Source: Candidatus Dormiibacterota bacterium
GTDB lineage: Bacteria; Chloroflexota; Dormibacteria; Dormibacterales; Dormibacteraceae
Direction: 5' to 3'
NCBI GenBank assembly: GCA_003151935.1
Contig: PLYZ01000007.1
Span: forward strand, 1 to 50,596
DNA length: 50,596 nt
The notes under the pieces are model-generated. The model saw nothing but the letters and a program-made list of their open reading frames with translations. It was not told where the DNA came from and made no database searches. Made by a program: the position numbers and the translations under genes. Positions 1-50,596 of the stretch are shown in pieces (the stretch's first letter is position 1; every line of letters starts with the position of its first letter).

Positions 1-697
1 AGCCGTCGCGCCACGTGCGCAGGTGAGGCGGCCGCGAACGCCCGTCTGGCCGGAGCGTCACAGGCACCTCGGCGATGTGCATTCGTTTCAATGACGCCTT
101 GATCACCATCTCGCTCGCGAACTCCATACCGGTTGCGCGCAACCTCATGCGCTGATAGGCATCCTTGCGGAAGCCACGGAGTCCGCAGTGCATATCGCCT
201 ACCGGGGTGTGGAAGAAAATCCGGCTGATCAGCGTGAGGACGGGATTGCCGACCCACCGGTGGGACCAAGGCATTGCGCCCGCCTCGATGCCGCCCATGA
301 ACCGGTTGCCGACCACCAGGTCGCTGCCTGCGCGCAGCTTGTCGATCAATGGCGCGATGGCGGTGAAGTCGTAGCTATCGTCAGCATCGCCCATGATCAC
401 GAACCGGCCGCGGGTGGCGTCGATGCCCCCGATCAGTGCGCTGCCGTAGCCCTTTCTCTCCACCGGGACCACCCTCGCGCCCAGCTCGCGCGCGATCACC
501 TGGGACCCGTCGGTGCTGCCGTTGTCGGCAACGATGATCTCCGCTGCCAGCCCGTCACGATCGATCGCGCGCCGGGCTTTCTGGATGCATGTCGCGAGGG
601 TCTCGGCCTCGTTCAGGCAGGGCATGACGATCGAGATTTCCACCGCTTCCGGCACGGCGGTCTCGTGCCGCTTCGGAGATCGCTGCGCGACAGTCAC
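1..697 (-). CDS. Glycosyltransferase family 2, polyprenyl-phosphate hexose transferase type (partial)
   Basis: The gene runs off the left edge, so the C-terminus is missing. The GTG at 697 is the only plausible start, because an in-frame TAA lies four codons upstream. The translation has the GT-A fold hallmarks: a VMPCLNEAETL strand near residue 24, DNGSTDGS at about 58-65 and the metal-binding DADDSYD at about 104-110. The visible end carries RPDGRSRPPHLRTWRDG. This tail is typical of DPM1-like enzymes that move a sugar from a nucleotide donor to a polyprenyl phosphate at the membrane; membrane helices would normally follow. The exact sugar and acceptor cannot be told. No partner gene is visible because the edge is so close. 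Confidence 0.88.
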   Translation of the reverse strand, partial: MTVAQRSPKRHETAVPEAVEISIVMPCLNEAETLATCIQKARRAIDRDGLAAEIIVADNGSTDGSQVIARELGARVVPVERKGYGSALIGGIDATRGRFVIMGDADDSYDFTAIAPLIDKLRAGSDLVVGNRFMGGIEAGAMPWSHRWVGNPVLTLISRIFFHTPVGDMHCGLRGFRKDAYQRMRLRATGMEFASEMVIKASLKRMHIAEVPVTLRPDGRSRPPHLRTWRDG

Positions 698-935
698 TGA
701 CGCAGGTTAACGCGCATGACCGCGATCAGCTTGCAGAAAGGTAGGAAAGAAAATGGCCCCAATGGATCGCCTCTCGAGGACTGGTACTGGCCTTGCGGCC
801 TGTTCCTACCCTTTTGAACGTTTCCCTCGGGACCGTAACAAAGAGTAAAGGCCCATCTGGACCGGTGCAAGCCCGAAAGTCAGTTCGCCGCCAACCTATC
901 AGGAGTAGCCGTAAAAACTGCGAGACTTTGCAGCG
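698..935. other. Divergent intergenic region with a GNRA-capped hairpin
   Basis: This is the shared upstream region of the divergent glycosyltransferase (minus) and GlcG-like gene (plus). On the minus strand, around 795-820, it reads GGCC-GCAA-GGCC flanked by GGTA and TACC, a stem with a GCAA tetraloop. More purine-rich conserved-looking sequence follows towards position 900. It resembles a structured leader, but I could not match it to a known riboswitch class. No ORF here looks coding. Confidence 0.3.
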
Positions 936-1337
936 ATGGCGCTGAATCTTCACGACGCAAACGAGGTCATTGGACGCGCTCAGTCGAAAGCAAAAGAGCT
1001 CGGCATTCGGGTTACCGTCGCGGTGGTCGACGAAGGCGGGCTGCTCGTCGCGCTCGCGCGCATGGACGGCGCTCCTCCGCTGACACCCCAGATCGCGGAG
1101 GCGAAAGCGGTCGGAGCCGCGCTGCTGCACCGCGACGGCGCATCGCTGGGAGAGCTGGCCAAGGACCGCCCTGGATTCTTCAGCGTCGTCGACCGCCTGG
1201 TCCGAGTGCCGATCGTCCCCGGCCTTGGCTCGGTGCTGATCCGGCGCGACGGCGGCGTGCTCGGCGCAGTGGGTGTCAGCGGCGGGCGGCCGGAGCAGGA
1301 CCTCGAATGCGCGGAGGCGGGGATCAGCGCAGCTTGA
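936..1337 (+). CDS. GlcG/HbpS (DUF336) family protein
   Basis: A protein of 133 aa, the usual length for the GlcG/HbpS family. It opens with an amphipathic helix (LHDANEVIGRAQSKAKELGI), then VTVAVVDEGGLLVALARMDGA and a late PIVPGLGSVLIRRDGGVLGAVGVSGG segment, which are the family signatures. Members include the streptomycete haem-binding HbpS and proteins of glycolate or corrinoid utilisation loci. Most have no proven reaction. Here it stands alone, so the ligand is unknown. The 3' end overlaps the convergent thpR gene by 14 bases. Confidence 0.85.
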   Translation: MALNLHDANEVIGRAQSKAKELGIRVTVAVVDEGGLLVALARMDGAPPLTPQIAEAKAVGAALLHRDGASLGELAKDRPGFFSVVDRLVRVPIVPGLGSVLIRRDGGVLGAVGVSGGRPEQDLECAEAGISAA

Positions 1338-1941
1338 GATTCCGGAGCGGTTCGTAGACCGAACCCGTCCGGCCCAGGTGGCTGCGGTACAGGACCAGCT
1401 CATCGGCTCGCCACGGCGGCAGGTCCGTCGGGATGCTCGGAAGCGGCGGCAGGGCTGCCCCGTCCCGGGCTCGGGCGCGGGCCAGGGTCAGGTGGGGTTG
1501 GAACGGGCGGGCTTCGGGCTCCAGCCCCGCACGCCCGCACTCGGCCTCGACGCGGGCGCCCAGCTCGCGGGCTTGTTCGGCGCCGCCACGAACTTGGAGC
1601 CAGACCACACGCACCAGCCGCCCGCGCTTGAAAGTCCCGAGCTCGCCCAGCTCGAGGTCGAAGCCCTCGAGCTCAAGTTCCTTCAGACGGTTGGCGATGG
1701 CATCCACCACCGAAGGCTCGATGCTGCCGATGAAGCGCACGGTGAGATGCAGCATTGCCGCCGGCGTCCACCGAAACTCGGGCGCCACGGCCGAACAGGC
1801 CGCGAGGTAGTGCTCCAGCACTTTGCGCTGCGCTTCGGGCACAGGCAACCCGAAGAACGCGCGGACGCGAGGCCCTATTTGCGCGCGGGTGCTTTCTTCC
1901 AGTGCTGCGGCGCCCAGGTGCTGGGGGCGGTGGGCCGCCAT
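1324..1941 (-). CDS. thpR: RNA 2',3'-cyclic phosphodiesterase (ThpR/LigT)
   Basis: 2H phosphoesterase. The two catalytic motifs are HLTVRF (His about 65) and HLTLAR (His about 150), with the expected spacing. Family members hydrolyse 2',3'-cyclic phosphates at RNA ends. The start is uncertain. The conserved first strand (RAFFGLPVP) begins about base 1863, but the nearest in-frame ATG is at 1941, inside the 3' end of the upstream reductase gene (67-base overlap). A TTG at 1848 would remove that strand. The ATG is used here. The gene is probably cotranscribed with the reductase upstream. Confidence 0.8.
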   Translation of the reverse strand: MAAHRPQHLGAAALEESTRAQIGPRVRAFFGLPVPEAQRKVLEHYLAACSAVAPEFRWTPAAMLHLTVRFIGSIEPSVVDAIANRLKELELEGFDLELGELGTFKRGRLVRVVWLQVRGGAEQARELGARVEAECGRAGLEPEARPFQPHLTLARARARDGAALPPLPSIPTDLPPWRADELVLYRSHLGRTGSVYEPLRNLKLR

Positions 1942-2783
1942 CCGTAATGGGTGCTCACCGAGTCGATCCCGTCGGCGATGTTGTTGAGCCCGAACATGTT
2001 GATCTCGTCGGGGGTCACAGGAGGATCTTTCATAAGGACCTCCATGATCGCCGCGCCCGGGATCAAAAGGCCGGGTGGCACGGTGAACCTGGGCTTCTTG
2101 ATCTCGCGAGCATCCAGAAACCAGCCGTAGACCGTCCTGAACGTCACGACCTCGGGGCCGCCAAGCTCGACGATCTTGCCAAGCAGCTCCTGCCGGCCGA
2201 TTGTCTCGACGACGCATCGCGCCGCGTCCTCGCGCAGGATCGGCTGCAGCTGGGTCTCCCCGTAGTTCGGGATAATGACGACCGGGCCAAAGTTGGACAG
2301 GCGCTCGAAATCGTTGAGCGATCCCCCCTCCTCGGCCAGCACCAGCGAGAAGCGCAGGATCGTGCCCGCCACGCCCGACTTCGCAAGCTCCTGCTCTCCC
2401 ATCCACCGCGACGTCAGGTACTTGTAGTGAGCGTCCAGCCGGGCTCCGATCGCGCTGACGAAAACCACGGAGTTCACGCCCGCGGCCTTGGCGACCTCGC
2501 CCAGGATTCGCGGACCGTCCACGTTCACCTCGAGAAAAGACTGGGGCCGGTTGCGCCGTACCGCGACCAGGCTGATCATGTGCTCGACTCCCTGGGCAGC
2601 CTGCGTGACGGCGGCGGGGTTCAGCGCGTCACCCACCATGACCTGGGCGCCGCGGCCCTTGAAAGCGGCGGCCTTCATCGGGTCGCGGACCAGCACCCTC
2701 AGCTCGTGCCCGGCGTCGATCAGCTTATGGGCGACGCCGCGCCCGAAGAAGCCGGTCGAACCGAGCAGCAGAATCCTCGCCAC
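1875..2783 (-). CDS. NAD(P)-binding atypical SDR, NDUFA9-like
   Basis: A 302-aa protein with an N-terminal Rossmann motif GSTGFFG (residues 8-14) followed by alternating strands and helices. VRDPMKAA and the acidic VGDAL segment fit an NAD(P)H cofactor site. The overall pattern resembles complex I subunit NDUFA9-like and NmrA-like atypical short-chain reductases. The catalytic YxxxK of classical SDRs is not evident, so a redox-sensing or quinone-linked role is possible. The substrate is unknown. It lies directly upstream of thpR on the same strand, overlapping it. Confidence 0.8.
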   Translation of the reverse strand: MARILLLGSTGFFGRGVAHKLIDAGHELRVLVRDPMKAAAFKGRGAQVMVGDALNPAAVTQAAQGVEHMISLVAVRRNRPQSFLEVNVDGPRILGEVAKAAGVNSVVFVSAIGARLDAHYKYLTSRWMGEQELAKSGVAGTILRFSLVLAEEGGSLNDFERLSNFGPVVIIPNYGETQLQPILREDAARCVVETIGRQELLGKIVELGGPEVVTFRTVYGWFLDAREIKKPRFTVPPGLLIPGAAIMEVLMKDPPVTPDEINMFGLNNIADGIDSVSTHYGWRPTAPSTWAPQHWKKAPARK

Positions 2784-2819
2784 GGGTGTGAATGCTAACC
2801 GCTGGCATACTGAGCGCCA

Positions 2820-3047
2820 GTGTTCGGCCAGGCGGCGGGGGGATTCGGGCTCGGGCTGCTCGCCTTCTTGGTCGGTACTGCAGGGATCGCGGCGGCCCTG
2901 CGAACGCGGCGCCGCCGGGCGGCCAATGCCACCACGTATGGAGCCTCCGGCGGGATCGCCTACACCGTGGTCCAGGTCGGGTGCTCGGGTGTGCTGCTGC
3001 TGGGTGGGATCGGGCTCATGACGCTCGCGATCATCTTTCGGAGGTAG
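2820..3047 (+). CDS. Small two-helix membrane protein
   Basis: A 75-aa protein starting with GTG. Two hydrophobic segments, about residues 7-27 and 47-72, are separated by an arginine-rich loop (RTRRRR), so both ends probably face the same side of the membrane. I recognise no family. The gene diverges from the reductase at 2783 with a 36-base spacer, so the two may share a promoter region. A strong hairpin follows the stop. Confidence 0.6.
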   Translation: MFGQAAGGFGLGLLAFLVGTAGIAAALRTRRRRAANATTYGASGGIAYTVVQVGCSGVLLLGGIGLMTLAIIFRR

Positions 3048-3053
3048 TTCGTC

Positions 3054-3096
3054 CCTTCCCCCGCGAGGGGGAAGGTGGCGCGAAGCGCCGGATGGG
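3054..3096. terminator. Hairpin repeat between convergent genes
   Basis: A 9-bp perfect stem, CCTTCCCCC/GGGGGAAGG (3054-3062 and 3067-3075) with a GCGA loop, is followed by a second hairpin, GGCGC-gaa-GCGCC. It sits between two convergent genes, 2820-3047 and 3116-4258. There is no U tract, so it is a REP-like element or bidirectional transcription barrier rather than a classic intrinsic terminator. Confidence 0.55.
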
Positions 3097-3115
3097 TGAG
3101 GCTCCCTAAAGCAAC

Positions 3116-4258
3116 CTAGATGACATTTTTTTCTTTCACCAGGGAACCCTTCGCGAATCGCTCGAAGGCGAAGGGCGCTATGTCGATCTCAGAGGAACGG
3201 TCGAGCAAGACCTGGCTCAGCAGCAACGCCGCCGCCGGCGCCTGCATGAACCCATGGCCGCTGAACCCTGCCGCGCACCAGAAACCCTCCAGCTCCGGCA
3301 CCGCCCCGAGGATCGCCTGGTGGTCCGGAGTCGACTCGTAAAGGCCCGCCCAGGCAGTCTTGATGCCAGCTCCGGCGAGGGCGGGCGCCCGGCGCGCGGC
3401 CTCCTGGAACATCTTCGCCAGGAAGTCCCAGTTCACGTCGGAGGCGAATCCAGGCGGCTCCTCACGATCGCTCATGCCGATCAGAACGCCGTCCCCTTCC
3501 GGATGGAAATACAGCGAGGTCCTGAAATCGACTGTCATCGGGCTCGTACGTGGCACGGCCGGAAAAGGCCCGGTGACCGCGATGTGGCGGCGATATGGCA
3601 GGACCGGGATCTCGAGCCCGGCCATCCGTCCGATCGAGGGTGACCATGCGCCCGCGCAGTTGAGGACCAGGCGAGTGGCGACTTCACCCTCTGACGTACG
3701 CACACCCTGCACGCGTCCGGATGAGATGTCGATCCCGATGACCTCGACGCCTTCCTTCAGGCGCGCACCGTGGCGCCGGGCCGCGGCCGCATAACCGGAG
3801 GTGACATCGGCCGGGCTCGCGATGCCATCGGTCGGGCAGAACGTGCAGCCGAGGACGTCGTCGACGTTCAGCACGGGCACCATTCGCGAGGCTTCGGCAG
3901 CATCGACCCATCGAGCCTCGGTGAGGCCGACCCGATGCCACATCTCCATGTTGTGGCGGAAATCCTCGACCTGCTGGGGCAGCGTGAGCACGAACAGGTA
4001 GCCGATCTGGCGAAAGTCGGCCGGCTGACCTGTCTCCTCTTCGAATCCTTCGAGCAACTTCACCGACATCCGCTGCAGGCGCACGTTCGCCTCCATCGAG
4101 AACTGCTGCCGCACGCCGCCGGCGCATTTGCCGGTGGATTGCGAGCCGAGCGTTTCGCGCTCGAGAAGGAGCACATCCACGTTGCGCTTGGCCAGCTGAT
4201 ACGCGAGCGCGCAGCCCATGATCCCGCCGCCGGCGATGACTACGTCAGCGCTTTCCAT
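3116..4258 (-). CDS. FAD-dependent amine/amino-acid oxidoreductase (DAO family)
   Basis: A 380-aa protein. The FAD-binding Rossmann motif GGGIMGCALAYQLAKR (about 10-25) is followed by LLLERE and by GKCAGGVRQQF, which is typical of the DAO family (sarcosine oxidase beta, glycine oxidase, dimethylglycine dehydrogenase-like). A late GLYESTPDHQAILG and FSGHGFMQAP form the C-terminal FAD contact. The enzyme should oxidise a secondary or primary amine or amino acid; the substrate is not determined. Its start overlaps the ureohydrolase by 14 bases, so the two are translationally coupled within the 3116-7703 operon. Confidence 0.88.
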   Translation of the reverse strand: MESADVVIAGGGIMGCALAYQLAKRNVDVLLLERETLGSQSTGKCAGGVRQQFSMEANVRLQRMSVKLLEGFEEETGQPADFRQIGYLFVLTLPQQVEDFRHNMEMWHRVGLTEARWVDAAEASRMVPVLNVDDVLGCTFCPTDGIASPADVTSGYAAAARRHGARLKEGVEVIGIDISSGRVQGVRTSEGEVATRLVLNCAGAWSPSIGRMAGLEIPVLPYRRHIAVTGPFPAVPRTSPMTVDFRTSLYFHPEGDGVLIGMSDREEPPGFASDVNWDFLAKMFQEAARRAPALAGAGIKTAWAGLYESTPDHQAILGAVPELEGFWCAAGFSGHGFMQAPAAALLLSQVLLDRSSEIDIAPFAFERFAKGSLVKEKNVI

Positions 4259-5129
4259 AACCCGCCATCCCCCACACCTCGAAGATCAGCTTCAGAGCGG
4301 CGAAGGTGGTGATGTCCCCATGGTCGAACGGGGGCGAGACCTCGACGATGTCCAGGCCGACGAGTGTGGCGCGCTCGGTGGCTACGGCAAGGAGATCGAG
4401 AGCCTGCCGCGTCGACAGTCCGCCGGAGGAGGGGATCTCGGTCCCGGGCGCGAAGGCGGGGTCGAGCGCGTCGATGTCGAACGAGACGTGGACCTTCTGG
4501 CCCGCGAGCCGATCGCCGATCCTAACGGCCGCGCGCACCGGCTCGTGCGCGAGCTCTTGAGCCGAGACGAGCAGCATCCCGTTGGCGGCAATGAAATCGA
4601 GCTCTTCGGGGTCATAGTCCCGGCCGCCCGCGATGACGACTCGCCCAGGGTCCAACCCCGAAACGTCCAGGGCGCGGCGGAGCGCACAGCCGCAGGTCCA
4701 CCGGCCGCCGCGCGAGAAATCGCATAGGTCGGGGTGCGCGTCGACCCAGAGAACCGCCAGGCCCGGATGCCGTTTGACCTGGGCCGCGAGCGTGGAGATG
4801 AAGGTGCAGTGGTCGCCGCCAAGCACAGTCAGGAACGCCGCCGGCGGAATGTGCGACAGCCGATCGGCCACCGTCGACCACCCGGCTTCGATGTCAGTCC
4901 CCGGGTCGAGATCACCCAGGTCGGCGACCTGCAGCCCCGTGAGCAGGCGACCGTCCTCGGTGACCGGAGGAATCGCCGCCGACAGGCTGCGAATCCGCTG
5001 CGGAGCCTGGGCCGCCCCCTTGCGGTAGACCGCCGAGCCGTCATACGCGATGCCGGCCACGACCACGCCGGCTGTTTCAGGGGAACCGCCCGCCAGCCCA
5101 GCCCACGGCCTGAGGCCGTCGAGGTTCAC
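4245..5129 (-). CDS. Agmatinase/arginase family ureohydrolase
   Basis: A 294-aa protein with all binuclear manganese ligands visible: GGDHCTF (His107), DAHPD (Asp130, His132, Asp134) and FDIDALDP (Asp218, Asp220). The family cleaves a guanidino group to urea plus an amine. The loop after the last ligand reads APGTEIPSSGG instead of the more usual APGTGTPxxGG, so the substrate may differ from agmatine or arginine; guanidinobutyrate-like and other guanidino acids are options. It overlaps the MFS gene upstream by 4 bases and the oxidase downstream by 14 bases. The neighbours suggest catabolism of a nitrogenous compound. Confidence 0.87.
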   Translation of the reverse strand: MNLDGLRPWAGLAGGSPETAGVVVAGIAYDGSAVYRKGAAQAPQRIRSLSAAIPPVTEDGRLLTGLQVADLGDLDPGTDIEAGWSTVADRLSHIPPAAFLTVLGGDHCTFISTLAAQVKRHPGLAVLWVDAHPDLCDFSRGGRWTCGCALRRALDVSGLDPGRVVIAGGRDYDPEELDFIAANGMLLVSAQELAHEPVRAAVRIGDRLAGQKVHVSFDIDALDPAFAPGTEIPSSGGLSTRQALDLLAVATERATLVGLDIVEVSPPFDHGDITTFAALKLIFEVWGMAGYGKR

Positions 5130-6493
5130 CCCGCCTGCCCCGCGGGTGTGCGTATCGGACGCTTTTCAGGCACTTTCAAGATCAACAGGGCTCCAATCAG
5201 CAGCCAGGCACAGAAGACCGAGAAGATGATCGGGAACCCTCCTGGGAGGCCGAAGATCCGGGGCCCGCCATTGAAGGGATCGAGCAGGAATCCGCCCACG
5301 AACCGGGCGATGATCCCAGACCCGGCGGTCGCGATGTTGCTGAAGCCCATGAACAGTCCAGCCTCGTCACTGGGAATCACGTCCTGGATGAAAGCCCAAT
5401 CGACGGAAAAGAACAAGCCGAAACCGATCCCGATCAGGATCCCGACCAGCGTCGCCTGCGCGGCGAGGTCGGGAACGTTCAGCGCATCGGCCAGCGGCCC
5501 GACCAGGCTCGGAGGCAGCAGCTCATAGTGGCTGAAGACGAGCATCAGCATGCCGGCGGCGCCCATCAGCCCCCCGACCAGGATGAAGGGCCGGCGGCCG
5601 AAACGGTCCGAGGCTCGCGCTGCGGGGAGGGCGACGGCGAACGCGCTGACGATCACCAGGCCCAACAGCGTGTAGCTGGCTGTGATGGTGGCCTGGCGGT
5701 TGCCCGCGAAGAACACGTTGCTGAAGTAGAAGAACACGAAGCTCTGGACGCCGACCAGGCCCATTAGGATCAGCAAGCGTGAAGCCATCAGCCACATGAA
5801 GCTCGGATATCGAAGGGGTCGCGAAAATGTCACTGTCAGGGCTTGCCGGACCCCTTTGAACTGTTCGCTCGTCGGTGCTGCTCGGTCGGGGATCAGCAGA
5901 ACTGTGGGCAACATGGTCGCCACGAGCAGCCCGCAAATGCTCAGGATGGCCACCACGCGTCCGGCGTGCGACAGGATAATGCCGACGCCGATCGTGCCGG
6001 CCAGCAGTCCGAGCAGGTTCGAGACGCCGTAGTAGCCCGACGCGGTCCCGCGCTGCGATGAAGGCACCACGTCCGGCATGAGGCCCTGGTAGGGGCCCTG
6101 CGCCGTGTTGGAGGCCGTCTGCAGAAGGAAATAGAAGATCACCACCAGCCAGTAGGTCCCGGACAGGGCAAGCCCGATCAGGAAGATGACGTCCCCGACC
6201 GTGCCGACCAGGATGAAGGGACGGCGACGGCCCCACCGCGACCGGGTGCGATCCGAGACGGCCCCGATCACCGGCTGCCACACCACCGCCATCAGCGAAC
6301 CGATGCCTTCCAGCACGCCGAGCGCGACGCCTTCGTGCCTTCGGCCCACGAACTGGATCACCATGTCGGGGATGATCAGGCCGCCGAGGCTGGTCCACAG
6401 GTAGCCGATCGCGACCCAGTAGATCGAGAGGAGCGCGAAGTCGAGGTGGCCGAGCCTGCGTAACGTACCCGCGGCCGGACGGCCGGCGATCAA
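5126..6493 (-). CDS. MFS/GPH-like transporter
   Basis: About 455 aa with roughly twelve hydrophobic segments. DRTRSRWGRRRPFILVG between TM2 and TM3, with a related SDRFGRRPFILVGG in the second half, is the signature of the sugar/cation GPH and SLC45 branch of the major facilitator superfamily. The open frame continues upstream into the acyl-CoA dehydrogenase gene. The TTG at 6493, just past that gene's stop, gives a normal N-terminus and is preferred. It is a plasma-membrane carrier, and the operon suggests uptake of the compound degraded by its neighbours. A sugar or glycoside substrate remains possible. Confidence 0.82.
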   Translation of the reverse strand: MIAGRPAAGTLRRLGHLDFALLSIYWVAIGYLWTSLGGLIIPDMVIQFVGRRHEGVALGVLEGIGSLMAVVWQPVIGAVSDRTRSRWGRRRPFILVGTVGDVIFLIGLALSGTYWLVVIFYFLLQTASNTAQGPYQGLMPDVVPSSQRGTASGYYGVSNLLGLLAGTIGVGIILSHAGRVVAILSICGLLVATMLPTVLLIPDRAAPTSEQFKGVRQALTVTFSRPLRYPSFMWLMASRLLILMGLVGVQSFVFFYFSNVFFAGNRQATITASYTLLGLVIVSAFAVALPAARASDRFGRRPFILVGGLMGAAGMLMLVFSHYELLPPSLVGPLADALNVPDLAAQATLVGILIGIGFGLFFSVDWAFIQDVIPSDEAGLFMGFSNIATAGSGIIARFVGGFLLDPFNGGPRIFGLPGGFPIIFSVFCAWLLIGALLILKVPEKRPIRTPAGQAG

Positions 6494-6500
6494 TCCGCGA

Positions 6501-7703
6501 TCAATCAGGGCGAAATGGGGGAAGAGACGCCTTGACCGGTCGGTCTTCTCTGTAGCCCAGCGCGTACTCGCCCTGGAGGATGGTGTGAACCTCGCGCGTT
6601 CCCTCGTAGATGATCGGCGCCCTGGCGTTCCGGAGGAAGCGCTCGACAGGGTACTCGGCCGAGTAGCCGTAGGCCCCGTGAACCTCAATCGCGTCGTGGG
6701 CCGCGTTGAAGGCGGCGTCGGTGGCGTACTGCTTCGCGATCGAAACGTCGCGCGTATGCCGGGCTCCCGTGTTCTTCATCCACGCGACCTTGAAATAGAG
6801 GAGCCTGCAGATCTCGTAATCGCGCGACATCTTGGCGATCATCTGCTGGACGAGCTGGTACCGCCCGATCTCCTGGCCGAACGCCTTGCGTTCTCGGGCG
6901 TACTTCACCGACGCGTCCAGGGACGCGCGGACCGTCCCGGTGGCGCCGGCCGCGACCGTGTAGCGGCCGTTGTCCAGGCAGCTCATCGCGATCTTGAAAC
7001 CGTCGCCCTCGTCACCGATGCGGTTCGCCTCGGGCACCTCGACATCGGTCATGAAGATGGAGCCGACATCGCCGGCGTGCAGCCCGAGCCGGCCCTCGAT
7101 CGACTCGGTGCGCAGCGACTTGCCGCACGCGGAGCGGTCGAGCATGAACGCGGTGACTCCGCGGGAGCCCGCTTTCGGGTCGGTCTTGGCGAAAACGAGC
7201 ATGAAGTCGGCCGTGTCGGCGTCAGAGATCCAGACCTTCTGGCCGTTCAGGACGTAGCCTCCGCCCGAACGCCGGGCAGTCGACTGCATCGATGCCACGT
7301 CGGAGCCGGCATTGGGTTCGGTGAGGCCGTAGCAGGCGAGCTTCTTGCCTGAGGCCATGGGTACGAGCCACTGCTGCTTCTGCTCCTCGTCAGCCCAGGT
7401 GTAGAGACCCATCCCAACCAGCCCGACATGGACCGACAGCACGGTTCGGAACACGGTGTCCACGTACTCGAGCTCCTCGCAGACGAGGCCCAGCGACAGG
7501 TAGTCCAGCCCGACCCCGCCGTAGCGCTGTGGGAAGCAAACCCCGGGCAGCCCGATCGAAGCGAGCTTGGCGAAGATCTCGGGATCGTGGTGGCCGGCGC
7601 GGTCGTTGGCCTGGATCGTGGGGGCGAACTCGCGAGCGCAGAAATCCCGGACAGTCGATACGAGCTGCTCCTGGTCAGAAGTAAGGGCGAGGTCCAGCAT
7701 CAA
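6501..7703 (-). CDS. Acyl-CoA dehydrogenase
   Basis: A 400-aa FAD flavoprotein. CYGLTEPNAGSDVASM and WISDADTADFMLVFAKT are the central beta-domain signatures. RKAFGQEIGRYQLVQQMIAKM and EVHGAYGYSAEYPVERFLRNARAPIIYEGTREV belong to the C-terminal helical domain. The catalytic base is Glu about 367 in YEGTRE, the position used by short- and medium-chain enzymes. It introduces the alpha-beta double bond in an acyl-CoA and passes electrons to ETF. It heads the minus-strand operon, with MFS, ureohydrolase and oxidase downstream, which suggests a shared catabolic route. Chain-length preference cannot be told. Confidence 0.92.
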   Translation of the reverse strand: MMLDLALTSDQEQLVSTVRDFCAREFAPTIQANDRAGHHDPEIFAKLASIGLPGVCFPQRYGGVGLDYLSLGLVCEELEYVDTVFRTVLSVHVGLVGMGLYTWADEEQKQQWLVPMASGKKLACYGLTEPNAGSDVASMQSTARRSGGGYVLNGQKVWISDADTADFMLVFAKTDPKAGSRGVTAFMLDRSACGKSLRTESIEGRLGLHAGDVGSIFMTDVEVPEANRIGDEGDGFKIAMSCLDNGRYTVAAGATGTVRASLDASVKYARERKAFGQEIGRYQLVQQMIAKMSRDYEICRLLYFKVAWMKNTGARHTRDVSIAKQYATDAAFNAAHDAIEVHGAYGYSAEYPVERFLRNARAPIIYEGTREVHTILQGEYALGYREDRPVKASLPPFRPD

Positions 7704-7746
7704 GCGGTATTACATCATGGCGGCGATAGCCGCCCCGTCTCCACAG

Positions 7747-7882
7747 GTGGCCAGCAGGCCGGATTCACTCCGGCCGTCCACATGCAAGCCCTAATATCGC
7801 CGCGCGTTGCGGGGAGTAACTATTCCGAAAATCCGACCTTTAGGAAGATGAGCCATGAGAAGGAACCCTTGGTTCCTTCTCA
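7747..7882 (-). repeat. Structured repeat, tandem copy A
   Basis: Read on the minus strand, the unit starts with a GGAACC/GGTTCC hairpin, then ATGGCTC, GGATTTTCGG and TTACTCC, and ends with a CGGCCGGAGT/ATCCGGCC hairpin. It is the most diverged of three tandem copies filling the gap between 7703 and 8211. Short ORFs inside it arise from the repeat and are not credible genes. Confidence 0.75.
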
Positions 7883-8066
7883 TATCTGGCGTGGCCGGTA
7901 GGCCGGATTTACTCCGGCCGTCCCTTCGCCACGCCTGAATGTTGCCCAGCGTGGCGTGGAGTAACTTTTTCGAAAATCCCATCCTTCAGGAGGATGAGCC
8001 ATGCAATCAGTAGGTCCGATCCTGCTCGCGCTGGCGCGCAGAAGGAACCCTTGGTTCCTTCGCATA
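7883..8066 (-). repeat. Structured repeat, tandem copy B
   Basis: Second copy, longer than copy A because of an inserted module (GCGCGCCAGCGCGAGCAGGA followed by ACTGATTGC on the minus strand). The same module appears in the dispersed copy at 11503-11700. About 45 bases at its left end (plus strand 7882-7926) are identical to the left end of copy C. Confidence 0.75.
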
Positions 8067-8209
8067 TCTGGCGTGGCCGGTAGGCCGGATTTACTCCGGC
8101 CGTCCCTTGCAAGCATGAATGTCAACATGCGTCGCTGGGAGTAACAATTCGGAAAATCCCAACCTACAGGAAAAAGAGCCATGAGAGGAAACCTAGGTTT
8201 CCTCTCATA
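8067..8209 (-). repeat. Structured repeat, tandem copy C with perfect palindrome
   Basis: Third copy, next to the stop codon of the CvpA-like gene. Its right part is a perfect 28-base palindrome at 8181-8208 (half-site ATGAGAGGAAACCT). The same palindrome and about 20 adjoining bases recur at 16917-16964 with one difference. Confidence 0.78.
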
Positions 8210-8210
8210 T

Positions 8211-8948
8211 CTACTTCTTCGGGGTTGGTGTCGGGCTTACCTTCGGAGTTGGCGACGGAGAAGGGGACGCCAGCGGCTTGAGGTCGGTCGGACCGACGTG
8301 GCCGATGAAGGGCAGGTGATGCCCGATGCTGAGAATGATGGGCGCCGACTTCGAGCTGTGGAGCTGCGGCTGCAGGAAGTCCGTGTAGATCTGCTGCAGC
8401 TGGTGGATGCCGGCGACCGAATCCAGGTGCGCGCCCGAAGACTTTGCGGCGGCGGTCTTGAGAGCCTGCAGGTCGGACTTTGACACCATGGCCGACGTGA
8501 TCGGATTCGAAAGGATCTCCGACTCGAGCTGGTTGACCTGCTTCACGGTGAGGCTTGCGCTGCTCAAAGCAGGCTCGAACGCGTTGTCCAGGGTCACCAG
8601 AGCCGAGATGGCGAGATAGATCACGACCAACGTCACGAGGCCGTGGACGACAACGCCGAGCAAACCGTCGATCCCTCGGATCGCCTCGAGACGGTGAAAT
8701 GCGCCCCCGATCGCACCGCCGATCGCGCCCATCACGACGGCGATGATCAGGGCGACGAAAACAGCGAGCACCGCGTTGAGGTGCAGCAGCTTCTGCATCT
8801 CCGTCGTGTACTGGTCGTGGAATCGGAACACGGCGAGCAACGTGCCGAAGAAGAAGATCTCGGCGAGCAGCGGTTGGATCACTCCGCGCTGAAAGCCGAC
8901 GATCAAGGAGACGATCAGCACGAGCACGACAACTATGTCGATGATCAC
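8211..8948 (-). CDS. CvpA family membrane protein
   Basis: About 245 aa from a GTG at 8948, preceded by a GAGGA ribosome-binding site. Four hydrophobic segments fill the first 130 residues. DIVVVLVLIVSLIVGFQRGVIQPL at the N-terminus matches the CvpA (colicin V production) family, with its Gly-rich GAIGGAIGGA and GIDGLLGVVVHGL helices. The C-terminal half is soluble and ends in a PSPSPTPKVSPTPTPKK tail. Family members sit in the inner membrane and are linked to cell-envelope homeostasis. It lies 10 bases downstream of the next membrane gene (8959-9648), so the two are probably cotranscribed. Confidence 0.82.
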   Translation of the reverse strand: MIIDIVVVLVLIVSLIVGFQRGVIQPLLAEIFFFGTLLAVFRFHDQYTTEMQKLLHLNAVLAVFVALIIAVVMGAIGGAIGGAFHRLEAIRGIDGLLGVVVHGLVTLVVIYLAISALVTLDNAFEPALSSASLTVKQVNQLESEILSNPITSAMVSKSDLQALKTAAAKSSGAHLDSVAGIHQLQQIYTDFLQPQLHSSKSAPIILSIGHHLPFIGHVGPTDLKPLASPSPSPTPKVSPTPTPKK

Positions 8949-8958
8949 TTGCGCATCC

Positions 8959-9648
8959 TCATGCGGCGCTCGGACGCCGGATGGGAATCCGAGACTCGAC
9001 CACGAGATATCCAACGAACATGGCCACGATACCCAGCGCTTCGCTGATCGGTTGCGCCGCGTAGACGCCCTTGGTCTGAGCGTAGCTGTGGCCTCCGGCC
9101 ACGATGAAAGCGCCGGCAGCCAGAACAGCCAGGCCGACCACCCGGTTTCTCGGCGCACCGGCGTGTGCCGCCCTCCAGGCCGACCACGCGGCGCCGCCGA
9201 TCAACAGGAGCGACCCGCCGAGGTTCGTGATGAGAGGTAGCACCGTCGGCACGTCGATCGCGCCGCGCGCGGGGACCTGCGCTTTGAGCAGCTGGGGGTC
9301 CGTGTGCGCCATCAGCACCGCGACCAACCCGACGATCGAGATCAAGACCATCGCGATCGTCGCGATCCGGCCGGCCCTGGGCGAGGCGAGCAGCAAGAAC
9401 GATCCGAGACCTAGCCAGCCAACGTTGAGCAGGCCACCGAAGAGGTAGTAGCCCCGGTAGGTGGCATCCGACCAGCCGAAAGCCTGGCCGGCGGTCTCGA
9501 AGAAGGCCGCAGCCGCGAACATCGCGAGGGCGATGGCCCAGATCGCCTGGTAAGCCTTACGGCGGCTCAAATACTGGCGGCCGACGACGGCGGCGAAAGC
9601 ACCGCCGACCGCCCCCGCGATCAGAGGGATGACAAACACCGGCGCCAT
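8959..9648 (-). CDS. Seven-helix membrane protein, unknown function
   Basis: About 229 aa from the ATG at 9648. Roughly seven hydrophobic segments are spread over the whole length, with short loops (GRQYLSRRKAYQ, TDPQLLKAQVPARG). I recognise no catalytic motif. A longer frame starting at 9786 would overlap the divergent parA start and adds no membrane-protein-like sequence, so it is rejected. It probably forms a two-gene unit with the CvpA-like gene and diverges from parA with a 73-base spacer. Confidence 0.72.
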   Translation of the reverse strand: MAPVFVIPLIAGAVGGAFAAVVGRQYLSRRKAYQAIWAIALAMFAAAAFFETAGQAFGWSDATYRGYYLFGGLLNVGWLGLGSFLLLASPRAGRIATIAMVLISIVGLVAVLMAHTDPQLLKAQVPARGAIDVPTVLPLITNLGGSLLLIGGAAWSAWRAAHAGAPRNRVVGLAVLAAGAFIVAGGHSYAQTKGVYAAQPISEALGIVAMFVGYLVVESRIPIRRPSAA

Positions 9649-9721
9649 TCTAGAGTCATGGGGGTGCTGAACCGGCCGCGGCAGGCTAGATTCCCCGGCT
9701 TCCGCTAGACTCGGGCCAATC

Positions 9722-10486
9722 TTGGCCCGAACGATCGCCGTCGCCATGCAGAAGGGGGGTGTCGGCAAAACCACCACCGCGGTCAACCTTGGCGCTGCCC
9801 TGGCTGAGCTCGGCCAACGAGTGCTGTTGATCGACCTCGATGCCCAGGGCCACCTTACGCTTTACATGAAGGCGCCGGCCGACATCGAAAAGACGATCTA
9901 TCACCTGCTCGTCGATCCAGACACGACGGTGACCGACGTTGTGCAGGAGGCCCGGCAGATGGGCGTCCACTACATCCCCGCAGACATCGAGCTGGCGGGA
10001 GCCGGGAACCAGCTGATCAATGAGATCGGCCGCGAGAGCATCTTGCGCGACAAGCTAGAGCCCGCGCAAAAGCGCTACGACTTCATCATCATCGACTGCC
10101 CTCCGTCGCTCGATCTGATCGTCATCAACGCGCTCGTGGCAGCCGATGAGATCCTGGTCCCGCTGCAGGCCGAGTTCCTCGCTCTGCGCGGAATGCAGGA
10201 GTTGCTCGTCACGATGGAGCGGGTCAAGCGGCGGCTGAACCCGCGCCTGGAGCTGCTGGGAATCCTTCCCACTATGTACAAGCAGCGCGCGCTCCACTCC
10301 CAGGAGGTGCTCGCAGCGGTCCGAGAGAAATACGGCGACAAGGTCTACGAGTTCGGCATCACCGACTCCATCCGTTTTGCCGAGACGCCTCTGGCGGGTC
10401 AATCGATCCTTCAATACGCAAAGGACTCGGACGGGGCTAAGTCGTACCGTGCACTCGGAGCCAAGGTGTTGGAGAATCACCAGTAG
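9722..10486 (+). CDS. ParA-family ATPase (orphan)
   Basis: A 254-aa protein starting with TTG. The deviant Walker A motif KGGVGKTT (11-18) with its signature lysine, the switch region DLDAQGHLT and the Walker B-like FIIIDCPPSLD define a ParA/MinD P-loop ATPase that dimerises on ATP and binds DNA non-specifically. No parB follows. Ten bases downstream is a 96-aa unknown gene in the same direction. Orphan ParA proteins with small partners position cargo such as carboxysomes, chemoreceptors or PHA granules, so a positioning role is inferred rather than chromosome segregation. Confidence 0.9.
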   Translation: MARTIAVAMQKGGVGKTTTAVNLGAALAELGQRVLLIDLDAQGHLTLYMKAPADIEKTIYHLLVDPDTTVTDVVQEARQMGVHYIPADIELAGAGNQLINEIGRESILRDKLEPAQKRYDFIIIDCPPSLDLIVINALVAADEILVPLQAEFLALRGMQELLVTMERVKRRLNPRLELLGILPTMYKQRALHSQEVLAAVREKYGDKVYEFGITDSIRFAETPLAGQSILQYAKDSDGAKSYRALGAKVLENHQ

Positions 10487-10496
10487 GAGCCATGTA

Positions 10497-10787
10497 ATGC
10501 CCACTTTCAAGCGCGTATCACTCGCGGGATCCGAAGAGCTGTTCCGGCCGACGCGACCGCAGGTTGTCACGGACACCGACGAGGTGATCAAAGGCGCGGT
10601 CGACCGGCACGTCGAGGTGAAGGAGGTTGTCTACCGGACCCTCAACTTCACGCCCGACGAGATCGAACTGCTGCTCGAGGCGATCCAGGTCGCGAAGTAC
10701 CCAGACCGCCCCCGCGCGAAGCCCGCGCTGGACAAATTCGACTCGCTGGACGCGCTCCGCCAGAAAGTTCAGGGACCTCCCGAGTAG
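10497..10787 (+). CDS. Small protein downstream of ParA, possible partner
   Basis: A 96-aa protein starting at an ATG 10 bases after the parA stop, after an AGGAG. It is charged and largely helical in appearance. Features visible are an N-terminal basic stretch (TFKRVSL), a central EVIKGAVDRHVEVKEVVYRTL helix, and FTPDEIELLLEAIQVAKYPDRP. There is no ParB-type helix-turn-helix or CTPase box. I recognise no family. Coupling to the orphan ParA makes it a candidate adaptor or cargo protein. Confidence 0.7.
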   Translation: MPTFKRVSLAGSEELFRPTRPQVVTDTDEVIKGAVDRHVEVKEVVYRTLNFTPDEIELLLEAIQVAKYPDRPRAKPALDKFDSLDALRQKVQGPPE

Positions 10788-10794
10788 CCGCTCG

Positions 10795-10893
10795 CTACCC
10801 CTTCTTCGACCGTCTTCGAATGTAGCCGTAGACCCAGAAGAGGCAGACCACAGACAGAACCACGGGGAAGGCGACTGCAGCGGCATGCTCCAT
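10795..10893 (-). CDS. Putative 32-aa single-pass membrane peptide
   Basis: On the minus strand an ATG at 10893 opens a 32-aa frame: MEHAAAVAFP, then one hydrophobic helix of about 18 residues, then the basic tail IRRRSKKGstop. A transmembrane segment followed by a positive cytoplasmic tail is typical of real micro-proteins, and the frame fills the gap between the parA unit and the MBL gene exactly. No clear ribosome-binding site is seen, so it could be chance. Confidence 0.4.
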   Translation of the reverse strand: MEHAAAVAFPVVLSVVCLFWVYGYIRRRSKKG

Positions 10894-10912
10894 TGCGGTA
10901 AAAGTGTGAGTG

Positions 10913-11500
10913 ATGGCCAAGCTCTCCATCCTGAAGGTCAAGCTCGAACGCGAGGTCAACGGTTACGTCGTGACGTGCTCCAGCACCAAGGAGGCGGTCG
11001 TCATCGACCCGGGGCTGCCCGTCGAGAAGATCGCCGAACAGTTGAAGGGCCTTAAGGTTCGCTACATCCTCGCCACCCACTGCCACCCCGGACACGTGGC
11101 GGGCAAGGACGACCTCAAGGAACTGGTCGGCGGCGAGACCGGTCTTCACTCAGCCGATGCCAAGCAGTTCCTCCGCTCGGCGGATCGCTACCTGCTGGAC
11201 GGTGACGAGCTCGACTTCGGCGAGTTCAAGCTCACCGTGCTCCACACCCCGGGCCACACGCCCGGCAGCGTCTGCTTCGTGGTCGCCAACCACGCATTCG
11301 TTGGCGACACGTTGCTGGCCGGAGGCATCGGGAAGCAGACGCCTGAGACCGATCTTCGCCGGCAGATGATGAGCATCGGGACCAAGCTGCTCCGCCTGCC
11401 GTTGACGACCGCCCTGTACCCCGGTCATGGCCCCGCCAGCAGCCTCGAACGCGAGCTGGCGCAGAACCCGATCTTCCGAGGCGCGCCGGCTCCAAGCTAA
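10913..11500 (+). CDS. Metallo-beta-lactamase fold hydrolase with altered metal motif
   Basis: About 195 aa from the ATG at 10913 (a GTG lies 3 bases earlier). Glyoxalase II-like MBL fold: VVIDPG, the metal motif THCHPGHVAG (His56, His58, His61), HTPGHTPGS, GDTLLAGGIG and YPGHGP. The normal HxHxDH has become HxHxGH (Gly60), so one ligand of the second metal is missing while the others remain. It probably still binds at least one metal; the substrate is unknown. The gene stands alone and is followed by a dispersed repeat. Confidence 0.85.
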   Translation: MAKLSILKVKLEREVNGYVVTCSSTKEAVVIDPGLPVEKIAEQLKGLKVRYILATHCHPGHVAGKDDLKELVGGETGLHSADAKQFLRSADRYLLDGDELDFGEFKLTVLHTPGHTPGSVCFVVANHAFVGDTLLAGGIGKQTPETDLRRQMMSIGTKLLRLPLTTALYPGHGPASSLERELAQNPIFRGAPAPS

Positions 11501-11502
11501 AG

Positions 11503-11700
11503 AACGAGAAGGAACCAGGACGGTTCCTTCTGCGCGCCAGCGCGACCAGGATGGGACTTACTGATTGCAATTGGCCGGTCGTGTTCCCGCCGACGGGCCT
11601 GCTCCTCTTGCTGGGATCAGATTTTCGAAATATCTCTCCCTGCGACGATTTGGTGGCGATAGCAATGCTGGGGACGGCCGGAGTAAATCCGGCCTGCTCG
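11503..11700 (+). repeat. Structured repeat, dispersed copy D
   Basis: Plus-strand copy of the repeat family at 7747-8209, lying between convergent genes. It carries the GGAACC hairpin, the GCGCGCCAGCGCGACCAGGA module with ACTTACTGATTGC, an ATTTTCGAAAT core and the closing GGACGGCCGGAGTAAATCCG hairpin. The first 60 bases nearly match copy B. A roughly 70-base insert separates the modules. Confidence 0.72.
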
Positions 11701-11710
11701 CGAAAGAGTC

Positions 11711-12232
11711 TTATCCGGTAGCTAGGCTGAGCGAGATCTTAGTCACCCCGGAGCTCCCGTCGGCGCCGACAATTCCGCCGAACTTCGAGTTGCTCTTGCG
11801 GCTGAACGTGGCCGAGAACTGCCCATTGGCCGAGCCGCTGAACTGGACCGTCCAATCGCCCTGGCTGAGCTTGCTCGTGTAGAAGGCCTGCACCTTGTCC
11901 ACCGTGTCGAGCGTTTCCCACTCCATGCCCCACGTGGTCTGCCCACTGGCCGCGAAGGCCGCCCCCGCCGTCAACCGTGCTCCAGTGTAGATCGGCACGT
12001 CTGACGGGAATCCAGCCGGCATCGGCACCTCTGCGTCGAGCCTGGAGGAGCTCGCCGGAGACGGCGAGGCTTTCGCGCTCGATGAAGCCTGTGGAGAGGT
12101 GGTCGCCGTGCCGCCGGTGAGCCCGCAAGCGGATGAGTTCACCAGGATGCCTGTAAGGAAGATCGCCAGTCCCAGGCGGATTGCAAATCTCAAGGCTGAT
12201 GAAGTCTGACCAGTGGCTACGTTATGGGTCAA
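11711..12232 (-). CDS. Secreted lipoprotein, unknown function
   Basis: A 173-aa protein. A basic N-terminal region and hydrophobic helix (IRLGLAIFLTGILV) precede SSACG. The cysteine is a likely lipidation site, although Ser rather than Leu at minus 3 makes the lipobox weak. A Ser/Thr/Ala/Pro-rich linker follows and then a globular domain starting at VPMPAGFPSDVPIYTGARL, with TWGMEWETLDTVDKVQAFYTSKLSQGDW. That pattern recurs in actinobacterial and Chloroflexi surface lipoproteins of unknown function. It probably sits on the outer face of the membrane. Confidence 0.75.
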   Translation of the reverse strand: MTHNVATGQTSSALRFAIRLGLAIFLTGILVNSSACGLTGGTATTSPQASSSAKASPSPASSSRLDAEVPMPAGFPSDVPIYTGARLTAGAAFAASGQTTWGMEWETLDTVDKVQAFYTSKLSQGDWTVQFSGSANGQFSATFSRKSNSKFGGIVGADGSSGVTKISLSLATG

Positions 12233-12264
12233 CGCGCCTGGGCGTGCCCAGTACGCGAAGGCTT

Positions 12265-13644
12265 TCAGCGAGAGCCCAAGGGACGCACCATGCGACCCGC
12301 CGCCCGTCCGACGAGCTTGCCGTCGCGCACCACCGGCCGACCGCGCAGAAACACGTCACTGACGGCGAAACCGAACTCCCTGGCATCGAGGGCACCGTGG
12401 CGCTGCCGCGAACGCATCAGCGCCGGGCGCAGCTGCGTCTTGCGATTCGGATCGACGATGACGAGGTCGGCATCGAAGCCAATGGCGATTGCACCTTTTG
12501 TCTCGCGCAGTCCCGCGAGCTCCGCCGGGCCTTCGCTCACCCACCGTGGCGCGAGTGATACGTCGCCGAGGCGCTTGGCGAGCTCGAGGCAGCTCAGGTA
12601 GAGCGTCTGCACGCCTGGACTCCCGGAAGGGGCATGTTCGAACGGTCTCGATTTCTCCTCATCGGTATGCGGCGCGTGATCGGTGGCAACGATCCTGATC
12701 ACCCCACTCGCGGCCGCTTCGACCAGGGCGTCGCGATCGGCCGCCGTGCGGACAGGCGGAAAGACCTTCATCGCCGTGCCCAGGCGGGCGAAATCCTGGT
12801 CGGAGAGCCAGAGGTACTGAGGGCCGGTCTCGAGCGTCAGCCGCGTTCCGGCGCGCATCGCGTCCTGAGCGGCGCGCAGACCGAGCGCGCTTGACAGGTG
12901 TGCCACGTGCAGGTGCACGCCGGATTCTTTCGCGATGGCGGCGGATGCGGAGATGGCCACCGCTTCGGCTTCGGGAGGGCGTGAGTCGAGAAGGTCCGCA
13001 TAGCTCTCGAGGGGACGCCGAAACGCGGCGAGGATCGCCGGGTCTTCGGCGTGGATGGCAAGCGGGAGACCGAGTCGTGCCAACACCGGTGCGAGCCGCG
13101 CCAGCGTCCCGTAATCGGGTGGTGCCTCGAGCTCCGCGCCGTCCGCGTCGGTCGACTGAAGAACCTGCTTGCGGCTCGTGCTGAAGCTGTATCCGAGGTA
13201 GGCCTTGAATCCGACCGCGCCTGCGGCCGCCAGCCCCTCGAGCTGCTCGACTGTCGAGCTGGACCGGACCAGGCCCCAGAGCCCGAAGTCGACTCGCGCC
13301 TTGGGGCGGGCGAGCGCCGCCTTCGCCTCGAGCACACCGGCCGCGTCGACGGCGGGAACCGTGTTCGGCATATCCAGCACGGTGGTCACTCCGCCCATCG
13401 CGGCCGCCGCCGTCAGCGTGCCGAAATCCTCCTTTTCAGGGAATCCCGGGTCACGGCTGTGCACGTGCACGTCGATCGCTCCCGGCAGCACGTACATGCC
13501 CGTCGCGTCGACGATCATGGCGCCGTCCGGTGCCGCGCCGCCGGCTTCGACACGGGTGATCACACCATCCGTGACATGTACGTCTGCTTCAACAGGGCCA
13601 TCCGGTCCGTAGACGAGGCCTCCTCTGACGAGCAGCTCAGTCAA
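12265..13644 (-). CDS. pyrC: Dihydroorotase
   Basis: A 459-aa cyclic amidohydrolase. Metal ligands are visible as DVHVHSRDPG (His60, His62), the carboxylated lysine in GFKAYLG (Lys147), AIHAED (His198), a later HLHVAHLSS and the catalytic Asp in ATDHAPHT. It catalyses the reversible cyclisation of carbamoyl aspartate to dihydroorotate in pyrimidine synthesis. Allantoinase is a close relative, but pyrE lies immediately upstream with an 8-base overlap, which supports the pyrimidine assignment. Confidence 0.9.
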   Translation of the reverse strand: MTELLVRGGLVYGPDGPVEADVHVTDGVITRVEAGGAAPDGAMIVDATGMYVLPGAIDVHVHSRDPGFPEKEDFGTLTAAAAMGGVTTVLDMPNTVPAVDAAGVLEAKAALARPKARVDFGLWGLVRSSSTVEQLEGLAAAGAVGFKAYLGYSFSTSRKQVLQSTDADGAELEAPPDYGTLARLAPVLARLGLPLAIHAEDPAILAAFRRPLESYADLLDSRPPEAEAVAISASAAIAKESGVHLHVAHLSSALGLRAAQDAMRAGTRLTLETGPQYLWLSDQDFARLGTAMKVFPPVRTAADRDALVEAAASGVIRIVATDHAPHTDEEKSRPFEHAPSGSPGVQTLYLSCLELAKRLGDVSLAPRWVSEGPAELAGLRETKGAIAIGFDADLVIVDPNRKTQLRPALMRSRQRHGALDAREFGFAVSDVFLRGRPVVRDGKLVGRAAGRMVRPLGSR

Positions 13645-14173
13645 GTTCTAGGTCTTGAACCCGGAAAAGGGGTGAGTAGGGAATGCCGGCGCTGCCGATG
13701 TTCTCCTCACCGCCTTCACCTCGGTCGAGCACCACGACCAGGTGGATGACGTTGGCCCCCGCGTCACGAAGCACCTGCGCCGAACGCAGCGAATCGCCGC
13801 CGGTCGTGACCACGTCCTCGATGACAGTCACTTTGTCTCCGGGTGAAAGATGGCCTTCGATCTGCTTCGACGTCCCATAGCCCTTTGGTTCCTTTCGGAC
13901 CAGGACCAGCGGCAGCCCGGTCTCCATCGAAACGGCGCCGCCCAGCAAGACGGCCCCAAGCTCAGGCGCCGCGAGACGCTGCGTGTCCTTCGGAACCAGC
14001 TCGGCGAGGTGTTTGCCCAGCCTGCGCAGCAGAGCCGGATCCGTCTCGAAAAGGAACTTGTCGAAATACCGATTGGACCTCCTGCCCGAGCGAAGAACGA
14101 AATCGCCTTTGAGGTAGGAGGCTTTCACCAGGTCACGTCCGAGCTCGTTCAACTCGAATGCGCCGGTCTTCAC
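13637..14173 (-). CDS. pyrE: Orotate phosphoribosyltransferase
   Basis: A 178-aa type I phosphoribosyltransferase. The PRPP-binding motif VTVIEDVVTTGGDS is at 115-128, and FVLRSGRRSNRYFDKF plus AAPELGAVLLGGAVS form the orotate-side loops. It converts orotate and PRPP to OMP. It is first of the two-gene pyrE-pyrC unit, and its stop overlaps the pyrC start. It diverges from the DUF503 gene with only 16 bases between starts, so the promoters must overlap. Confidence 0.92.
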   Translation of the reverse strand: MKTGAFELNELGRDLVKASYLKGDFVLRSGRRSNRYFDKFLFETDPALLRRLGKHLAELVPKDTQRLAAPELGAVLLGGAVSMETGLPLVLVRKEPKGYGTSKQIEGHLSPGDKVTVIEDVVTTGGDSLRSAQVLRDAGANVIHLVVVLDRGEGGEENIGSAGIPYSPLFRVQDLELD

Positions 14174-14189
14174 CGACCTAATCTAGCGG

Positions 14190-14495
14190 ATGATGTCTTC
14201 GCCCTTGACGGTCGGCCTGATGCGCGTGGTGCTGCATTTGCCCGACAGCGGATCGCTCAAATCCAAACGAATGGTGGTGAGCGGGCTGCTGCGCCGCGTG
14301 CGCCAGCAGCTGAAGGTGGCCGCCGCGGAGGTCGGCGAGCTCGACCGCTGGCAGCTGGCAGAGCTCGCCGTCGCAACCGTCAGCGGTGACGGACGCCACG
14401 CCGACGAGGTGCTGGCGGCGGCCCTCCGATACATCGAGTCTCACTGCGACGGCGCTCGCATCACCGACGTGTCCACCGAGCTGGTCCGGCTGTGA
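14190..14495 (+). CDS. DUF503 (YlxP-like) protein
   Basis: A 101-aa protein. LMRVVLHLPDSGSLKSKRMVVSGLLRRVRQQLKVAAAEVGELDRWQ with VATVSGDGRHADEVLAAALRYIE is the DUF503 pattern. Members are small ferredoxin-fold proteins, often found near ribosome-maturation genes (B. subtilis YlxP). It overlaps the helicase gene by the stop-start TGATG arrangement, suggesting the two act together in RNA metabolism. The molecular role is unproven. Confidence 0.85.
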   Translation: MMSSPLTVGLMRVVLHLPDSGSLKSKRMVVSGLLRRVRQQLKVAAAEVGELDRWQLAELAVATVSGDGRHADEVLAAALRYIESHCDGARITDVSTELVRL

Positions 14496-16909
14496 TGCGC
14501 GCGCCGGACACCCGCAACGAGGATCGATTGGCCGAGTTCGAGGCCGGCCTGCCGTTCAAGCTCGACTCGTTCCAGCGCGAGGCGATCGACAAGCTGGAGC
14601 GTGGCCGCGGCGGAGTGCTCGTCAGCGCTCCGACGTCGAGCGGCAAGACGATGGTCGCCGAGTACGCGATTTTCCGCGCTCTGCAGGACGGGGTGAAAGC
14701 TCTCTACACGACCCCGCTCAAGGCCCTGAGCAACCAGAAATACCACGACTTTGTCCGCCTGTACGGTGAATCGCAGGTCGGTCTCGTCACGGGCGAGAAC
14801 ACGATCAACGACGAGGCTCCGGTCGTCGTGATGACGACCGAGATACTGCGCAACCTCATCTACGAGGACCCCAAACGCCTGGACCTCGTCCGCTACGTCG
14901 TCCTCGACGAGGTCCACTACATCGACGACTTCCCTCGAGGCTCAGTGTGGGAGGAGATCGTCATCCAGGCGCCGGCCACGATCAAGCTCGTTGGCCTTTC
15001 CGCAACCATCGGCAACTACAGAGAGATCGCGGAGTGGATGGCCGAGAACCGGGGTGGAATGGAAACCGTCTTCCATGACGTACGGCCGGTCGAACTGAAG
15101 ATGTGGCTCGCGATCAACAACAACTTCCTACCTCTCTTCAAAGCCGACGGCGGCATCGAGCAGCGGACCTGGAGCAAGGGGGCGCAGGAGGAGGAGGCCT
15201 CATATCGAGTCGGCGGCTACCGCTCGCTGCCGTCAAACGACCTGCTCCACGTCGTGCCGGAGCTGCGCAGGCTCGACATGCTGCCGGCGATCTATTTCAT
15301 CTTCTCGCGTCGCGGCTGCCGGGAGGCCCTGCAGCGCTGTTCGTACCACGAGATCGATCTGACCACCGCCGCGGAGAAGGAAGCCATCGACCGCGTCGCG
15401 GCCGAGCGCCTGAAGGGACTGACCGACCACGACGAGGAGGCTCTCTTTCGCCGGATGGTCGACGCCAGGCTGCTCCGGCGCGGGCTGGCCGAGCATCACG
15501 CCGGCCTCTTGCCCTACCACAAGGAGATGGTCGAGGAGCTCTTCCAGCGCGGCCTCATCAAGGTCGTGTTCGCGACCGAGACGCTGTCGCTGGGCATCAA
15601 CATGCCGGCACGCGGCGTGGTGGTGTCGTCGTTCACGAAGTTCGACGGCGTCAACTTCTCTCACCTGACGACTGGCGAGCTGACGCAGCTCATGGGGCGG
15701 GCAGGGCGGCGCGGCATCGATGTGATCGGCCACGGCGTGATCCTGAAGGAGTCGGACGTCGAGGTCGGGACCATCTACGAGGTCGCGATGGGACCGACCC
15801 TTGTCGTCGAGTCCAAGTTCCTGCCCAGCTACAACATGGCCCTCAACCTCCTGCGCGTGTACACGCCGGAGGAGGCGGAGGCGCTCATGCAGCGGTCGTT
15901 CGGCCAGTTCCAGAAACGCCTCGCGGCGGTGCAGACGAAGGAGCGGCTGGGCAACGTTCGGGAGCGGCTCTCCGACATCCGCCGCATGTGGGAGGACCGC
16001 GACGTGTCCATCGAGGACGTCGCCCAGTACTTCAAGCTCGAGGACCGCCGGCGCGCGATCCGGATCGAGCTCAAGCGCCTGCGGCGCGAGGCGGGGGCGG
16101 AGCGAAGGGGCCGCAGGGGCCGCAACACGCGGGCGATGACGCCGTCGGGGCGGATCGTGCTGCGGCTCGAGGTAGAGGCAAAAGGCCTGATGGAGCGGCA
16201 GCGCAAGCTCAAGGTCGTCCGCTCGCCGCGCTTTGGCGAGCTGCTCCAGAAGTACTCCGAGATCCGCGCTCTCCAGAAGGAGCTCGATGGCGGTCAGCGC
16301 GAGGTCAGCGGCCAGATGGACGAATACCCGCGCAAGCTGCGCCGCCTCTGCAAGATTCTGACCGAGGCCGGCTTTCTCGCCCATGACCGGCCGACCGACA
16401 AGGGATTGTTCGCTTCGCGCGTGTACGGCGAGAACACCATCCTCGTCGCCGAGGCGGTCTGGCTCGGGTGGTTTGAGGGCCTGACGCCGGAAGAGCTCTG
16501 CGCCGTGCTGGTGATGCTGACGGCGGAGGACAGGGAACGCGGCCGAGACCGCCAGGTCCGCGGCCCAAGGCGCTACCCGACACCCGCGATCGCGCAGACC
16601 GCCCGCCTGATCCGGTCGCTGTACTTCCGATTCGCCGACATGGAGAGCGAGCTCGATGAGCCGAACCTGCGCACCCCATCCCACGATTACATCGACTTCG
16701 CCTATCGCTGGGCGGGCTGCGAGGCCCTCGACCAGATCCCGCTTCCGCCAAATGTGGACATCGGCGACGCGATCAAGGCGATGAAAGGCCTCTACTCGCT
16801 GCTGCGCCAGCTCGAGTGGGCGGTGCGGACCGCGAAATCGCCGTTGCAAGAGGCCCTCTCGAAGGCCGTCAAGCAGATGGAAAGAGACGTAATAAAGAGA
16901 ACATACTGA
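14495..16909 (+). CDS. helY: DEAD/DExH RNA helicase, HelY/Mtr4-Ski2-like
   Basis: About 804 aa. Helicase motifs: FQREAIDKL (Q-motif region), APTSSGKT (motif I, about 46-53), TTPLKALSNQK (Ia), DEVH (motif II, about 139-142), SAT (III) and QLMGRAGRRG (VI). A long C-terminal helical region follows, with repeated charged stretches (ELKRLRREAGAERRGRRGRNTR), typical of the Ski2/Mtr4 family and mycobacterial HelY. It unwinds structured RNA using ATP. A GTG at 14492 is an alternative start; the ATG overlaps the DUF503 stop. Confidence 0.92.
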   Translation: MRAPDTRNEDRLAEFEAGLPFKLDSFQREAIDKLERGRGGVLVSAPTSSGKTMVAEYAIFRALQDGVKALYTTPLKALSNQKYHDFVRLYGESQVGLVTGENTINDEAPVVVMTTEILRNLIYEDPKRLDLVRYVVLDEVHYIDDFPRGSVWEEIVIQAPATIKLVGLSATIGNYREIAEWMAENRGGMETVFHDVRPVELKMWLAINNNFLPLFKADGGIEQRTWSKGAQEEEASYRVGGYRSLPSNDLLHVVPELRRLDMLPAIYFIFSRRGCREALQRCSYHEIDLTTAAEKEAIDRVAAERLKGLTDHDEEALFRRMVDARLLRRGLAEHHAGLLPYHKEMVEELFQRGLIKVVFATETLSLGINMPARGVVVSSFTKFDGVNFSHLTTGELTQLMGRAGRRGIDVIGHGVILKESDVEVGTIYEVAMGPTLVVESKFLPSYNMALNLLRVYTPEEAEALMQRSFGQFQKRLAAVQTKERLGNVRERLSDIRRMWEDRDVSIEDVAQYFKLEDRRRAIRIELKRLRREAGAERRGRRGRNTRAMTPSGRIVLRLEVEAKGLMERQRKLKVVRSPRFGELLQKYSEIRALQKELDGGQREVSGQMDEYPRKLRRLCKILTEAGFLAHDRPTDKGLFASRVYGENTILVAEAVWLGWFEGLTPEELCAVLVMLTAEDRERGRDRQVRGPRRYPTPAIAQTARLIRSLYFRFADMESELDEPNLRTPSHDYIDFAYRWAGCEALDQIPLPPNVDIGDAIKAMKGLYSLLRQLEWAVRTAKSPLQEALSKAVKQMERDVIKRTY

Positions 16910-16916
16910 AGAAACT

Positions 16917-17060
16917 ATGAGAGGAAACCTAGGTTTCCTCTCATGGCTCTTTTTCCTGCAGGTTGGGATTTTCTAAGGGGATTCTCCTCGCGACGAACGG
17001 AGTGAATGTGTATGCGTGAAGACGGCCTGGCGAAGCCAGGCCTAACAGCCACGCGTGATT
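16917..17060 (+). repeat. Structured repeat, dispersed copy E with perfect palindrome
   Basis: Plus-strand copy of the family at 7747-8209. It begins with the same perfect 28-base palindrome (16917-16944) as copy C, continues with GGCTCTTTTTCCTG and GGTTGGGATTTTCT, and ends in a GGCCTGGCgaaGCCAGGCC hairpin. It follows the helicase stop and lies upstream of the epimerase, so it may end helicase transcription. Confidence 0.78.
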
Positions 17061-17084
17061 TCCGGGGATAGACTGAATTCGGCT

Positions 17085-18227
17085 ATGGCATCCAAGAAGA
17101 GACGCATCCTTGTCACCGGCGTCGCTCGCTGGTGGGGCGCCCTCGTGGTGCAGAAGCTGGTCGAGGATCCCGAAGTCGCCGAAGTCATCGGAATCGACAC
17201 CCGCGAACCTCGCTACGACCTTGGCCGCGCCGATTACCTCAAGCTCGACGTGCGCCATTCGCTGATCGGCAAGCTCGTGCGCGCAGTCGGCATCGACACC
17301 GTCGTGCACACGCTGACGCGCGTCGATTCGTTCGACATGGATCCCCGGCGGGCCCACGAGATGAACGTCATCGGAACCCTCAACCTGCTCGCAGGATGCG
17401 CCGGGGAAGGCAGCCCCGTACGGCGATTCGTGCTCAAGTCGTCCAGTCACGTCTACGGCTCGCGCTTTGACCTCCCGGCCGGGCTGCGCGAGGACCACCG
17501 TCTGGACAGCAACTCACGCCACCAGTTCGTGCGCGACATCGTCGAGGTCGAGTCGTACGTCACCGACTTCGGGCTGCGAAACCCCAAGATCGACATCCTC
17601 GCGCTCCGCTTCGCCAACAGCCTCAACCCCGACGAGCCTCAGCCACTCGCCCGCTATCTCGACCTCGAGGTGGTCCCCACAGTCGCCGGCTACGATCCGG
17701 CGCTGCAGCTAATCCATCGCGACGACTGCGTGGCGGCGATGGTCCTTGCGACCAAGCGCGGTCCCGCGGGCGCTTACAACATCGCCACACCGGGTGCGGA
17801 GCCGCTGTCCAGGCTTCTCGATTCAGCGGGCAAGCTGCACGCTCCGCTGCTCCCCCCGTTCGGTCTCGAGCTGGCGGCATTCGCAATTCGCAAGGCGGGC
17901 GTCGCGTTTCTGTCGCCACAGCTGCTCGACCTGCTGCGCTGGGGGCGCTCACTGTCGACGGCGAAAGCGGCACGCGAGCTCGGCTTTCGTGCGAAACGAG
18001 ACAGTCGCGCCGCCTTCGAAGACTTCACCCAGCAGCGCCGAGTCCTGCGCTACGCGCCAGACCGCCATTCGTACCAGTACGAAAAGGAGCTGGAGGACTT
18101 CATCCACACGCGTCAGGTGGCGTCGGAGAACGGCGAAGGCGACTCGAACGGTGCGGCTCCGCCGCCGGCCACGGAAACCGCTAAACCTCGCCCCCGCCGC
18201 CATCGATCACGACCACTTCCCCGTTGA
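17085..18227 (+). CDS. NAD-dependent epimerase/dehydratase family protein
   Basis: About 380 aa from the ATG at 17085. The N-terminal nucleotide motif reads VTGVARWWGALVV, a variant of TGxxGxxG in which the middle glycine is Arg. Similar variants occur in actinobacterial paralogues. SSSHVYGSR is in the active-site serine region, while the usual YxxxK is replaced around RHQFVRDIVEVE, so catalysis is doubtful. A basic, proline-rich tail (RPRRHRSRPLPR) ends the protein and overlaps the convergent SDR gene by 47 bases. The sugar substrate, if any, is unknown. Confidence 0.78.
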   Translation: MASKKRRILVTGVARWWGALVVQKLVEDPEVAEVIGIDTREPRYDLGRADYLKLDVRHSLIGKLVRAVGIDTVVHTLTRVDSFDMDPRRAHEMNVIGTLNLLAGCAGEGSPVRRFVLKSSSHVYGSRFDLPAGLREDHRLDSNSRHQFVRDIVEVESYVTDFGLRNPKIDILALRFANSLNPDEPQPLARYLDLEVVPTVAGYDPALQLIHRDDCVAAMVLATKRGPAGAYNIATPGAEPLSRLLDSAGKLHAPLLPPFGLELAAFAIRKAGVAFLSPQLLDLLRWGRSLSTAKAARELGFRAKRDSRAAFEDFTQQRRVLRYAPDRHSYQYEKELEDFIHTRQVASENGEGDSNGAAPPPATETAKPRPRRHRSRPLPR

Positions 18228-18951
18228 CGTAGCTGGCGGCGTCTGAGACCAGGAACGCCACTACCCCGGCGACCTCGTCCGGCATACCGATCCGGCCCAT
18301 CGGATTCGCAGCCAGCACCCGCTCGAGGATGGCCTCGTTGCTCCACAGCGCCTCCGCGAAGCGGGTCTTGATCAGGCCGGGCGCGACCGCGTTGACCCGC
18401 ACCTTGCCGCCCAGCTCGCGGGCCAGCTGTCGCGTGAGCATGATGACGCCCGCCTTCGTCACGTTGTAGACGCCAAGGCCCAGTCCCGGTCTCAAGCCGC
18501 CAACGCTGGCGACGTTCACCACCGCTCCGCCGTGCGCTTCCATCCACGCTTCGTAGACGAGCTTGGTCAGGATGAAGACCCCACGCAGGTTGACCTCGAA
18601 GGTCTTGTCCCAAGCGGCCAGCTCGGCGTCGACCACCGGTCCGAAATACGGGTTGGTGGCTGCGTTGTTGACCAGGATGTCGATGTGGGAATGACGCTCC
18701 ATCACGGACTTGACCAGCCGTTCCAGGTCCTCCGGCCGGCCGGCGTGGGCGGCGATCGCGGTCGCGCTCTCCGGATACAGAGCGTTGATCCGGGCCGCCT
18801 CTTCGTCGAGGTCGGATTGCTTGCGGCTGGAGAGAACGACCTTGGCGCCCTGCTCCGCCAGCGCGGAGGCGATGGCGCTGCCGATCCCACGGCTCGCGCC
18901 GGTGACCAGCGCGACTCGGCCGGTCAGGTCGAACCTGGAGCCTTCGGGCAC
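18181..18951 (-). CDS. Short-chain dehydrogenase/reductase (FabG-like)
   Basis: About 256 aa from the GTG at 18951. Classical SDR: VTGASRGIGSAIA for cofactor binding, ILVNNAATNP, a Ser in NVASVGG, the catalytic YNVTK, and VNAVAPGLIKTRF. The C-terminal NGEVVVIDGGGGEV is the family ending. It oxidises or reduces a hydroxyl/keto group with NAD(P)H; the substrate is not known. The frame extends upstream to 19005, but that would overlap the divergent gene at 18974. Confidence 0.9.
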   Translation of the reverse strand: MPEGSRFDLTGRVALVTGASRGIGSAIASALAEQGAKVVLSSRKQSDLDEEAARINALYPESATAIAAHAGRPEDLERLVKSVMERHSHIDILVNNAATNPYFGPVVDAELAAWDKTFEVNLRGVFILTKLVYEAWMEAHGGAVVNVASVGGLRPGLGLGVYNVTKAGVIMLTRQLARELGGKVRVNAVAPGLIKTRFAEALWSNEAILERVLAANPMGRIGMPDEVAGVVAFLVSDAASYVNGEVVVIDGGGGEV

Positions 18952-18973
18952 GGCTGATACGATAGGCGCTCTT

Positions 18974-19423
18974 ATGGCAGTCTCGGGGAAGGCGGCCGAG
19001 GACATCCTCGAGCGGATCTTTCAACCGACCACCAAGCCGAGCGCCCGGGACCAGGCCGAAGAGACGCTGAGGCATCCCAAGCGACTGGTGTATGTCGCCA
19101 TGTCCAACAAGGTCTTCTACTGGCGCGCTCATATCCAGAAGTTCGTTCTCGATTCGGGCCTTGTTCCCGTCAGCCCTTTCATGCTGTTCGACTACTACCT
19201 CATGCACACGGTGTCGAAAGAAGTGGTCCGCGAGGCGATGAACAACCTGCTGGCGCGCTGCGACGAGGTGTGGGTGTTCGGCCGCATCTCGCTCGGCGTG
19301 AAGGTCCAGGTCGGCATCGCCAAGCGGATGAACAAGACCGTGCGCTATTTCGACATCGGCGACCTGCCCGTCGCGGTGATGCCGATCACCGAAGAAACAG
19401 CTCAGGAAGAGCTGAAGGACTGA
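18974..19423 (+). CDS. Nucleoside 2-deoxyribosyltransferase-like (SLOG/DUF4406-type) protein
   Basis: A 149-aa protein. KRLVYVAMSNKVFYWRAHIQKFVLDSGLVPVSPFMLFDYY and LLARCDEVWVFGRISLGVKVQVGIAKRMNK follow the deoxyribosyltransferase/DUF4406 arrangement: a first strand ending in a small-residue loop, then a middle C/A-D-E-V-W-V-F-G strand, then an E/K-rich helix. The catalytic Glu of true deoxyribosyltransferases is not obvious, so the reaction is unknown. It diverges from the SDR gene with a spacer of about 22 bases. Confidence 0.55.
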   Translation: MAVSGKAAEDILERIFQPTTKPSARDQAEETLRHPKRLVYVAMSNKVFYWRAHIQKFVLDSGLVPVSPFMLFDYYLMHTVSKEVVREAMNNLLARCDEVWVFGRISLGVKVQVGIAKRMNKTVRYFDIGDLPVAVMPITEETAQEELKD

Positions 19424-19502
19424 TCTCCTCTCCCCGTACAGGGGAGCAATCCGTAAGTCCCATCTTCATTGCCGCTTTCGAAGGGGCGAGGAAGAAGAGG
19501 GC
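19424..19502. repeat. Repeat of second family between convergent genes
   Basis: The core GGAGCAATCCGTAAGTCCCA and following TTCATTGCCGCTTT (19443-19478) match 48080-48115 with a few differences. The core is flanked by C/T-rich then G/A-rich arms, which can form a stem. It fills the gap between two convergent genes and probably serves as a two-way transcription barrier. Confidence 0.6.
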
Positions 19503-20591
19503 TTAAGCCCGCACCACCCGCCGGTACCACGCTTCCGGATGAGCCAGCTCCTCAAGGCGAGGCATATGGGCCTCGCTGTTCCACACCTCGTTGAGGACTT
19601 TCATACCGTAGTGGTCGAAGATCGCCCGGCAGAATGCCTCACCGCGCTGGTATTGCTGCAGCTTGAGGTCCAGGCCGGTGAGCTTCCAGATCAACACCTC
19701 GAGGGGGCTTTTGCCCGAGCTCCGCTTGCGATACGCCGACTCGAGCTGCTCGTAGCCTGGCAGCAGCTTGCCCCCGAGCTCGTTCATGACCAGGTTGCTG
19801 TACCCCTCAATCACGGACATCGTGCCCTGGACCTGGCGCATGACCTTCCACTGGGACGGCAGAACGCCTGCGAAGGCAGCGATACGACCCACCGTGGCAC
19901 CGCTTTTCGTCGCCGAGTCAATGAGCACGCGCATCGAGCGTTCCATGTAAGGGCGCAGCCACGAATGCGCTCCGAACTGCCATGCGTGAGTCAGCTCGTG
20001 GAGGATCAGCCAGCGCCGCAGGTCCTCACCGGGCAGGTCGGCGCGGCGTCCCCATTCCTCCACGTTGGTCTCGACGAGGTACAGGCCTTCGCCCCCGACC
20101 GGCTCCGCCCCCAGGAGCTGCGGGTCGTACTGACCCAGGACCCGGCGCCCGATGAACGCGAGCATGAAGGCCACGTAATGGTCGACCCCATTGCGCCCGA
20201 CCTCGACGAGGAGCGAGTTGGGCACGCGTCCTGTTTCGAGCACGGGGTCGATGGCCCGGCGCAGTATGCCGAGGTTCAGGTCGAGCCAGCCGACCCGATC
20301 CAGTGCCTCGAACTGTGGCAGTGATGCCCCTTTGGGAAGCCGGCCGACGAAGCCGAGCAGCGGTTTCTCCAGCTCCCCGGCCATCAAGCGATATCCCCTG
20401 GCGGCGGCGGCGAGCTCAGACCGGTCGAGCGATGGCGTCTCGAGGCGTGCACGCGCGGCGCGCCGCACCTGGTCCCAGTCGACGAGCACCGTGGTGCCGC
20501 CTCGGGGTCGCACGGCCTCGGCCACCGCCGCGGTGGCCAGACCGAGCAGCGCGCCGTAGACCGCGGCTCTGCCAATACCCGAACGCCTCAT
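19503..20591 (-). CDS. Zinc-dependent metalloprotease, DUF2342 type
   Basis: A 362-aa protein. The zincin motif HELTH is at 198-202 in RWLILHELTHAWQFGAH, with an NVEEW region before it. An N-terminal hydrophobic stretch (GALLGLATAAVAEAV) may anchor or export it. Length and surroundings match the DUF2342/zincin family, common in Actinobacteria and often listed near coenzyme F420 genes. The substrate is unknown. It is convergent with the deoxyribosyltransferase-like gene across a repeat. Confidence 0.8.
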   Translation of the reverse strand: MRRSGIGRAAVYGALLGLATAAVAEAVRPRGGTTVLVDWDQVRRAARARLETPSLDRSELAAAARGYRLMAGELEKPLLGFVGRLPKGASLPQFEALDRVGWLDLNLGILRRAIDPVLETGRVPNSLLVEVGRNGVDHYVAFMLAFIGRRVLGQYDPQLLGAEPVGGEGLYLVETNVEEWGRRADLPGEDLRRWLILHELTHAWQFGAHSWLRPYMERSMRVLIDSATKSGATVGRIAAFAGVLPSQWKVMRQVQGTMSVIEGYSNLVMNELGGKLLPGYEQLESAYRKRSSGKSPLEVLIWKLTGLDLKLQQYQRGEAFCRAIFDHYGMKVLNEVWNSEAHMPRLEELAHPEAWYRRVVRA

Positions 20592-20639
20592 GTCTCCACA
20601 TTAGAGAACGCCCAGGTGCGCCTGTGGCTTGGCGTCCTG

Positions 20640-20834
20640 TCAGTAGATGTAGGGCCAGCTCCTGTTGCGCTTGAACACGACCTTGCATCCTTCGCAGCGG
20701 AAGACGATCTGGAGGTGGCGCCTCCCGATCGCCGCCGCGTCACGCCCGCACACGGGGCAGGATGCTGTCTCCATCTGGAAAGGCGCTGGCAGGGGTTCGA
20801 CCTTGATCTCTAAGCGTCGTCTCTTCTTTGACAT
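20640..20834 (-). CDS. Small zinc-ribbon protein
   Basis: A 64-aa protein with CPVCGRD near residue 26 and CEGCKVVF near 47, two CxxC knuckles separated by about 20 residues, as in zinc ribbons. A basic start (MSKKRRRLEIK) suggests nucleic-acid contact. It lies 34 bases downstream of the MerR regulator in the same direction, so the two may be cotranscribed. Function unknown. Confidence 0.72.
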   Translation of the reverse strand: MSKKRRRLEIKVEPLPAPFQMETASCPVCGRDAAAIGRRHLQIVFRCEGCKVVFKRNRSWPYIY

Positions 20835-20868
20835 TTACCTCTTCCCTAAACCCGGAACCGGGGGTTAT

Positions 20869-21234
20869 TCAGACGTCGAGCTGCGACACGTCCAGGTTCT
20901 TCAAGCCATCCGGTGCTTCGACACCCGCGTTGTGAAGGCGCTTGAGCAGCGCCAGGATGTAGCGGACGCCGGCGAGATTGACGTGATGCTCGCGAGTGAG
21001 CGTCTGGATGGCTTGCAGCTTCATCACGTCGCGGCGCGAGTAGCGCCGTCGATTGGTCACCGTGCGCTTGGGTTGGATCATGCTCAGGTGCTCGTACATC
21101 ATCAAGGTGCGCGGATGAACCTCCAGGATCTCCGAGGCCACGCTGAGCGTGAAGATCGGCTTGTCGAGATCGATGGCGTCGGCTCGTGAGGCCACGTTGG
21201 TGGCCGCGATGGGGTCGCGCTGCCTGAGCTTCAT
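20869..21234 (-). CDS. hspR: MerR-family regulator, HspR-like
   Basis: A 121-aa protein. FTLSVASEILEVHPRTLMMYEHLSMIQPKRTVTNRRRYSRRDVMKLQAIQTLT is the winged helix-turn-helix of the HspR branch, with the Y-E-x-x-x-M/G-L-I-x-P pattern. There is no C-terminal metal or ligand domain, only AGVRYILALLKRL. HspR represses chaperone operons (dnaK, clpB) in Actinobacteria. No chaperone gene lies next to it here, so its target would be distant. A short operon with the zinc ribbon is likely. Confidence 0.8.
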   Translation of the reverse strand: MKLRQRDPIAATNVASRADAIDLDKPIFTLSVASEILEVHPRTLMMYEHLSMIQPKRTVTNRRRYSRRDVMKLQAIQTLTREHHVNLAGVRYILALLKRLHNAGVEAPDGLKNLDVSQLDV

Positions 21235-21253
21235 ATCTTTCTTGGTGCGCCGG

Positions 21254-21259
21254 ATTATA
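21254..21259 (-). promoter_or_regulatory. Probable -10 box of the HspR-like gene
   Basis: On the minus strand the sequence is TATAAT, 19 bases upstream of the ATG at 21234. No good -35 hexamer is seen, and the short distance allows only a very short leader. Confidence 0.4.
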
Positions 21260-21409
21260 TGGTTTAAGCGACTGTTGGCCTAACTTTGGGTGACAGAGGC
21301 GATTGCAGATTCGGTGCCATTCTGGATCCGATTTATCGGGCTGGCAAAGTATTTTTGTTAAGTATTACGGACTAAATACCGAAGCCGGGTACCTCCATAT
21401 AGTTACGCC

Positions 21410-21967
21410 GTGTCCGTCCTGATCAGCCTTCTGCTCGTCAGCGTTTCCGTCGGGCTCAGCAACTTTGCGGGAGCGATCGGGATCGGACTGAGCGGAATCG
21501 ACGCCCGAACCAGGATTCGTGTCGGGATCGCCTTCGGGTTCTTCGAGGCACTCATGCCCTTGATCGGCCTGATCCTCGGGGAAGCGGTCGCCGGCTACAT
21601 CGGACACCAGCTGGCGGGCTACGTGGCCGGCGGCATCCTGATCCTCACCGGCCTGTACACGATCTTTCAGGGCCGCCAGGTCAAGGGCGAGGACCAAGCT
21701 CCGCGGAGCCTGCAAACGCATCGCCTCGTCATCACTGCGCTCGCCTTGAGCATCGACAACCTGGCCGTCGGGTTTGCGCTCGGCGGCCTCCAGGTTCAGA
21801 TCCTGCTGGCCGCCGCGACGATTGGCATCGTCAGCGTCGCCATGTCGCTCGTCGGGCTCGAGCTCGGCCACCGGCTTGGGCGGCGCGTCGAAGAGTGGAG
21901 CGAGGAGATCGGCGGCGCGGTTCTGATCCTGGTCGGCATCGCTATCGCGACGGGCATCCTAGGCTAG
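21410..21967 (+). CDS. MntP-like manganese efflux pump
   Basis: A 185-aa membrane protein starting with GTG. Six hydrophobic segments form two halves. Each half carries a related acidic or polar helix: LSNFAGAIGIGLSG near residue 16 and ALALSIDNLAVGFALGG near 110, the latter with the conserved SIDN of MntP/LysE-type exporters. In the first half the usual Asp is Asn. MntP exports Mn(II). The AT-rich upstream region (21340-21400) probably holds the promoter. I could not see a yybP-ykoY manganese riboswitch there. Confidence 0.72.
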   Translation: MSVLISLLLVSVSVGLSNFAGAIGIGLSGIDARTRIRVGIAFGFFEALMPLIGLILGEAVAGYIGHQLAGYVAGGILILTGLYTIFQGRQVKGEDQAPRSLQTHRLVITALALSIDNLAVGFALGGLQVQILLAAATIGIVSVAMSLVGLELGHRLGRRVEEWSEEIGGAVLILVGIAIATGILG

Positions 21968-21989
21968 CCGCGAACCTACGATTACCTGC

Positions 21990-22784
21990 GTGACTGAGAT
22001 GCCGGCGCTCGAGCAGGTCGCGCTCGCGGTCGACGAGCACGTCGCCACCGTCATGCTCAACCGCCCGGAGCAGCGCAACCCGCTTTCCGGAGCGATGCTG
22101 CGCGACCTCGCCGCTGCGTTTACCTGGTGCAAGCAAGCGCCTGAGGTCCGCGTCGTCGTCCTGACCGGGGCGGGCGACCGGGCCTTTTGCGCCGGAGCGG
22201 ATCTAGCGAGCTTCGACGGAGAAATGACCGACCTGGAGCGCCATCGCAGCCGCGAGCTCTTCGTCGAGCTGTTCACGCTGATGGCCGGTCTCGGCAAGCC
22301 AATCGTCGGACGGATCAACGGTCACGCACTGGCCGGCGGCCTGGGGCTTGCCTGCTCGTGCGACCTGCTCGTCTCGACCGATACCGCGACCTTCGGCACG
22401 CCGGAGATCAATGTCGGGATCTGGCCGATGATGATCCAGGCGATCCTGTCGCGAAACCTGCCGCGCAAAGTGCTGCTGGAGATGGAGATGCTGGGCGACC
22501 GCTGGACGGCCACCCAGCTCCAGGCGTTCGGGGTGATCAACCGCGTGGTTCCTCACGACCAGCTCGACGCCACCGTCAGAGAGATCACGGACAAGCTCGC
22601 GAAGAAGTCGCCCCTCGCCATGCGCCTCGGCCGCGATTCGTTCTACCGTCAGCAGGACATGGAGTTCGCCGCCGCGCTCGCGTACCTGCACAGCCAGTTC
22701 ACCTTGATCACGCTGACCGATGATTCGAAAGAAGGAATCAAGGCCTTTTTCGAGAAGCGCGAACCGGACTTCAAGGGTCGGTGA
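21990..22784 (+). CDS. Enoyl-CoA hydratase/isomerase
   Basis: A 264-aa crotonase-fold protein. VATVMLNRPEQRNPLSGAM, VVLTGAGDRAFCAGADLASF (oxyanion hole) and GRINGHALAGGLGLACSCDLLVS are clear. The Glu of the second catalytic position lies in FGTPEINVGIWPMM. It hydrates an enoyl-CoA. It is separated from the acyl-CoA carboxyltransferase gene by 4 bases, so the two are cotranscribed and likely share a branched-chain or propionate-type route. Substrate unresolved. Confidence 0.9.
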   Translation: MTEMPALEQVALAVDEHVATVMLNRPEQRNPLSGAMLRDLAAAFTWCKQAPEVRVVVLTGAGDRAFCAGADLASFDGEMTDLERHRSRELFVELFTLMAGLGKPIVGRINGHALAGGLGLACSCDLLVSTDTATFGTPEINVGIWPMMIQAILSRNLPRKVLLEMEMLGDRWTATQLQAFGVINRVVPHDQLDATVREITDKLAKKSPLAMRLGRDSFYRQQDMEFAAALAYLHSQFTLITLTDDSKEGIKAFFEKREPDFKGR

Positions 22785-22788
22785 TCCC

Positions 22789-24315
22789 GTGAGCAATCCG
22801 CGCCATCGCGAGCTCCGCGAACGGGCGTTGAAGGGTGGCACCCGCTACCTTCCGAAGCTCCGCGAGCAGCACAAGCTGACGGCGCGCGAGCGGCTGGACC
22901 TGCTGCTGGATGCCGGCTCGTTCATCGAAGACGGCCTCTTCGCCAATGTCATGGCCGAGGACCTTCCGGCGGACGGGGTGGTGACCGGGCTTGGCGCCAT
23001 CGACGGCAGGCAGGTGGCAGTGATGGCGAACGACCCGACCGTCAAAGCCGGCAGCTGGGGCGCCCGCACGGTGGAAAAGATCGTTCGCATCCAGGAAACG
23101 GCGGCGCGGATCCGTGTGCCTCTCTTCTACCTTGTCGACTCCGCCGGCGCGCGCATCACCGACCAGATCGACATGTTTCCCGGCCGCCGCCACGCCGGGC
23201 GCATCTTCTTCAACGAGGTCCAGCTGTCCGGCCAGGTGCCGCAGATCTGCGTGCTGTTCGGCCCATCGGCGGCCGGCGGCGCGTACATTCCCGCTTTCTG
23301 CGACGTCGTGATCATGGTCGAGGGAAACGCGTCGATGTACCTCGGGTCGCCGCGCATGGTCGAGGTCGTGGTCGGCGAAAAGGTCAGCCTCGAAGAGCTG
23401 GGCGGAGCACGGATGCACTGCACCGAGAGTGGATGCGGGGATGCCCTGGTCGCCGATGAACAGGAGGCGATCGAGTTCGCGCGCGCCTATTTCAGGTACA
23501 TGCCTCAGCGCTCCGGAGAAAAGCCAGCGTCGTCCGAGGCCAGACCTGCCCGGGCGGCATCGAAACCCATCGGCGAGCTGATCCCAGAAGAGGCCAATCG
23601 GGGTTACGACATGCGCAAGCTGGTCGAGGCCATCATCGACGAGGGCAGCTGGCTCGAGATCAAGAAGCTCTTCGCGAAGGAGCTGCTCACCGGCTTCGCC
23701 CGCCTGGACGGGCGCGCCGTCGGCATCCTGGCGAACCAGCCGATGCAGAAGGGTGGCGTGCTGTTCAACGACTCCGCCGACAAGGCCGCCCGCTTCATCT
23801 GGCTGTGCGACGCGTTTGAGATCCCGCTGCTGTTCCTGGCCGACGTCCCCGGCTTCATGATCGGCACGGACGTCGAGCGGCGCGGCATTATCCGGCATGG
23901 CGCCAAGATGATCAGCGCCGTCTCCGAGGCGACGGTGCCGAAGATCTGCGTGATCGTCCGCAAGGCCTACGGGGCGGGGCTTTATGCGATGGCCGGCCCG
24001 GCTTTCGACTCCGACTGCGTGATCGCTCTGCCATCGGCCCAGATCGCCGTCATGGGCCCGGAGCCCGCGGTCAACGCCGTCTTCTTCAACAAGCTCGCGG
24101 AGCTGCCCGAAAGTGAGCGGGCGGCGCGCCGCAAGCAGCTCGAAGACGAATACCGCCAGGACGTCGACCTCTACAAGCTGGCCTCCAACCTGATCGTGGA
24201 CGACGTCGTCGAGCCCGAGCAGCTGCGCGATTCGCTGATCGCGCGATTCAGGGCGTACTCGACCCGGGTCTCAGCCTCCCGACCAAACCGCAAACACGGA
24301 GTCCCGCCCGTCTAG
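22789..24315 (+). CDS. Acyl-CoA carboxylase carboxyltransferase (beta) subunit
   Basis: About 508 aa from the GTG at 22789. Crotonase-like N- and C-halves: LTARERLDLLLDAGSFIE near the start, FGPSAAGGAYIPAFCD and MYLGSPRMVE in the first half, FLADVPGFMIGTDVERRGIIRHGAKM in the second. It transfers CO2 from carboxybiotin to an acyl-CoA (propionyl, methylcrotonyl or acetyl type). The biotin carboxylase/carrier subunit is not in the window. The enoyl-CoA hydratase immediately upstream suggests leucine or related catabolism, as with LiuB-LiuC. Confidence 0.9.
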   Translation: MSNPRHRELRERALKGGTRYLPKLREQHKLTARERLDLLLDAGSFIEDGLFANVMAEDLPADGVVTGLGAIDGRQVAVMANDPTVKAGSWGARTVEKIVRIQETAARIRVPLFYLVDSAGARITDQIDMFPGRRHAGRIFFNEVQLSGQVPQICVLFGPSAAGGAYIPAFCDVVIMVEGNASMYLGSPRMVEVVVGEKVSLEELGGARMHCTESGCGDALVADEQEAIEFARAYFRYMPQRSGEKPASSEARPARAASKPIGELIPEEANRGYDMRKLVEAIIDEGSWLEIKKLFAKELLTGFARLDGRAVGILANQPMQKGGVLFNDSADKAARFIWLCDAFEIPLLFLADVPGFMIGTDVERRGIIRHGAKMISAVSEATVPKICVIVRKAYGAGLYAMAGPAFDSDCVIALPSAQIAVMGPEPAVNAVFFNKLAELPESERAARRKQLEDEYRQDVDLYKLASNLIVDDVVEPEQLRDSLIARFRAYSTRVSASRPNRKHGVPPV

Positions 24316-24396
24316 AGGAGATTCACCTCCCCACCATGTGGTGAGGCCGGCTCCGCCCGTAAGCGGGCGGTGCCGGGTGGGGCGGCCCGATAAGGA
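24316..24396. repeat. Hairpin-rich repeat between convergent genes
   Basis: Two hairpins: CACCA-tg-TGGTG (24332-24343), then CCGCCCG-taag-CGGGCGG (24353-24370), extended by GGC/GCC outside a T-T mismatch. The ACCTCCCCAC element also opens the palindrome at 43098. It separates two convergent stops and lacks a U tract. Confidence 0.55.
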
Positions 24397-25065
24397 TCAG
24401 CCCACCCTATGGAACGGCACGGCGTAAGTGACGACGATCACGTAGAACGTCACGCTTGCGCTGATCACCGCCAGGTGAAACAGCTCGTGGTAGCCGAATA
24501 CCCGCGGCCACAGGCGCGGCCACTTGAAGGCGTACGCCGCCGCGCCCAGCGAGTACTGCAGGCCGCCTAGCGCCATCAGCACCGCCGCCACCCACCCGAG
24601 CGCCGCCGTCAGGGGCACCAGGGCGATCACCGCCACCCAACCCATGGCCAGGTACAGCGAGGCGAGCACCTGGCGAGGGATGCTTAGGAAAGGTGCGGCG
24701 CCGGCGACGCCGGCTGCGGCCGAGATCCACACCGCCGCCAAAACGCCGATGCGCCACCACCCGTCCAGCACGTTGAAGACGAGCGGGGTATAGGTCGCGG
24801 CGATGAAAACGAAGATGGTGGCGTGGTCGGCGCGGCGCAGCCAATCCTTCACGCGCGGCGGCCACTTGAAGATGTGATACGTCGCGCTCACGCCAAACAG
24901 GAGTACGAGCCCCGCTCCATAGATCGTCATCGAGATGAGCTTTGCGGTGTCGTGGCGCGTGATGACGATGAGCGCGATGAGGCCGGCGATCGCAACGAGC
25001 GCGGCCGCGGCATGTGACCACCCGCGCATGAGCGGCTTGGCGAGCAAGGTGTCGGCGGACTTCAT
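24397..25065 (-). CDS. Hemolysin III / PAQR family membrane protein
   Basis: A 222-aa protein with seven hydrophobic segments. SATYHIFKW near residue 60, RRADHATIFVFIAATYTPL and FGYHELFHLAVISAS near the C-terminus carry the conserved Ser/His/Asp/His residues of the HlyIII/adiponectin-receptor family, thought to bind zinc and act as a ceramidase- or hydrolase-like membrane enzyme. It stands alone with no functional context. Confidence 0.88.
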   Translation of the reverse strand: MKSADTLLAKPLMRGWSHAAAALVAIAGLIALIVITRHDTAKLISMTIYGAGLVLLFGVSATYHIFKWPPRVKDWLRRADHATIFVFIAATYTPLVFNVLDGWWRIGVLAAVWISAAAGVAGAAPFLSIPRQVLASLYLAMGWVAVIALVPLTAALGWVAAVLMALGGLQYSLGAAAYAFKWPRLWPRVFGYHELFHLAVISASVTFYVIVVTYAVPFHRVG

Positions 25066-25086
25066 CTCGCGCGGAATGCTACGACC

Positions 25087-25827
25087 TCAGAGCAGGCGAG
25101 ACGCAGCGAGTCCGAGCGACAGCAAGACGATGCCCCACGACGAGGCCGCGAGGGCTCGCTCCAGAGGGCGCAGCAGCGTGGGCCTGTCCAGCTCGAGCTG
25201 AGAGCCGTCGGCGAGGATCAATTCGCCGGTCACCGACCTGCTCCGCCGGCGCAGCAGCCGGGCCGGGGTGCTCAGCATCCGCTGCGCGTATGACAGGGCG
25301 TAGCCCGCGACTGCGACCGCAAGCGCGGCAAACGAGAGCCGGCCGGTCTGCGCGAAGTACGCCGTCAAGACGGGAAAGGCGCCCCACGAGAGGGCGAACC
25401 AGAAGTCACCGTGGAGCTTTCCGCGCAATAGCTCCAGGTTGTAGGCAAACACGAAGAACACGCCCATCGCGATGAACGGAAGGAGCCACGGACCCACTAC
25501 GTAGACGCCCGCAGCTCCAAGCGTGACCGCCCCCAGGAGGCCGATCACTGCCGCCACCCATAGAACGTTCGCCGGAATCTCGGTCTGAAGCGGGCGGCCC
25601 CTCAGCTCGTCGAGGGCATGCGCGGCGATGCCCACGGCGAGAAAGAAGGCAAGGAGGGTGGCGACGAGCCGGACGATGTTCAACGTCGGGGCGAGGCTCG
25701 CGCCGATCAGCACGTAGGAGAGGTGCCACGCGGTGTAGGGCGGATGAAGCAGCGCCCAGACGTCCCTGCGCCAACCGGTCGTGCGGGCCGCGTAGTAGGC
25801 CGGTCCAAGTACCTCCGCCTCAGGCAT
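25087..25827 (-). CDS. UbiA-like polytopic membrane protein
   Basis: A 246-aa protein with about six to seven hydrophobic segments. HALDELRGRPLQTEIP after TM2 and AYNLELLRGKLHGDFWFALSWGAFPVLTAYF after TM4 recall the two aspartate-rich loops of UbiA prenyltransferases, though the classical NDxxDxxxD is not intact. It overlaps the upstream UbiE-like methyltransferase by 8 bases. This pairing resembles prenylation plus methylation of a quinone or other lipid. The assignment is an inference from weak motifs. Confidence 0.5.
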   Translation of the reverse strand: MPEAEVLGPAYYAARTTGWRRDVWALLHPPYTAWHLSYVLIGASLAPTLNIVRLVATLLAFFLAVGIAAHALDELRGRPLQTEIPANVLWVAAVIGLLGAVTLGAAGVYVVGPWLLPFIAMGVFFVFAYNLELLRGKLHGDFWFALSWGAFPVLTAYFAQTGRLSFAALAVAVAGYALSYAQRMLSTPARLLRRRSRSVTGELILADGSQLELDRPTLLRPLERALAASSWGIVLLSLGLAASRLL

Positions 25828-26548
25828 CTTCTTTCGTGCCCCACATCACGAGCCCCCCACCCATGCTCATCACGCGCCACCCGACATTGACCATCCCGGC
25901 GGCCTTCCACGCAGCGACTAGCCGCGGCAACGGCCAGCGTGCGTAAAAACCCTCTATGTTCGGGCCGAGAAATCGGCCGACGTCCCACCATGGCCTGCCG
26001 CCAAACAACAACCCGGCGGCCGGCAGCAGCGTGCGCGTGTATCCACGCCACGCTCCACGCCAGCCCACTTTGGGTGGGACATAGAAGTCCAGGCTTGCCA
26101 TATGGCCGCCCGGCCGGATCACCCGGGCCAGCCCGGCCAGCGTCGCCTCTGGATCCGCGACGTAGCGCAGCAGGTAGGTGAAGCTGACGGCGTCGAAGTA
26201 CCCGGGCTGATACGGAAGGGCTTCAGCCCGAGCCAGCTCGAGGGTGATGCGTCCGGCCAGGCCCGCCCGCTGCACCCGCTGCCGTCCGCGCGCCAGCATG
26301 GCATCGCTGATGTCCACGCCGGTGATACGCGCCTCGGTTGCTGCCGCCAGCGCGATGGCTACGCCGGCGGTCCCCGTCGCTACGTCAAGAATCGTGTTCG
26401 GGCGATGGGTGGAAAGGCGACTCACCAGCTCGCGGCGCCACTGCGCGTTCTGCCGGAAAGAGAGGACCTCGGCCAGCTCGTCATAGCGCTTTGGCAGCCC
26501 GCTGAAGAGCTCGATGGCAAACGCGTTGTCGCTTACCTGGTCTTGCAC
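25820..26548 (-). CDS. UbiE-like class I SAM methyltransferase
   Basis: A 242-aa protein starting with GTG. SAM-binding motif I is LDVATGTAGVAIALAA, then GVDISDAM, a motif II-like ALPYQPGYFDAVSFTYLLRYV and IRPGGHMASLDFY. Similarity is to the UbiE/COQ5 group that methylates menaquinone or ubiquinone precursors, but the C-terminal half is unusual. It sits upstream of and overlaps the UbiA-like gene, so a shared lipid or quinone substrate is likely. It diverges from the GNAT gene. Confidence 0.78.
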   Translation of the reverse strand: MQDQVSDNAFAIELFSGLPKRYDELAEVLSFRQNAQWRRELVSRLSTHRPNTILDVATGTAGVAIALAAATEARITGVDISDAMLARGRQRVQRAGLAGRITLELARAEALPYQPGYFDAVSFTYLLRYVADPEATLAGLARVIRPGGHMASLDFYVPPKVGWRGAWRGYTRTLLPAAGLLFGGRPWWDVGRFLGPNIEGFYARWPLPRLVAAWKAAGMVNVGWRVMSMGGGLVMWGTKEDA

Positions 26549-26597
26549 GTCGCCTCAGCCTACGGGGGACGGGCAAACGTCGCAAACTGGCGGCTTG

Positions 26598-27389
26598 TTG
26601 AAGCGCGATCGAGCCGATGAGAACGCGAGGCGGTTTCAGGCCTGGCAGCTGGCAGCGCTCGACGCTCACCCCGCCGGAACCGACCTGCTGTCCTTCGGGC
26701 CCTTTCGCGCGGTGGTTCCCGACCTCCGTCAACCGGGCGCGTGGGTGACGCTCGTCGAGGGATCGGTTGACGAAGGCGAGACGAAGCAGGCCGTGGCCGG
26801 CCTTCGCTCGGTCTTCGTGAAGCGGAAAGCCCAGCTCGAGATCGAGTACAACGAAGCGCTGTTCCCACAGGTGGGAGCCTGGCTGGAGGCGGCAGGATTG
26901 ACGCTCGCTGAGCGCAACCCGTTGATGGCCTGCCGGCCCGATGGGTTCAAGCCCTCTGCCGCGCCCCACGTGATCGTGCACCGCCTGACGACGGTGTCCG
27001 ATGCCGCTGACCTCCACGGATTTCAGACGCTCCGCTGGACCAATGGTGGGGACAACGAAGAGAAGGTTCCGCCCGCCGAGCAGCTGAAGAAGCAGCTTGC
27101 GTCGGAGGCCAGCGTCTACCTGCTGGCGTGGCTGGATGGTGAGCGCGCGGGCACGGGTGTATCGCATTCGTTGAAGGGGGCGGCCGAGATCGTCGGGGTC
27201 GTGACTCGAAAGGACAAGCGACGCCGGGGAGTCGCGGCGACGGTGACCTCCGAGCTGGTTGCCCGCCACTTTGCGGCCTACGGGGACTTCGTGTTCCTGG
27301 ACGCGGCGAACGACGAGGCGGCGCGGGTGTACGAGCGGCTTGGCTTCACTGGGTTTGGGGACAACGTGGTTTATCGCGGCCGCCCGTAA
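26598..27389 (+). CDS. GNAT-family acetyltransferase
   Basis: About 263 aa from a TTG at 26598 (26595 is also TTG; the open frame starts at 26514 but would overlap the divergent gene). The C-terminal half is a GNAT fold: EIVGVVTRKDKRRRGVAATVTSELV holds the acetyl-CoA pyrophosphate loop (RxxGxA), and VFLDAANDEAARVYERLGFTGFGDNVVY is the typical ending. The N-terminal half is a weaker, perhaps degenerate GNAT-like repeat. The acceptor is unknown. Confidence 0.75.
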   Translation: MKRDRADENARRFQAWQLAALDAHPAGTDLLSFGPFRAVVPDLRQPGAWVTLVEGSVDEGETKQAVAGLRSVFVKRKAQLEIEYNEALFPQVGAWLEAAGLTLAERNPLMACRPDGFKPSAAPHVIVHRLTTVSDAADLHGFQTLRWTNGGDNEEKVPPAEQLKKQLASEASVYLLAWLDGERAGTGVSHSLKGAAEIVGVVTRKDKRRRGVAATVTSELVARHFAAYGDFVFLDAANDEAARVYERLGFTGFGDNVVYRGRP

Positions 27390-27415
27390 ACCACGCGTTG
27401 TCAAACAGGCAAAAT

Positions 27416-27979
27416 ATGCGAATGCGGCAGACGGACGAACTGACCCGGCTAGAGGAATGCCTCGACCACATTCGTGAGGCGCCCGCTGACGGCGGAACGG
27501 TCGAGCTGATCGCCAGGCGGCCGGCGGTGGACGAGCGGGAGATCCTCACAGAAGCGACGCTCGATGCGCACGACGGCCTGGTGGGAGACACTTGGCGTGC
27601 GCGCGGCAGCAGCAGCACCCCCGACGGCAGCGCCAACCTCGAAGCGCAGCTGACCTTGATGAACGCAAGGGCGGCGGCCGCGATCGCCGGCGAGCGTGAC
27701 CGCTGGGCTTTGGCCGGTGATCAGCTTTTTGTGGATTTCGATCTCAGTCTCAGCAACCTGCCGCCCGGCAGCCGGGTTCAGATCGGTTCGGCGGTGATCG
27801 AGTTCAGCGAAGCACCCCACACGGGATGTGCGAAGTTCTCTGCACGCTTCGGCAACGATGCCCTTAGATTCGTCAACTCGCCAATCGGCCGCGAGCTCCG
27901 GCTGCGCGGAGCCAACTGCCGGGTCGCAGTAGCCGGCACGGTTCGCCCCGGCGACGCGATCAGGAAGCTGCCGAACTAA
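27416..27979 (+). CDS. MOSC-domain protein
   Basis: About 187 aa from the ATG at 27416. LDAHDGLVGDTWRARGSS near the start of the domain, LFVDFDLSLSNLPPGSRVQIGSAVIEFSEAPHTGCAKFSARFG and the terminal GTVRPGDAIRKL match MOSC domains; the Cys in HTGCAKF is the conserved one. MOSC proteins are linked to molybdenum-cofactor sulfur chemistry. No partner gene is adjacent, although a molybdopterin synthase fusion lies at 48152-48850. Confidence 0.82.
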   Translation: MRMRQTDELTRLEECLDHIREAPADGGTVELIARRPAVDEREILTEATLDAHDGLVGDTWRARGSSSTPDGSANLEAQLTLMNARAAAAIAGERDRWALAGDQLFVDFDLSLSNLPPGSRVQIGSAVIEFSEAPHTGCAKFSARFGNDALRFVNSPIGRELRLRGANCRVAVAGTVRPGDAIRKLPN

Positions 27980-28146
27980 GCGACCGAGCTCGTCCGTCAG
28001 CACCACGCAGTTTGGTGCCCTACTTGGACATGCACGTGCTGATGGGTGGTCTATGACCGTTGCCATCGAGCACTAACTGCCGAAGGGCTCGCCGTCCTGG
28101 CCCAGGCAAGTCATCAACTCGGACCGTGGAACTCCACAATTGAGTT

Positions 28147-28383
28147 ATGGCACTAACCGCCTTCGGAGCAATCGCAGTGACCTTGATGATGGTGATGTAC
28201 GCTCTTGAGCGCCGACACCGTGGATTCGTCCTCGCGTTTGCATGTGGTTGCCTACTGTCGAGCGCATATGGCTTTTTGGTGGGTGCATGGCCCTTCGGCG
28301 TCGTGGAACTCGTGTGGGCCGGAGTAGCCATGCGCCGGTATATGGACGCCGGTTCGAGTCCCGACCCAGCCTCACCACGCTGA
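28147..28383 (+). CDS. Small two-helix membrane protein
   Basis: A 78-aa protein with hydrophobic segments at about 3-20 and 27-60 (FVLAFACGCLLSSAYGFLVGAWPFGVVELVWAGVA), ending in a polar tail (GSSPDPASPR). The pattern resembles small unknown membrane proteins found in Actinobacteria. It lies at the left border of the accessory zone. The last 40 bases read like a tRNA T-arm and 3' end (GGTTCGAGTCC then CACCA), but they do not fold properly. Confidence 0.5.
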   Translation: MALTAFGAIAVTLMMVMYALERRHRGFVLAFACGCLLSSAYGFLVGAWPFGVVELVWAGVAMRRYMDAGSSPDPASPR

Positions 28384-28708
28384 GCCAACCACGGTGTCCG
28401 TGGGGAATCCCCGCCACAGAAGCGCAAACCATTGGCCGGGGGCTGTGACCGACGCGTTTTATCGGTTTGGACACCACAGCTTGTGCTGGCCGCGCAATCC
28501 GCAGGACCAACACAGATCGGATTCGGACCTCGACCCGAGGGCTGACAGCAGGCGTGCAAAGCGTGCTGGCTGTCTTCGGTCAAACCTTTGCGCGATCGCC
28601 GGTTTCTGAGGCCGCTCAGCCATTAACCAGGGAGGCATTCTTGTCTCAGCTCAGCGTACTACGGGCTGGCCTGGCCGGGTGCGAGCTCACCCATTGTGTG
28701 GGGGAAGG
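28384..28708. other. Non-coding stretch at the left edge of the accessory zone
   Basis: About 325 bases between the small membrane protein and tRNA-Arg(CCG). No ORF here has convincing codon pattern or ribosome-binding site, and I see no strong hairpin or repeat. Confidence 0.4.
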
Positions 28709-28781
28709 TGCGCCTGGCAGGAATTGAACCTGCTGCCTTTCGGTCCGGAGCCGAACGCTCTATCCGGTGAGCTACAGGCGC
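28709..28781 (-). tRNA. tRNA-Arg(CCG)
   Basis: Full cloverleaf on the minus strand: acceptor GCGCCTG/CAGGCGC, D-stem GCTC/GAGC, anticodon stem TTCGG/CCGAA with loop CTCCGGA (anticodon CCG at 28748-28746), five-base variable loop and T-arm GCAGG-TTCAATT-CCTGC. The discriminator is A; CCA is not fully encoded (ACC then T). A 42-base 5' fragment of the same tRNA lies at 31367-31408. Confidence 0.95.
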
Positions 28782-28821
28782 GTGCCCCGTAGCAGACCAC
28801 ATCCGGAAGTCTCCGTGCGGC

Positions 28822-28862
28822 GTCTGTCACCCAGCTCTGTCACCCAAGCTGCGCGCGGCCCC
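28822..28862. repeat. Direct repeat DR1 (left)
   Basis: Two CTGTCACCC units, then CAA-CT and CGCGGCCC. The same arrangement occurs at 31241-31277 in the same orientation. The pair brackets 28879-31227. Confidence 0.6.
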
Positions 28863-28878
28863 GGTCAGTCCGTCGCCG

Positions 28879-29691
28879 CTACTTGAGTAGAGGAGCGAAC
28901 AACGTGATCGCCTCGTCTGTGAACGAAATCAACTCGTCTAGGGTCCCTATTAGAGGCAGTCCCTTACCCGGCCCATCCTGGTCGAACGCGACGAAAGTCC
29001 GGAACTGCTGCTCGACTGGCACATCGGGCGTCTGAGCGCCGAGCTTAAGCCGGAGTAGCTCCGTGCCGTCTTTGATCGGGACGTTCCGAACGTCGCCGCC
29101 CCCGATCACAAGGTGCTCAATATCAACAACAGGTGCGCCTTGCCCAATCGCTAGATGCTGAAGCTGCACCGTGCCGCCGACGACGTTCAAGCGCCGATGC
29201 TTGTCCCAAATATCGAGCTTGTGAACCAGAAACAGCGGCCGCAGTTCTGGGTCCGCTGATCCTTGTCGCCCCGGATGAAGCTGCAGCTGGTCGATCAACG
29301 CTGCTGCGGTCCGTCCGAAGCGCCTCTGGTTTTGCTCTAGGGTGGCTTTCTGCTGAACGGCCGCTGGCGTCTTCGAGGGATCGACTACAGGAAAGACGAT
29401 CTGGATAGCCTCGGGGTCGGTCGGTTTCCCACCGTTGGTGATCCACAATTCCCAAGCCACGTAATCGAGCGCTGCGTGGAGGTTATGAACCACGTCGCCG
29501 ACAAGGGCGCTCCACTCCGAGGGAATGGCTTGCGAAACTCGGGCACGCCAGATTTTCTCCCCGGTGGGATTCAGCTCGACAACCACCCCAAAGGGATTGA
29601 GGCCGTGAAACTCTTGGTGCTTCACTAGCAGCGATCGAAGGTGCTCCTTTGCACGCAGCACCTTTGACCTCGCACCGTCTAGCTTCGCCAT
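28879..29691 (-). CDS. Unknown protein, third gene of island operon
   Basis: A 270-aa soluble protein. I recognise no named domain. The segment VGDVVHNLHAALDYVAWELWI (about 65-85) is a helix with an H-N-L-x-x-A-L-D pattern seen in many uncharacterised actinobacterial proteins, sometimes likened to HEPN-type helical bundles. I cannot confirm the RxxxxH motif of a HEPN nuclease. The C-terminal half has two LR-rich strands and FVAFDQDGPGKGLPL. It ends the three-gene minus-strand operon, 29 bases after the membrane gene. GC content looks lower than in the flanks. Confidence 0.7.
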   Translation of the reverse strand: MAKLDGARSKVLRAKEHLRSLLVKHQEFHGLNPFGVVVELNPTGEKIWRARVSQAIPSEWSALVGDVVHNLHAALDYVAWELWITNGGKPTDPEAIQIVFPVVDPSKTPAAVQQKATLEQNQRRFGRTAAALIDQLQLHPGRQGSADPELRPLFLVHKLDIWDKHRRLNVVGGTVQLQHLAIGQGAPVVDIEHLVIGGGDVRNVPIKDGTELLRLKLGAQTPDVPVEQQFRTFVAFDQDGPGKGLPLIGTLDELISFTDEAITLFAPLLK

Positions 29692-29720
29692 CGCACCTTA
29701 CCTTTCACGTGGTTGTCGCC

Positions 29721-30293
29721 CTAGACGGACCAACCGGTCAACGACCACAGTTCCGAACCTACCGCCACCGCTACGGCTACCGCACCGAGAGCCTCAGCAG
29801 CGATGCTGAAAGTGAGCACCTGGGCTTTCAAAGCGTTCGCTTTTCGAGCCCGATCGAGCACCTGCACGTTTAGCACGGCGTCGTATCGCGCCGCTTCGAT
29901 TGGATCCGGAATAGTCCACTCCTTCGGCTGAACGCGCTCCCTCAAGACCTCGACGTCAGCTTCCTTGTACTTGAGGGGCAGGTTCGCCCACAGCCCAAGA
30001 AGAGCCGCCAGAGCGAACAGTGCGACTCCTAACAGGAGAGCGCGCCCAGCCCAGACACCAACGTCGAGGTGCGCCTGATTGACGTTCCCGCGGGTGAAGG
30101 CAACCAATCCGAAGAGCAACGTGGCCAGCACGCTCGAACTGGTGATGATCGCCAAACCTCTAGCTTCTAACGATGCCTTGGTGGCTCGTTCCTCATCAAG
30201 CTGAGCCTTGATCGTTGGTCCGTACGACGAGCCCTTGACATCTGACAGCGCCACCTTCGGCCCCTTTTCAGCAGTGGGCGGCAGGTCGGGCAT
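29721..30293 (-). CDS. Three-helix membrane protein of island operon
   Basis: A 190-aa protein. An N-terminal cytosolic part with a charged helix (QLDEERATKASLEARG) is followed by TM1 about 47-67, TM2 about 84-104, a soluble stretch of roughly 50 residues rich in charge (VLRERVQPKEW), and TM3 about 158-178. The layout (charged helix, TM pair, soluble domain, TM) recalls membrane effectors of some phage-defence systems such as SLATT or PycTM proteins, but I cannot assign a family. It is second in the operon, 6 bases after a 47-aa gene. Confidence 0.7.
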   Translation of the reverse strand: MPDLPPTAEKGPKVALSDVKGSSYGPTIKAQLDEERATKASLEARGLAIITSSSVLATLLFGLVAFTRGNVNQAHLDVGVWAGRALLLGVALFALAALLGLWANLPLKYKEADVEVLRERVQPKEWTIPDPIEAARYDAVLNVQVLDRARKANALKAQVLTFSIAAEALGAVAVAVAVGSELWSLTGWSV

Positions 30294-30299
30294 GTCGCG

Positions 30300-30443
30300 C
30301 TAGTCCCCGGCCCCCTTCTTGACGGTTGTTGTTTGATCTTTGTCGTCCTGCTGTTTGCGGCGACGCGACTCCTCTAGTTCGAGCTGGCGTTCCTCTTCCT
30401 CTGCCTGTTTCCGCTTCTGTTCCTCCGCTTCGCTGTCACTCAT
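30300..30443 (-). CDS. 47-aa highly charged helical peptide, first gene of island operon
   Basis: An ATG at 30443 with GAGG just upstream opens a 47-aa frame, MSDSEAEEQKRKQAEEEERQ, continuing with LELEESRRRKQQDDKDQ and ending KKGAGD. Almost every residue is Glu, Lys, Arg, Gln or Asp, as in a single long alpha-helix or coiled coil. Its stop is 6 bases before the start of the three-helix membrane protein, so translation is coupled. It is too short for an ordinary ORF cut-off. Confidence 0.6.
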   Translation of the reverse strand: MSDSEAEEQKRKQAEEEERQLELEESRRRKQQDDKDQTTTVKKGAGD

Positions 30444-30625
30444 GCTTACCTCACTTTCGACACGTCGGCGGGCCACCCGCGCCGCGTCAGCTTATACTCG
30501 TGGGGCAGAGCGCTTTAGGCGTCGGCACAAGTAGCAACCTCCCCGACCGGGCGGAGGCACAGCGAACCTCAGAGCGGCGACGGCACGCAGCTCCCTTGGA
30601 GTGCCACAGTCACCAAGGAGCAGCC

Positions 30626-30820
30626 ATGAGCAAAGACCGCCCGGAGTCGGTGCAGTACGTCGCGGAGCGGCTCGGCGACCGCGTCGAAATCGTGATCGAG
30701 ACGTACGCACGTGACCTCGAAGATGCGGGCGGTGGCGCCATCGAGACTCGCGGCGATGATCGACGCACCGCGGCGAACGGCCACCCTCGCAGACCAGATG
30801 TAGACTCCGCACCACCGTGA
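30626..30820 (+). CDS. 64-aa protein resembling a tyrosine recombinase tail
   Basis: The ATG at 30626 follows an AAGGAG. The segment ESVQYVAERLGDRVEIVIETYARDLED looks like the last catalytic region of phage integrases, normally vxERLGHxxxxxTLxxYxHL, with the conserved Tyr kept and the His changed to Asp. The other catalytic residues are absent, so it cannot recombine DNA alone. It is probably a decayed integrase end in the island. It overlaps the lipoprotein start by 4 bases. Confidence 0.5.
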   Translation: MSKDRPESVQYVAERLGDRVEIVIETYARDLEDAGGGAIETRGDDRRTAANGHPRRPDVDSAPP

Positions 30821-31227
30821 GGCGCTCTGCGCCTGTTGTCATTGCAATCGTGCTCGCGGGGTGTGGTAGTGGCGGCGCCGCACCTCTCGCCTCAGGCGCG
30901 CCGCCTAGCCTCGCAGCGGCGCCCTCGCCGATTCCATCACCTGTGCAGCCAATCGCTTTGTCAGGTACGAACTCGAAAGTCACCGATCCGATGGACATTC
31001 CTCCCGGTAGCTACCGCGTTAGTTGGCAGGCAACCGATACCGGGCCCTACAGCGACAACTTCGTCGTGTATGTCCAGGGTCAGAGCAAGAACCTCTTGGT
31101 CAACGTGGTCATCCCGGCCACCCCCAAAGGCGAGGCGCTGTTCACATCCGGTGGTGGTTCTTTCATCGTGGATGTCGAGACGAGTTCGGCCACGTGGACG
31201 ATCACGTTTACGTGGCTGTCGGCTTAG
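30817..31227 (+). CDS. Small secreted lipoprotein
   Basis: A 136-aa protein starting with GTG. A short signal sequence ends in LAGCGSG, a clear lipobox. A Pro/Ala/Ser-rich linker is followed by a globular domain with PPGSYRVSWQATDTGPYSDNFVVYVQG and SFIVDVETSSATWTITFTW, a beta-sandwich-like pattern. It is probably a surface-exposed lipoprotein. Its start overlaps the stop of the integrase-tail ORF, so the two are linked in expression. Confidence 0.75.
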   Translation: MRRSAPVVIAIVLAGCGSGGAAPLASGAPPSLAAAPSPIPSPVQPIALSGTNSKVTDPMDIPPGSYRVSWQATDTGPYSDNFVVYVQGQSKNLLVNVVIPATPKGEALFTSGGGSFIVDVETSSATWTITFTWLSA

Positions 31228-31240
31228 TCCAGTCGGCCCG

Positions 31241-31277
31241 TCTGTCACCCCACCCTGTCACCCAATCTCGCGGCCCT
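31241..31277. repeat. Direct repeat DR2 (right)
   Basis: Right-hand partner of DR1 at 28822-28862: CTGTCACCC, CCTGTCACCCAA, CT and CGCGGCCC. It follows the lipoprotein stop by 13 bases. Downstream, 31280-31366 is GC-rich with repeated GGACCCG. Confidence 0.6.
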
Positions 31278-31366
31278 TAGTGGACCCGGCAGGACCCGTC
31301 CGGATCCGATCTCCCCGCGGATTCAGACGTTCGGACCCCGTCGGACCCGCCCGGGCCCGGCCTGGG

Positions 31367-31408
31367 TCGGTCCGGAGCCGAACGCTCTTTCCGGTGAGCT
31401 ACAGGCGC
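31367..31408 (-). pseudogene. 5' fragment of tRNA-Arg(CCG)
   Basis: Forty-two bases on the minus strand match the first 42 positions of the intact tRNA-Arg(CCG) with one change in the D-loop (T to A). The match stops inside the anticodon stem. The fragment lacks the T-arm and acceptor 3' strand, so it cannot be functional. Confidence 0.85.
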
Positions 31409-31441
31409 GCTATGGCCTTTGCAGTCTAAACTGCGCGCTTC

Positions 31442-32077
31442 GTGGACCGGCTCATCGCGATCCTCGGTCTGAGCATCTTGATGGCGGCGTGCCAGAGCAC
31501 AACGCCGCCCCCTGTGGTCAGCCCCTCTCCCAGCCCGAGTCCGCACGCGGCGCCCACGGACGCGATCCTGCAGGCGTCCGATGTTCCGGCGGGTTTGACC
31601 CCGTGCCTCGGCTCAGGACCGATCGATGTTTACGTCAACACGCTCGCGCATGCTGACGCGACCGTGGGCGCCCGAGTGGGCGCGCAGTGGGCGCAGCTTC
31701 AGGCTGGGGGCGCAACCCAGGGAGCAATTTCGCTCTTCACGTCGACGCCCGCCGCGTGCAGCGCCGAGCTCGCGACAACCTCGAGCGCCAAAACGATCGT
31801 GGCCTTTGTCGCGGTGTTCGCGGATCCCGGGCAGGCCGATCGCGCGTGGAATGCCGGCGTTTTCGGTTTCACGCCTCCGACGCCGGGGGAACTTCCAACC
31901 GGCGTCACGAGCGGGACCGGCACCGGGCTCGGCCTCAGCTCCTGGACGTTCAACCGCCCGCCCGTGCAGCTGGCGTGCTGGCACAAGTCGGTTTTCGTCG
32001 CCCTCGTGGTGGTCGGCAATCTCGACGCCGCCACCTTCAAGGCCGCAACGACCACAATCGATGCTCGCCTAAACTGA
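31442..32077 (+). CDS. Secreted lipoprotein, paralogue of 35202-35846
   Basis: A 211-aa protein starting with GTG. The signal sequence ILGLSILMAACQS has a lipobox-like MAAC. A Pro/Ser linker and a globular domain follow, with DVPAGLTPCLGSGPIDVYV near residue 47, ACWHKSVFVALVVVGNLDAATF near the end, and cysteines at similar positions to the lipoprotein at 35202-35846. The two are therefore paralogues. It is probably a surface lipoprotein; the ligand is unknown. Confidence 0.78.
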   Translation: MDRLIAILGLSILMAACQSTTPPPVVSPSPSPSPHAAPTDAILQASDVPAGLTPCLGSGPIDVYVNTLAHADATVGARVGAQWAQLQAGGATQGAISLFTSTPAACSAELATTSSAKTIVAFVAVFADPGQADRAWNAGVFGFTPPTPGELPTGVTSGTGTGLGLSSWTFNRPPVQLACWHKSVFVALVVVGNLDAATFKAATTTIDARLN

Positions 32078-32084
32078 ACCCCTC

Positions 32085-32160
32085 GCGCCTGTAGCTCACC
32101 GGATAGAGCGCTTGCCTGCGGAGCAAGAGGCAGCAAGTTCGATTCTTGCCAGGCGCACCA
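32085..32160 (+). tRNA. tRNA-Arg(GCG), CCA-encoded
   Basis: Cloverleaf: acceptor GCGCCTG/CAGGCGC, D-stem GCTC/GAGC, anticodon stem CTTGC/GCAAG with loop CTGCGGA (anticodon GCG at 32118-32120), variable loop AGGCA, T-arm GCAAG-TTCGATT-CTTGC, discriminator A and encoded CCA. It should read CGC (and CGU) arginine codons. Bacteria normally use an inosine-modified ACG anticodon for these, so GCG is uncommon. The sequence 32108-32168 recurs at 33274-33335. Confidence 0.93.
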
Positions 32161-32456
32161 GTGCGCCCGCTCCACTGAGCCGCGCCACAACAACACAGGC
32201 GATGCTCCGCTGGCGGTGGGGCATCAAGGCCACCGACTTTGGTGTCGCGCCCGAGTGCTTGGCGCCATCGAATCTTCACCGCCGCTAATGAGCGGCGCTT
32301 AAGCAATAGGGCCTAAAGGCCCTAGTTAACGCCTCAGACAACCCGTATATTCATGACTCGTGTGGCGTCTTGGTCGTGCTGGATGCCGAGGGCTAGGACC
32401 GAACCAGAGTTCAGGATCGGCAGGGGCGTCACTGAAATGGACGCGAGGAGACACCT
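32161..32456. other. Spacer after tRNA-Arg(GCG), with two hairpins
   Basis: Contains GCCGCT-aatg-AGCGGC (about 32281-32297) and TAGGGCC-taaa-GGCCCTA (32307-32324), the latter a likely transcription end for the tRNA. An AT-rich stretch near 32345-32355 may hold the promoter of the secreted-protein gene. No ORF is convincing. Confidence 0.4.
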
Positions 32457-33098
32457 ATGCAGCGTTTTGTGGTCGCACTCATGGTGGCGGCGATGGCCAC
32501 CATCGGATTTGGCAGCGTGGCCTTTGCCAGCCCCAGTGCCTGGACGGAGTACATCTACGACTCGTCCGGCAATGCGTTGAAGGGCGTGGCCCTACCGGAC
32601 TCATCAGGCGGTAGCGCCTCATTCAATTTCGCTTCCGGCGTCTACACCGCCCTGCTCACCACCAGTGACAAGAGCCTGACCGGCGATCTCACTGGAATGA
32701 CGTTGAACGACACGGTCACGGTGTCCGGAGTCACCGGCACATTCGTCGACCAGAACGGCGACGGTTGCGCGACAGCTCCATCCGTGCGGCTGTACTTCAA
32801 TTCCGGAGGAACAGGCGAGGGCGGTCAGCGGGGCTTCTACACGACATTCTGGTGGTCGAACCCCGTTAGCTATCAACTCGCCAACGGGACCGGCACGATG
32901 AACGTGAGCCTCGGCGACCCGAGCCAATGGTCGGACTGGAACGGCACAAATGGGGCATCCGTTCCGGACGCGTTCAGCACTGCGGTGACCAAGGTACACT
33001 CGGTCGGGCTGTCCTTCGGCGGAGGCTGTTTCTTCGAGAACGGCGTCACGACCGATGACGGAACGGGCACCTTCGCCAGCGTGTTCACCGAGACTTAA
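32457..33098 (+). CDS. Secreted protein, unknown function
   Basis: A 213-aa protein. GAGGAG lies 7 bases upstream of the ATG. A signal peptide (FVVALMVAAMATIGFGSVAFA) with a typical AxA-type cleavage site precedes the mature protein, about 188 residues rich in Gly, Ser, Thr and aromatic residues, including FVDQNGDGCATAPSVRLYFN and FYTTFWWSNPVSYQL. It reads as an all-beta extracellular domain. Two cysteine sites might pair. It is the only gene inside the tRNA-Arg(GCG) direct repeat. Confidence 0.7.
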   Translation: MQRFVVALMVAAMATIGFGSVAFASPSAWTEYIYDSSGNALKGVALPDSSGGSASFNFASGVYTALLTTSDKSLTGDLTGMTLNDTVTVSGVTGTFVDQNGDGCATAPSVRLYFNSGGTGEGGQRGFYTTFWWSNPVSYQLANGTGTMNVSLGDPSQWSDWNGTNGASVPDAFSTAVTKVHSVGLSFGGGCFFENGVTTDDGTGTFASVFTET

Positions 33099-33114
33099 CC
33101 AGCTAATAGGAACC

Positions 33115-33146
33115 GGGGTCAGGGCGGCGCATTACGCTCTGACCCC
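33115..33146. terminator. Strong hairpin after the secreted-protein gene
   Basis: A twelve-base-pair stem, GGGGTCAGGGCG/CGCTCTGACCCC with one G-T wobble and an 8-base loop, 16 bases after the stop at 33098. No U tract on the plus strand. Confidence 0.5.
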
Positions 33147-33273
33147 AACAAAGCCGATTGCCGAGCCTGCATTCGTCAGGGCCAACTTAGCTCGCAAGGG
33201 ATAAGCGCAGCCGCGTTGCGCCATCGGCAGCTCAAGCGCGACAGCTGAGATCAGATCGGCCGAATTGGGCAAC

Positions 33274-33335
33274 GCGCTTGCCTGCGGAGCAAAGAGGCAG
33301 CAAGTTCGATTCTTGCCAGGCGCACCAGTGCGCCC
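33274..33335 (+). pseudogene. 3' fragment of tRNA-Arg(GCG), att-like
   Basis: Repeats 32108-32168 with a single inserted A. It covers the anticodon arm, variable loop, T-arm, acceptor 3' strand, CCA and eight following bases. The 5' half of the tRNA is absent, so it is not a working gene. The stretch GGCGCAC-CA-GTGCGCC in it is a perfect dyad. Confidence 0.88.
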
Positions 33336-33505
33336 CAACTCGTAGATTCCGTATTCAGCCGCGGCGCTCCAACGCCTTCGGCGGACGGTTGGGCCTTTCT
33401 ACCCCGGGGAAGAACCCCATGGCGGTATCAGGCCACTGAGCGCCTGCGCCGTACTAGGTATTCAAATCGTCGGATGCTTTCCTTTCGCGCCCGGGTCGAG
33501 GTCGC
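33336..33505. other. Non-coding stretch at the right edge of the accessory zone
   Basis: About 170 bases between the tRNA fragment and the membrane gene. I see no gene, only GC-rich sequence and minor hairpins. Confidence 0.35.
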
Positions 33506-34045
33506 TCATGCGACCTTCCGCATGCCCCACGGCCCGCGGGTCGCCAACGCGACGATCCCACACAACCAGAGGACGAGTGGCACGAGCCCTAACACCCCTT
33601 CGAACCATGTGAAGGGCAAATCGAAATACGGCCCCCAGGGCGGGGGCGGGAGCAGCACGAACTGCGGGACGAGCAAGTTGTACATGTGCACGGCGCTGTA
33701 CAGGGCGAGCAGGACGCCGATCACGGGGAACGCCCAGGACCACAGCTTGATCGCGGCGACGATCACCGCCATCGCGACCGCGGCGGTGAGGAGCGTGCCG
33801 CCGTATCTGTCGAGCAACTCCAGCAGGACGTCATGGAGCGAGCCTGGCGGCGGGAGCTGCCACCCCGACCAACCAGCCTGCGGACCTCCTGGGTCGAGCA
33901 TGTTGTCCCACCAGTTCCACGCCGAGGCCGACCAGTACGGATAGCTCACGGAATACAGGATCTGGGCCACGGCGAGGGCGATCACGGCGATCTGCAACGG
34001 CCTGGTCCAGGATGTGGGGTTGCGCACCGTTCGTGTAGCGGTCAC
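33506..34045 (-). CDS. Four-helix membrane protein, unknown function
   Basis: About 179 aa from the GTG at 34045; an in-frame GTG at 34147 is an alternative. Four hydrophobic segments are visible (LQIAVIALAVAQILYSVSY, TLLTAAVAMAVIVAAIKLW, FPVIGVLLALYSAVHMYNLL, GVLGLVPLVLWLCGIVALAT), with a Trp/Gly/Pro-rich extracytoplasmic loop between the first two. I recognise no family. It lies downstream of the amidase on the same strand. Confidence 0.6.
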   Translation of the reverse strand: MTATRTVRNPTSWTRPLQIAVIALAVAQILYSVSYPYWSASAWNWWDNMLDPGGPQAGWSGWQLPPPGSLHDVLLELLDRYGGTLLTAAVAMAVIVAAIKLWSWAFPVIGVLLALYSAVHMYNLLVPQFVLLPPPPWGPYFDLPFTWFEGVLGLVPLVLWLCGIVALATRGPWGMRKVA

Positions 34046-34214
34046 ATTAGCTATCGTCGCGGAAATCCTCACTGTGCGGGCTGGTCTTTCCGGCGCATCG
34101 CGATAGTGCGCGGCCACCTGGCCGGGCTTCGGTACCACCTGCGGCACAAGTGGCGCACATTCAGGGAGGGTGCTCCGCCGGCAAGCGCGAAACGGCCTGA
34201 TGCCGATTCGCCTG

Positions 34215-35111
34215 TCAGCCGGCGGTCAGAAACTTCACCAGCCCGGCCTCGAGTGCCGCGGCGATCAGCTGCTGTCCAGACGGGTCGCCGGCGAGGCGGG
34301 CTTCGGTCGGATTGGTCAGGAAGAGCGGTTCGACCAGTGCGCCCGCCATCTGGCTTGGCTCGTCGACCCAGCCCGCCGACATTGGTCCGAGCTCGATGAG
34401 GTGGTTGTAGGTGCTGCCCGAGCTCGTGAGCGTTGGCGCGGCCAGCTGGTCGTCGGTCCACACGCCCCGATCGGCCGTGCCAAGCGCCACGACGAGGGCC
34501 GATTGCAGATCGGTGGCGAGTTTGCGACTGGCCGGCGCGAAGGTCCGCACGGAGTCGTAGAAAGTCTCGGTGCCGCCGACGGTTGGGTCGGCAAAGGCGT
34601 CGAAATGGATCGACAACAGGGCCGTCGCGCCGGCGGCGTTCGCACACGCGGCGCGGGCTGCCAGGTCTCGATGCTCGGCGCTGGCGGTGAGCGAGCCGTA
34701 GACCGAATCTGAGGCCGACAGCTTGATCACCGTCGTGTCTTGCGTCCGGGCCATCACCACTCGATAGCCGGCGGCTCGAAGCAGGTCGCTCAGCCGCGTC
34801 GCCACCCCAAGCGTGGCGTCCTTCTCCAATGCCTTGCCGCCGCCGGCCACCACGCCAGGGTCCAGCCCTCCGTGACCCGCGTCTATGAACACCGTCTGTC
34901 CCGAGCCCGCACGGGTCGGCGCCAGGCTCATGCATGCGCCGGACTCGAGGTCGGGAAGGAGGACGCGATTCGCCAAGGAGGACGGAGCGGGCGACGGGTT
35001 GAGCTTGTCCGCGGTGGCAACCACGACGCCCGTCGAATCGACCAGCCTGATCACTCCGAAGGCAAGCGCAACCAGAAGCGCGAGAACGAGCGCTGTGCGA
35101 AGCCGGGGCAC
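34215..35111 (-). CDS. N-acetylmuramoyl-L-alanine amidase (Amidase_3)
   Basis: A 298-aa exported enzyme. An N-terminal signal or anchor helix (ALVLALLVALAFGVIRLV) precedes the Amidase_3 domain: FIDAGHGGLDPGVV (zinc His), AGYRVVMARTQD, ATALLSIHFDAFADPTVGGTETFY (second zinc His) and VEPLFLTNPTEARLA with the catalytic Glu. It cleaves the lactyl-amide bond of peptidoglycan stem peptides during division or cell-wall turnover. There is no binding domain besides the catalytic one. Confidence 0.88.
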   Translation of the reverse strand: MPRLRTALVLALLVALAFGVIRLVDSTGVVVATADKLNPSPAPSSLANRVLLPDLESGACMSLAPTRAGSGQTVFIDAGHGGLDPGVVAGGGKALEKDATLGVATRLSDLLRAAGYRVVMARTQDTTVIKLSASDSVYGSLTASAEHRDLAARAACANAAGATALLSIHFDAFADPTVGGTETFYDSVRTFAPASRKLATDLQSALVVALGTADRGVWTDDQLAAPTLTSSGSTYNHLIELGPMSAGWVDEPSQMAGALVEPLFLTNPTEARLAGDPSGQQLIAAALEAGLVKFLTAG

Positions 35112-35201
35112 AGTGCCCCGCCGGCGCCGAGTGCGGTGTGGGACGTGGCGAGCGTTTGCGATCGGCCGGGCAATTCTAGCGGGAGGGACCCGCCGCGCCG
35201 C

Positions 35202-35846
35202 CTATTTGATCCGGCTGTTCTCCGCGACGGCGACCTTTTTGCCAGTCGCCGCGTCGAGGTTGAGGATCGCAAGGATGACCATGAACGCCTTGTTCTGCCA
35301 CACGGCCACGTAGAACGCCTGGTTCGCGACGGAGATGCTCAAAACGATCGAGTTAGCGGTCAGGCCAGTCTGTGTGCCTTCGACCACCGGGGCTCCGCCA
35401 CTCTTCAGCGATGACGCGCTGAAACCGAAGATCGATTCGCTCGTGTAGCCCTTGCTCGCGCTTGCCTCGTCCTTGAACTGGATGGCGAAGTTGACCACGA
35501 GCTTGTACGTCGCCGCGCTGATGTCGGATGAGTTCGACTCGATGCTCGTGCAGTGCGCGGTGCTGTCCGAGTAGAAGGCGGCGTAGGCGGCGGTCGCGCC
35601 CTGCTGCTTGGCAGCGTTCCACTCACTGTTGGTTGAGGTGTACGTGTTCGGATCTTTCGTCTTCGACTTGTTCAAAAAGCTTTCGATGTCGCCCGACAGA
35701 TCGCATTTCTGCATGCCGCTCGGAAGATCGCCTGGCTGCACCGAAACGCTGGATGCGGTCGGGCCGGACGTCGAGCCGGACGGGGTGGCGCCGCACGCGA
35801 CGACCACGATCATCACGGCGAGGCCGGCGATGGATCTTTGAAGCAT
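35202..35846 (-). CDS. Secreted lipoprotein, paralogue of 31442-32077
   Basis: About 214 aa from the ATG at 35846. Signal and lipobox IAGLAVMIVVVACGATP. The domain begins VQPGDLPSGMQKCDLSGDIESF and ends KAFMVILAILNLDAATGKKVAVAE, paralleling the sequence of 31442-32077, with a shared cysteine pattern and a central CTSIESNSSDIS. The paralogue lies in the accessory zone, so the family may be linked to it or to lineage-specific surface functions. Confidence 0.75.
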   Translation of the reverse strand: MLQRSIAGLAVMIVVVACGATPSGSTSGPTASSVSVQPGDLPSGMQKCDLSGDIESFLNKSKTKDPNTYTSTNSEWNAAKQQGATAAYAAFYSDSTAHCTSIESNSSDISAATYKLVVNFAIQFKDEASASKGYTSESIFGFSASSLKSGGAPVVEGTQTGLTANSIVLSISVANQAFYVAVWQNKAFMVILAILNLDAATGKKVAVAENSRIK

Positions 35847-35884
35847 CGGCACAGTGTGACAGCGATCCCGCGGAACCGAGCCGC

Positions 35885-36700
35885 CTAGAAGAAAATCGTC
35901 CATCGTCGCGGCAGCAGCTGGCGCAGCGTCCCCTGGATCCAATTGCGAACCTCCTCGGTCAGCTCGAGGACCAGCCGTGGGTCGTCCGCGCCCTCAGGGC
36001 CAAAACGCGACACATCGATGGGCTTACCGAATGCGATGAACCACTTCGAGGGCAACGGAATCATGCCGGCAAGACCGAGCCACGGAAACGTGGGTGTGAT
36101 CGGAATCGTGGGAAGGCCGAGGAACCTTGCCAACGGCTGAAGATCGAACATCACCGGGTGTATCTCCTCCGACCCGACCACCGCGACCGGGATGATCGGA
36201 GATCCCGTCCGCAGTGCAACCTGGACGAACCCTCCACGCCCGAACCGCCGGACGCGGTAGCGATCTCGGTAGCGCTTCGCCGCGCCCTTGACTCCTTCCG
36301 GAAAAACTCCGACGAGCTCATCGCGTTCGAGCAGAGCGGTTGCGTTGTCCGGATGCGCGAGCACGTTGCCGGTCTTGACGAGCAGCATGCTTGTGAACGG
36401 CATCGCGAAAGCCCAATCGACGACCAGCATTCGGGCGTGCCGCGGCTGCGGGTGCTCGGCGATGATGGCGGTGCGGATCATCGCCCCGTCGTAGGGCACG
36501 ATGCCCGCGTGGTTGGCCACCAGCAGCGCGCGACCCCGCGCGGGCACGTTCTGTATCCCGTCGACCTCGACCCGCCAGTACTTGCGGTAGAACCAGAGCG
36601 CGACGCCCTGAAGTCTGTCGGTGAACTCAGGATCGAATCCGAATTCGTCGCCTCGAGGCTCCAGATCTTCGCTGGAGCCGGATCCGCGGAGAGCCCCCAC
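35885..36700 (-). CDS. PlsC-like glycerol-phosphate acyltransferase
   Basis: A 271-aa protein starting with GTG. ALLVANHAGIVPYDGAMI holds the acyltransferase His and Asp (the H-x6-D spacing of this subgroup). VGVFPEGVKG is the glycerol-phosphate box, and FVQVALRTGSPIIPVAVVGSEEI completes the fold. It acylates glycerolphosphate or lysophosphatidate at the membrane. It starts a few bases before the divergent recombinase gene. Confidence 0.85.
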   Translation of the reverse strand: MGALRGSGSSEDLEPRGDEFGFDPEFTDRLQGVALWFYRKYWRVEVDGIQNVPARGRALLVANHAGIVPYDGAMIRTAIIAEHPQPRHARMLVVDWAFAMPFTSMLLVKTGNVLAHPDNATALLERDELVGVFPEGVKGAAKRYRDRYRVRRFGRGGFVQVALRTGSPIIPVAVVGSEEIHPVMFDLQPLARFLGLPTIPITPTFPWLGLAGMIPLPSKWFIAFGKPIDVSRFGPEGADDPRLVLELTEEVRNWIQGTLRQLLPRRWTIFF

Positions 36701-36736
36701 CTCCTACGAGTATGGCAACATGCAGACGGCCTCGAT

Positions 36737-37666
36737 ATGGCACTCGATCTGCAGGCCGCCGCCACTGAATACCTCGGCTGGCTTCAGCTCGAAGCGAACC
36801 GCAGCCCGAACACGGTCCGGGCCTATGAGTCCGAGCTCAACAGGCTGATCGGTTTTCTGGCCGCCAACAACCATTCGCTCTCTGTCGAGGACCTGCGCCA
36901 CGACGACCTGCGTGCGTATCAACGCCATCTCGCCGGACGGTTGAAGAGTCCGGCATCACGCGCGCGAGCTCTCGTCGCAGTCCGCTCCTGGCTGCGGTGG
37001 ATCGCGAAGGAAGGCTTGATCGAACGCGACCTTTCGAATGGGATCACGCTGCCCAAGCTCGAGCAGCGGCTGCCCAAGCCGATCGACCCGGACGAGCTCA
37101 CGCGCCTGCTCGGCGCTTTACCGCGCCAGACCGCTCACGAAAAGCGCGACCGCGCGCTGGTCCAGTTCCTGATCAGCACCGGCTGCCGTATCTCAGAGGC
37201 GCTCGCACTCGATCGCACGGACGTCCCACGGACGGGAATCCGGCTGGTCGTGACCGGCAAGGGCTCAAAGCAGCGCTCGGTGTACCTCACCAAGGACGCG
37301 CGAGAGGCGCTCGAGGAGTACCTGGCAGTGCGCGAAGATGCGTGCATGGCGTTATTCGTCAACTTCGACCGCTCCGCGGCGGACGACCGGGCTCGGCGCC
37401 TGACATCAGCGGGCGCACGGTTCATCGTCCGCAAGCTGCGGGTGCAGCTCGGCGCGTGGTCTTTCAAATCACCACACGTCGCACGCCACACCGCCGCCAC
37501 GACCCTGCTTGAGGTGACCGGCGGCGACGTTCGGCTGGTCCAGGAGGTCCTGGGGCACGCCAACCTGAACACGCTCCAGGGTTACACCAAGATCGTGGAC
37601 AGCCGCAAGCAGGACGCCTACCGCATGTACCAGGAATTCCTGGACGGCAAAAAGGCCGGGCGTTAG
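36737..37666 (+). CDS. Tyrosine recombinase XerC/XerD
   Basis: About 309 aa from the ATG at 36737. The SAM-like N-terminal domain (SPNTVRAYESELNRLIGFL) is followed by the catalytic domain with all expected residues: Arg151 (STGCRISEAL), Lys175 (GKGSKQR), His247 and Arg250 (HVARHTAATTLL), His274 (LGHANLN) and Tyr283 (QGYTKIV). Xer recombinases resolve chromosome dimers at dif. It is complete and could be housekeeping. It is the nearest intact recombinase to the tRNA fragments at 31367-33335. Confidence 0.88.
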   Translation: MALDLQAAATEYLGWLQLEANRSPNTVRAYESELNRLIGFLAANNHSLSVEDLRHDDLRAYQRHLAGRLKSPASRARALVAVRSWLRWIAKEGLIERDLSNGITLPKLEQRLPKPIDPDELTRLLGALPRQTAHEKRDRALVQFLISTGCRISEALALDRTDVPRTGIRLVVTGKGSKQRSVYLTKDAREALEEYLAVREDACMALFVNFDRSAADDRARRLTSAGARFIVRKLRVQLGAWSFKSPHVARHTAATTLLEVTGGDVRLVQEVLGHANLNTLQGYTKIVDSRKQDAYRMYQEFLDGKKAGR

Positions 37667-37675
37667 TATCTGATC

Positions 37676-38074
37676 ATGGTCGACATCAAGCAGGCGAAGC
37701 TGTTCCAGGGTCTGCCCGAATCAGAGCTCCGCTCCCTCGAGAAGCAGATGAAGATCGTCAAGCATCCGTCCGGCCACGAAATCGTGGTCAAAGGCGAAAA
37801 CGGGGTCGGGTTCATGATCATCCTCGACGGCACGGTGACCGTGTCGACGGTCCAGGGCAAGTCGCGAAAGCTTGGACCTGGAGACTCGTTCGGCGAGATG
37901 GCGCTGCTGGACCACGAAGGCCGCAGCGCGAACATCAAGGCGGACACGGACGTGTCCCTCGCGACCATCCCAGAATGGAACTTCAAGCCATTTCTCAAAG
38001 AGCATCCGGAGGTTACGTACCGGCTGCTCCAGGTCCTGAGCCAGCGCGTGCGCCAGGCGGAAAGCGACCACTAG
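37676..38074 (+). CDS. Cyclic nucleotide-binding domain protein
   Basis: A 132-aa protein consisting of a single cNMP-binding domain: LFQGLPESELRSLEKQMKIVKHPSGHEIVVKGENGVGFMIILDGTVTV, then GPGDSFGEMALLDHEGRSANIKADTDVSLATI with the phosphate-binding cassette. No helix-turn-helix follows, so it is not a CRP regulator; it may modulate a partner. It follows the recombinase gene by 9 bases. Confidence 0.85.
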   Translation: MVDIKQAKLFQGLPESELRSLEKQMKIVKHPSGHEIVVKGENGVGFMIILDGTVTVSTVQGKSRKLGPGDSFGEMALLDHEGRSANIKADTDVSLATIPEWNFKPFLKEHPEVTYRLLQVLSQRVRQAESDH

Positions 38075-38107
38075 CCAAAAAGAAAGACCGGGCCCGCTTG
38101 GACCCGG
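38075..38107 (-). terminator. Intrinsic terminator for the 38134-38448 gene
   Basis: Stem CCGGGCCC/GGACCCGG with one mismatch and a gctt loop (38088-38107), followed on the minus strand by TCTTTCTTTTT. It ends transcription of the minus-strand gene and also lies in the 3' region of the convergent cNMP-binding gene. Confidence 0.72.
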
Positions 38108-38133
38108 CCTGTATTTGTGATACGGAAGGACTT

Positions 38134-38448
38134 CTACTCGTCCTCGATCTGGTTGTACATCAAGCTGTCCTGGATCTCGTACAGAGCGTCCATCGCCTCC
38201 ATCACGGAAGCGGGCTTGGCCTGTGCCAGGACGGTCACCTCGGGCGACTCCTCGATCACCTTGTTGATGGCGACTGAGAGCACCGGCGGCATCTGGCGCT
38301 GGTCGGCCAGGTTCAACATCTCGAGCTCGTTCAGGAGCCTGTCGATGTGATGCATCTTGTTCCGGCGCGCGTACTTGGCGCGCTGGATGCGCATCTCCCG
38401 GGCGGTCATGTGCTCGATGGCGCGGCTCGCCTGCTTGATCATCGTCAT
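38134..38448 (-). CDS. Unknown helical protein
   Basis: A 104-aa protein from the ATG at 38448, chosen because AGGAG lies 8 bases upstream (an earlier frame start at 38466 would lack this). An N-terminal charged region (REMRIQRAKYARRNKMHH) is followed by helices such as LLNELEMLNLADQR and VLSVAINKVIEESPEVTVLAQ and an acidic tail (NQIEDE). I recognise no family. It is followed by its own intrinsic terminator. Confidence 0.65.
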   Translation of the reverse strand: MTMIKQASRAIEHMTAREMRIQRAKYARRNKMHHIDRLLNELEMLNLADQRQMPPVLSVAINKVIEESPEVTVLAQAKPASVMEAMDALYEIQDSLMYNQIEDE

Positions 38449-38531
38449 GTCTTTCTCCTGCCCCAAAGTTTACGGGCCTCTGCCAATTTGTCAAGGATGA
38501 TCTGTAATAAATGCCTCCGGGCTCTGTTAGC

Positions 38532-39194
38532 ATGGCCCGAAAGCGACCGGATGTGCCCCTCATGATCGCCGGCCGTTCGACCCGCATGGAAGTCCTCGAG
38601 CTGCTTCGGCGCAGGGGCCGCTCAAGCGCGGAAAGCGTCGCCACCGACCTCGGCGTCACCCCCAACGCGGTCCGGCAGCACCTCACCAACCTCGAGCGGG
38701 ACGGGTTCGTGGTGAGCCACCCCGAGCGCAGCGGCCGCGGGCGGCCGGCCCTGCTTTTCTCCCTCACCGAACGGGCCGACTCCGTGTTCCCCAAGCGCTA
38801 CGGGCAGCTCGCCACGATGGTGCTGCAAGAGGTGCAGGAGATGGGCGGCCCGGAGGCGCTGGACGAGGTCTTCTCGCGGGTGGCCGCCCGGCACGCGACC
38901 GCCATCGAGCCCGCCCTCGACGGTCTCGACTTCGACGAGAAGCTCCGGCGGGTGGTGGCGTGGATCGGCCGGGCCGGCACGCTGGCCGAGCAGTCGGAGA
39001 CTAGCGAGGGAGCGAAGGTCACCATCCACAACTGTCCTTTCCGCAACACCGCGCTGAAGTTCCCCCAGGTTTGCACGATCACGCCTCACCTCATCTCGAG
39101 GCTCCTCGGCACGGCGGTGTCGCAGGCCGACTCCATCCACCGTCACGACCCCTTTTGCTCATTTGTCGTCGCACGCCCTACCGACGCTCACTAG
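38532..39194 (+). CDS. SufR-like transcriptional regulator
   Basis: A 220-aa protein from the ATG at 38532. Winged helix-turn-helix: RMEVLELLRRRGRSSAESVATDLGVTPNAVRQHLTNLERDGFVVSH. The C-terminal half carries HNCPFRNTALKFPQVC (Cys168 and Cys181, a C-x12-C spacing) and a later Cys209, the pattern of SufR proteins that bind an Fe-S cluster and repress suf operons. No suf genes follow. Instead nnrE overlaps the end by 32 bases. Confidence 0.72.
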   Translation: MARKRPDVPLMIAGRSTRMEVLELLRRRGRSSAESVATDLGVTPNAVRQHLTNLERDGFVVSHPERSGRGRPALLFSLTERADSVFPKRYGQLATMVLQEVQEMGGPEALDEVFSRVAARHATAIEPALDGLDFDEKLRRVVAWIGRAGTLAEQSETSEGAKVTIHNCPFRNTALKFPQVCTITPHLISRLLGTAVSQADSIHRHDPFCSFVVARPTDAH

Positions 39195-39855
39195 CCACCA
39201 GGTCAAAGAGGTCGACGCGCTCGCACAAGAGCGCCTCGGCATCTCGGTGGACTGGCTGATGGAGGCCGCCGGCTGGCAGGTGGCTCGCTTCTGCCCCGAT
39301 GCCACGACGGTCGTGTGCGGCGTCGGCAACAACGCCGGCGACGGTCTGGCCGCGGCTCGGCACCTTCATCGCTGGGGAAAGCTGCGGCGGGTGTGCTGCG
39401 TGGATCTCGCGCGGCTCCAGGGAGCCGCGGCACGCGAGCTGGTCGCCCTGCGGCGGATCGGAGTCCAGGTCTCGGGAGACCTGCGGCTCGACGGCGCTGA
39501 GGCCGTTCTCGACGCGATTTTCGGCACGGGATTGTCAAGGAGCCCCCAGGGCCCTTTTGCGGAGTGGATCGCCGCCGTCAACTCGTCCGAGCTGCGGGTG
39601 ATCTCGGTGGACGTGCCGTCCGGGCTCGACTCAGACTCCGGCGTCGCCTACGCTCCCTGTGTGCAGGCGCATACAACGGTCACGCTGGGGCTTCCCAAGC
39701 CGGGCCTTCTTGCGGGCGACGGGGTGCGCCAGGCCGGCGAGGTCTGGGTGGCGGACATCGGCGTGCCGTTCGAGGCTTACGCGATGCTCGGCCTGGAGGT
39801 ACCGCCGGACCTCTTCTCGGCCGCCGATCGGGTCAGGCTCGATTCCTTCCGATGA
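39163..39855 (+). CDS. nnrE: NAD(P)H-hydrate epimerase, YjeF N-terminal domain only
   Basis: A 230-aa protein starting with TTG. The Rossmann-like YjeF-N fold is recognised by DWLMEAAGWQVARF, VVCGVGNNAGDGLAAARHL and VISVDVPSGLDSDSG. It converts R-NADHX/NADPHX to the S form for repair. The ADP-dependent dehydratase domain (NnrD) that is fused in many bacteria is missing, so repair would need a separate NnrD elsewhere. It overlaps the regulator and the downstream MBL nuclease start. Confidence 0.85.
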   Translation: MSSHALPTLTSHQVKEVDALAQERLGISVDWLMEAAGWQVARFCPDATTVVCGVGNNAGDGLAAARHLHRWGKLRRVCCVDLARLQGAAARELVALRRIGVQVSGDLRLDGAEAVLDAIFGTGLSRSPQGPFAEWIAAVNSSELRVISVDVPSGLDSDSGVAYAPCVQAHTTVTLGLPKPGLLAGDGVRQAGEVWVADIGVPFEAYAMLGLEVPPDLFSAADRVRLDSFR

Positions 39856-40820
39856 CCCGTGAGGTCGTTTGGGACCACGGAGTCTCGCTGCCGGAACACC
39901 GGCTGTGGCTCGACCCGCTGGTGGTCCGGACGTTCGCCTTCATCTCGCATGCGCACACCGACCACGCGCGGCGTCACAAGGAGGCGCTGCTCACGCCCCA
40001 GACGCTCGCCCTGATCCCGGAATCCCGCCGGCCACGCGGCTGGCGGATGCTCGGCTACCACGAAACGATGCGCCGAGGCCAGGCCTCCGTGACACTTCAC
40101 CCGGCCGGGCACATGCTTGGATCGGCCCAGCTCCTGTTCGAGCACCACGGCACGACGCTTCTCTACACGGGAGACATCAAGCTTCGTCAACCTGGCGGCG
40201 CCCCGCCGACTTTTGTTCCGAGGGCCGACGTGCTGATCCTCGAGACGACATACGGCCGCCCGCACTTTCGTTTCGGCGACCCTGACTCGACCGTGGAGGC
40301 GATCGCGACGTGGTGCCGCCGCGCGCTTGACAGCCGTGTGACCCCGGTGCTGCTTTGCCACGCACTTGGGAAGACCGAGGAGATGATGCTGGCGCTTGCC
40401 CCTTACGGGTTCAGCTTCGCGCTCGAGAAGCGCTGCGCACCATGCGCGCGCGAGTATGCCAACGCGGGACGGCCGCTGCCCGATTGGGTTGAGCTCGACG
40501 CCGACTCGCCGGGCGGGCGGGTCGTGATCGCACCTCCCTCCGGGAAGGACGAGGTCCGGCGCCTGGGCCGCTACCGGACCGCGCTGGTCTCCGGCTGGGC
40601 CAAGGATGCGGAGTTCGCCCGCCTGTTCGGCGCCGACGCGACATTCGATCTCTCCGACCACTGCGACTTCGACGAGCTCATGGAGGTCGTCGAGCGATCG
40701 GGAGCCGACCAAGTGTACACGGTGCACGGATACACGGCGGATTTCGCGCGCCACCTGCGAAAAAAAGGCATCCGCGCCTCAGCGCTCGAAGCTACGGAGC
40801 AGCTGGCGCTGGCCCTCTAG
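39852..40820 (+). CDS. Ligase-associated MBL-fold exonuclease
   Basis: A 322-aa protein whose ATG overlaps the nnrE stop. The beta-CASP-like MBL fold is visible as SHAHTDHARRHK (His33, His35, Asp37, His38), HPAGHMLGS, YTGDIKLR, SGWAKDAEF, DLSDHCDFDEL and TVHGY. Related proteins are annotated as ligase-associated DNA exonucleases because they sit beside ATP-dependent ligases. An ATP-dependent DNA ligase follows at 41404, supporting a role in DNA end processing. RNA processing is the alternative. Confidence 0.82.
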   Translation: MTREVVWDHGVSLPEHRLWLDPLVVRTFAFISHAHTDHARRHKEALLTPQTLALIPESRRPRGWRMLGYHETMRRGQASVTLHPAGHMLGSAQLLFEHHGTTLLYTGDIKLRQPGGAPPTFVPRADVLILETTYGRPHFRFGDPDSTVEAIATWCRRALDSRVTPVLLCHALGKTEEMMLALAPYGFSFALEKRCAPCAREYANAGRPLPDWVELDADSPGGRVVIAPPSGKDEVRRLGRYRTALVSGWAKDAEFARLFGADATFDLSDHCDFDELMEVVERSGADQVYTVHGYTADFARHLRKKGIRASALEATEQLALAL

Positions 40821-41173
40821 CGCAGGGCCCAGCCGGAGCGGAGAACGGCGCCGCGTAGGTCGGCGTCGACGGCGGCGGCGTCGCTCAGCTTCGTGAGCAA
40901 CAGGTCAACCCACGCCGACAGCCGCACCGGCGGCAGCAGCTCGAGCTGCTCGTTCTTCACCCGTGCGCGGAAGCTGCGGCCCGCTATGTCGAGCACCAGC
41001 TCGGTGATGGGGCCGCGATTCAGGTGTCCGCGTTTGACCTTCGCCGAAGGAATCCGCTCGACCAGGTAGTCGAGCAGCTCGCCTGTATCCTCACCGCCGA
41101 CGATCGGAGTGTGACAGAAGACACATGCCCCCTCGAGGGGCAGCGCCGGGGCGGAGCACACTGCGCAGGTCAA
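40817..41173 (-). CDS. Zinc-ribbon protein
   Basis: About 118 aa from a TTG at 41173. The TTG overlaps the TGA of the upstream small gene (TTGA), which supports coupling and this start. CAVCSAPALPLEGACVFCHTP supplies two CxxC knuckles near the N-terminus. The rest is a mixed alpha-beta domain (ELLDYLVERIPSA, LELLPPVRLSAWVDLLLTKL). Unknown function; probably a small DNA- or RNA-associated partner of the nearby ligase and nuclease. Confidence 0.7.
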   Translation of the reverse strand: MTCAVCSAPALPLEGACVFCHTPIVGGEDTGELLDYLVERIPSAKVKRGHLNRGPITELVLDIAGRSFRARVKNEQLELLPPVRLSAWVDLLLTKLSDAAAVDADLRGAVLRSGWALR

Positions 41174-41382
41174 TCTGTATACCGCGTGATCGTTTGATCC
41201 TCGCGCCTCTTCTCGGCCTGGTAGAGGGGACAATCCTCGTAGTTGCGCACGCAGATGGGTGGGCTGTCGCGTAGCGCGTATTTCCGCTTCGACTGGCGGT
41301 CGACGTGGCAGTCAAACCTGTAAATGCGCAGCACTGAGCGTCGCTCTTTCATATATTCCTCGAGGTACGGGCAGCGTCGCAT
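41170..41382 (-). CDS. Small Cys-rich protein
   Basis: A 70-aa protein from the ATG at 41382. Four scattered cysteines (RRCPYLEEY, FDCHVD, PPICVRNYEDCPLYQ) and many Arg/Lys residues suggest a metal-bound basic protein. It diverges from the DNA ligase gene with a 21-base spacer and is coupled to the zinc-ribbon gene downstream. I recognise no family. Confidence 0.65.
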   Translation of the reverse strand: MRRCPYLEEYMKERRSVLRIYRFDCHVDRQSKRKYALRDSPPICVRNYEDCPLYQAEKRREDQTITRYTD

Positions 41383-41403
41383 CGCGATCTACGATAGGCC
41401 ACC

Positions 41404-43122
41404 GTGCTGGATTTCGCGCATGCGGCAACCGCGGTCGGCTCCACGCCCGCCACCCTCGAGAAGACACGTCTCCTCGCGGATTACCTGCGCGGCCTCGACG
41501 ATGATGACCTGCGCCGTGCGGCCGTTTTCATGAGCGGCCGGGCGTTCAGCCCGTCGCAAAGAAGGACGCTTGGCCTCGGATGGTCCACCGTGAGCAAGGC
41601 CGTGTCCTCGCTCTCCGGCCGCGACGAGGACGAGCTCGGCCTCATCTTTCGCAAGCACTCCGATCTGGGCGATTGGGCGGGTGAGGCACTCGAAGGGCGC
41701 ACGCAGCCAGAAACCGTGTCCTTGCAGGAAGTCGAAGCGACGCTGGAGGCGATTCGAACAGCACGGGGGAAGGCAAAAGAGGCCCCCCTGGTCCGGCTCT
41801 TACGCCGGCTTGACCCGGAGGCGGCGCGCTTTTTCATCAAGGTCATCGCCGGCGAGCTGCGCATCGGACTGAGCGAGGGCCTGGTCGAGGCGGCGATCGC
41901 GGAAGCTTTCGGCGTGCCGATCACGCAGGTGAAGCGCGTCCACCTCATCACCGGAGACATCGGCGAGACGGCGGTTCGCTGCAGGCACAAGCAGTTCGAC
42001 ACCACGACTGTCACCCTCTTCCAGCCGGTGCGTTTCATGCTCGCCAGCCCGGTGGAGACCGCCGCCGAGGCTTTCGGGCGAATGGGCGCGGGCAGCGTGT
42101 GGACGGAGGAGAAGTACGACGGCGTGCGCTGCCAGCTTCACCGGCAGGGCGACCGGGTCGAGCTGTTCTCGCGCGATCTAAAGGAGACGACGAGCGCCTT
42201 TCCGGAGCTCGCCGAGAATGCCCCGTCGATAGGCCACGACGTCCTCTTCGACGGTGAGGTCCTTGCACATCGGGACGGGCATGTGCTCAGGTTTTTCGAG
42301 CTGCAGCGCCGGCTGGGCCGCAAGAAGGTGTCGGCCGACCTCCGCCTTGAGGTGCCGGTCGTGCTGGTCGTGTTCGACCTGCTGTGGCTCGATGGCCGGC
42401 CGCTTCTGGACGAGGCGCTCGAGACACGGCGCCGGCTGATGGAGGGTCTTGGTCTCGAGCATCCGTTTCTGCTGGCGCGGCTCGAGGTGGCCACCGATCC
42501 GGACCACCTCGACCGGATCTTCGCGGAGACCCGCGAGCGGGGCAACGAGGGCCTCATGGTTAAAGATCCGCTGAGCCCGTACACCCCGGGCCGGCGAGGG
42601 CTCGCGTGGCTGAAGCTGAAGCGGCCGCTCGCGACCCTCGACGTGGTCGTGACTGCGGTCGAGTGGGGTCACGGCAAGCGCAAGGGCGTGCTGTCCGACT
42701 ACACGTTTGCGGTCAAGGACACGAGCACCGGTCGGTTGGCCAACGTCGGGAAGGCATACACGGGGCTGACCGACGCGGAGATTGCCGCCATGACCCAGCG
42801 CTTCCTGGAGATCACGGTCGAGGATCACGGCCACGTGCGCCTCGTGAAACCGGAGGTGGTCCTCGAGGTCGCGTTCGACTCGATCCAGCATTCGACGCGC
42901 CACAGGAGCGGCTACGCACTCCGGTTTCCGCGCATCGTTCGCATCCGCGACGACAAGCCGGTCGACGAGGTCGACACACTGGATCGTGTTGGTGAGCTGT
43001 ACGAGCGGTATTTCGGTGAAAAAACAGTTCCTTCTTTGAGCGAGGTTGCCGAAATGAGTCCTCCCTCCCGACCCGGCCCGCGCAGCGGGCCGGGTCGACC
43101 TCCCCACATGGTGGGGAGGTGA
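41404..43122 (+). CDS. ATP-dependent DNA ligase, archaeal/eukaryal type
   Basis: A 572-aa protein starting with GTG. An N-terminal helical DNA-binding domain (LRIGLSEGLVEAAIAEAFG) precedes EEKYDGVRCQLHR, whose lysine (Lys237) receives AMP. LFDGEVLAH, VVLVVFDLLWLDG, EGLMVKDP and LAWLKLKRPL are nucleotidyltransferase motifs III-V, and the OB-fold follows. It seals nicks, probably in repair. The last 20 or so residues (SPPSRPGPRSGPGRPPHMVGR) are encoded by two palindromes at 43069-43120 and are probably not part of the enzyme's ancestral end. Confidence 0.9.
   Translation: MLDFAHAATAVGSTPATLEKTRLLADYLRGLDDDDLRRAAVFMSGRAFSPSQRRTLGLGWSTVSKAVSSLSGRDEDELGLIFRKHSDLGDWAGEALEGRTQPETVSLQEVEATLEAIRTARGKAKEAPLVRLLRRLDPEAARFFIKVIAGELRIGLSEGLVEAAIAEAFGVPITQVKRVHLITGDIGETAVRCRHKQFDTTTVTLFQPVRFMLASPVETAAEAFGRMGAGSVWTEEKYDGVRCQLHRQGDRVELFSRDLKETTSAFPELAENAPSIGHDVLFDGEVLAHRDGHVLRFFELQRRLGRKKVSADLRLEVPVVLVVFDLLWLDGRPLLDEALETRRRLMEGLGLEHPFLLARLEVATDPDHLDRIFAETRERGNEGLMVKDPLSPYTPGRRGLAWLKLKRPLATLDVVVTAVEWGHGKRKGVLSDYTFAVKDTSTGRLANVGKAYTGLTDAEIAAMTQRFLEITVEDHGHVRLVKPEVVLEVAFDSIQHSTRHRSGYALRFPRIVRIRDDKPVDEVDTLDRVGELYERYFGEKTVPSLSEVAEMSPPSRPGPRSGPGRPPHMVGR
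43069..43120. repeat. Double palindrome at the 3' end of the ligase gene
   Basis: A 13-bp stem, CGACCCGGCCCGC/GCGGGCCGGGTCG with a 3-base loop (43069-43097), is followed at once by ACCTCCCCAC/GTGGGGAGGT (43098-43120, loop ATG). It reads through the end of the ligase frame. The second hairpin resembles the element at 24316-24396. Confidence 0.75.
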
Positions 43123-43138
43123 AGGGCTCTCCCGCGCT

Positions 43139-43876
43139 ATGAAGTTGACTTTTATGGGGACTGCTGGCGCGCGGTTCATGGTGGCCAAGCAGCTCGCGGC
43201 TTCCGGCGGGCTCTACATCGAGGAGGGAAATACGCGCATCAGCCTCGATCCTGGTCCCGGTGCGATCGTCCAGTACGCGAAGCGCAAGGTCGACCTCACC
43301 AAGCTCGACGCGATCGTCATCAGCCACCGGCACCTCGACCACAGCAACGACGTCAACGTGATGATCGAGGCGATGACCGAAGGAGGCTTCCAGCACCGCG
43401 GCCGATTGTTCTGTCCTTCAGACGCCCTCGACGTCGACCCGCTGGTGCTCAACTATCTCCGCCGCTTTCCGCAAGAGGTCGTGCGGCTCGAGCCCCAGAA
43501 GTCCTACACGGTGGGCGACGTCACCTTCACGACCACCCCTCGTCACGTGCACCAGGTCGAGACGTACGGCTTCAGGTTTGGCAGCCGTCTCGGATGGGTG
43601 ACCGACTCCGCCTACTACGAAGGCATCGCGGAGCAGCACAAGGCGGACGTGATGGTGATCCACCTTGTGTTGATGGACTGCCGGACGGGGCTTCCCCACC
43701 TCTGCCTCGACGATGCGGAACGGATCATCCGCGAGGCCAAGCCGCGGCTGGCCATCCTCACGCACTACGGCATGACGGTGTGGCGCGCGCATCCGTGGGA
43801 GCTCGCCGCGGACCTGACCCAGCGGATCGGAACCGAGGTCAAGGCCGCGCGCGACGGAATGAGCATCGAGCTGTAG
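43139..43876 (+). CDS. MBL-fold metal-dependent hydrolase
   Basis: A 245-aa protein. SHRHLDHSND (HxHxDH intact) follows ISLDPGPGAIVQY and VDLTKLDAIVI. PRHVHQVETYGFRF and LAILTHYGMTVW supply further metal ligands. The fold is close to the RNase Z/UlaG-like group. The substrate is unknown. It follows the ligase by 16 bases and abuts the GT87 gene, so the three may be cotranscribed. Confidence 0.85.
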   Translation: MKLTFMGTAGARFMVAKQLAASGGLYIEEGNTRISLDPGPGAIVQYAKRKVDLTKLDAIVISHRHLDHSNDVNVMIEAMTEGGFQHRGRLFCPSDALDVDPLVLNYLRRFPQEVVRLEPQKSYTVGDVTFTTTPRHVHQVETYGFRFGSRLGWVTDSAYYEGIAEQHKADVMVIHLVLMDCRTGLPHLCLDDAERIIREAKPRLAILTHYGMTVWRAHPWELAADLTQRIGTEVKAARDGMSIEL

Positions 43877-44995
43877 ATGACTCGCTGGCGCTGGCGCGGA
43901 TCCGTCGCGATGCTGGCAGTCGCGGTCGGCTTCGTCATCTACCCGCTGGTCGAAGGCCAGACGGACGTCATCAACTCGGACTGGCCCGCCTTCGCGACCG
44001 GCGCGCGCTTGATCGTCGAGAACCCGAGCCACCTGTACGACCTCGATGTCCAGCGCCGCACGGAGCTCCAGGTCACCGGCGGCCGCACCCTTGTCACGCT
44101 GGGGATCAAAGGCATCCTTCCGTTCCTGGCTCCGGCGTGGGTCGCGCTCATCGCGGTTCCGTTCGACCTCCTCGGGACGAATCTCGGCGGCCGGCTCTGG
44201 ATCCTCTTCGAGCTGGCCTGCCTCGCTTTCGGCCTGTTCCTGGCGGTGCGGCCGCGACCGCCGACCGAATGGGTGCCCGCTTTCGCGGGGGTGCCGACCG
44301 CGCTCCTGCTGCTCAACGGCCAGCTGGACGGACTCGTCGCTCTCGGAGTCGGCGCGGCGATCGCCCTGCGATCAAAGCCCTATCTCGCCGGCCTTGCGCT
44401 TGGGTTGACGCTGGTGAAGCCGCAGCTTGTTCTCACGATTGGGCTGGCCCTGCTGGTCACCCGGATGTGGCGTGTGATCGTGGGTTGGGCGGCCGCCGGC
44501 CTGGTGTTGCTGCTTTCGACCATGGCTCTCAACCCGCACTGGGTGGTGGACTGGCTGAAATCGGCGGGAAGTACGGTGCAGCCGGGCAGCCGCGAGGTCG
44601 ACATTGCACACTTCGGAACGCTGCTTCCCGCGGGAGGGCAGGCGTTGGCCGAGGTGGTACTCACGCTCGCAGCCGTGGTCGCCGTCGTTGGGCTGGCCTG
44701 GCGGCGTCGCGACGATCTCCGGTCGGCTGCCACGGTCATCGTTGCGGGCGGAGTCCTGGCCGCTCCACATGCGCTGGCGACCGACCTTGTGCTCGTCGCG
44801 GTAGCGCTTGCTATCTGGGGCAAAGCTCAGTGGTACGACTGGCTGCTGCTGTCGGTCGGTGCCGCGATCGCGGCTCTCGCTCTAGCGCCATTTCCCGCCG
44901 TGGTGGGATTGATCGTGATCGGCTGGGTTTGCCTCCGGGCAGGCGGGATTCTTACCTGGTGGCGGCGAGCACCGGCACCGCTGTCTGCTGGATGA
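43877..44995 (+). CDS. GT87-family integral membrane glycosyltransferase
   Basis: A 372-aa protein with about ten hydrophobic segments. NSDWPAFATGARLIVENPSHLYDLDVQ in the first loop, PFLAPAWVALIAVPF, LLNGQLDGLVALGVGAA and LALGLTLVKPQLVLTIGLALLV match the DUF2029/GT87 polyprenyl-phosphate-mannose mannosyltransferase family. It should add a sugar outside the membrane using a lipid-linked donor. The ATG abuts the stop of the MBL gene. Confidence 0.78.
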   Translation: MTRWRWRGSVAMLAVAVGFVIYPLVEGQTDVINSDWPAFATGARLIVENPSHLYDLDVQRRTELQVTGGRTLVTLGIKGILPFLAPAWVALIAVPFDLLGTNLGGRLWILFELACLAFGLFLAVRPRPPTEWVPAFAGVPTALLLLNGQLDGLVALGVGAAIALRSKPYLAGLALGLTLVKPQLVLTIGLALLVTRMWRVIVGWAAAGLVLLLSTMALNPHWVVDWLKSAGSTVQPGSREVDIAHFGTLLPAGGQALAEVVLTLAAVVAVVGLAWRRRDDLRSAATVIVAGGVLAAPHALATDLVLVAVALAIWGKAQWYDWLLLSVGAAIAALALAPFPAVVGLIVIGWVCLRAGGILTWWRRAPAPLSAG

Positions 44996-45572
44996 TCCCG
45001 TCGATCAGCCCGTAGTCGACCGCCTCCTGGGGCGTCAAGAAAAAGTCCCGGTCGGTGTCGCGTTCCACCCGCTCGAGGGACTGGCCGGTGTGCTTGGCGA
45101 TGAGCTCGTTCAGCACGCCCCTGATCCGGATGATCTCTCGTGCGTGAATGTCCAGGTCGCTGGCCTGGCCCTGCAGACCTCGCCCGCCGATGAGCGGCTG
45201 GTGCATGTGGATGTTGGAGCTCGGCAGCGAGAACCTGCGGCCCTTCGCGCCGGCCATCAGGACGACGGTGCCGAAGCTCGCTGCGCGGCCGATGCACACC
45301 GTCGAGATGGGAGCCCGGACGTACTGCATCGTGTCGTAGATCGCGAAGCCGGAGCTGATCGTGCCGCCGGGGGAGTTGATGTAGATCTGGATCTCCTTTT
45401 CCGGGTCGTCGGCCGCCAGGTACATGAGCTGGGCGACGACGAGGTTCGCCACCACGTCGTCGATCGGCCGGCCGATAAGGATGATCCGATCCTTGAGCAG
45501 CCGCGAGTAGATGTCGAAGGTCCGCTCGCGGTTGCCGCCTTCGTTCTCGGTTACGGTCGGGACGTACCCCAT
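44952..45572 (-). CDS. clpP: ATP-dependent Clp protease proteolytic subunit
   Basis: A 206-aa protein from the ATG at 45572; the longer frame to 45809 reads into the upstream region. Catalytic triad: Ser99 in AASFGTVVLMAG, His124 in HMHQPLIGGRGLQG, and an Asp in ERDTDRDFFLT. The usual AASMG is AASFG here. INSPGG and EAVDYGLIDGII are also typical. It forms the tetradecamer chamber with ClpX, ClpA or ClpC, none of which is next to it. It overlaps the GT87 end by 44 bases. Confidence 0.92.
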   Translation of the reverse strand: MGYVPTVTENEGGNRERTFDIYSRLLKDRIILIGRPIDDVVANLVVAQLMYLAADDPEKEIQIYINSPGGTISSGFAIYDTMQYVRAPISTVCIGRAASFGTVVLMAGAKGRRFSLPSSNIHMHQPLIGGRGLQGQASDLDIHAREIIRIRGVLNELIAKHTGQSLERVERDTDRDFFLTPQEAVDYGLIDGIIQQTAVPVLAATR

Positions 45573-45632
45573 TGCTCCAGAACTGTACGAGATATATTCG
45601 GTCGGTTGGCTGGAGGGACAGTACTGGCTCCG

Positions 45633-46064
45633 GTGGACTTCTTCGGCGGGCTGCGCAAGGGGGTGAAGGCGAGGCTGCCGGCGCCCCTGCGAACGTTCAG
45701 CAGCGCGCGCGGGCGAGGCCGCCTCATGAAGCTGCATTTCGGCCGTCCGGAGTTTCACTACGAGGCCTGGCACCACACCGGGGACGGCCGGCTGGAGATC
45801 GGTCTCCACCTGGAGGGATCGCGTGACGACAACCAGGAGGCCTTTGACTTTTTTCGAGCCCGCATGGTCGAGGTCAAGTCGCTGCTGCCGCGCGCGGAGC
45901 TGGAGCCGTGGGACCGAGGCTGGTCTCGCCTGTACGAGACATTGCGAGCGCCGCAGCTCGACGAGGACGTGCTCGACAGTGCGGTCGGCTGCCTGTCAGA
46001 TTACATCGTCACGCTCCAGCCGCTCCTCAGCTCCTGGTTGAAGGAGGAGCATGGATCCGATTGA
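45633..46064 (+). CDS. Unknown protein
   Basis: About 143 aa from the GTG at 45633. A basic start (GVKARLPAPLRTFSSARGRG) precedes MKLHFGRPEFHYEAWHHTGDGRLEIGLHLEGSRDDNQEAFDFFRARMVEVKSLLP, a beta-rich then helical pattern that I cannot place. The ending RLYETLRAPQLDEDVLDSAVGCLSDYIVTLQPLLSSWL is helical. It overlaps the downstream aminotransferase by 14 bases. Confidence 0.6.
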   Translation: MDFFGGLRKGVKARLPAPLRTFSSARGRGRLMKLHFGRPEFHYEAWHHTGDGRLEIGLHLEGSRDDNQEAFDFFRARMVEVKSLLPRAELEPWDRGWSRLYETLRAPQLDEDVLDSAVGCLSDYIVTLQPLLSSWLKEEHGSD

Positions 46065-47199
46065 GGCGCGACACCTCTTCCCGCTGGTCGAGCACTACAT
46101 TCACATGAACCACGCAGGCGTCTCGCCGATGTCGCGGCGGGCGGGAGCGGCGATCGAGAAGGTCATCGACGCTTCGGTGAACCGGCCCTACCGAGACCAT
46201 TGGGCACAGGACGAAGCCGACCGCGTGCGTGAGCTGATCGCGCGCCTGATCAACGCTTCCGCAGACTCCATCGCGCTCACGCGCAGCACCGCCCACGGGA
46301 TGTCGCTGCTGGCCCAAGGCCTGGATTGGAACGCTGGAGACAACATCGTCGGTGCGACCGGCGAGTATCCGGCGAACGTGTATCCGTGGATGGCTCTCGA
46401 GCGCCGTGGAGTTGAATTTCGACAGGCCAGGCCCGTCGATGGACGCATCACACCCGACGTTGTTTTCTCATCGGTCGATGCTCGAACACGGGTTGTGGCT
46501 CTGTCCCACGTGCAGTTCTGGAACGGGTTCCGTCTGGATGCTCTCGACGCGATCGGCGCCGAATGCCGCCGGCGCGGGATCGTCTTCGCCGTCGACGTGA
46601 TGCAGAGCGCCGGCGCCTTGCAGGTCGACGTCGGTCGTAGGCCGATCGACTTCTGCGCGGCCGGCGCGGGCAAGTGGTTGATGGGTCCGCCCGGGATCGG
46701 CTTCTGCTTCTGCGCACCCGCGCTGCTCGAACGCGTCCGGCCAGTGGTCGTCGGCAGCGGCTCGGTGGCCGCACCGGATCGTTACTTCGAATACGACCTG
46801 ACGCCGGCGCCGAGCGCTCGCCGCTTCGAGGAATCGGTGGTCTCCGTGCTCGACACGGCCGCCTTCGGCGCCGCGCTCGAGCTGCTGCTGGAGGTTGGCA
46901 CGGAGGTCATCGAAGAGCGGGTGCTGGACCTCGCGTCAAGGTTGGCGACAGGCCTGGCAGATGTCGGTTGCGAGCTGTTGGAACCATGGCCGCGCTCGAG
47001 GACGGAGTCTTCTGGCATCGTTTCGTTCCGCAAGCCCGGGGTGAGTGCGACATCGGTCTTGCGGGACCTCAGCGCCGCGCATGTGATCGCTCGAACCCAT
47101 CAAGATTTCGTGCGCCTTTCGCCGCATTTCTACAACACCGAGGAGGAGGTAGATCGAGTGCTTGACGTGCTTTCGCCTGAACGAGTGATCCGGCAATGA
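46051..47199 (+). CDS. Class V aminotransferase (cysteine desulfurase/selenocysteine lyase-like)
   Basis: A 382-aa PLP enzyme. YIHMNHAGVSPMSRRAGAAI opens the fold, TRSTAHGMSLLAQGL and VVALSHVQFWNGFRLD fill the middle, FAVDVMQSAGALQVDV gives the PLP aspartate, and CAAGAGKWLMGPPGIGF carries the PLP lysine. The C-terminal domain follows. It may act on cysteine or an isopenicillin-type or kynurenine-type substrate; the exact reaction is not clear. It overlaps the O-methyltransferase gene downstream by 4 bases. Confidence 0.87.
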   Translation: MDPIEARHLFPLVEHYIHMNHAGVSPMSRRAGAAIEKVIDASVNRPYRDHWAQDEADRVRELIARLINASADSIALTRSTAHGMSLLAQGLDWNAGDNIVGATGEYPANVYPWMALERRGVEFRQARPVDGRITPDVVFSSVDARTRVVALSHVQFWNGFRLDALDAIGAECRRRGIVFAVDVMQSAGALQVDVGRRPIDFCAAGAGKWLMGPPGIGFCFCAPALLERVRPVVVGSGSVAAPDRYFEYDLTPAPSARRFEESVVSVLDTAAFGAALELLLEVGTEVIEERVLDLASRLATGLADVGCELLEPWPRSRTESSGIVSFRKPGVSATSVLRDLSAAHVIARTHQDFVRLSPHFYNTEEEVDRVLDVLSPERVIRQ

Positions 47200-47840
47200 G
47201 AACGGTCGGCCTCACCGACGAGGTCCAGGACTACCTGAACCGGCTCGTGCCGCCCCGCGACCCCGTGCTCGCGCGCCTCGAGGACGAGGCGCATCGTGAG
47301 GACATCCCCATCGTCGACACCCATGAGGGAGCGCTGCTCTACCTGCTGGTCAAGATCGCCGGTGCGAAGCGCATCCTCGAGCTGGGAACCGCCACCGGCT
47401 ACAGCGGGATCTGGCTCCTGCGCGGTACGAATGGCGGGTCGCTGACCACGTTCGAGGTGACACGCGAGCGGGCTGAGCGGGCACGCAAGAATTTCGCCGA
47501 GGCGGGATTTGGCGAGCGCGCGCTGGTCCTGGAGGAGAACGCGGTCACCGGGCTCGAAAAGCTGGACGCGCGATTCGACGCGTGCTTCATCGACCTGTTG
47601 AATGCCTTCCGGTCAGAGGAGATAACTCAGCGCGCGGCCGAGCTCTGCCTCGAGCGGCTCGATCCGGGCGGCCTGCTCATGGCGGACAACGCGCTGCGCC
47701 AGGGCGAGGTGCTCAAACCAAAGAACCAGCAGGCAAAGAACGTCGCGTTCTACAACGATTGGGTCGCGAAACATCCCCGGCTGGAGAGCGTTGTGATCCC
47801 GATCCGCGACGGCCTGTCAGTGGCCCGGGTGCGCGACTGA
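47196..47840 (+). CDS. SAM-dependent O-methyltransferase
   Basis: A 214-aa protein. RILELGTATGYSGIWLLRG is SAM motif I, LTTFEVTRERAERARKNFAEAG and FDACFIDLLNAF continue the fold, and GGLLMADNALRQGEVLKPK is the catechol/CCoA-type methyltransferase ending. It methylates a hydroxyl group with SAM, probably with a bound divalent metal. Substrate unknown. Confidence 0.88.
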   Translation: MRTVGLTDEVQDYLNRLVPPRDPVLARLEDEAHREDIPIVDTHEGALLYLLVKIAGAKRILELGTATGYSGIWLLRGTNGGSLTTFEVTRERAERARKNFAEAGFGERALVLEENAVTGLEKLDARFDACFIDLLNAFRSEEITQRAAELCLERLDPGGLLMADNALRQGEVLKPKNQQAKNVAFYNDWVAKHPRLESVVIPIRDGLSVARVRD

Positions 47841-47860
47841 ACCCCAGCACGCGCCAATGG

Positions 47861-48058
47861 ATGCAGCGGATCGGATATGCGCTGTTCGTGCTGGCCGGCC
47901 TGAGCGTGGTCATCGCCGTAGTCTCATTGGGTTTCGCGACCAATGGACCGACGGGCGTGCGGACTCGCGCCCTCGTCTACGGGATCGTCAACTTCGGCTT
48001 CGCAGTCGTGAACGTGATTCTGGGATTAGCCCTGGTAGTGGGAGGCCGAGCGATCTAA
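47861..48058 (+). CDS. Small two-helix membrane protein
   Basis: A 65-aa protein from the ATG at 47861. Two hydrophobic segments (YALFVLAGLSVVIAVVSLGFA and IVNFGFAVVNVILGLALVVGG) are separated by GPTGVRTRALVYG. It follows the O-methyltransferase gene by 20 bases. No family known. A repeat follows. Confidence 0.55.
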   Translation: MQRIGYALFVLAGLSVVIAVVSLGFATNGPTGVRTRALVYGIVNFGFAVVNVILGLALVVGGRAI

Positions 48059-48151
48059 CTCTCCCCTCTCCCCCTTCAGGGAGCAATCAGTAAGTCTCAT
48101 CCTCATCGCCGCTTTGCGCAGGGCTAGGGAGAGGGGCGGGGAAGACGTTGA
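48059..48151. repeat. Repeat of second family between convergent genes
   Basis: Core GGAGCAATCAGTAAGTCTCA at 48080 and onwards, followed by TCATCGCCGCTTTG, matches 19443-19478. CCCCTCTCCC upstream and GGGAGAGGGG downstream are perfect complements of 10 bp. It lies between two converging genes. Confidence 0.65.
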
Positions 48152-48850
48152 TCAGGCGCTCGGCTTCGCTTCGTCGCCTTCGATCCAGTAGGTCCCGTCC
48201 GCCGCGTGCTCCTTCTTCCAGATGGGCACCGACTCCTTCAGGCGGTCGATCCCCCATTTGCAGGCGGCGATCGCCTCGGCGCGGTGCGGGCAGGAGACCG
48301 ATACCACCACGGACGCCTCTCCGATCTCGAGCCTGCCCGTGCGGTGCGCCATCGCGACCCGCGCCTCGGGCCATCGATCGGCGATCTCATCGCCGATCGT
48401 GCGCATCTGGGCGGTGGCCATCTCCGCATACGCCTCGTAGTCGAGATGCGTGACGGAGTGACCACGCGAGCTGTCGCGTACGACGCCCGTGAACGTGCAG
48501 ATGGCGCCGGCGCTCTTGTGCGTGACCGCGGCCTCCAACCTCCGAGCATCGAGTGGATCCGCCGTGACCTCGAATAGAATGCCGGCGCCGTGAGACCCAC
48601 CGCTCACCGGCGGGATGAAGGCCACCTCGTCGCCATCGGCGACCTTCGCGCTCCAGTCGCTGAACTCCTGGTTGAGCGCCGCGCGCACCGCACCGCGGTC
48701 GGTCTCCAGCGCCGGATGCGTTCTCCGCAGCGCCTCATAAACGTCGGCCAGGGTTGAGCCAGCGGGAAGCTCGAGCGTCTCGGTTTCCACGCCGGCCTGC
48801 TCGCGCAGCCGTGCAAAAAGGCGAGCTCGAACGGCGATCGCTACCGGCAC
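48152..48850 (-). CDS. Molybdopterin synthase MoaD-MoaE fusion
   Basis: About 232 aa from the GTG at 48850. Residues 1-85 are a MoaD ubiquitin-like domain (VRARLFARLREQAG, then VADGDEVAFIPPVSGG) ending in the diglycine Gly84-Gly85 that carries the thiocarboxylate. Residues 91-232 are MoaE (GAICTFTGVVRDSSRGHSVTHLDYEAY, ASVVVSVSCPHRAEAIAACKWGIDRLKESVPIWKKE). The synthase inserts sulfur into precursor Z. As in mycobacterial MoaX, the diglycine is internal, so cleavage after it may be needed. The SLOG gene lies 10 bases upstream. Confidence 0.9.
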   Translation of the reverse strand: MPVAIAVRARLFARLREQAGVETETLELPAGSTLADVYEALRRTHPALETDRGAVRAALNQEFSDWSAKVADGDEVAFIPPVSGGSHGAGILFEVTADPLDARRLEAAVTHKSAGAICTFTGVVRDSSRGHSVTHLDYEAYAEMATAQMRTIGDEIADRWPEARVAMAHRTGRLEIGEASVVVSVSCPHRAEAIAACKWGIDRLKESVPIWKKEHAADGTYWIEGDEAKPSA

Positions 48851-48860
48851 GCCCCCAATG

Positions 48861-49220
48861 TTACGTAGAGGCTGACGGCCGGCCCACGAAGACATGAACC
48901 TCTTTGCCCGAGTCCAGCGCTCGCTCCACCGTCGCGCGCGTGCCTTTGGAGCTCCCATCCCAGAACGCGACGAGCACGTCGCAGGCGTCGACGAGCCGCT
49001 GGTTGCGCGCGGCCGACCGGCCGGCGTCGGCCAGCTCGTCGAAGCTCGCCGGGATCACCTGGACGGCGATCCCCTTCGCGCGCGCCGCCCTGGTGGCCAC
49101 GGCATCGACCCCGCTGGCGCTGCCTGTGATGATCGATGCCCGTGGCGGCAGAGAGTTGACGTAGTCGCTGACCCGAGACGGTTCGGAGAACCGACGGCTG
49201 CCGACAATCGCCACCTTCAC
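48861..49220 (-). CDS. DUF2493/YspA-type SLOG protein
   Basis: A 119-aa protein. MKVAIVGSRRFSEPSRVSDYVNSLP and IITGSASGVDAVATRAARAKGIAVQVIPASFDE match SLOG-fold (DUF2493, YspA) proteins, which bind nucleotides or their derivatives. VDACDVLVAFWDGSSKGTRATVERAL gives the closing strand-helix. It may sense a nucleotide ligand. It lies 10 bases upstream of the MoaD-MoaE fusion and 8 bases downstream of pckA. Confidence 0.82.
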   Translation of the reverse strand: MKVAIVGSRRFSEPSRVSDYVNSLPPRASIITGSASGVDAVATRAARAKGIAVQVIPASFDELADAGRSAARNQRLVDACDVLVAFWDGSSKGTRATVERALDSGKEVHVFVGRPSAST

Positions 49221-49228
49221 CCGGCGAA

Positions 49229-50596
49229 TCAGCCTGCTGTGGAAGCGCTCTTGCCGATCATGTGGATGTTCTCTTCGAACATCGCACGCAGCTTCCTGGC
49301 CTGGCGGTCGTACGCCTCCGTGTCAGACCACGTTGCGCGCGGATCCAGGACCTCTGACGGCACGTCGGGCACGAGGTCGGGGATCTGAAGGCCGAAAATG
49401 GGGTCGGCGTGAGTTGTCACGCCGTGCAGCTTGCCCTGGACCACGGCTCGCACGATGGCTCGGGTATGTGCGATCGACATCCGCTGCCCCACGCCGTACG
49501 GTCCACCCACCCAGCCGGTGTTGAGCATCCACACGTCTGAGCTGTGGCGGTTGACCCGCTCGATCAGCATGTCGGCGTAGCGCTCCGGCGGCAGCACCAG
49601 GAACGGCGCCGCGAAGCATGTGCTGAAGATCGGCTCGGGCTCGGTTACCCCCCGCTCGGTCCCGGCGACCTTGGCCGTGTAACCGGAGAGGAAGTAGTGA
49701 CGGATCTGGTCCTGGTCGAGACGAGCGACAGGCGGAAGCACGCCGTAGGCGTCCGCGGACAGGAAGATCACGTTGTTCGGATGCCTTCCGGTCCCCGAAA
49801 GAACCGCGTTCGGGATCAGGTCGACCGGGTAGGCGGCGCGCGTGTTCTCCGTTTTTTCCTCCGAGTCGTAGTCGGGGACTCGGGTCCGCGGGTCGTAGAT
49901 CACGTTTTCCAGGATCGTGCCGAAGCTCTCTGTCGCGGCATAGATTTCAGGCTCCGACTCCTTGCGGATATGGATCGTCTTCGCGTAGCAGCCACCCTCG
50001 AAATTGAAGATGCCCGTGTCGCTCCAGCCATGCTCGTCGTCGCCGATCAACCGGCGCGAGGGATCAGCGGACAGCGTGGTCTTGCCGGTGCCGCTGAGCC
50101 CGAAGAACAGGGCAACGTCGGAACCTCCGCTGCCTACGTTCGCGGAGCAGTGCATGGGAAAGACGCCTTCCGCCGGCAGGAGGTAGTTCAGCGCGGTGAA
50201 GATCGATTTTTTGATCTCGCCCGCGTATTCGGTGCCTCCTATGATCACGATCCGCCGGGCAAGGTTGACCAGGATGAAGGTCTCGGAGCGCGTGCCGTCG
50301 ACTTTCGGCTCCGCCTTCACAGAAGGCAGGGAGATGACCGTGAAGTCAGGCTCGAAGTTCATCAGCTCGTCTGCGTTGGGCCGGATGAACAGGTTGTGGG
50401 CGAACAGGCTGTGCCAGGCCAGCTCCGTGACCACCCGCACGCGCAGCCGGCGGCGGGGGTCGGCACACGCGAAGACGTCCTGAGTGAACACCTCGTGCGT
50501 GGCGCAGAACTCGTCCATCCGCTGGAGCAGGCCGTCGAACTTGGCGGGTGAGATGGGCTGGTTGGCCTGCCACCAGATCGCGCCCTGGCTCGTCGG
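49229..50596 (-). CDS. pckA: Phosphoenolpyruvate carboxykinase (ATP), 5' end beyond the window
   Basis: The reading frame runs past the right edge; the visible N-terminal part reads GAIWWQANQPIS, the conserved substrate region, so upstream residues are missing. ATP-type signatures are CSANVGSGGSDVALFFGLSGTGKTTLSADPSR (phosphate loop) and IGDDEHGWSD (metal site). RMSIAHTRAIV lies further on. It converts oxaloacetate to PEP in gluconeogenesis. The ATP form, rather than the GTP form common in Actinomycetota, is a weak taxonomic hint. Confidence 0.93.
   Translation of the reverse strand, partial: PTSQGAIWWQANQPISPAKFDGLLQRMDEFCATHEVFTQDVFACADPRRRLRVRVVTELAWHSLFAHNLFIRPNADELMNFEPDFTVISLPSVKAEPKVDGTRSETFILVNLARRIVIIGGTEYAGEIKKSIFTALNYLLPAEGVFPMHCSANVGSGGSDVALFFGLSGTGKTTLSADPSRRLIGDDEHGWSDTGIFNFEGGCYAKTIHIRKESEPEIYAATESFGTILENVIYDPRTRVPDYDSEEKTENTRAAYPVDLIPNAVLSGTGRHPNNVIFLSADAYGVLPPVARLDQDQIRHYFLSGYTAKVAGTERGVTEPEPIFSTCFAAPFLVLPPERYADMLIERVNRHSSDVWMLNTGWVGGPYGVGQRMSIAHTRAIVRAVVQGKLHGVTTHADPIFGLQIPDLVPDVPSEVLDPRATWSDTEAYDRQARKLRAMFEENIHMIGKSASTAG

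Follow-up and report, generated by a model that had tools for sequence, protein, structure and literature searches.

A paired tRNA-Arg insertion hotspot in a Chloroflexota genome, with one unusually small insert holding a secreted-protein gene

Islands in tRNA and tmRNA genes have been collected systematically by Islander, in which 3760 of 3919 islands carry 3' fragments of the target gene and 159 carry 5' fragments; candidates under 2 kb or without an integrase are rejected by its filters (PMC4383910). CIMEs retain attL and attR but lack genes for integration and transfer, and elements that arrive later accrete with them (PMC5704250). In Dehalococcoides, of the same phylum as the genome described here, islands stand in tandem at the RNA gene ssrA with repeats of its 3' end, and some are without an integration module (PMC3146451). 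The integrases of pTN3-like archaeal elements rebuild the 5' half of tRNA genes, an outcome seldom met in bacteria according to a review (PMC8371274).

The window analyzed here (the whole stretch of 50,596 nucleotides from a Candidatus Dormiibacterota genome) contains one 3'-type and one 5'-type insertion at adjacent tRNA-Arg genes (Table 1). Like Islander islands, the insertion at tRNA-Arg(GCG) consists of a rebuilt, intact tRNA gene, a displaced 3' fragment downstream in the same orientation and foreign DNA between them, with the crossover in the anticodon arm, and an empty attB is found in a relative (PMC4383910). Unlike them, it has no integrase gene inside and falls short of the 2–200 kb of the Islander definition, with 1105 bp between the repeats, so that it fails both Islander filters. 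It resembles a CIME in that attL and attR are retained around a single gene, genes for integration and transfer are missing, and a second remnant stands in tandem with it at the 3' end of a tRNA gene; it differs in being very small and in having seemingly lost its left arm, and an ICE or IME parent, excision and transfer would all be hypothetical in its case (PMC5704250). The tandem arrangement, the 3'-end repeats and the missing integration module are shared with the Dehalococcoides islands, whose recombinase is a serine enzyme (CcrB-like) acting at the tmRNA T-loop, whereas a tyrosine recombinase and the anticodon arm are implied in the window (PMC3146451). As in pTN3-like elements, the elements in tRNA-Arg(CCG) and, elsewhere in the same genome, in tRNA-Pro(GGG) supply the 5' half of the tRNA together with a new upstream region; here, by contrast, the host is a bacterium, and homologues of one integrase group occur at 3'-type and 5'-type sites within one family (PMC8371274).

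The gene-insertion hotspot is thus real and of a known kind, and one of its inserts is unusually small. We consider it probable that this insert is a decayed, integrase-less, CIME-like element that accreted onto an older one at tRNA-Arg(GCG), with a mirror-image, 5'-type event at tRNA-Arg(CCG). The locus places 3'-type and the rarer 5'-type integrations side by side in a little-studied group of Chloroflexota, and its inserts, too small and degraded for island finders, hold intact secreted-protein genes. This points to tRNA-targeting elements as possible carriers of single secreted-protein genes, which they may move or leave behind; integrase, att sites and empty sites together make up a system in which such gene movement is testable.

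Table 1. Features of the paired tRNA-Arg hotspot and of a related element in the same genome (positions in the window unless a contig is given)
Feature	Position	Strand	Basis or remark
tRNA-Arg(CCG), intact, 5' half supplied by inserted DNA	28707-28781	-	
5'-type insert in tRNA-Arg(CCG), 2.6 kb	28783-31366		three ORFs
TGTCACCC repeat near one inner end of CCG insert	28821-28850		
CCG-insert ORF	28879-29691	-	
CCG-insert ORF	29721-30293	-	
CCG-insert ORF	30817-31227	+	
TGTCACCC repeat near other inner end of CCG insert	31239-31268		87% to 28821-28850
Displaced original 5' part of tRNA-Arg(CCG)	31367-31409	-	intact tRNA-CCG of G001 at corresponding place
lipo1, putative lipoprotein, conserved chromosomal neighbour between both tRNA-Arg genes	31442-32077	+	
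tRNA-Arg(GCG), intact, rebuilt target gene, attL side	32085-32160	+	ARAGORN; Rfam tRNA 67.5 bits
att repeat copy 1, tRNA nt 24 to 8 bp past CCA	32108-32168	+	
Younger insert, 1105 bp, without integrase	32169-33273		absent from congener G001
Leader module, upstream region and signal-peptide codons	32381-32520	+	DNA match to three genomes
Cargo gene, 213-aa predicted secreted beta-rich protein, uncatalogued family	32457-33098	+	ORF, signal-peptide-like start, predicted fold
Right end of younger insert	33134-33273		local likeness to right end of G030 insert
att repeat copy 2, displaced 3' part of tRNA-Arg(GCG), one inserted A	33274-33335	+	
Older insert remnant	33336-~34205 (right limit approximate)		absent from G001
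Gene in older remnant, 213 aa	33506-34147	-	relative in G007
N-acetylmuramoyl-L-alanine amidase, conserved neighbour, right border of hotspot	34215-35111	-	Pfam Amidase_3 7e-36; synteny
5'-type element in tRNA-Pro(GGG), 9.2 kb, intact tyrosine recombinase gene	G000:C80 about 19376-28632		L124, L137

Displaced tRNA parts and the sites of relatives

The 76-nt tRNA-Arg(GCG) is identical in most genomes of the family. Its nt 24 to 84 align by BLAST with the downstream fragment at 98.4% over 62 columns, with one 1-base insertion, and a repeat search of the window returns the pair as a 19-mer and a 44-mer, each 100% identical and offset by one base; about 4 × 10−16 exact 44-mer pairs are expected there by chance. 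The first-pass annotation had described a 61-base repeat with one inserted base starting at the anticodon arm. Both searches recover this repeat, and only its start needs a small correction, to nt 24, slightly upstream of that arm. The annotation's single secreted-protein gene between the two copies also holds, as we find one good gene there, with a signal-peptide-like start. The annotation had noted neither the duplicated 5' part of tRNA-Arg(CCG) nor the second inserted stretch, 33336-~34205.

The comparison covered 42 genomes, many of them drafts: the window genome (G000), two congeners and 39 further members of the family. The family shares a conserved order of tRNA-CCG (minus strand), lipo1, tRNA-GCG, gap, amidase, lipo2 and plsC. 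A contig of the congener G001 is collinear with the window at 82-89% identity up to position 28385 (with gaps), across 31367-32169, and from 34209 onward. In this congener 19 bp separate the end of tRNA-GCG from the amidase gene, with neither a second tRNA copy nor the cargo gene, and both 32169-33335 and the DNA of the older remnant are absent. The tRNA-amidase gap is likewise short in five further genomes (G006, G007, G010, G032 and G035), and across the 42 genomes it ranges from ~20 bp to ~10 kb. Some members of the family have different inserts at this site, closed by tRNA-Arg fragments that start at nt 24-31. The annotation had read the repeats as attL and attR and had proposed looking for an empty site in related genomes; that reading is supported by the empty congener site and by the integrase genes that abut this tRNA in other genomes of the family (see below). 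Vertical inheritance of both tRNA copies in all relatives, which the annotation had named as the contrary outcome, is rejected on account of the same empty site.

Displaced 3' fragments of tRNA-Arg(GCG) occur in five of the 42 genomes, the window genome included. When both tRNA-Arg genes are considered, 3' fragments starting at nt 24-32 are found in ten genomes (G001, G003, G004, G012, G019, G027, G030, G040, G041 and the window genome), whereas two genomes (the window genome and G023) have 5' fragments, which end at nt 41-42. One genome, G041, has two 3' fragments in succession on the contig bearing its tRNA-CCG. The congener G001 has a 6-kb insert of its own in tRNA-CCG, closed by a 3' fragment (nt 24-76, 100% identical), just inside which lies a short stretch resembling the C-terminus of a tyrosine recombinase (HGLRHTHATLLLEEE).

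At tRNA-Arg(CCG) of the window, the 5' 43 nt (nt 0 to 42) recur in the displaced part with one change in 43 (98%). Because G001 has an intact tRNA-CCG at the place of this fragment, the 2.6 kb between the two is an insertion in the window lineage. The intact tRNA, a 5' fragment upstream in the same orientation and an empty site in a relative are thus all present, and the element contains no integrase. None of its three ORFs has a family match. The paired TGTCACCC repeats near its inner ends may be recombinase arm sites. Separately, a 5' half of tRNA-Arg(CCG) stands at the conserved place in G023 (L067 324-365, G023:C125), with no intact copy found in that draft; this is possibly another 5'-type insertion.

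The displaced 3' fragment in the window shows one change in 62 columns. At both tRNA genes the fragments are nearly identical to their sources, whereas the lipo1 genes of the window and G001 are ~17% apart; if the fragments evolve neutrally and undergo no gene conversion, the two insertions seem to postdate the split from G001.

Integrases and the ends of the inserts

Intact tyrosine recombinase genes abut tRNA-Arg(GCG) in three of the 42 genomes (G027, G028 and G030). In G030, a gene for a 318-aa enzyme directly follows the tRNA, within an insert that has the tRNA at one end and a 3' fragment of it at the other; the enzymes of G027 and G028, 49% identical to it, occupy the same position. Most homologues in the family are located close to other tRNA genes (Arg-TCG, Gly-CCC, Thr-GGT, Gln-CTG, Val-GAC, SeC and others), and a 3' fragment at the far end was found for the Arg-TCG element of G034 and the Gly-CCC element of G028. 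Further homologues are present in G001 and in the window genome itself (contigs C80 and C85). On C80, a recombinase homologue (39%; 27472-28431) adjoins the 5' half of tRNA-Pro(GGG), and the full tRNA gene, identical over nt 1-39, lies 9.2 kb away. This 5'-type element, together with the integrase homologues at 3'-type sites, indicates that the lineage makes insertions of both types. We infer the responsible enzyme from relatives, since no credible integrase or integrase remnant was found in any of the window's inserts.

The younger insert has a GC content of 61.2%, against 65.1% for the window. Its right end is locally similar to that of the G030 insert, the integrase-bearing element at the same tRNA (score 39, 0/200 shuffles), with a right-end motif that is degenerate relative to G030 and G012. 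At its left end we find no recognizable arm or motif and no resemblance to the left end of any other element. No second copy of the 1.1-kb unit occurs elsewhere in the genome or the family. A plasmid search returned short matches only, and among the matches listed all fall at the two tRNA genes. Viral origin was considered and rejected, as viral contigs contain neither an exact match to the tRNA 3' half nor a relative of the cargo. That the ends of the insert coincide with parts of a tRNA argues against an integron gene cassette.

Past the displaced fragment, the older remnant begins (33336 on, CAACTCGTAGATTCCGTATTC) with DNA reminiscent of the G030 insert's left end (TCAACTCGCAGGTTTCGTATTG), a likeness below the scoring cut-off. 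This left end holds the motif CGTATTC, also seen at other element ends: in either orientation it occurs at 9 of 28 ends against once per 13.5 kb of background, in a count for which the motif was picked post hoc and the ends are partly non-independent. No such motif is present at the left end of the younger insert. The gene of the older remnant matches a truncated copy in a genome of another genus (G007; L100 1298-1886, G007:C40) at 86.7% DNA identity over 383 bp, and that copy sits 114 bp past tRNA-Ser(GCT). Because lipo1, amidase and plsC of the window genome are only 66-77% identical to those of G007, this level of sequence identity supports horizontal movement of the gene. As a separate observation, 17 of 18 bases at 34171-34188, near the right limit of the remnant, match the anticodon arm of tRNA-Arg(GCG) on the opposite strand, which could be chance.

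The cargo gene and its leader

Relatives of the cargo protein, 36-47% identical, are scattered over metagenome-assembled genomes of several phyla. Searches of Pfam, NCBIfam, PHROGs and PDB sequences gave no trustworthy family match. The predicted fold is beta-rich (mean pLDDT 82.6), and a fold search with it returned weak matches only (TM below 0.5), including carbohydrate-binding modules and glycan-active enzymes, which hints only weakly at carbohydrate binding. A role as defence cargo was rejected, PADLOC giving no match. Two distant homologues, in Ktedonobacterales (L091 5001-5914) and on a Euryarchaeota contig (L096 518-1766), lie within 0.5 kb of a tRNA-Arg gene; both are on the 5' side of the tRNA and without repeats. 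The idea that the cargo family is generally linked to tRNA-Arg was dropped, and these two cases are not counted as evidence here.

The leader module is 72-74% identical in DNA to genes in the same tRNA-amidase gap of G034, G037 and G013 (L069 7081-7208; L054; L058 10362-10494). Within the 42 genomes, leader matches are confined to these three apart from one 22-nt match in G020, so that, with the window, four genomes from three genera have the same leader and signal peptide at this tRNA gene. The mature protein of G034 is homologous to the window cargo (45%), whereas those of G037 and G013, 64% identical to each other, are of a different type; a relationship between the two types of mature domain (A and B) was rejected, as profile comparison aligned the signal peptide only. 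In G013, G034 and G037 the gene lies within about 30-310 bp of the tRNA, the gap has no integrase, and no 3' tRNA fragment is visible. A constant leader joined to a variable domain may have arisen by swapping of the mature part, at a locus that is either resident or has been acquired more than once, and this pattern is the part of our findings that is least explained.

Origin of the inserts

In the explanation that we consider probable, tRNA-Arg(GCG) would serve as attB for elements with a XerA/XerC-like tyrosine recombinase whose crossover point lies in the anticodon arm. With each element would come a copy of the 3' half, so that insertion restores the tRNA and displaces the former 3' half downstream, and at least two such events would be stacked here. 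The simplest history would be that an older element entered and decayed to 33336-~34205, after which a younger one inserted into the restored tRNA gene and came to lie between near-identical repeats. Deletion would subsequently have removed the integrase and left arm of the younger element, leaving a CIME-like remnant with one secreted-protein gene, and a mirror-image element would have replaced the 5' half of tRNA-Arg(CCG). Within this explanation, we infer the order of events, the loss by deletion and the mode of transfer; the sequences themselves show the repeats, the empty congener site, the varying occupancy within the family, the intact integrase genes of relatives at this tRNA and, in the window genome, a 5'-type element with its integrase gene intact. 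The first-pass annotation had offered either decay of a larger element or capture of a gene as a very small cassette; we favour decay because the left end of the insert has no end motif, there is no trace of an integrase, and the right end is like that of an integrase-bearing element.

The second option, to which we give a lower standing, would make the insert a true minimal, non-autonomous cassette, always of about 1.1 kb, comprising an attP with the tRNA 3' half, one promoter and one secreted-protein gene, and mobilized in trans by the integrases of larger elements. The intact cargo ORF and repeats would fit such a unit, as would the closeness of the same-leader genes to the tRNA in three genomes with no integrase in the gap, the right end resembling that of an integrase-bearing element, and the integrase homologues available in the window genome and G001. 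Against it stand the left end without a recognizable arm or motif, the degenerate right-end motif and the single occurrence of the unit in the genome and family; we regard this reading as unlikely. Because the same leader in four genomes joins two unrelated mature domains, the idea can be widened to a family: tRNA-Arg(GCG) would host one-gene cassettes, each with a constant leader and an exchangeable secreted domain, moved in trans by the integrases of larger elements. This wider proposal seems to us distinctly unlikely.

The shared leader can also be read as the mark of a long-standing resident of the tRNA-amidase gap that was lost in most genomes, the tRNA fragment having come from another event or from a gene-conversion accident. 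The same leader at the same place in three genera is consistent with this, its DNA identity is similar to that of neighbouring chromosomal genes (66-75%), and the same-leader genes without a visible 3' fragment leave room for a resident locus. Yet the cargo has the intact tRNA on one side and the displaced fragment on the other, a position in which only insertion-borne DNA is expected, the congener site is empty, the insertion looks younger than the split from G001 to judge by the single change in the fragment, and profile comparison shows no relationship between mature domains A and B, all of which makes residence quite improbable. We find it extremely improbable that segmental duplication, slippage or an assembly artefact made the partial tRNA copy without site-specific recombination. 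The segment has no integrase and the genome is a 97-contig draft, as such an origin would allow, but the intervening DNA is missing from the congener, not duplicated, and the flanks are collinear with G001 on both sides. Moreover, breakpoints in the anticodon arm recur in many genomes and at both tRNA genes, and intact integrase genes stand at the same site in relatives.
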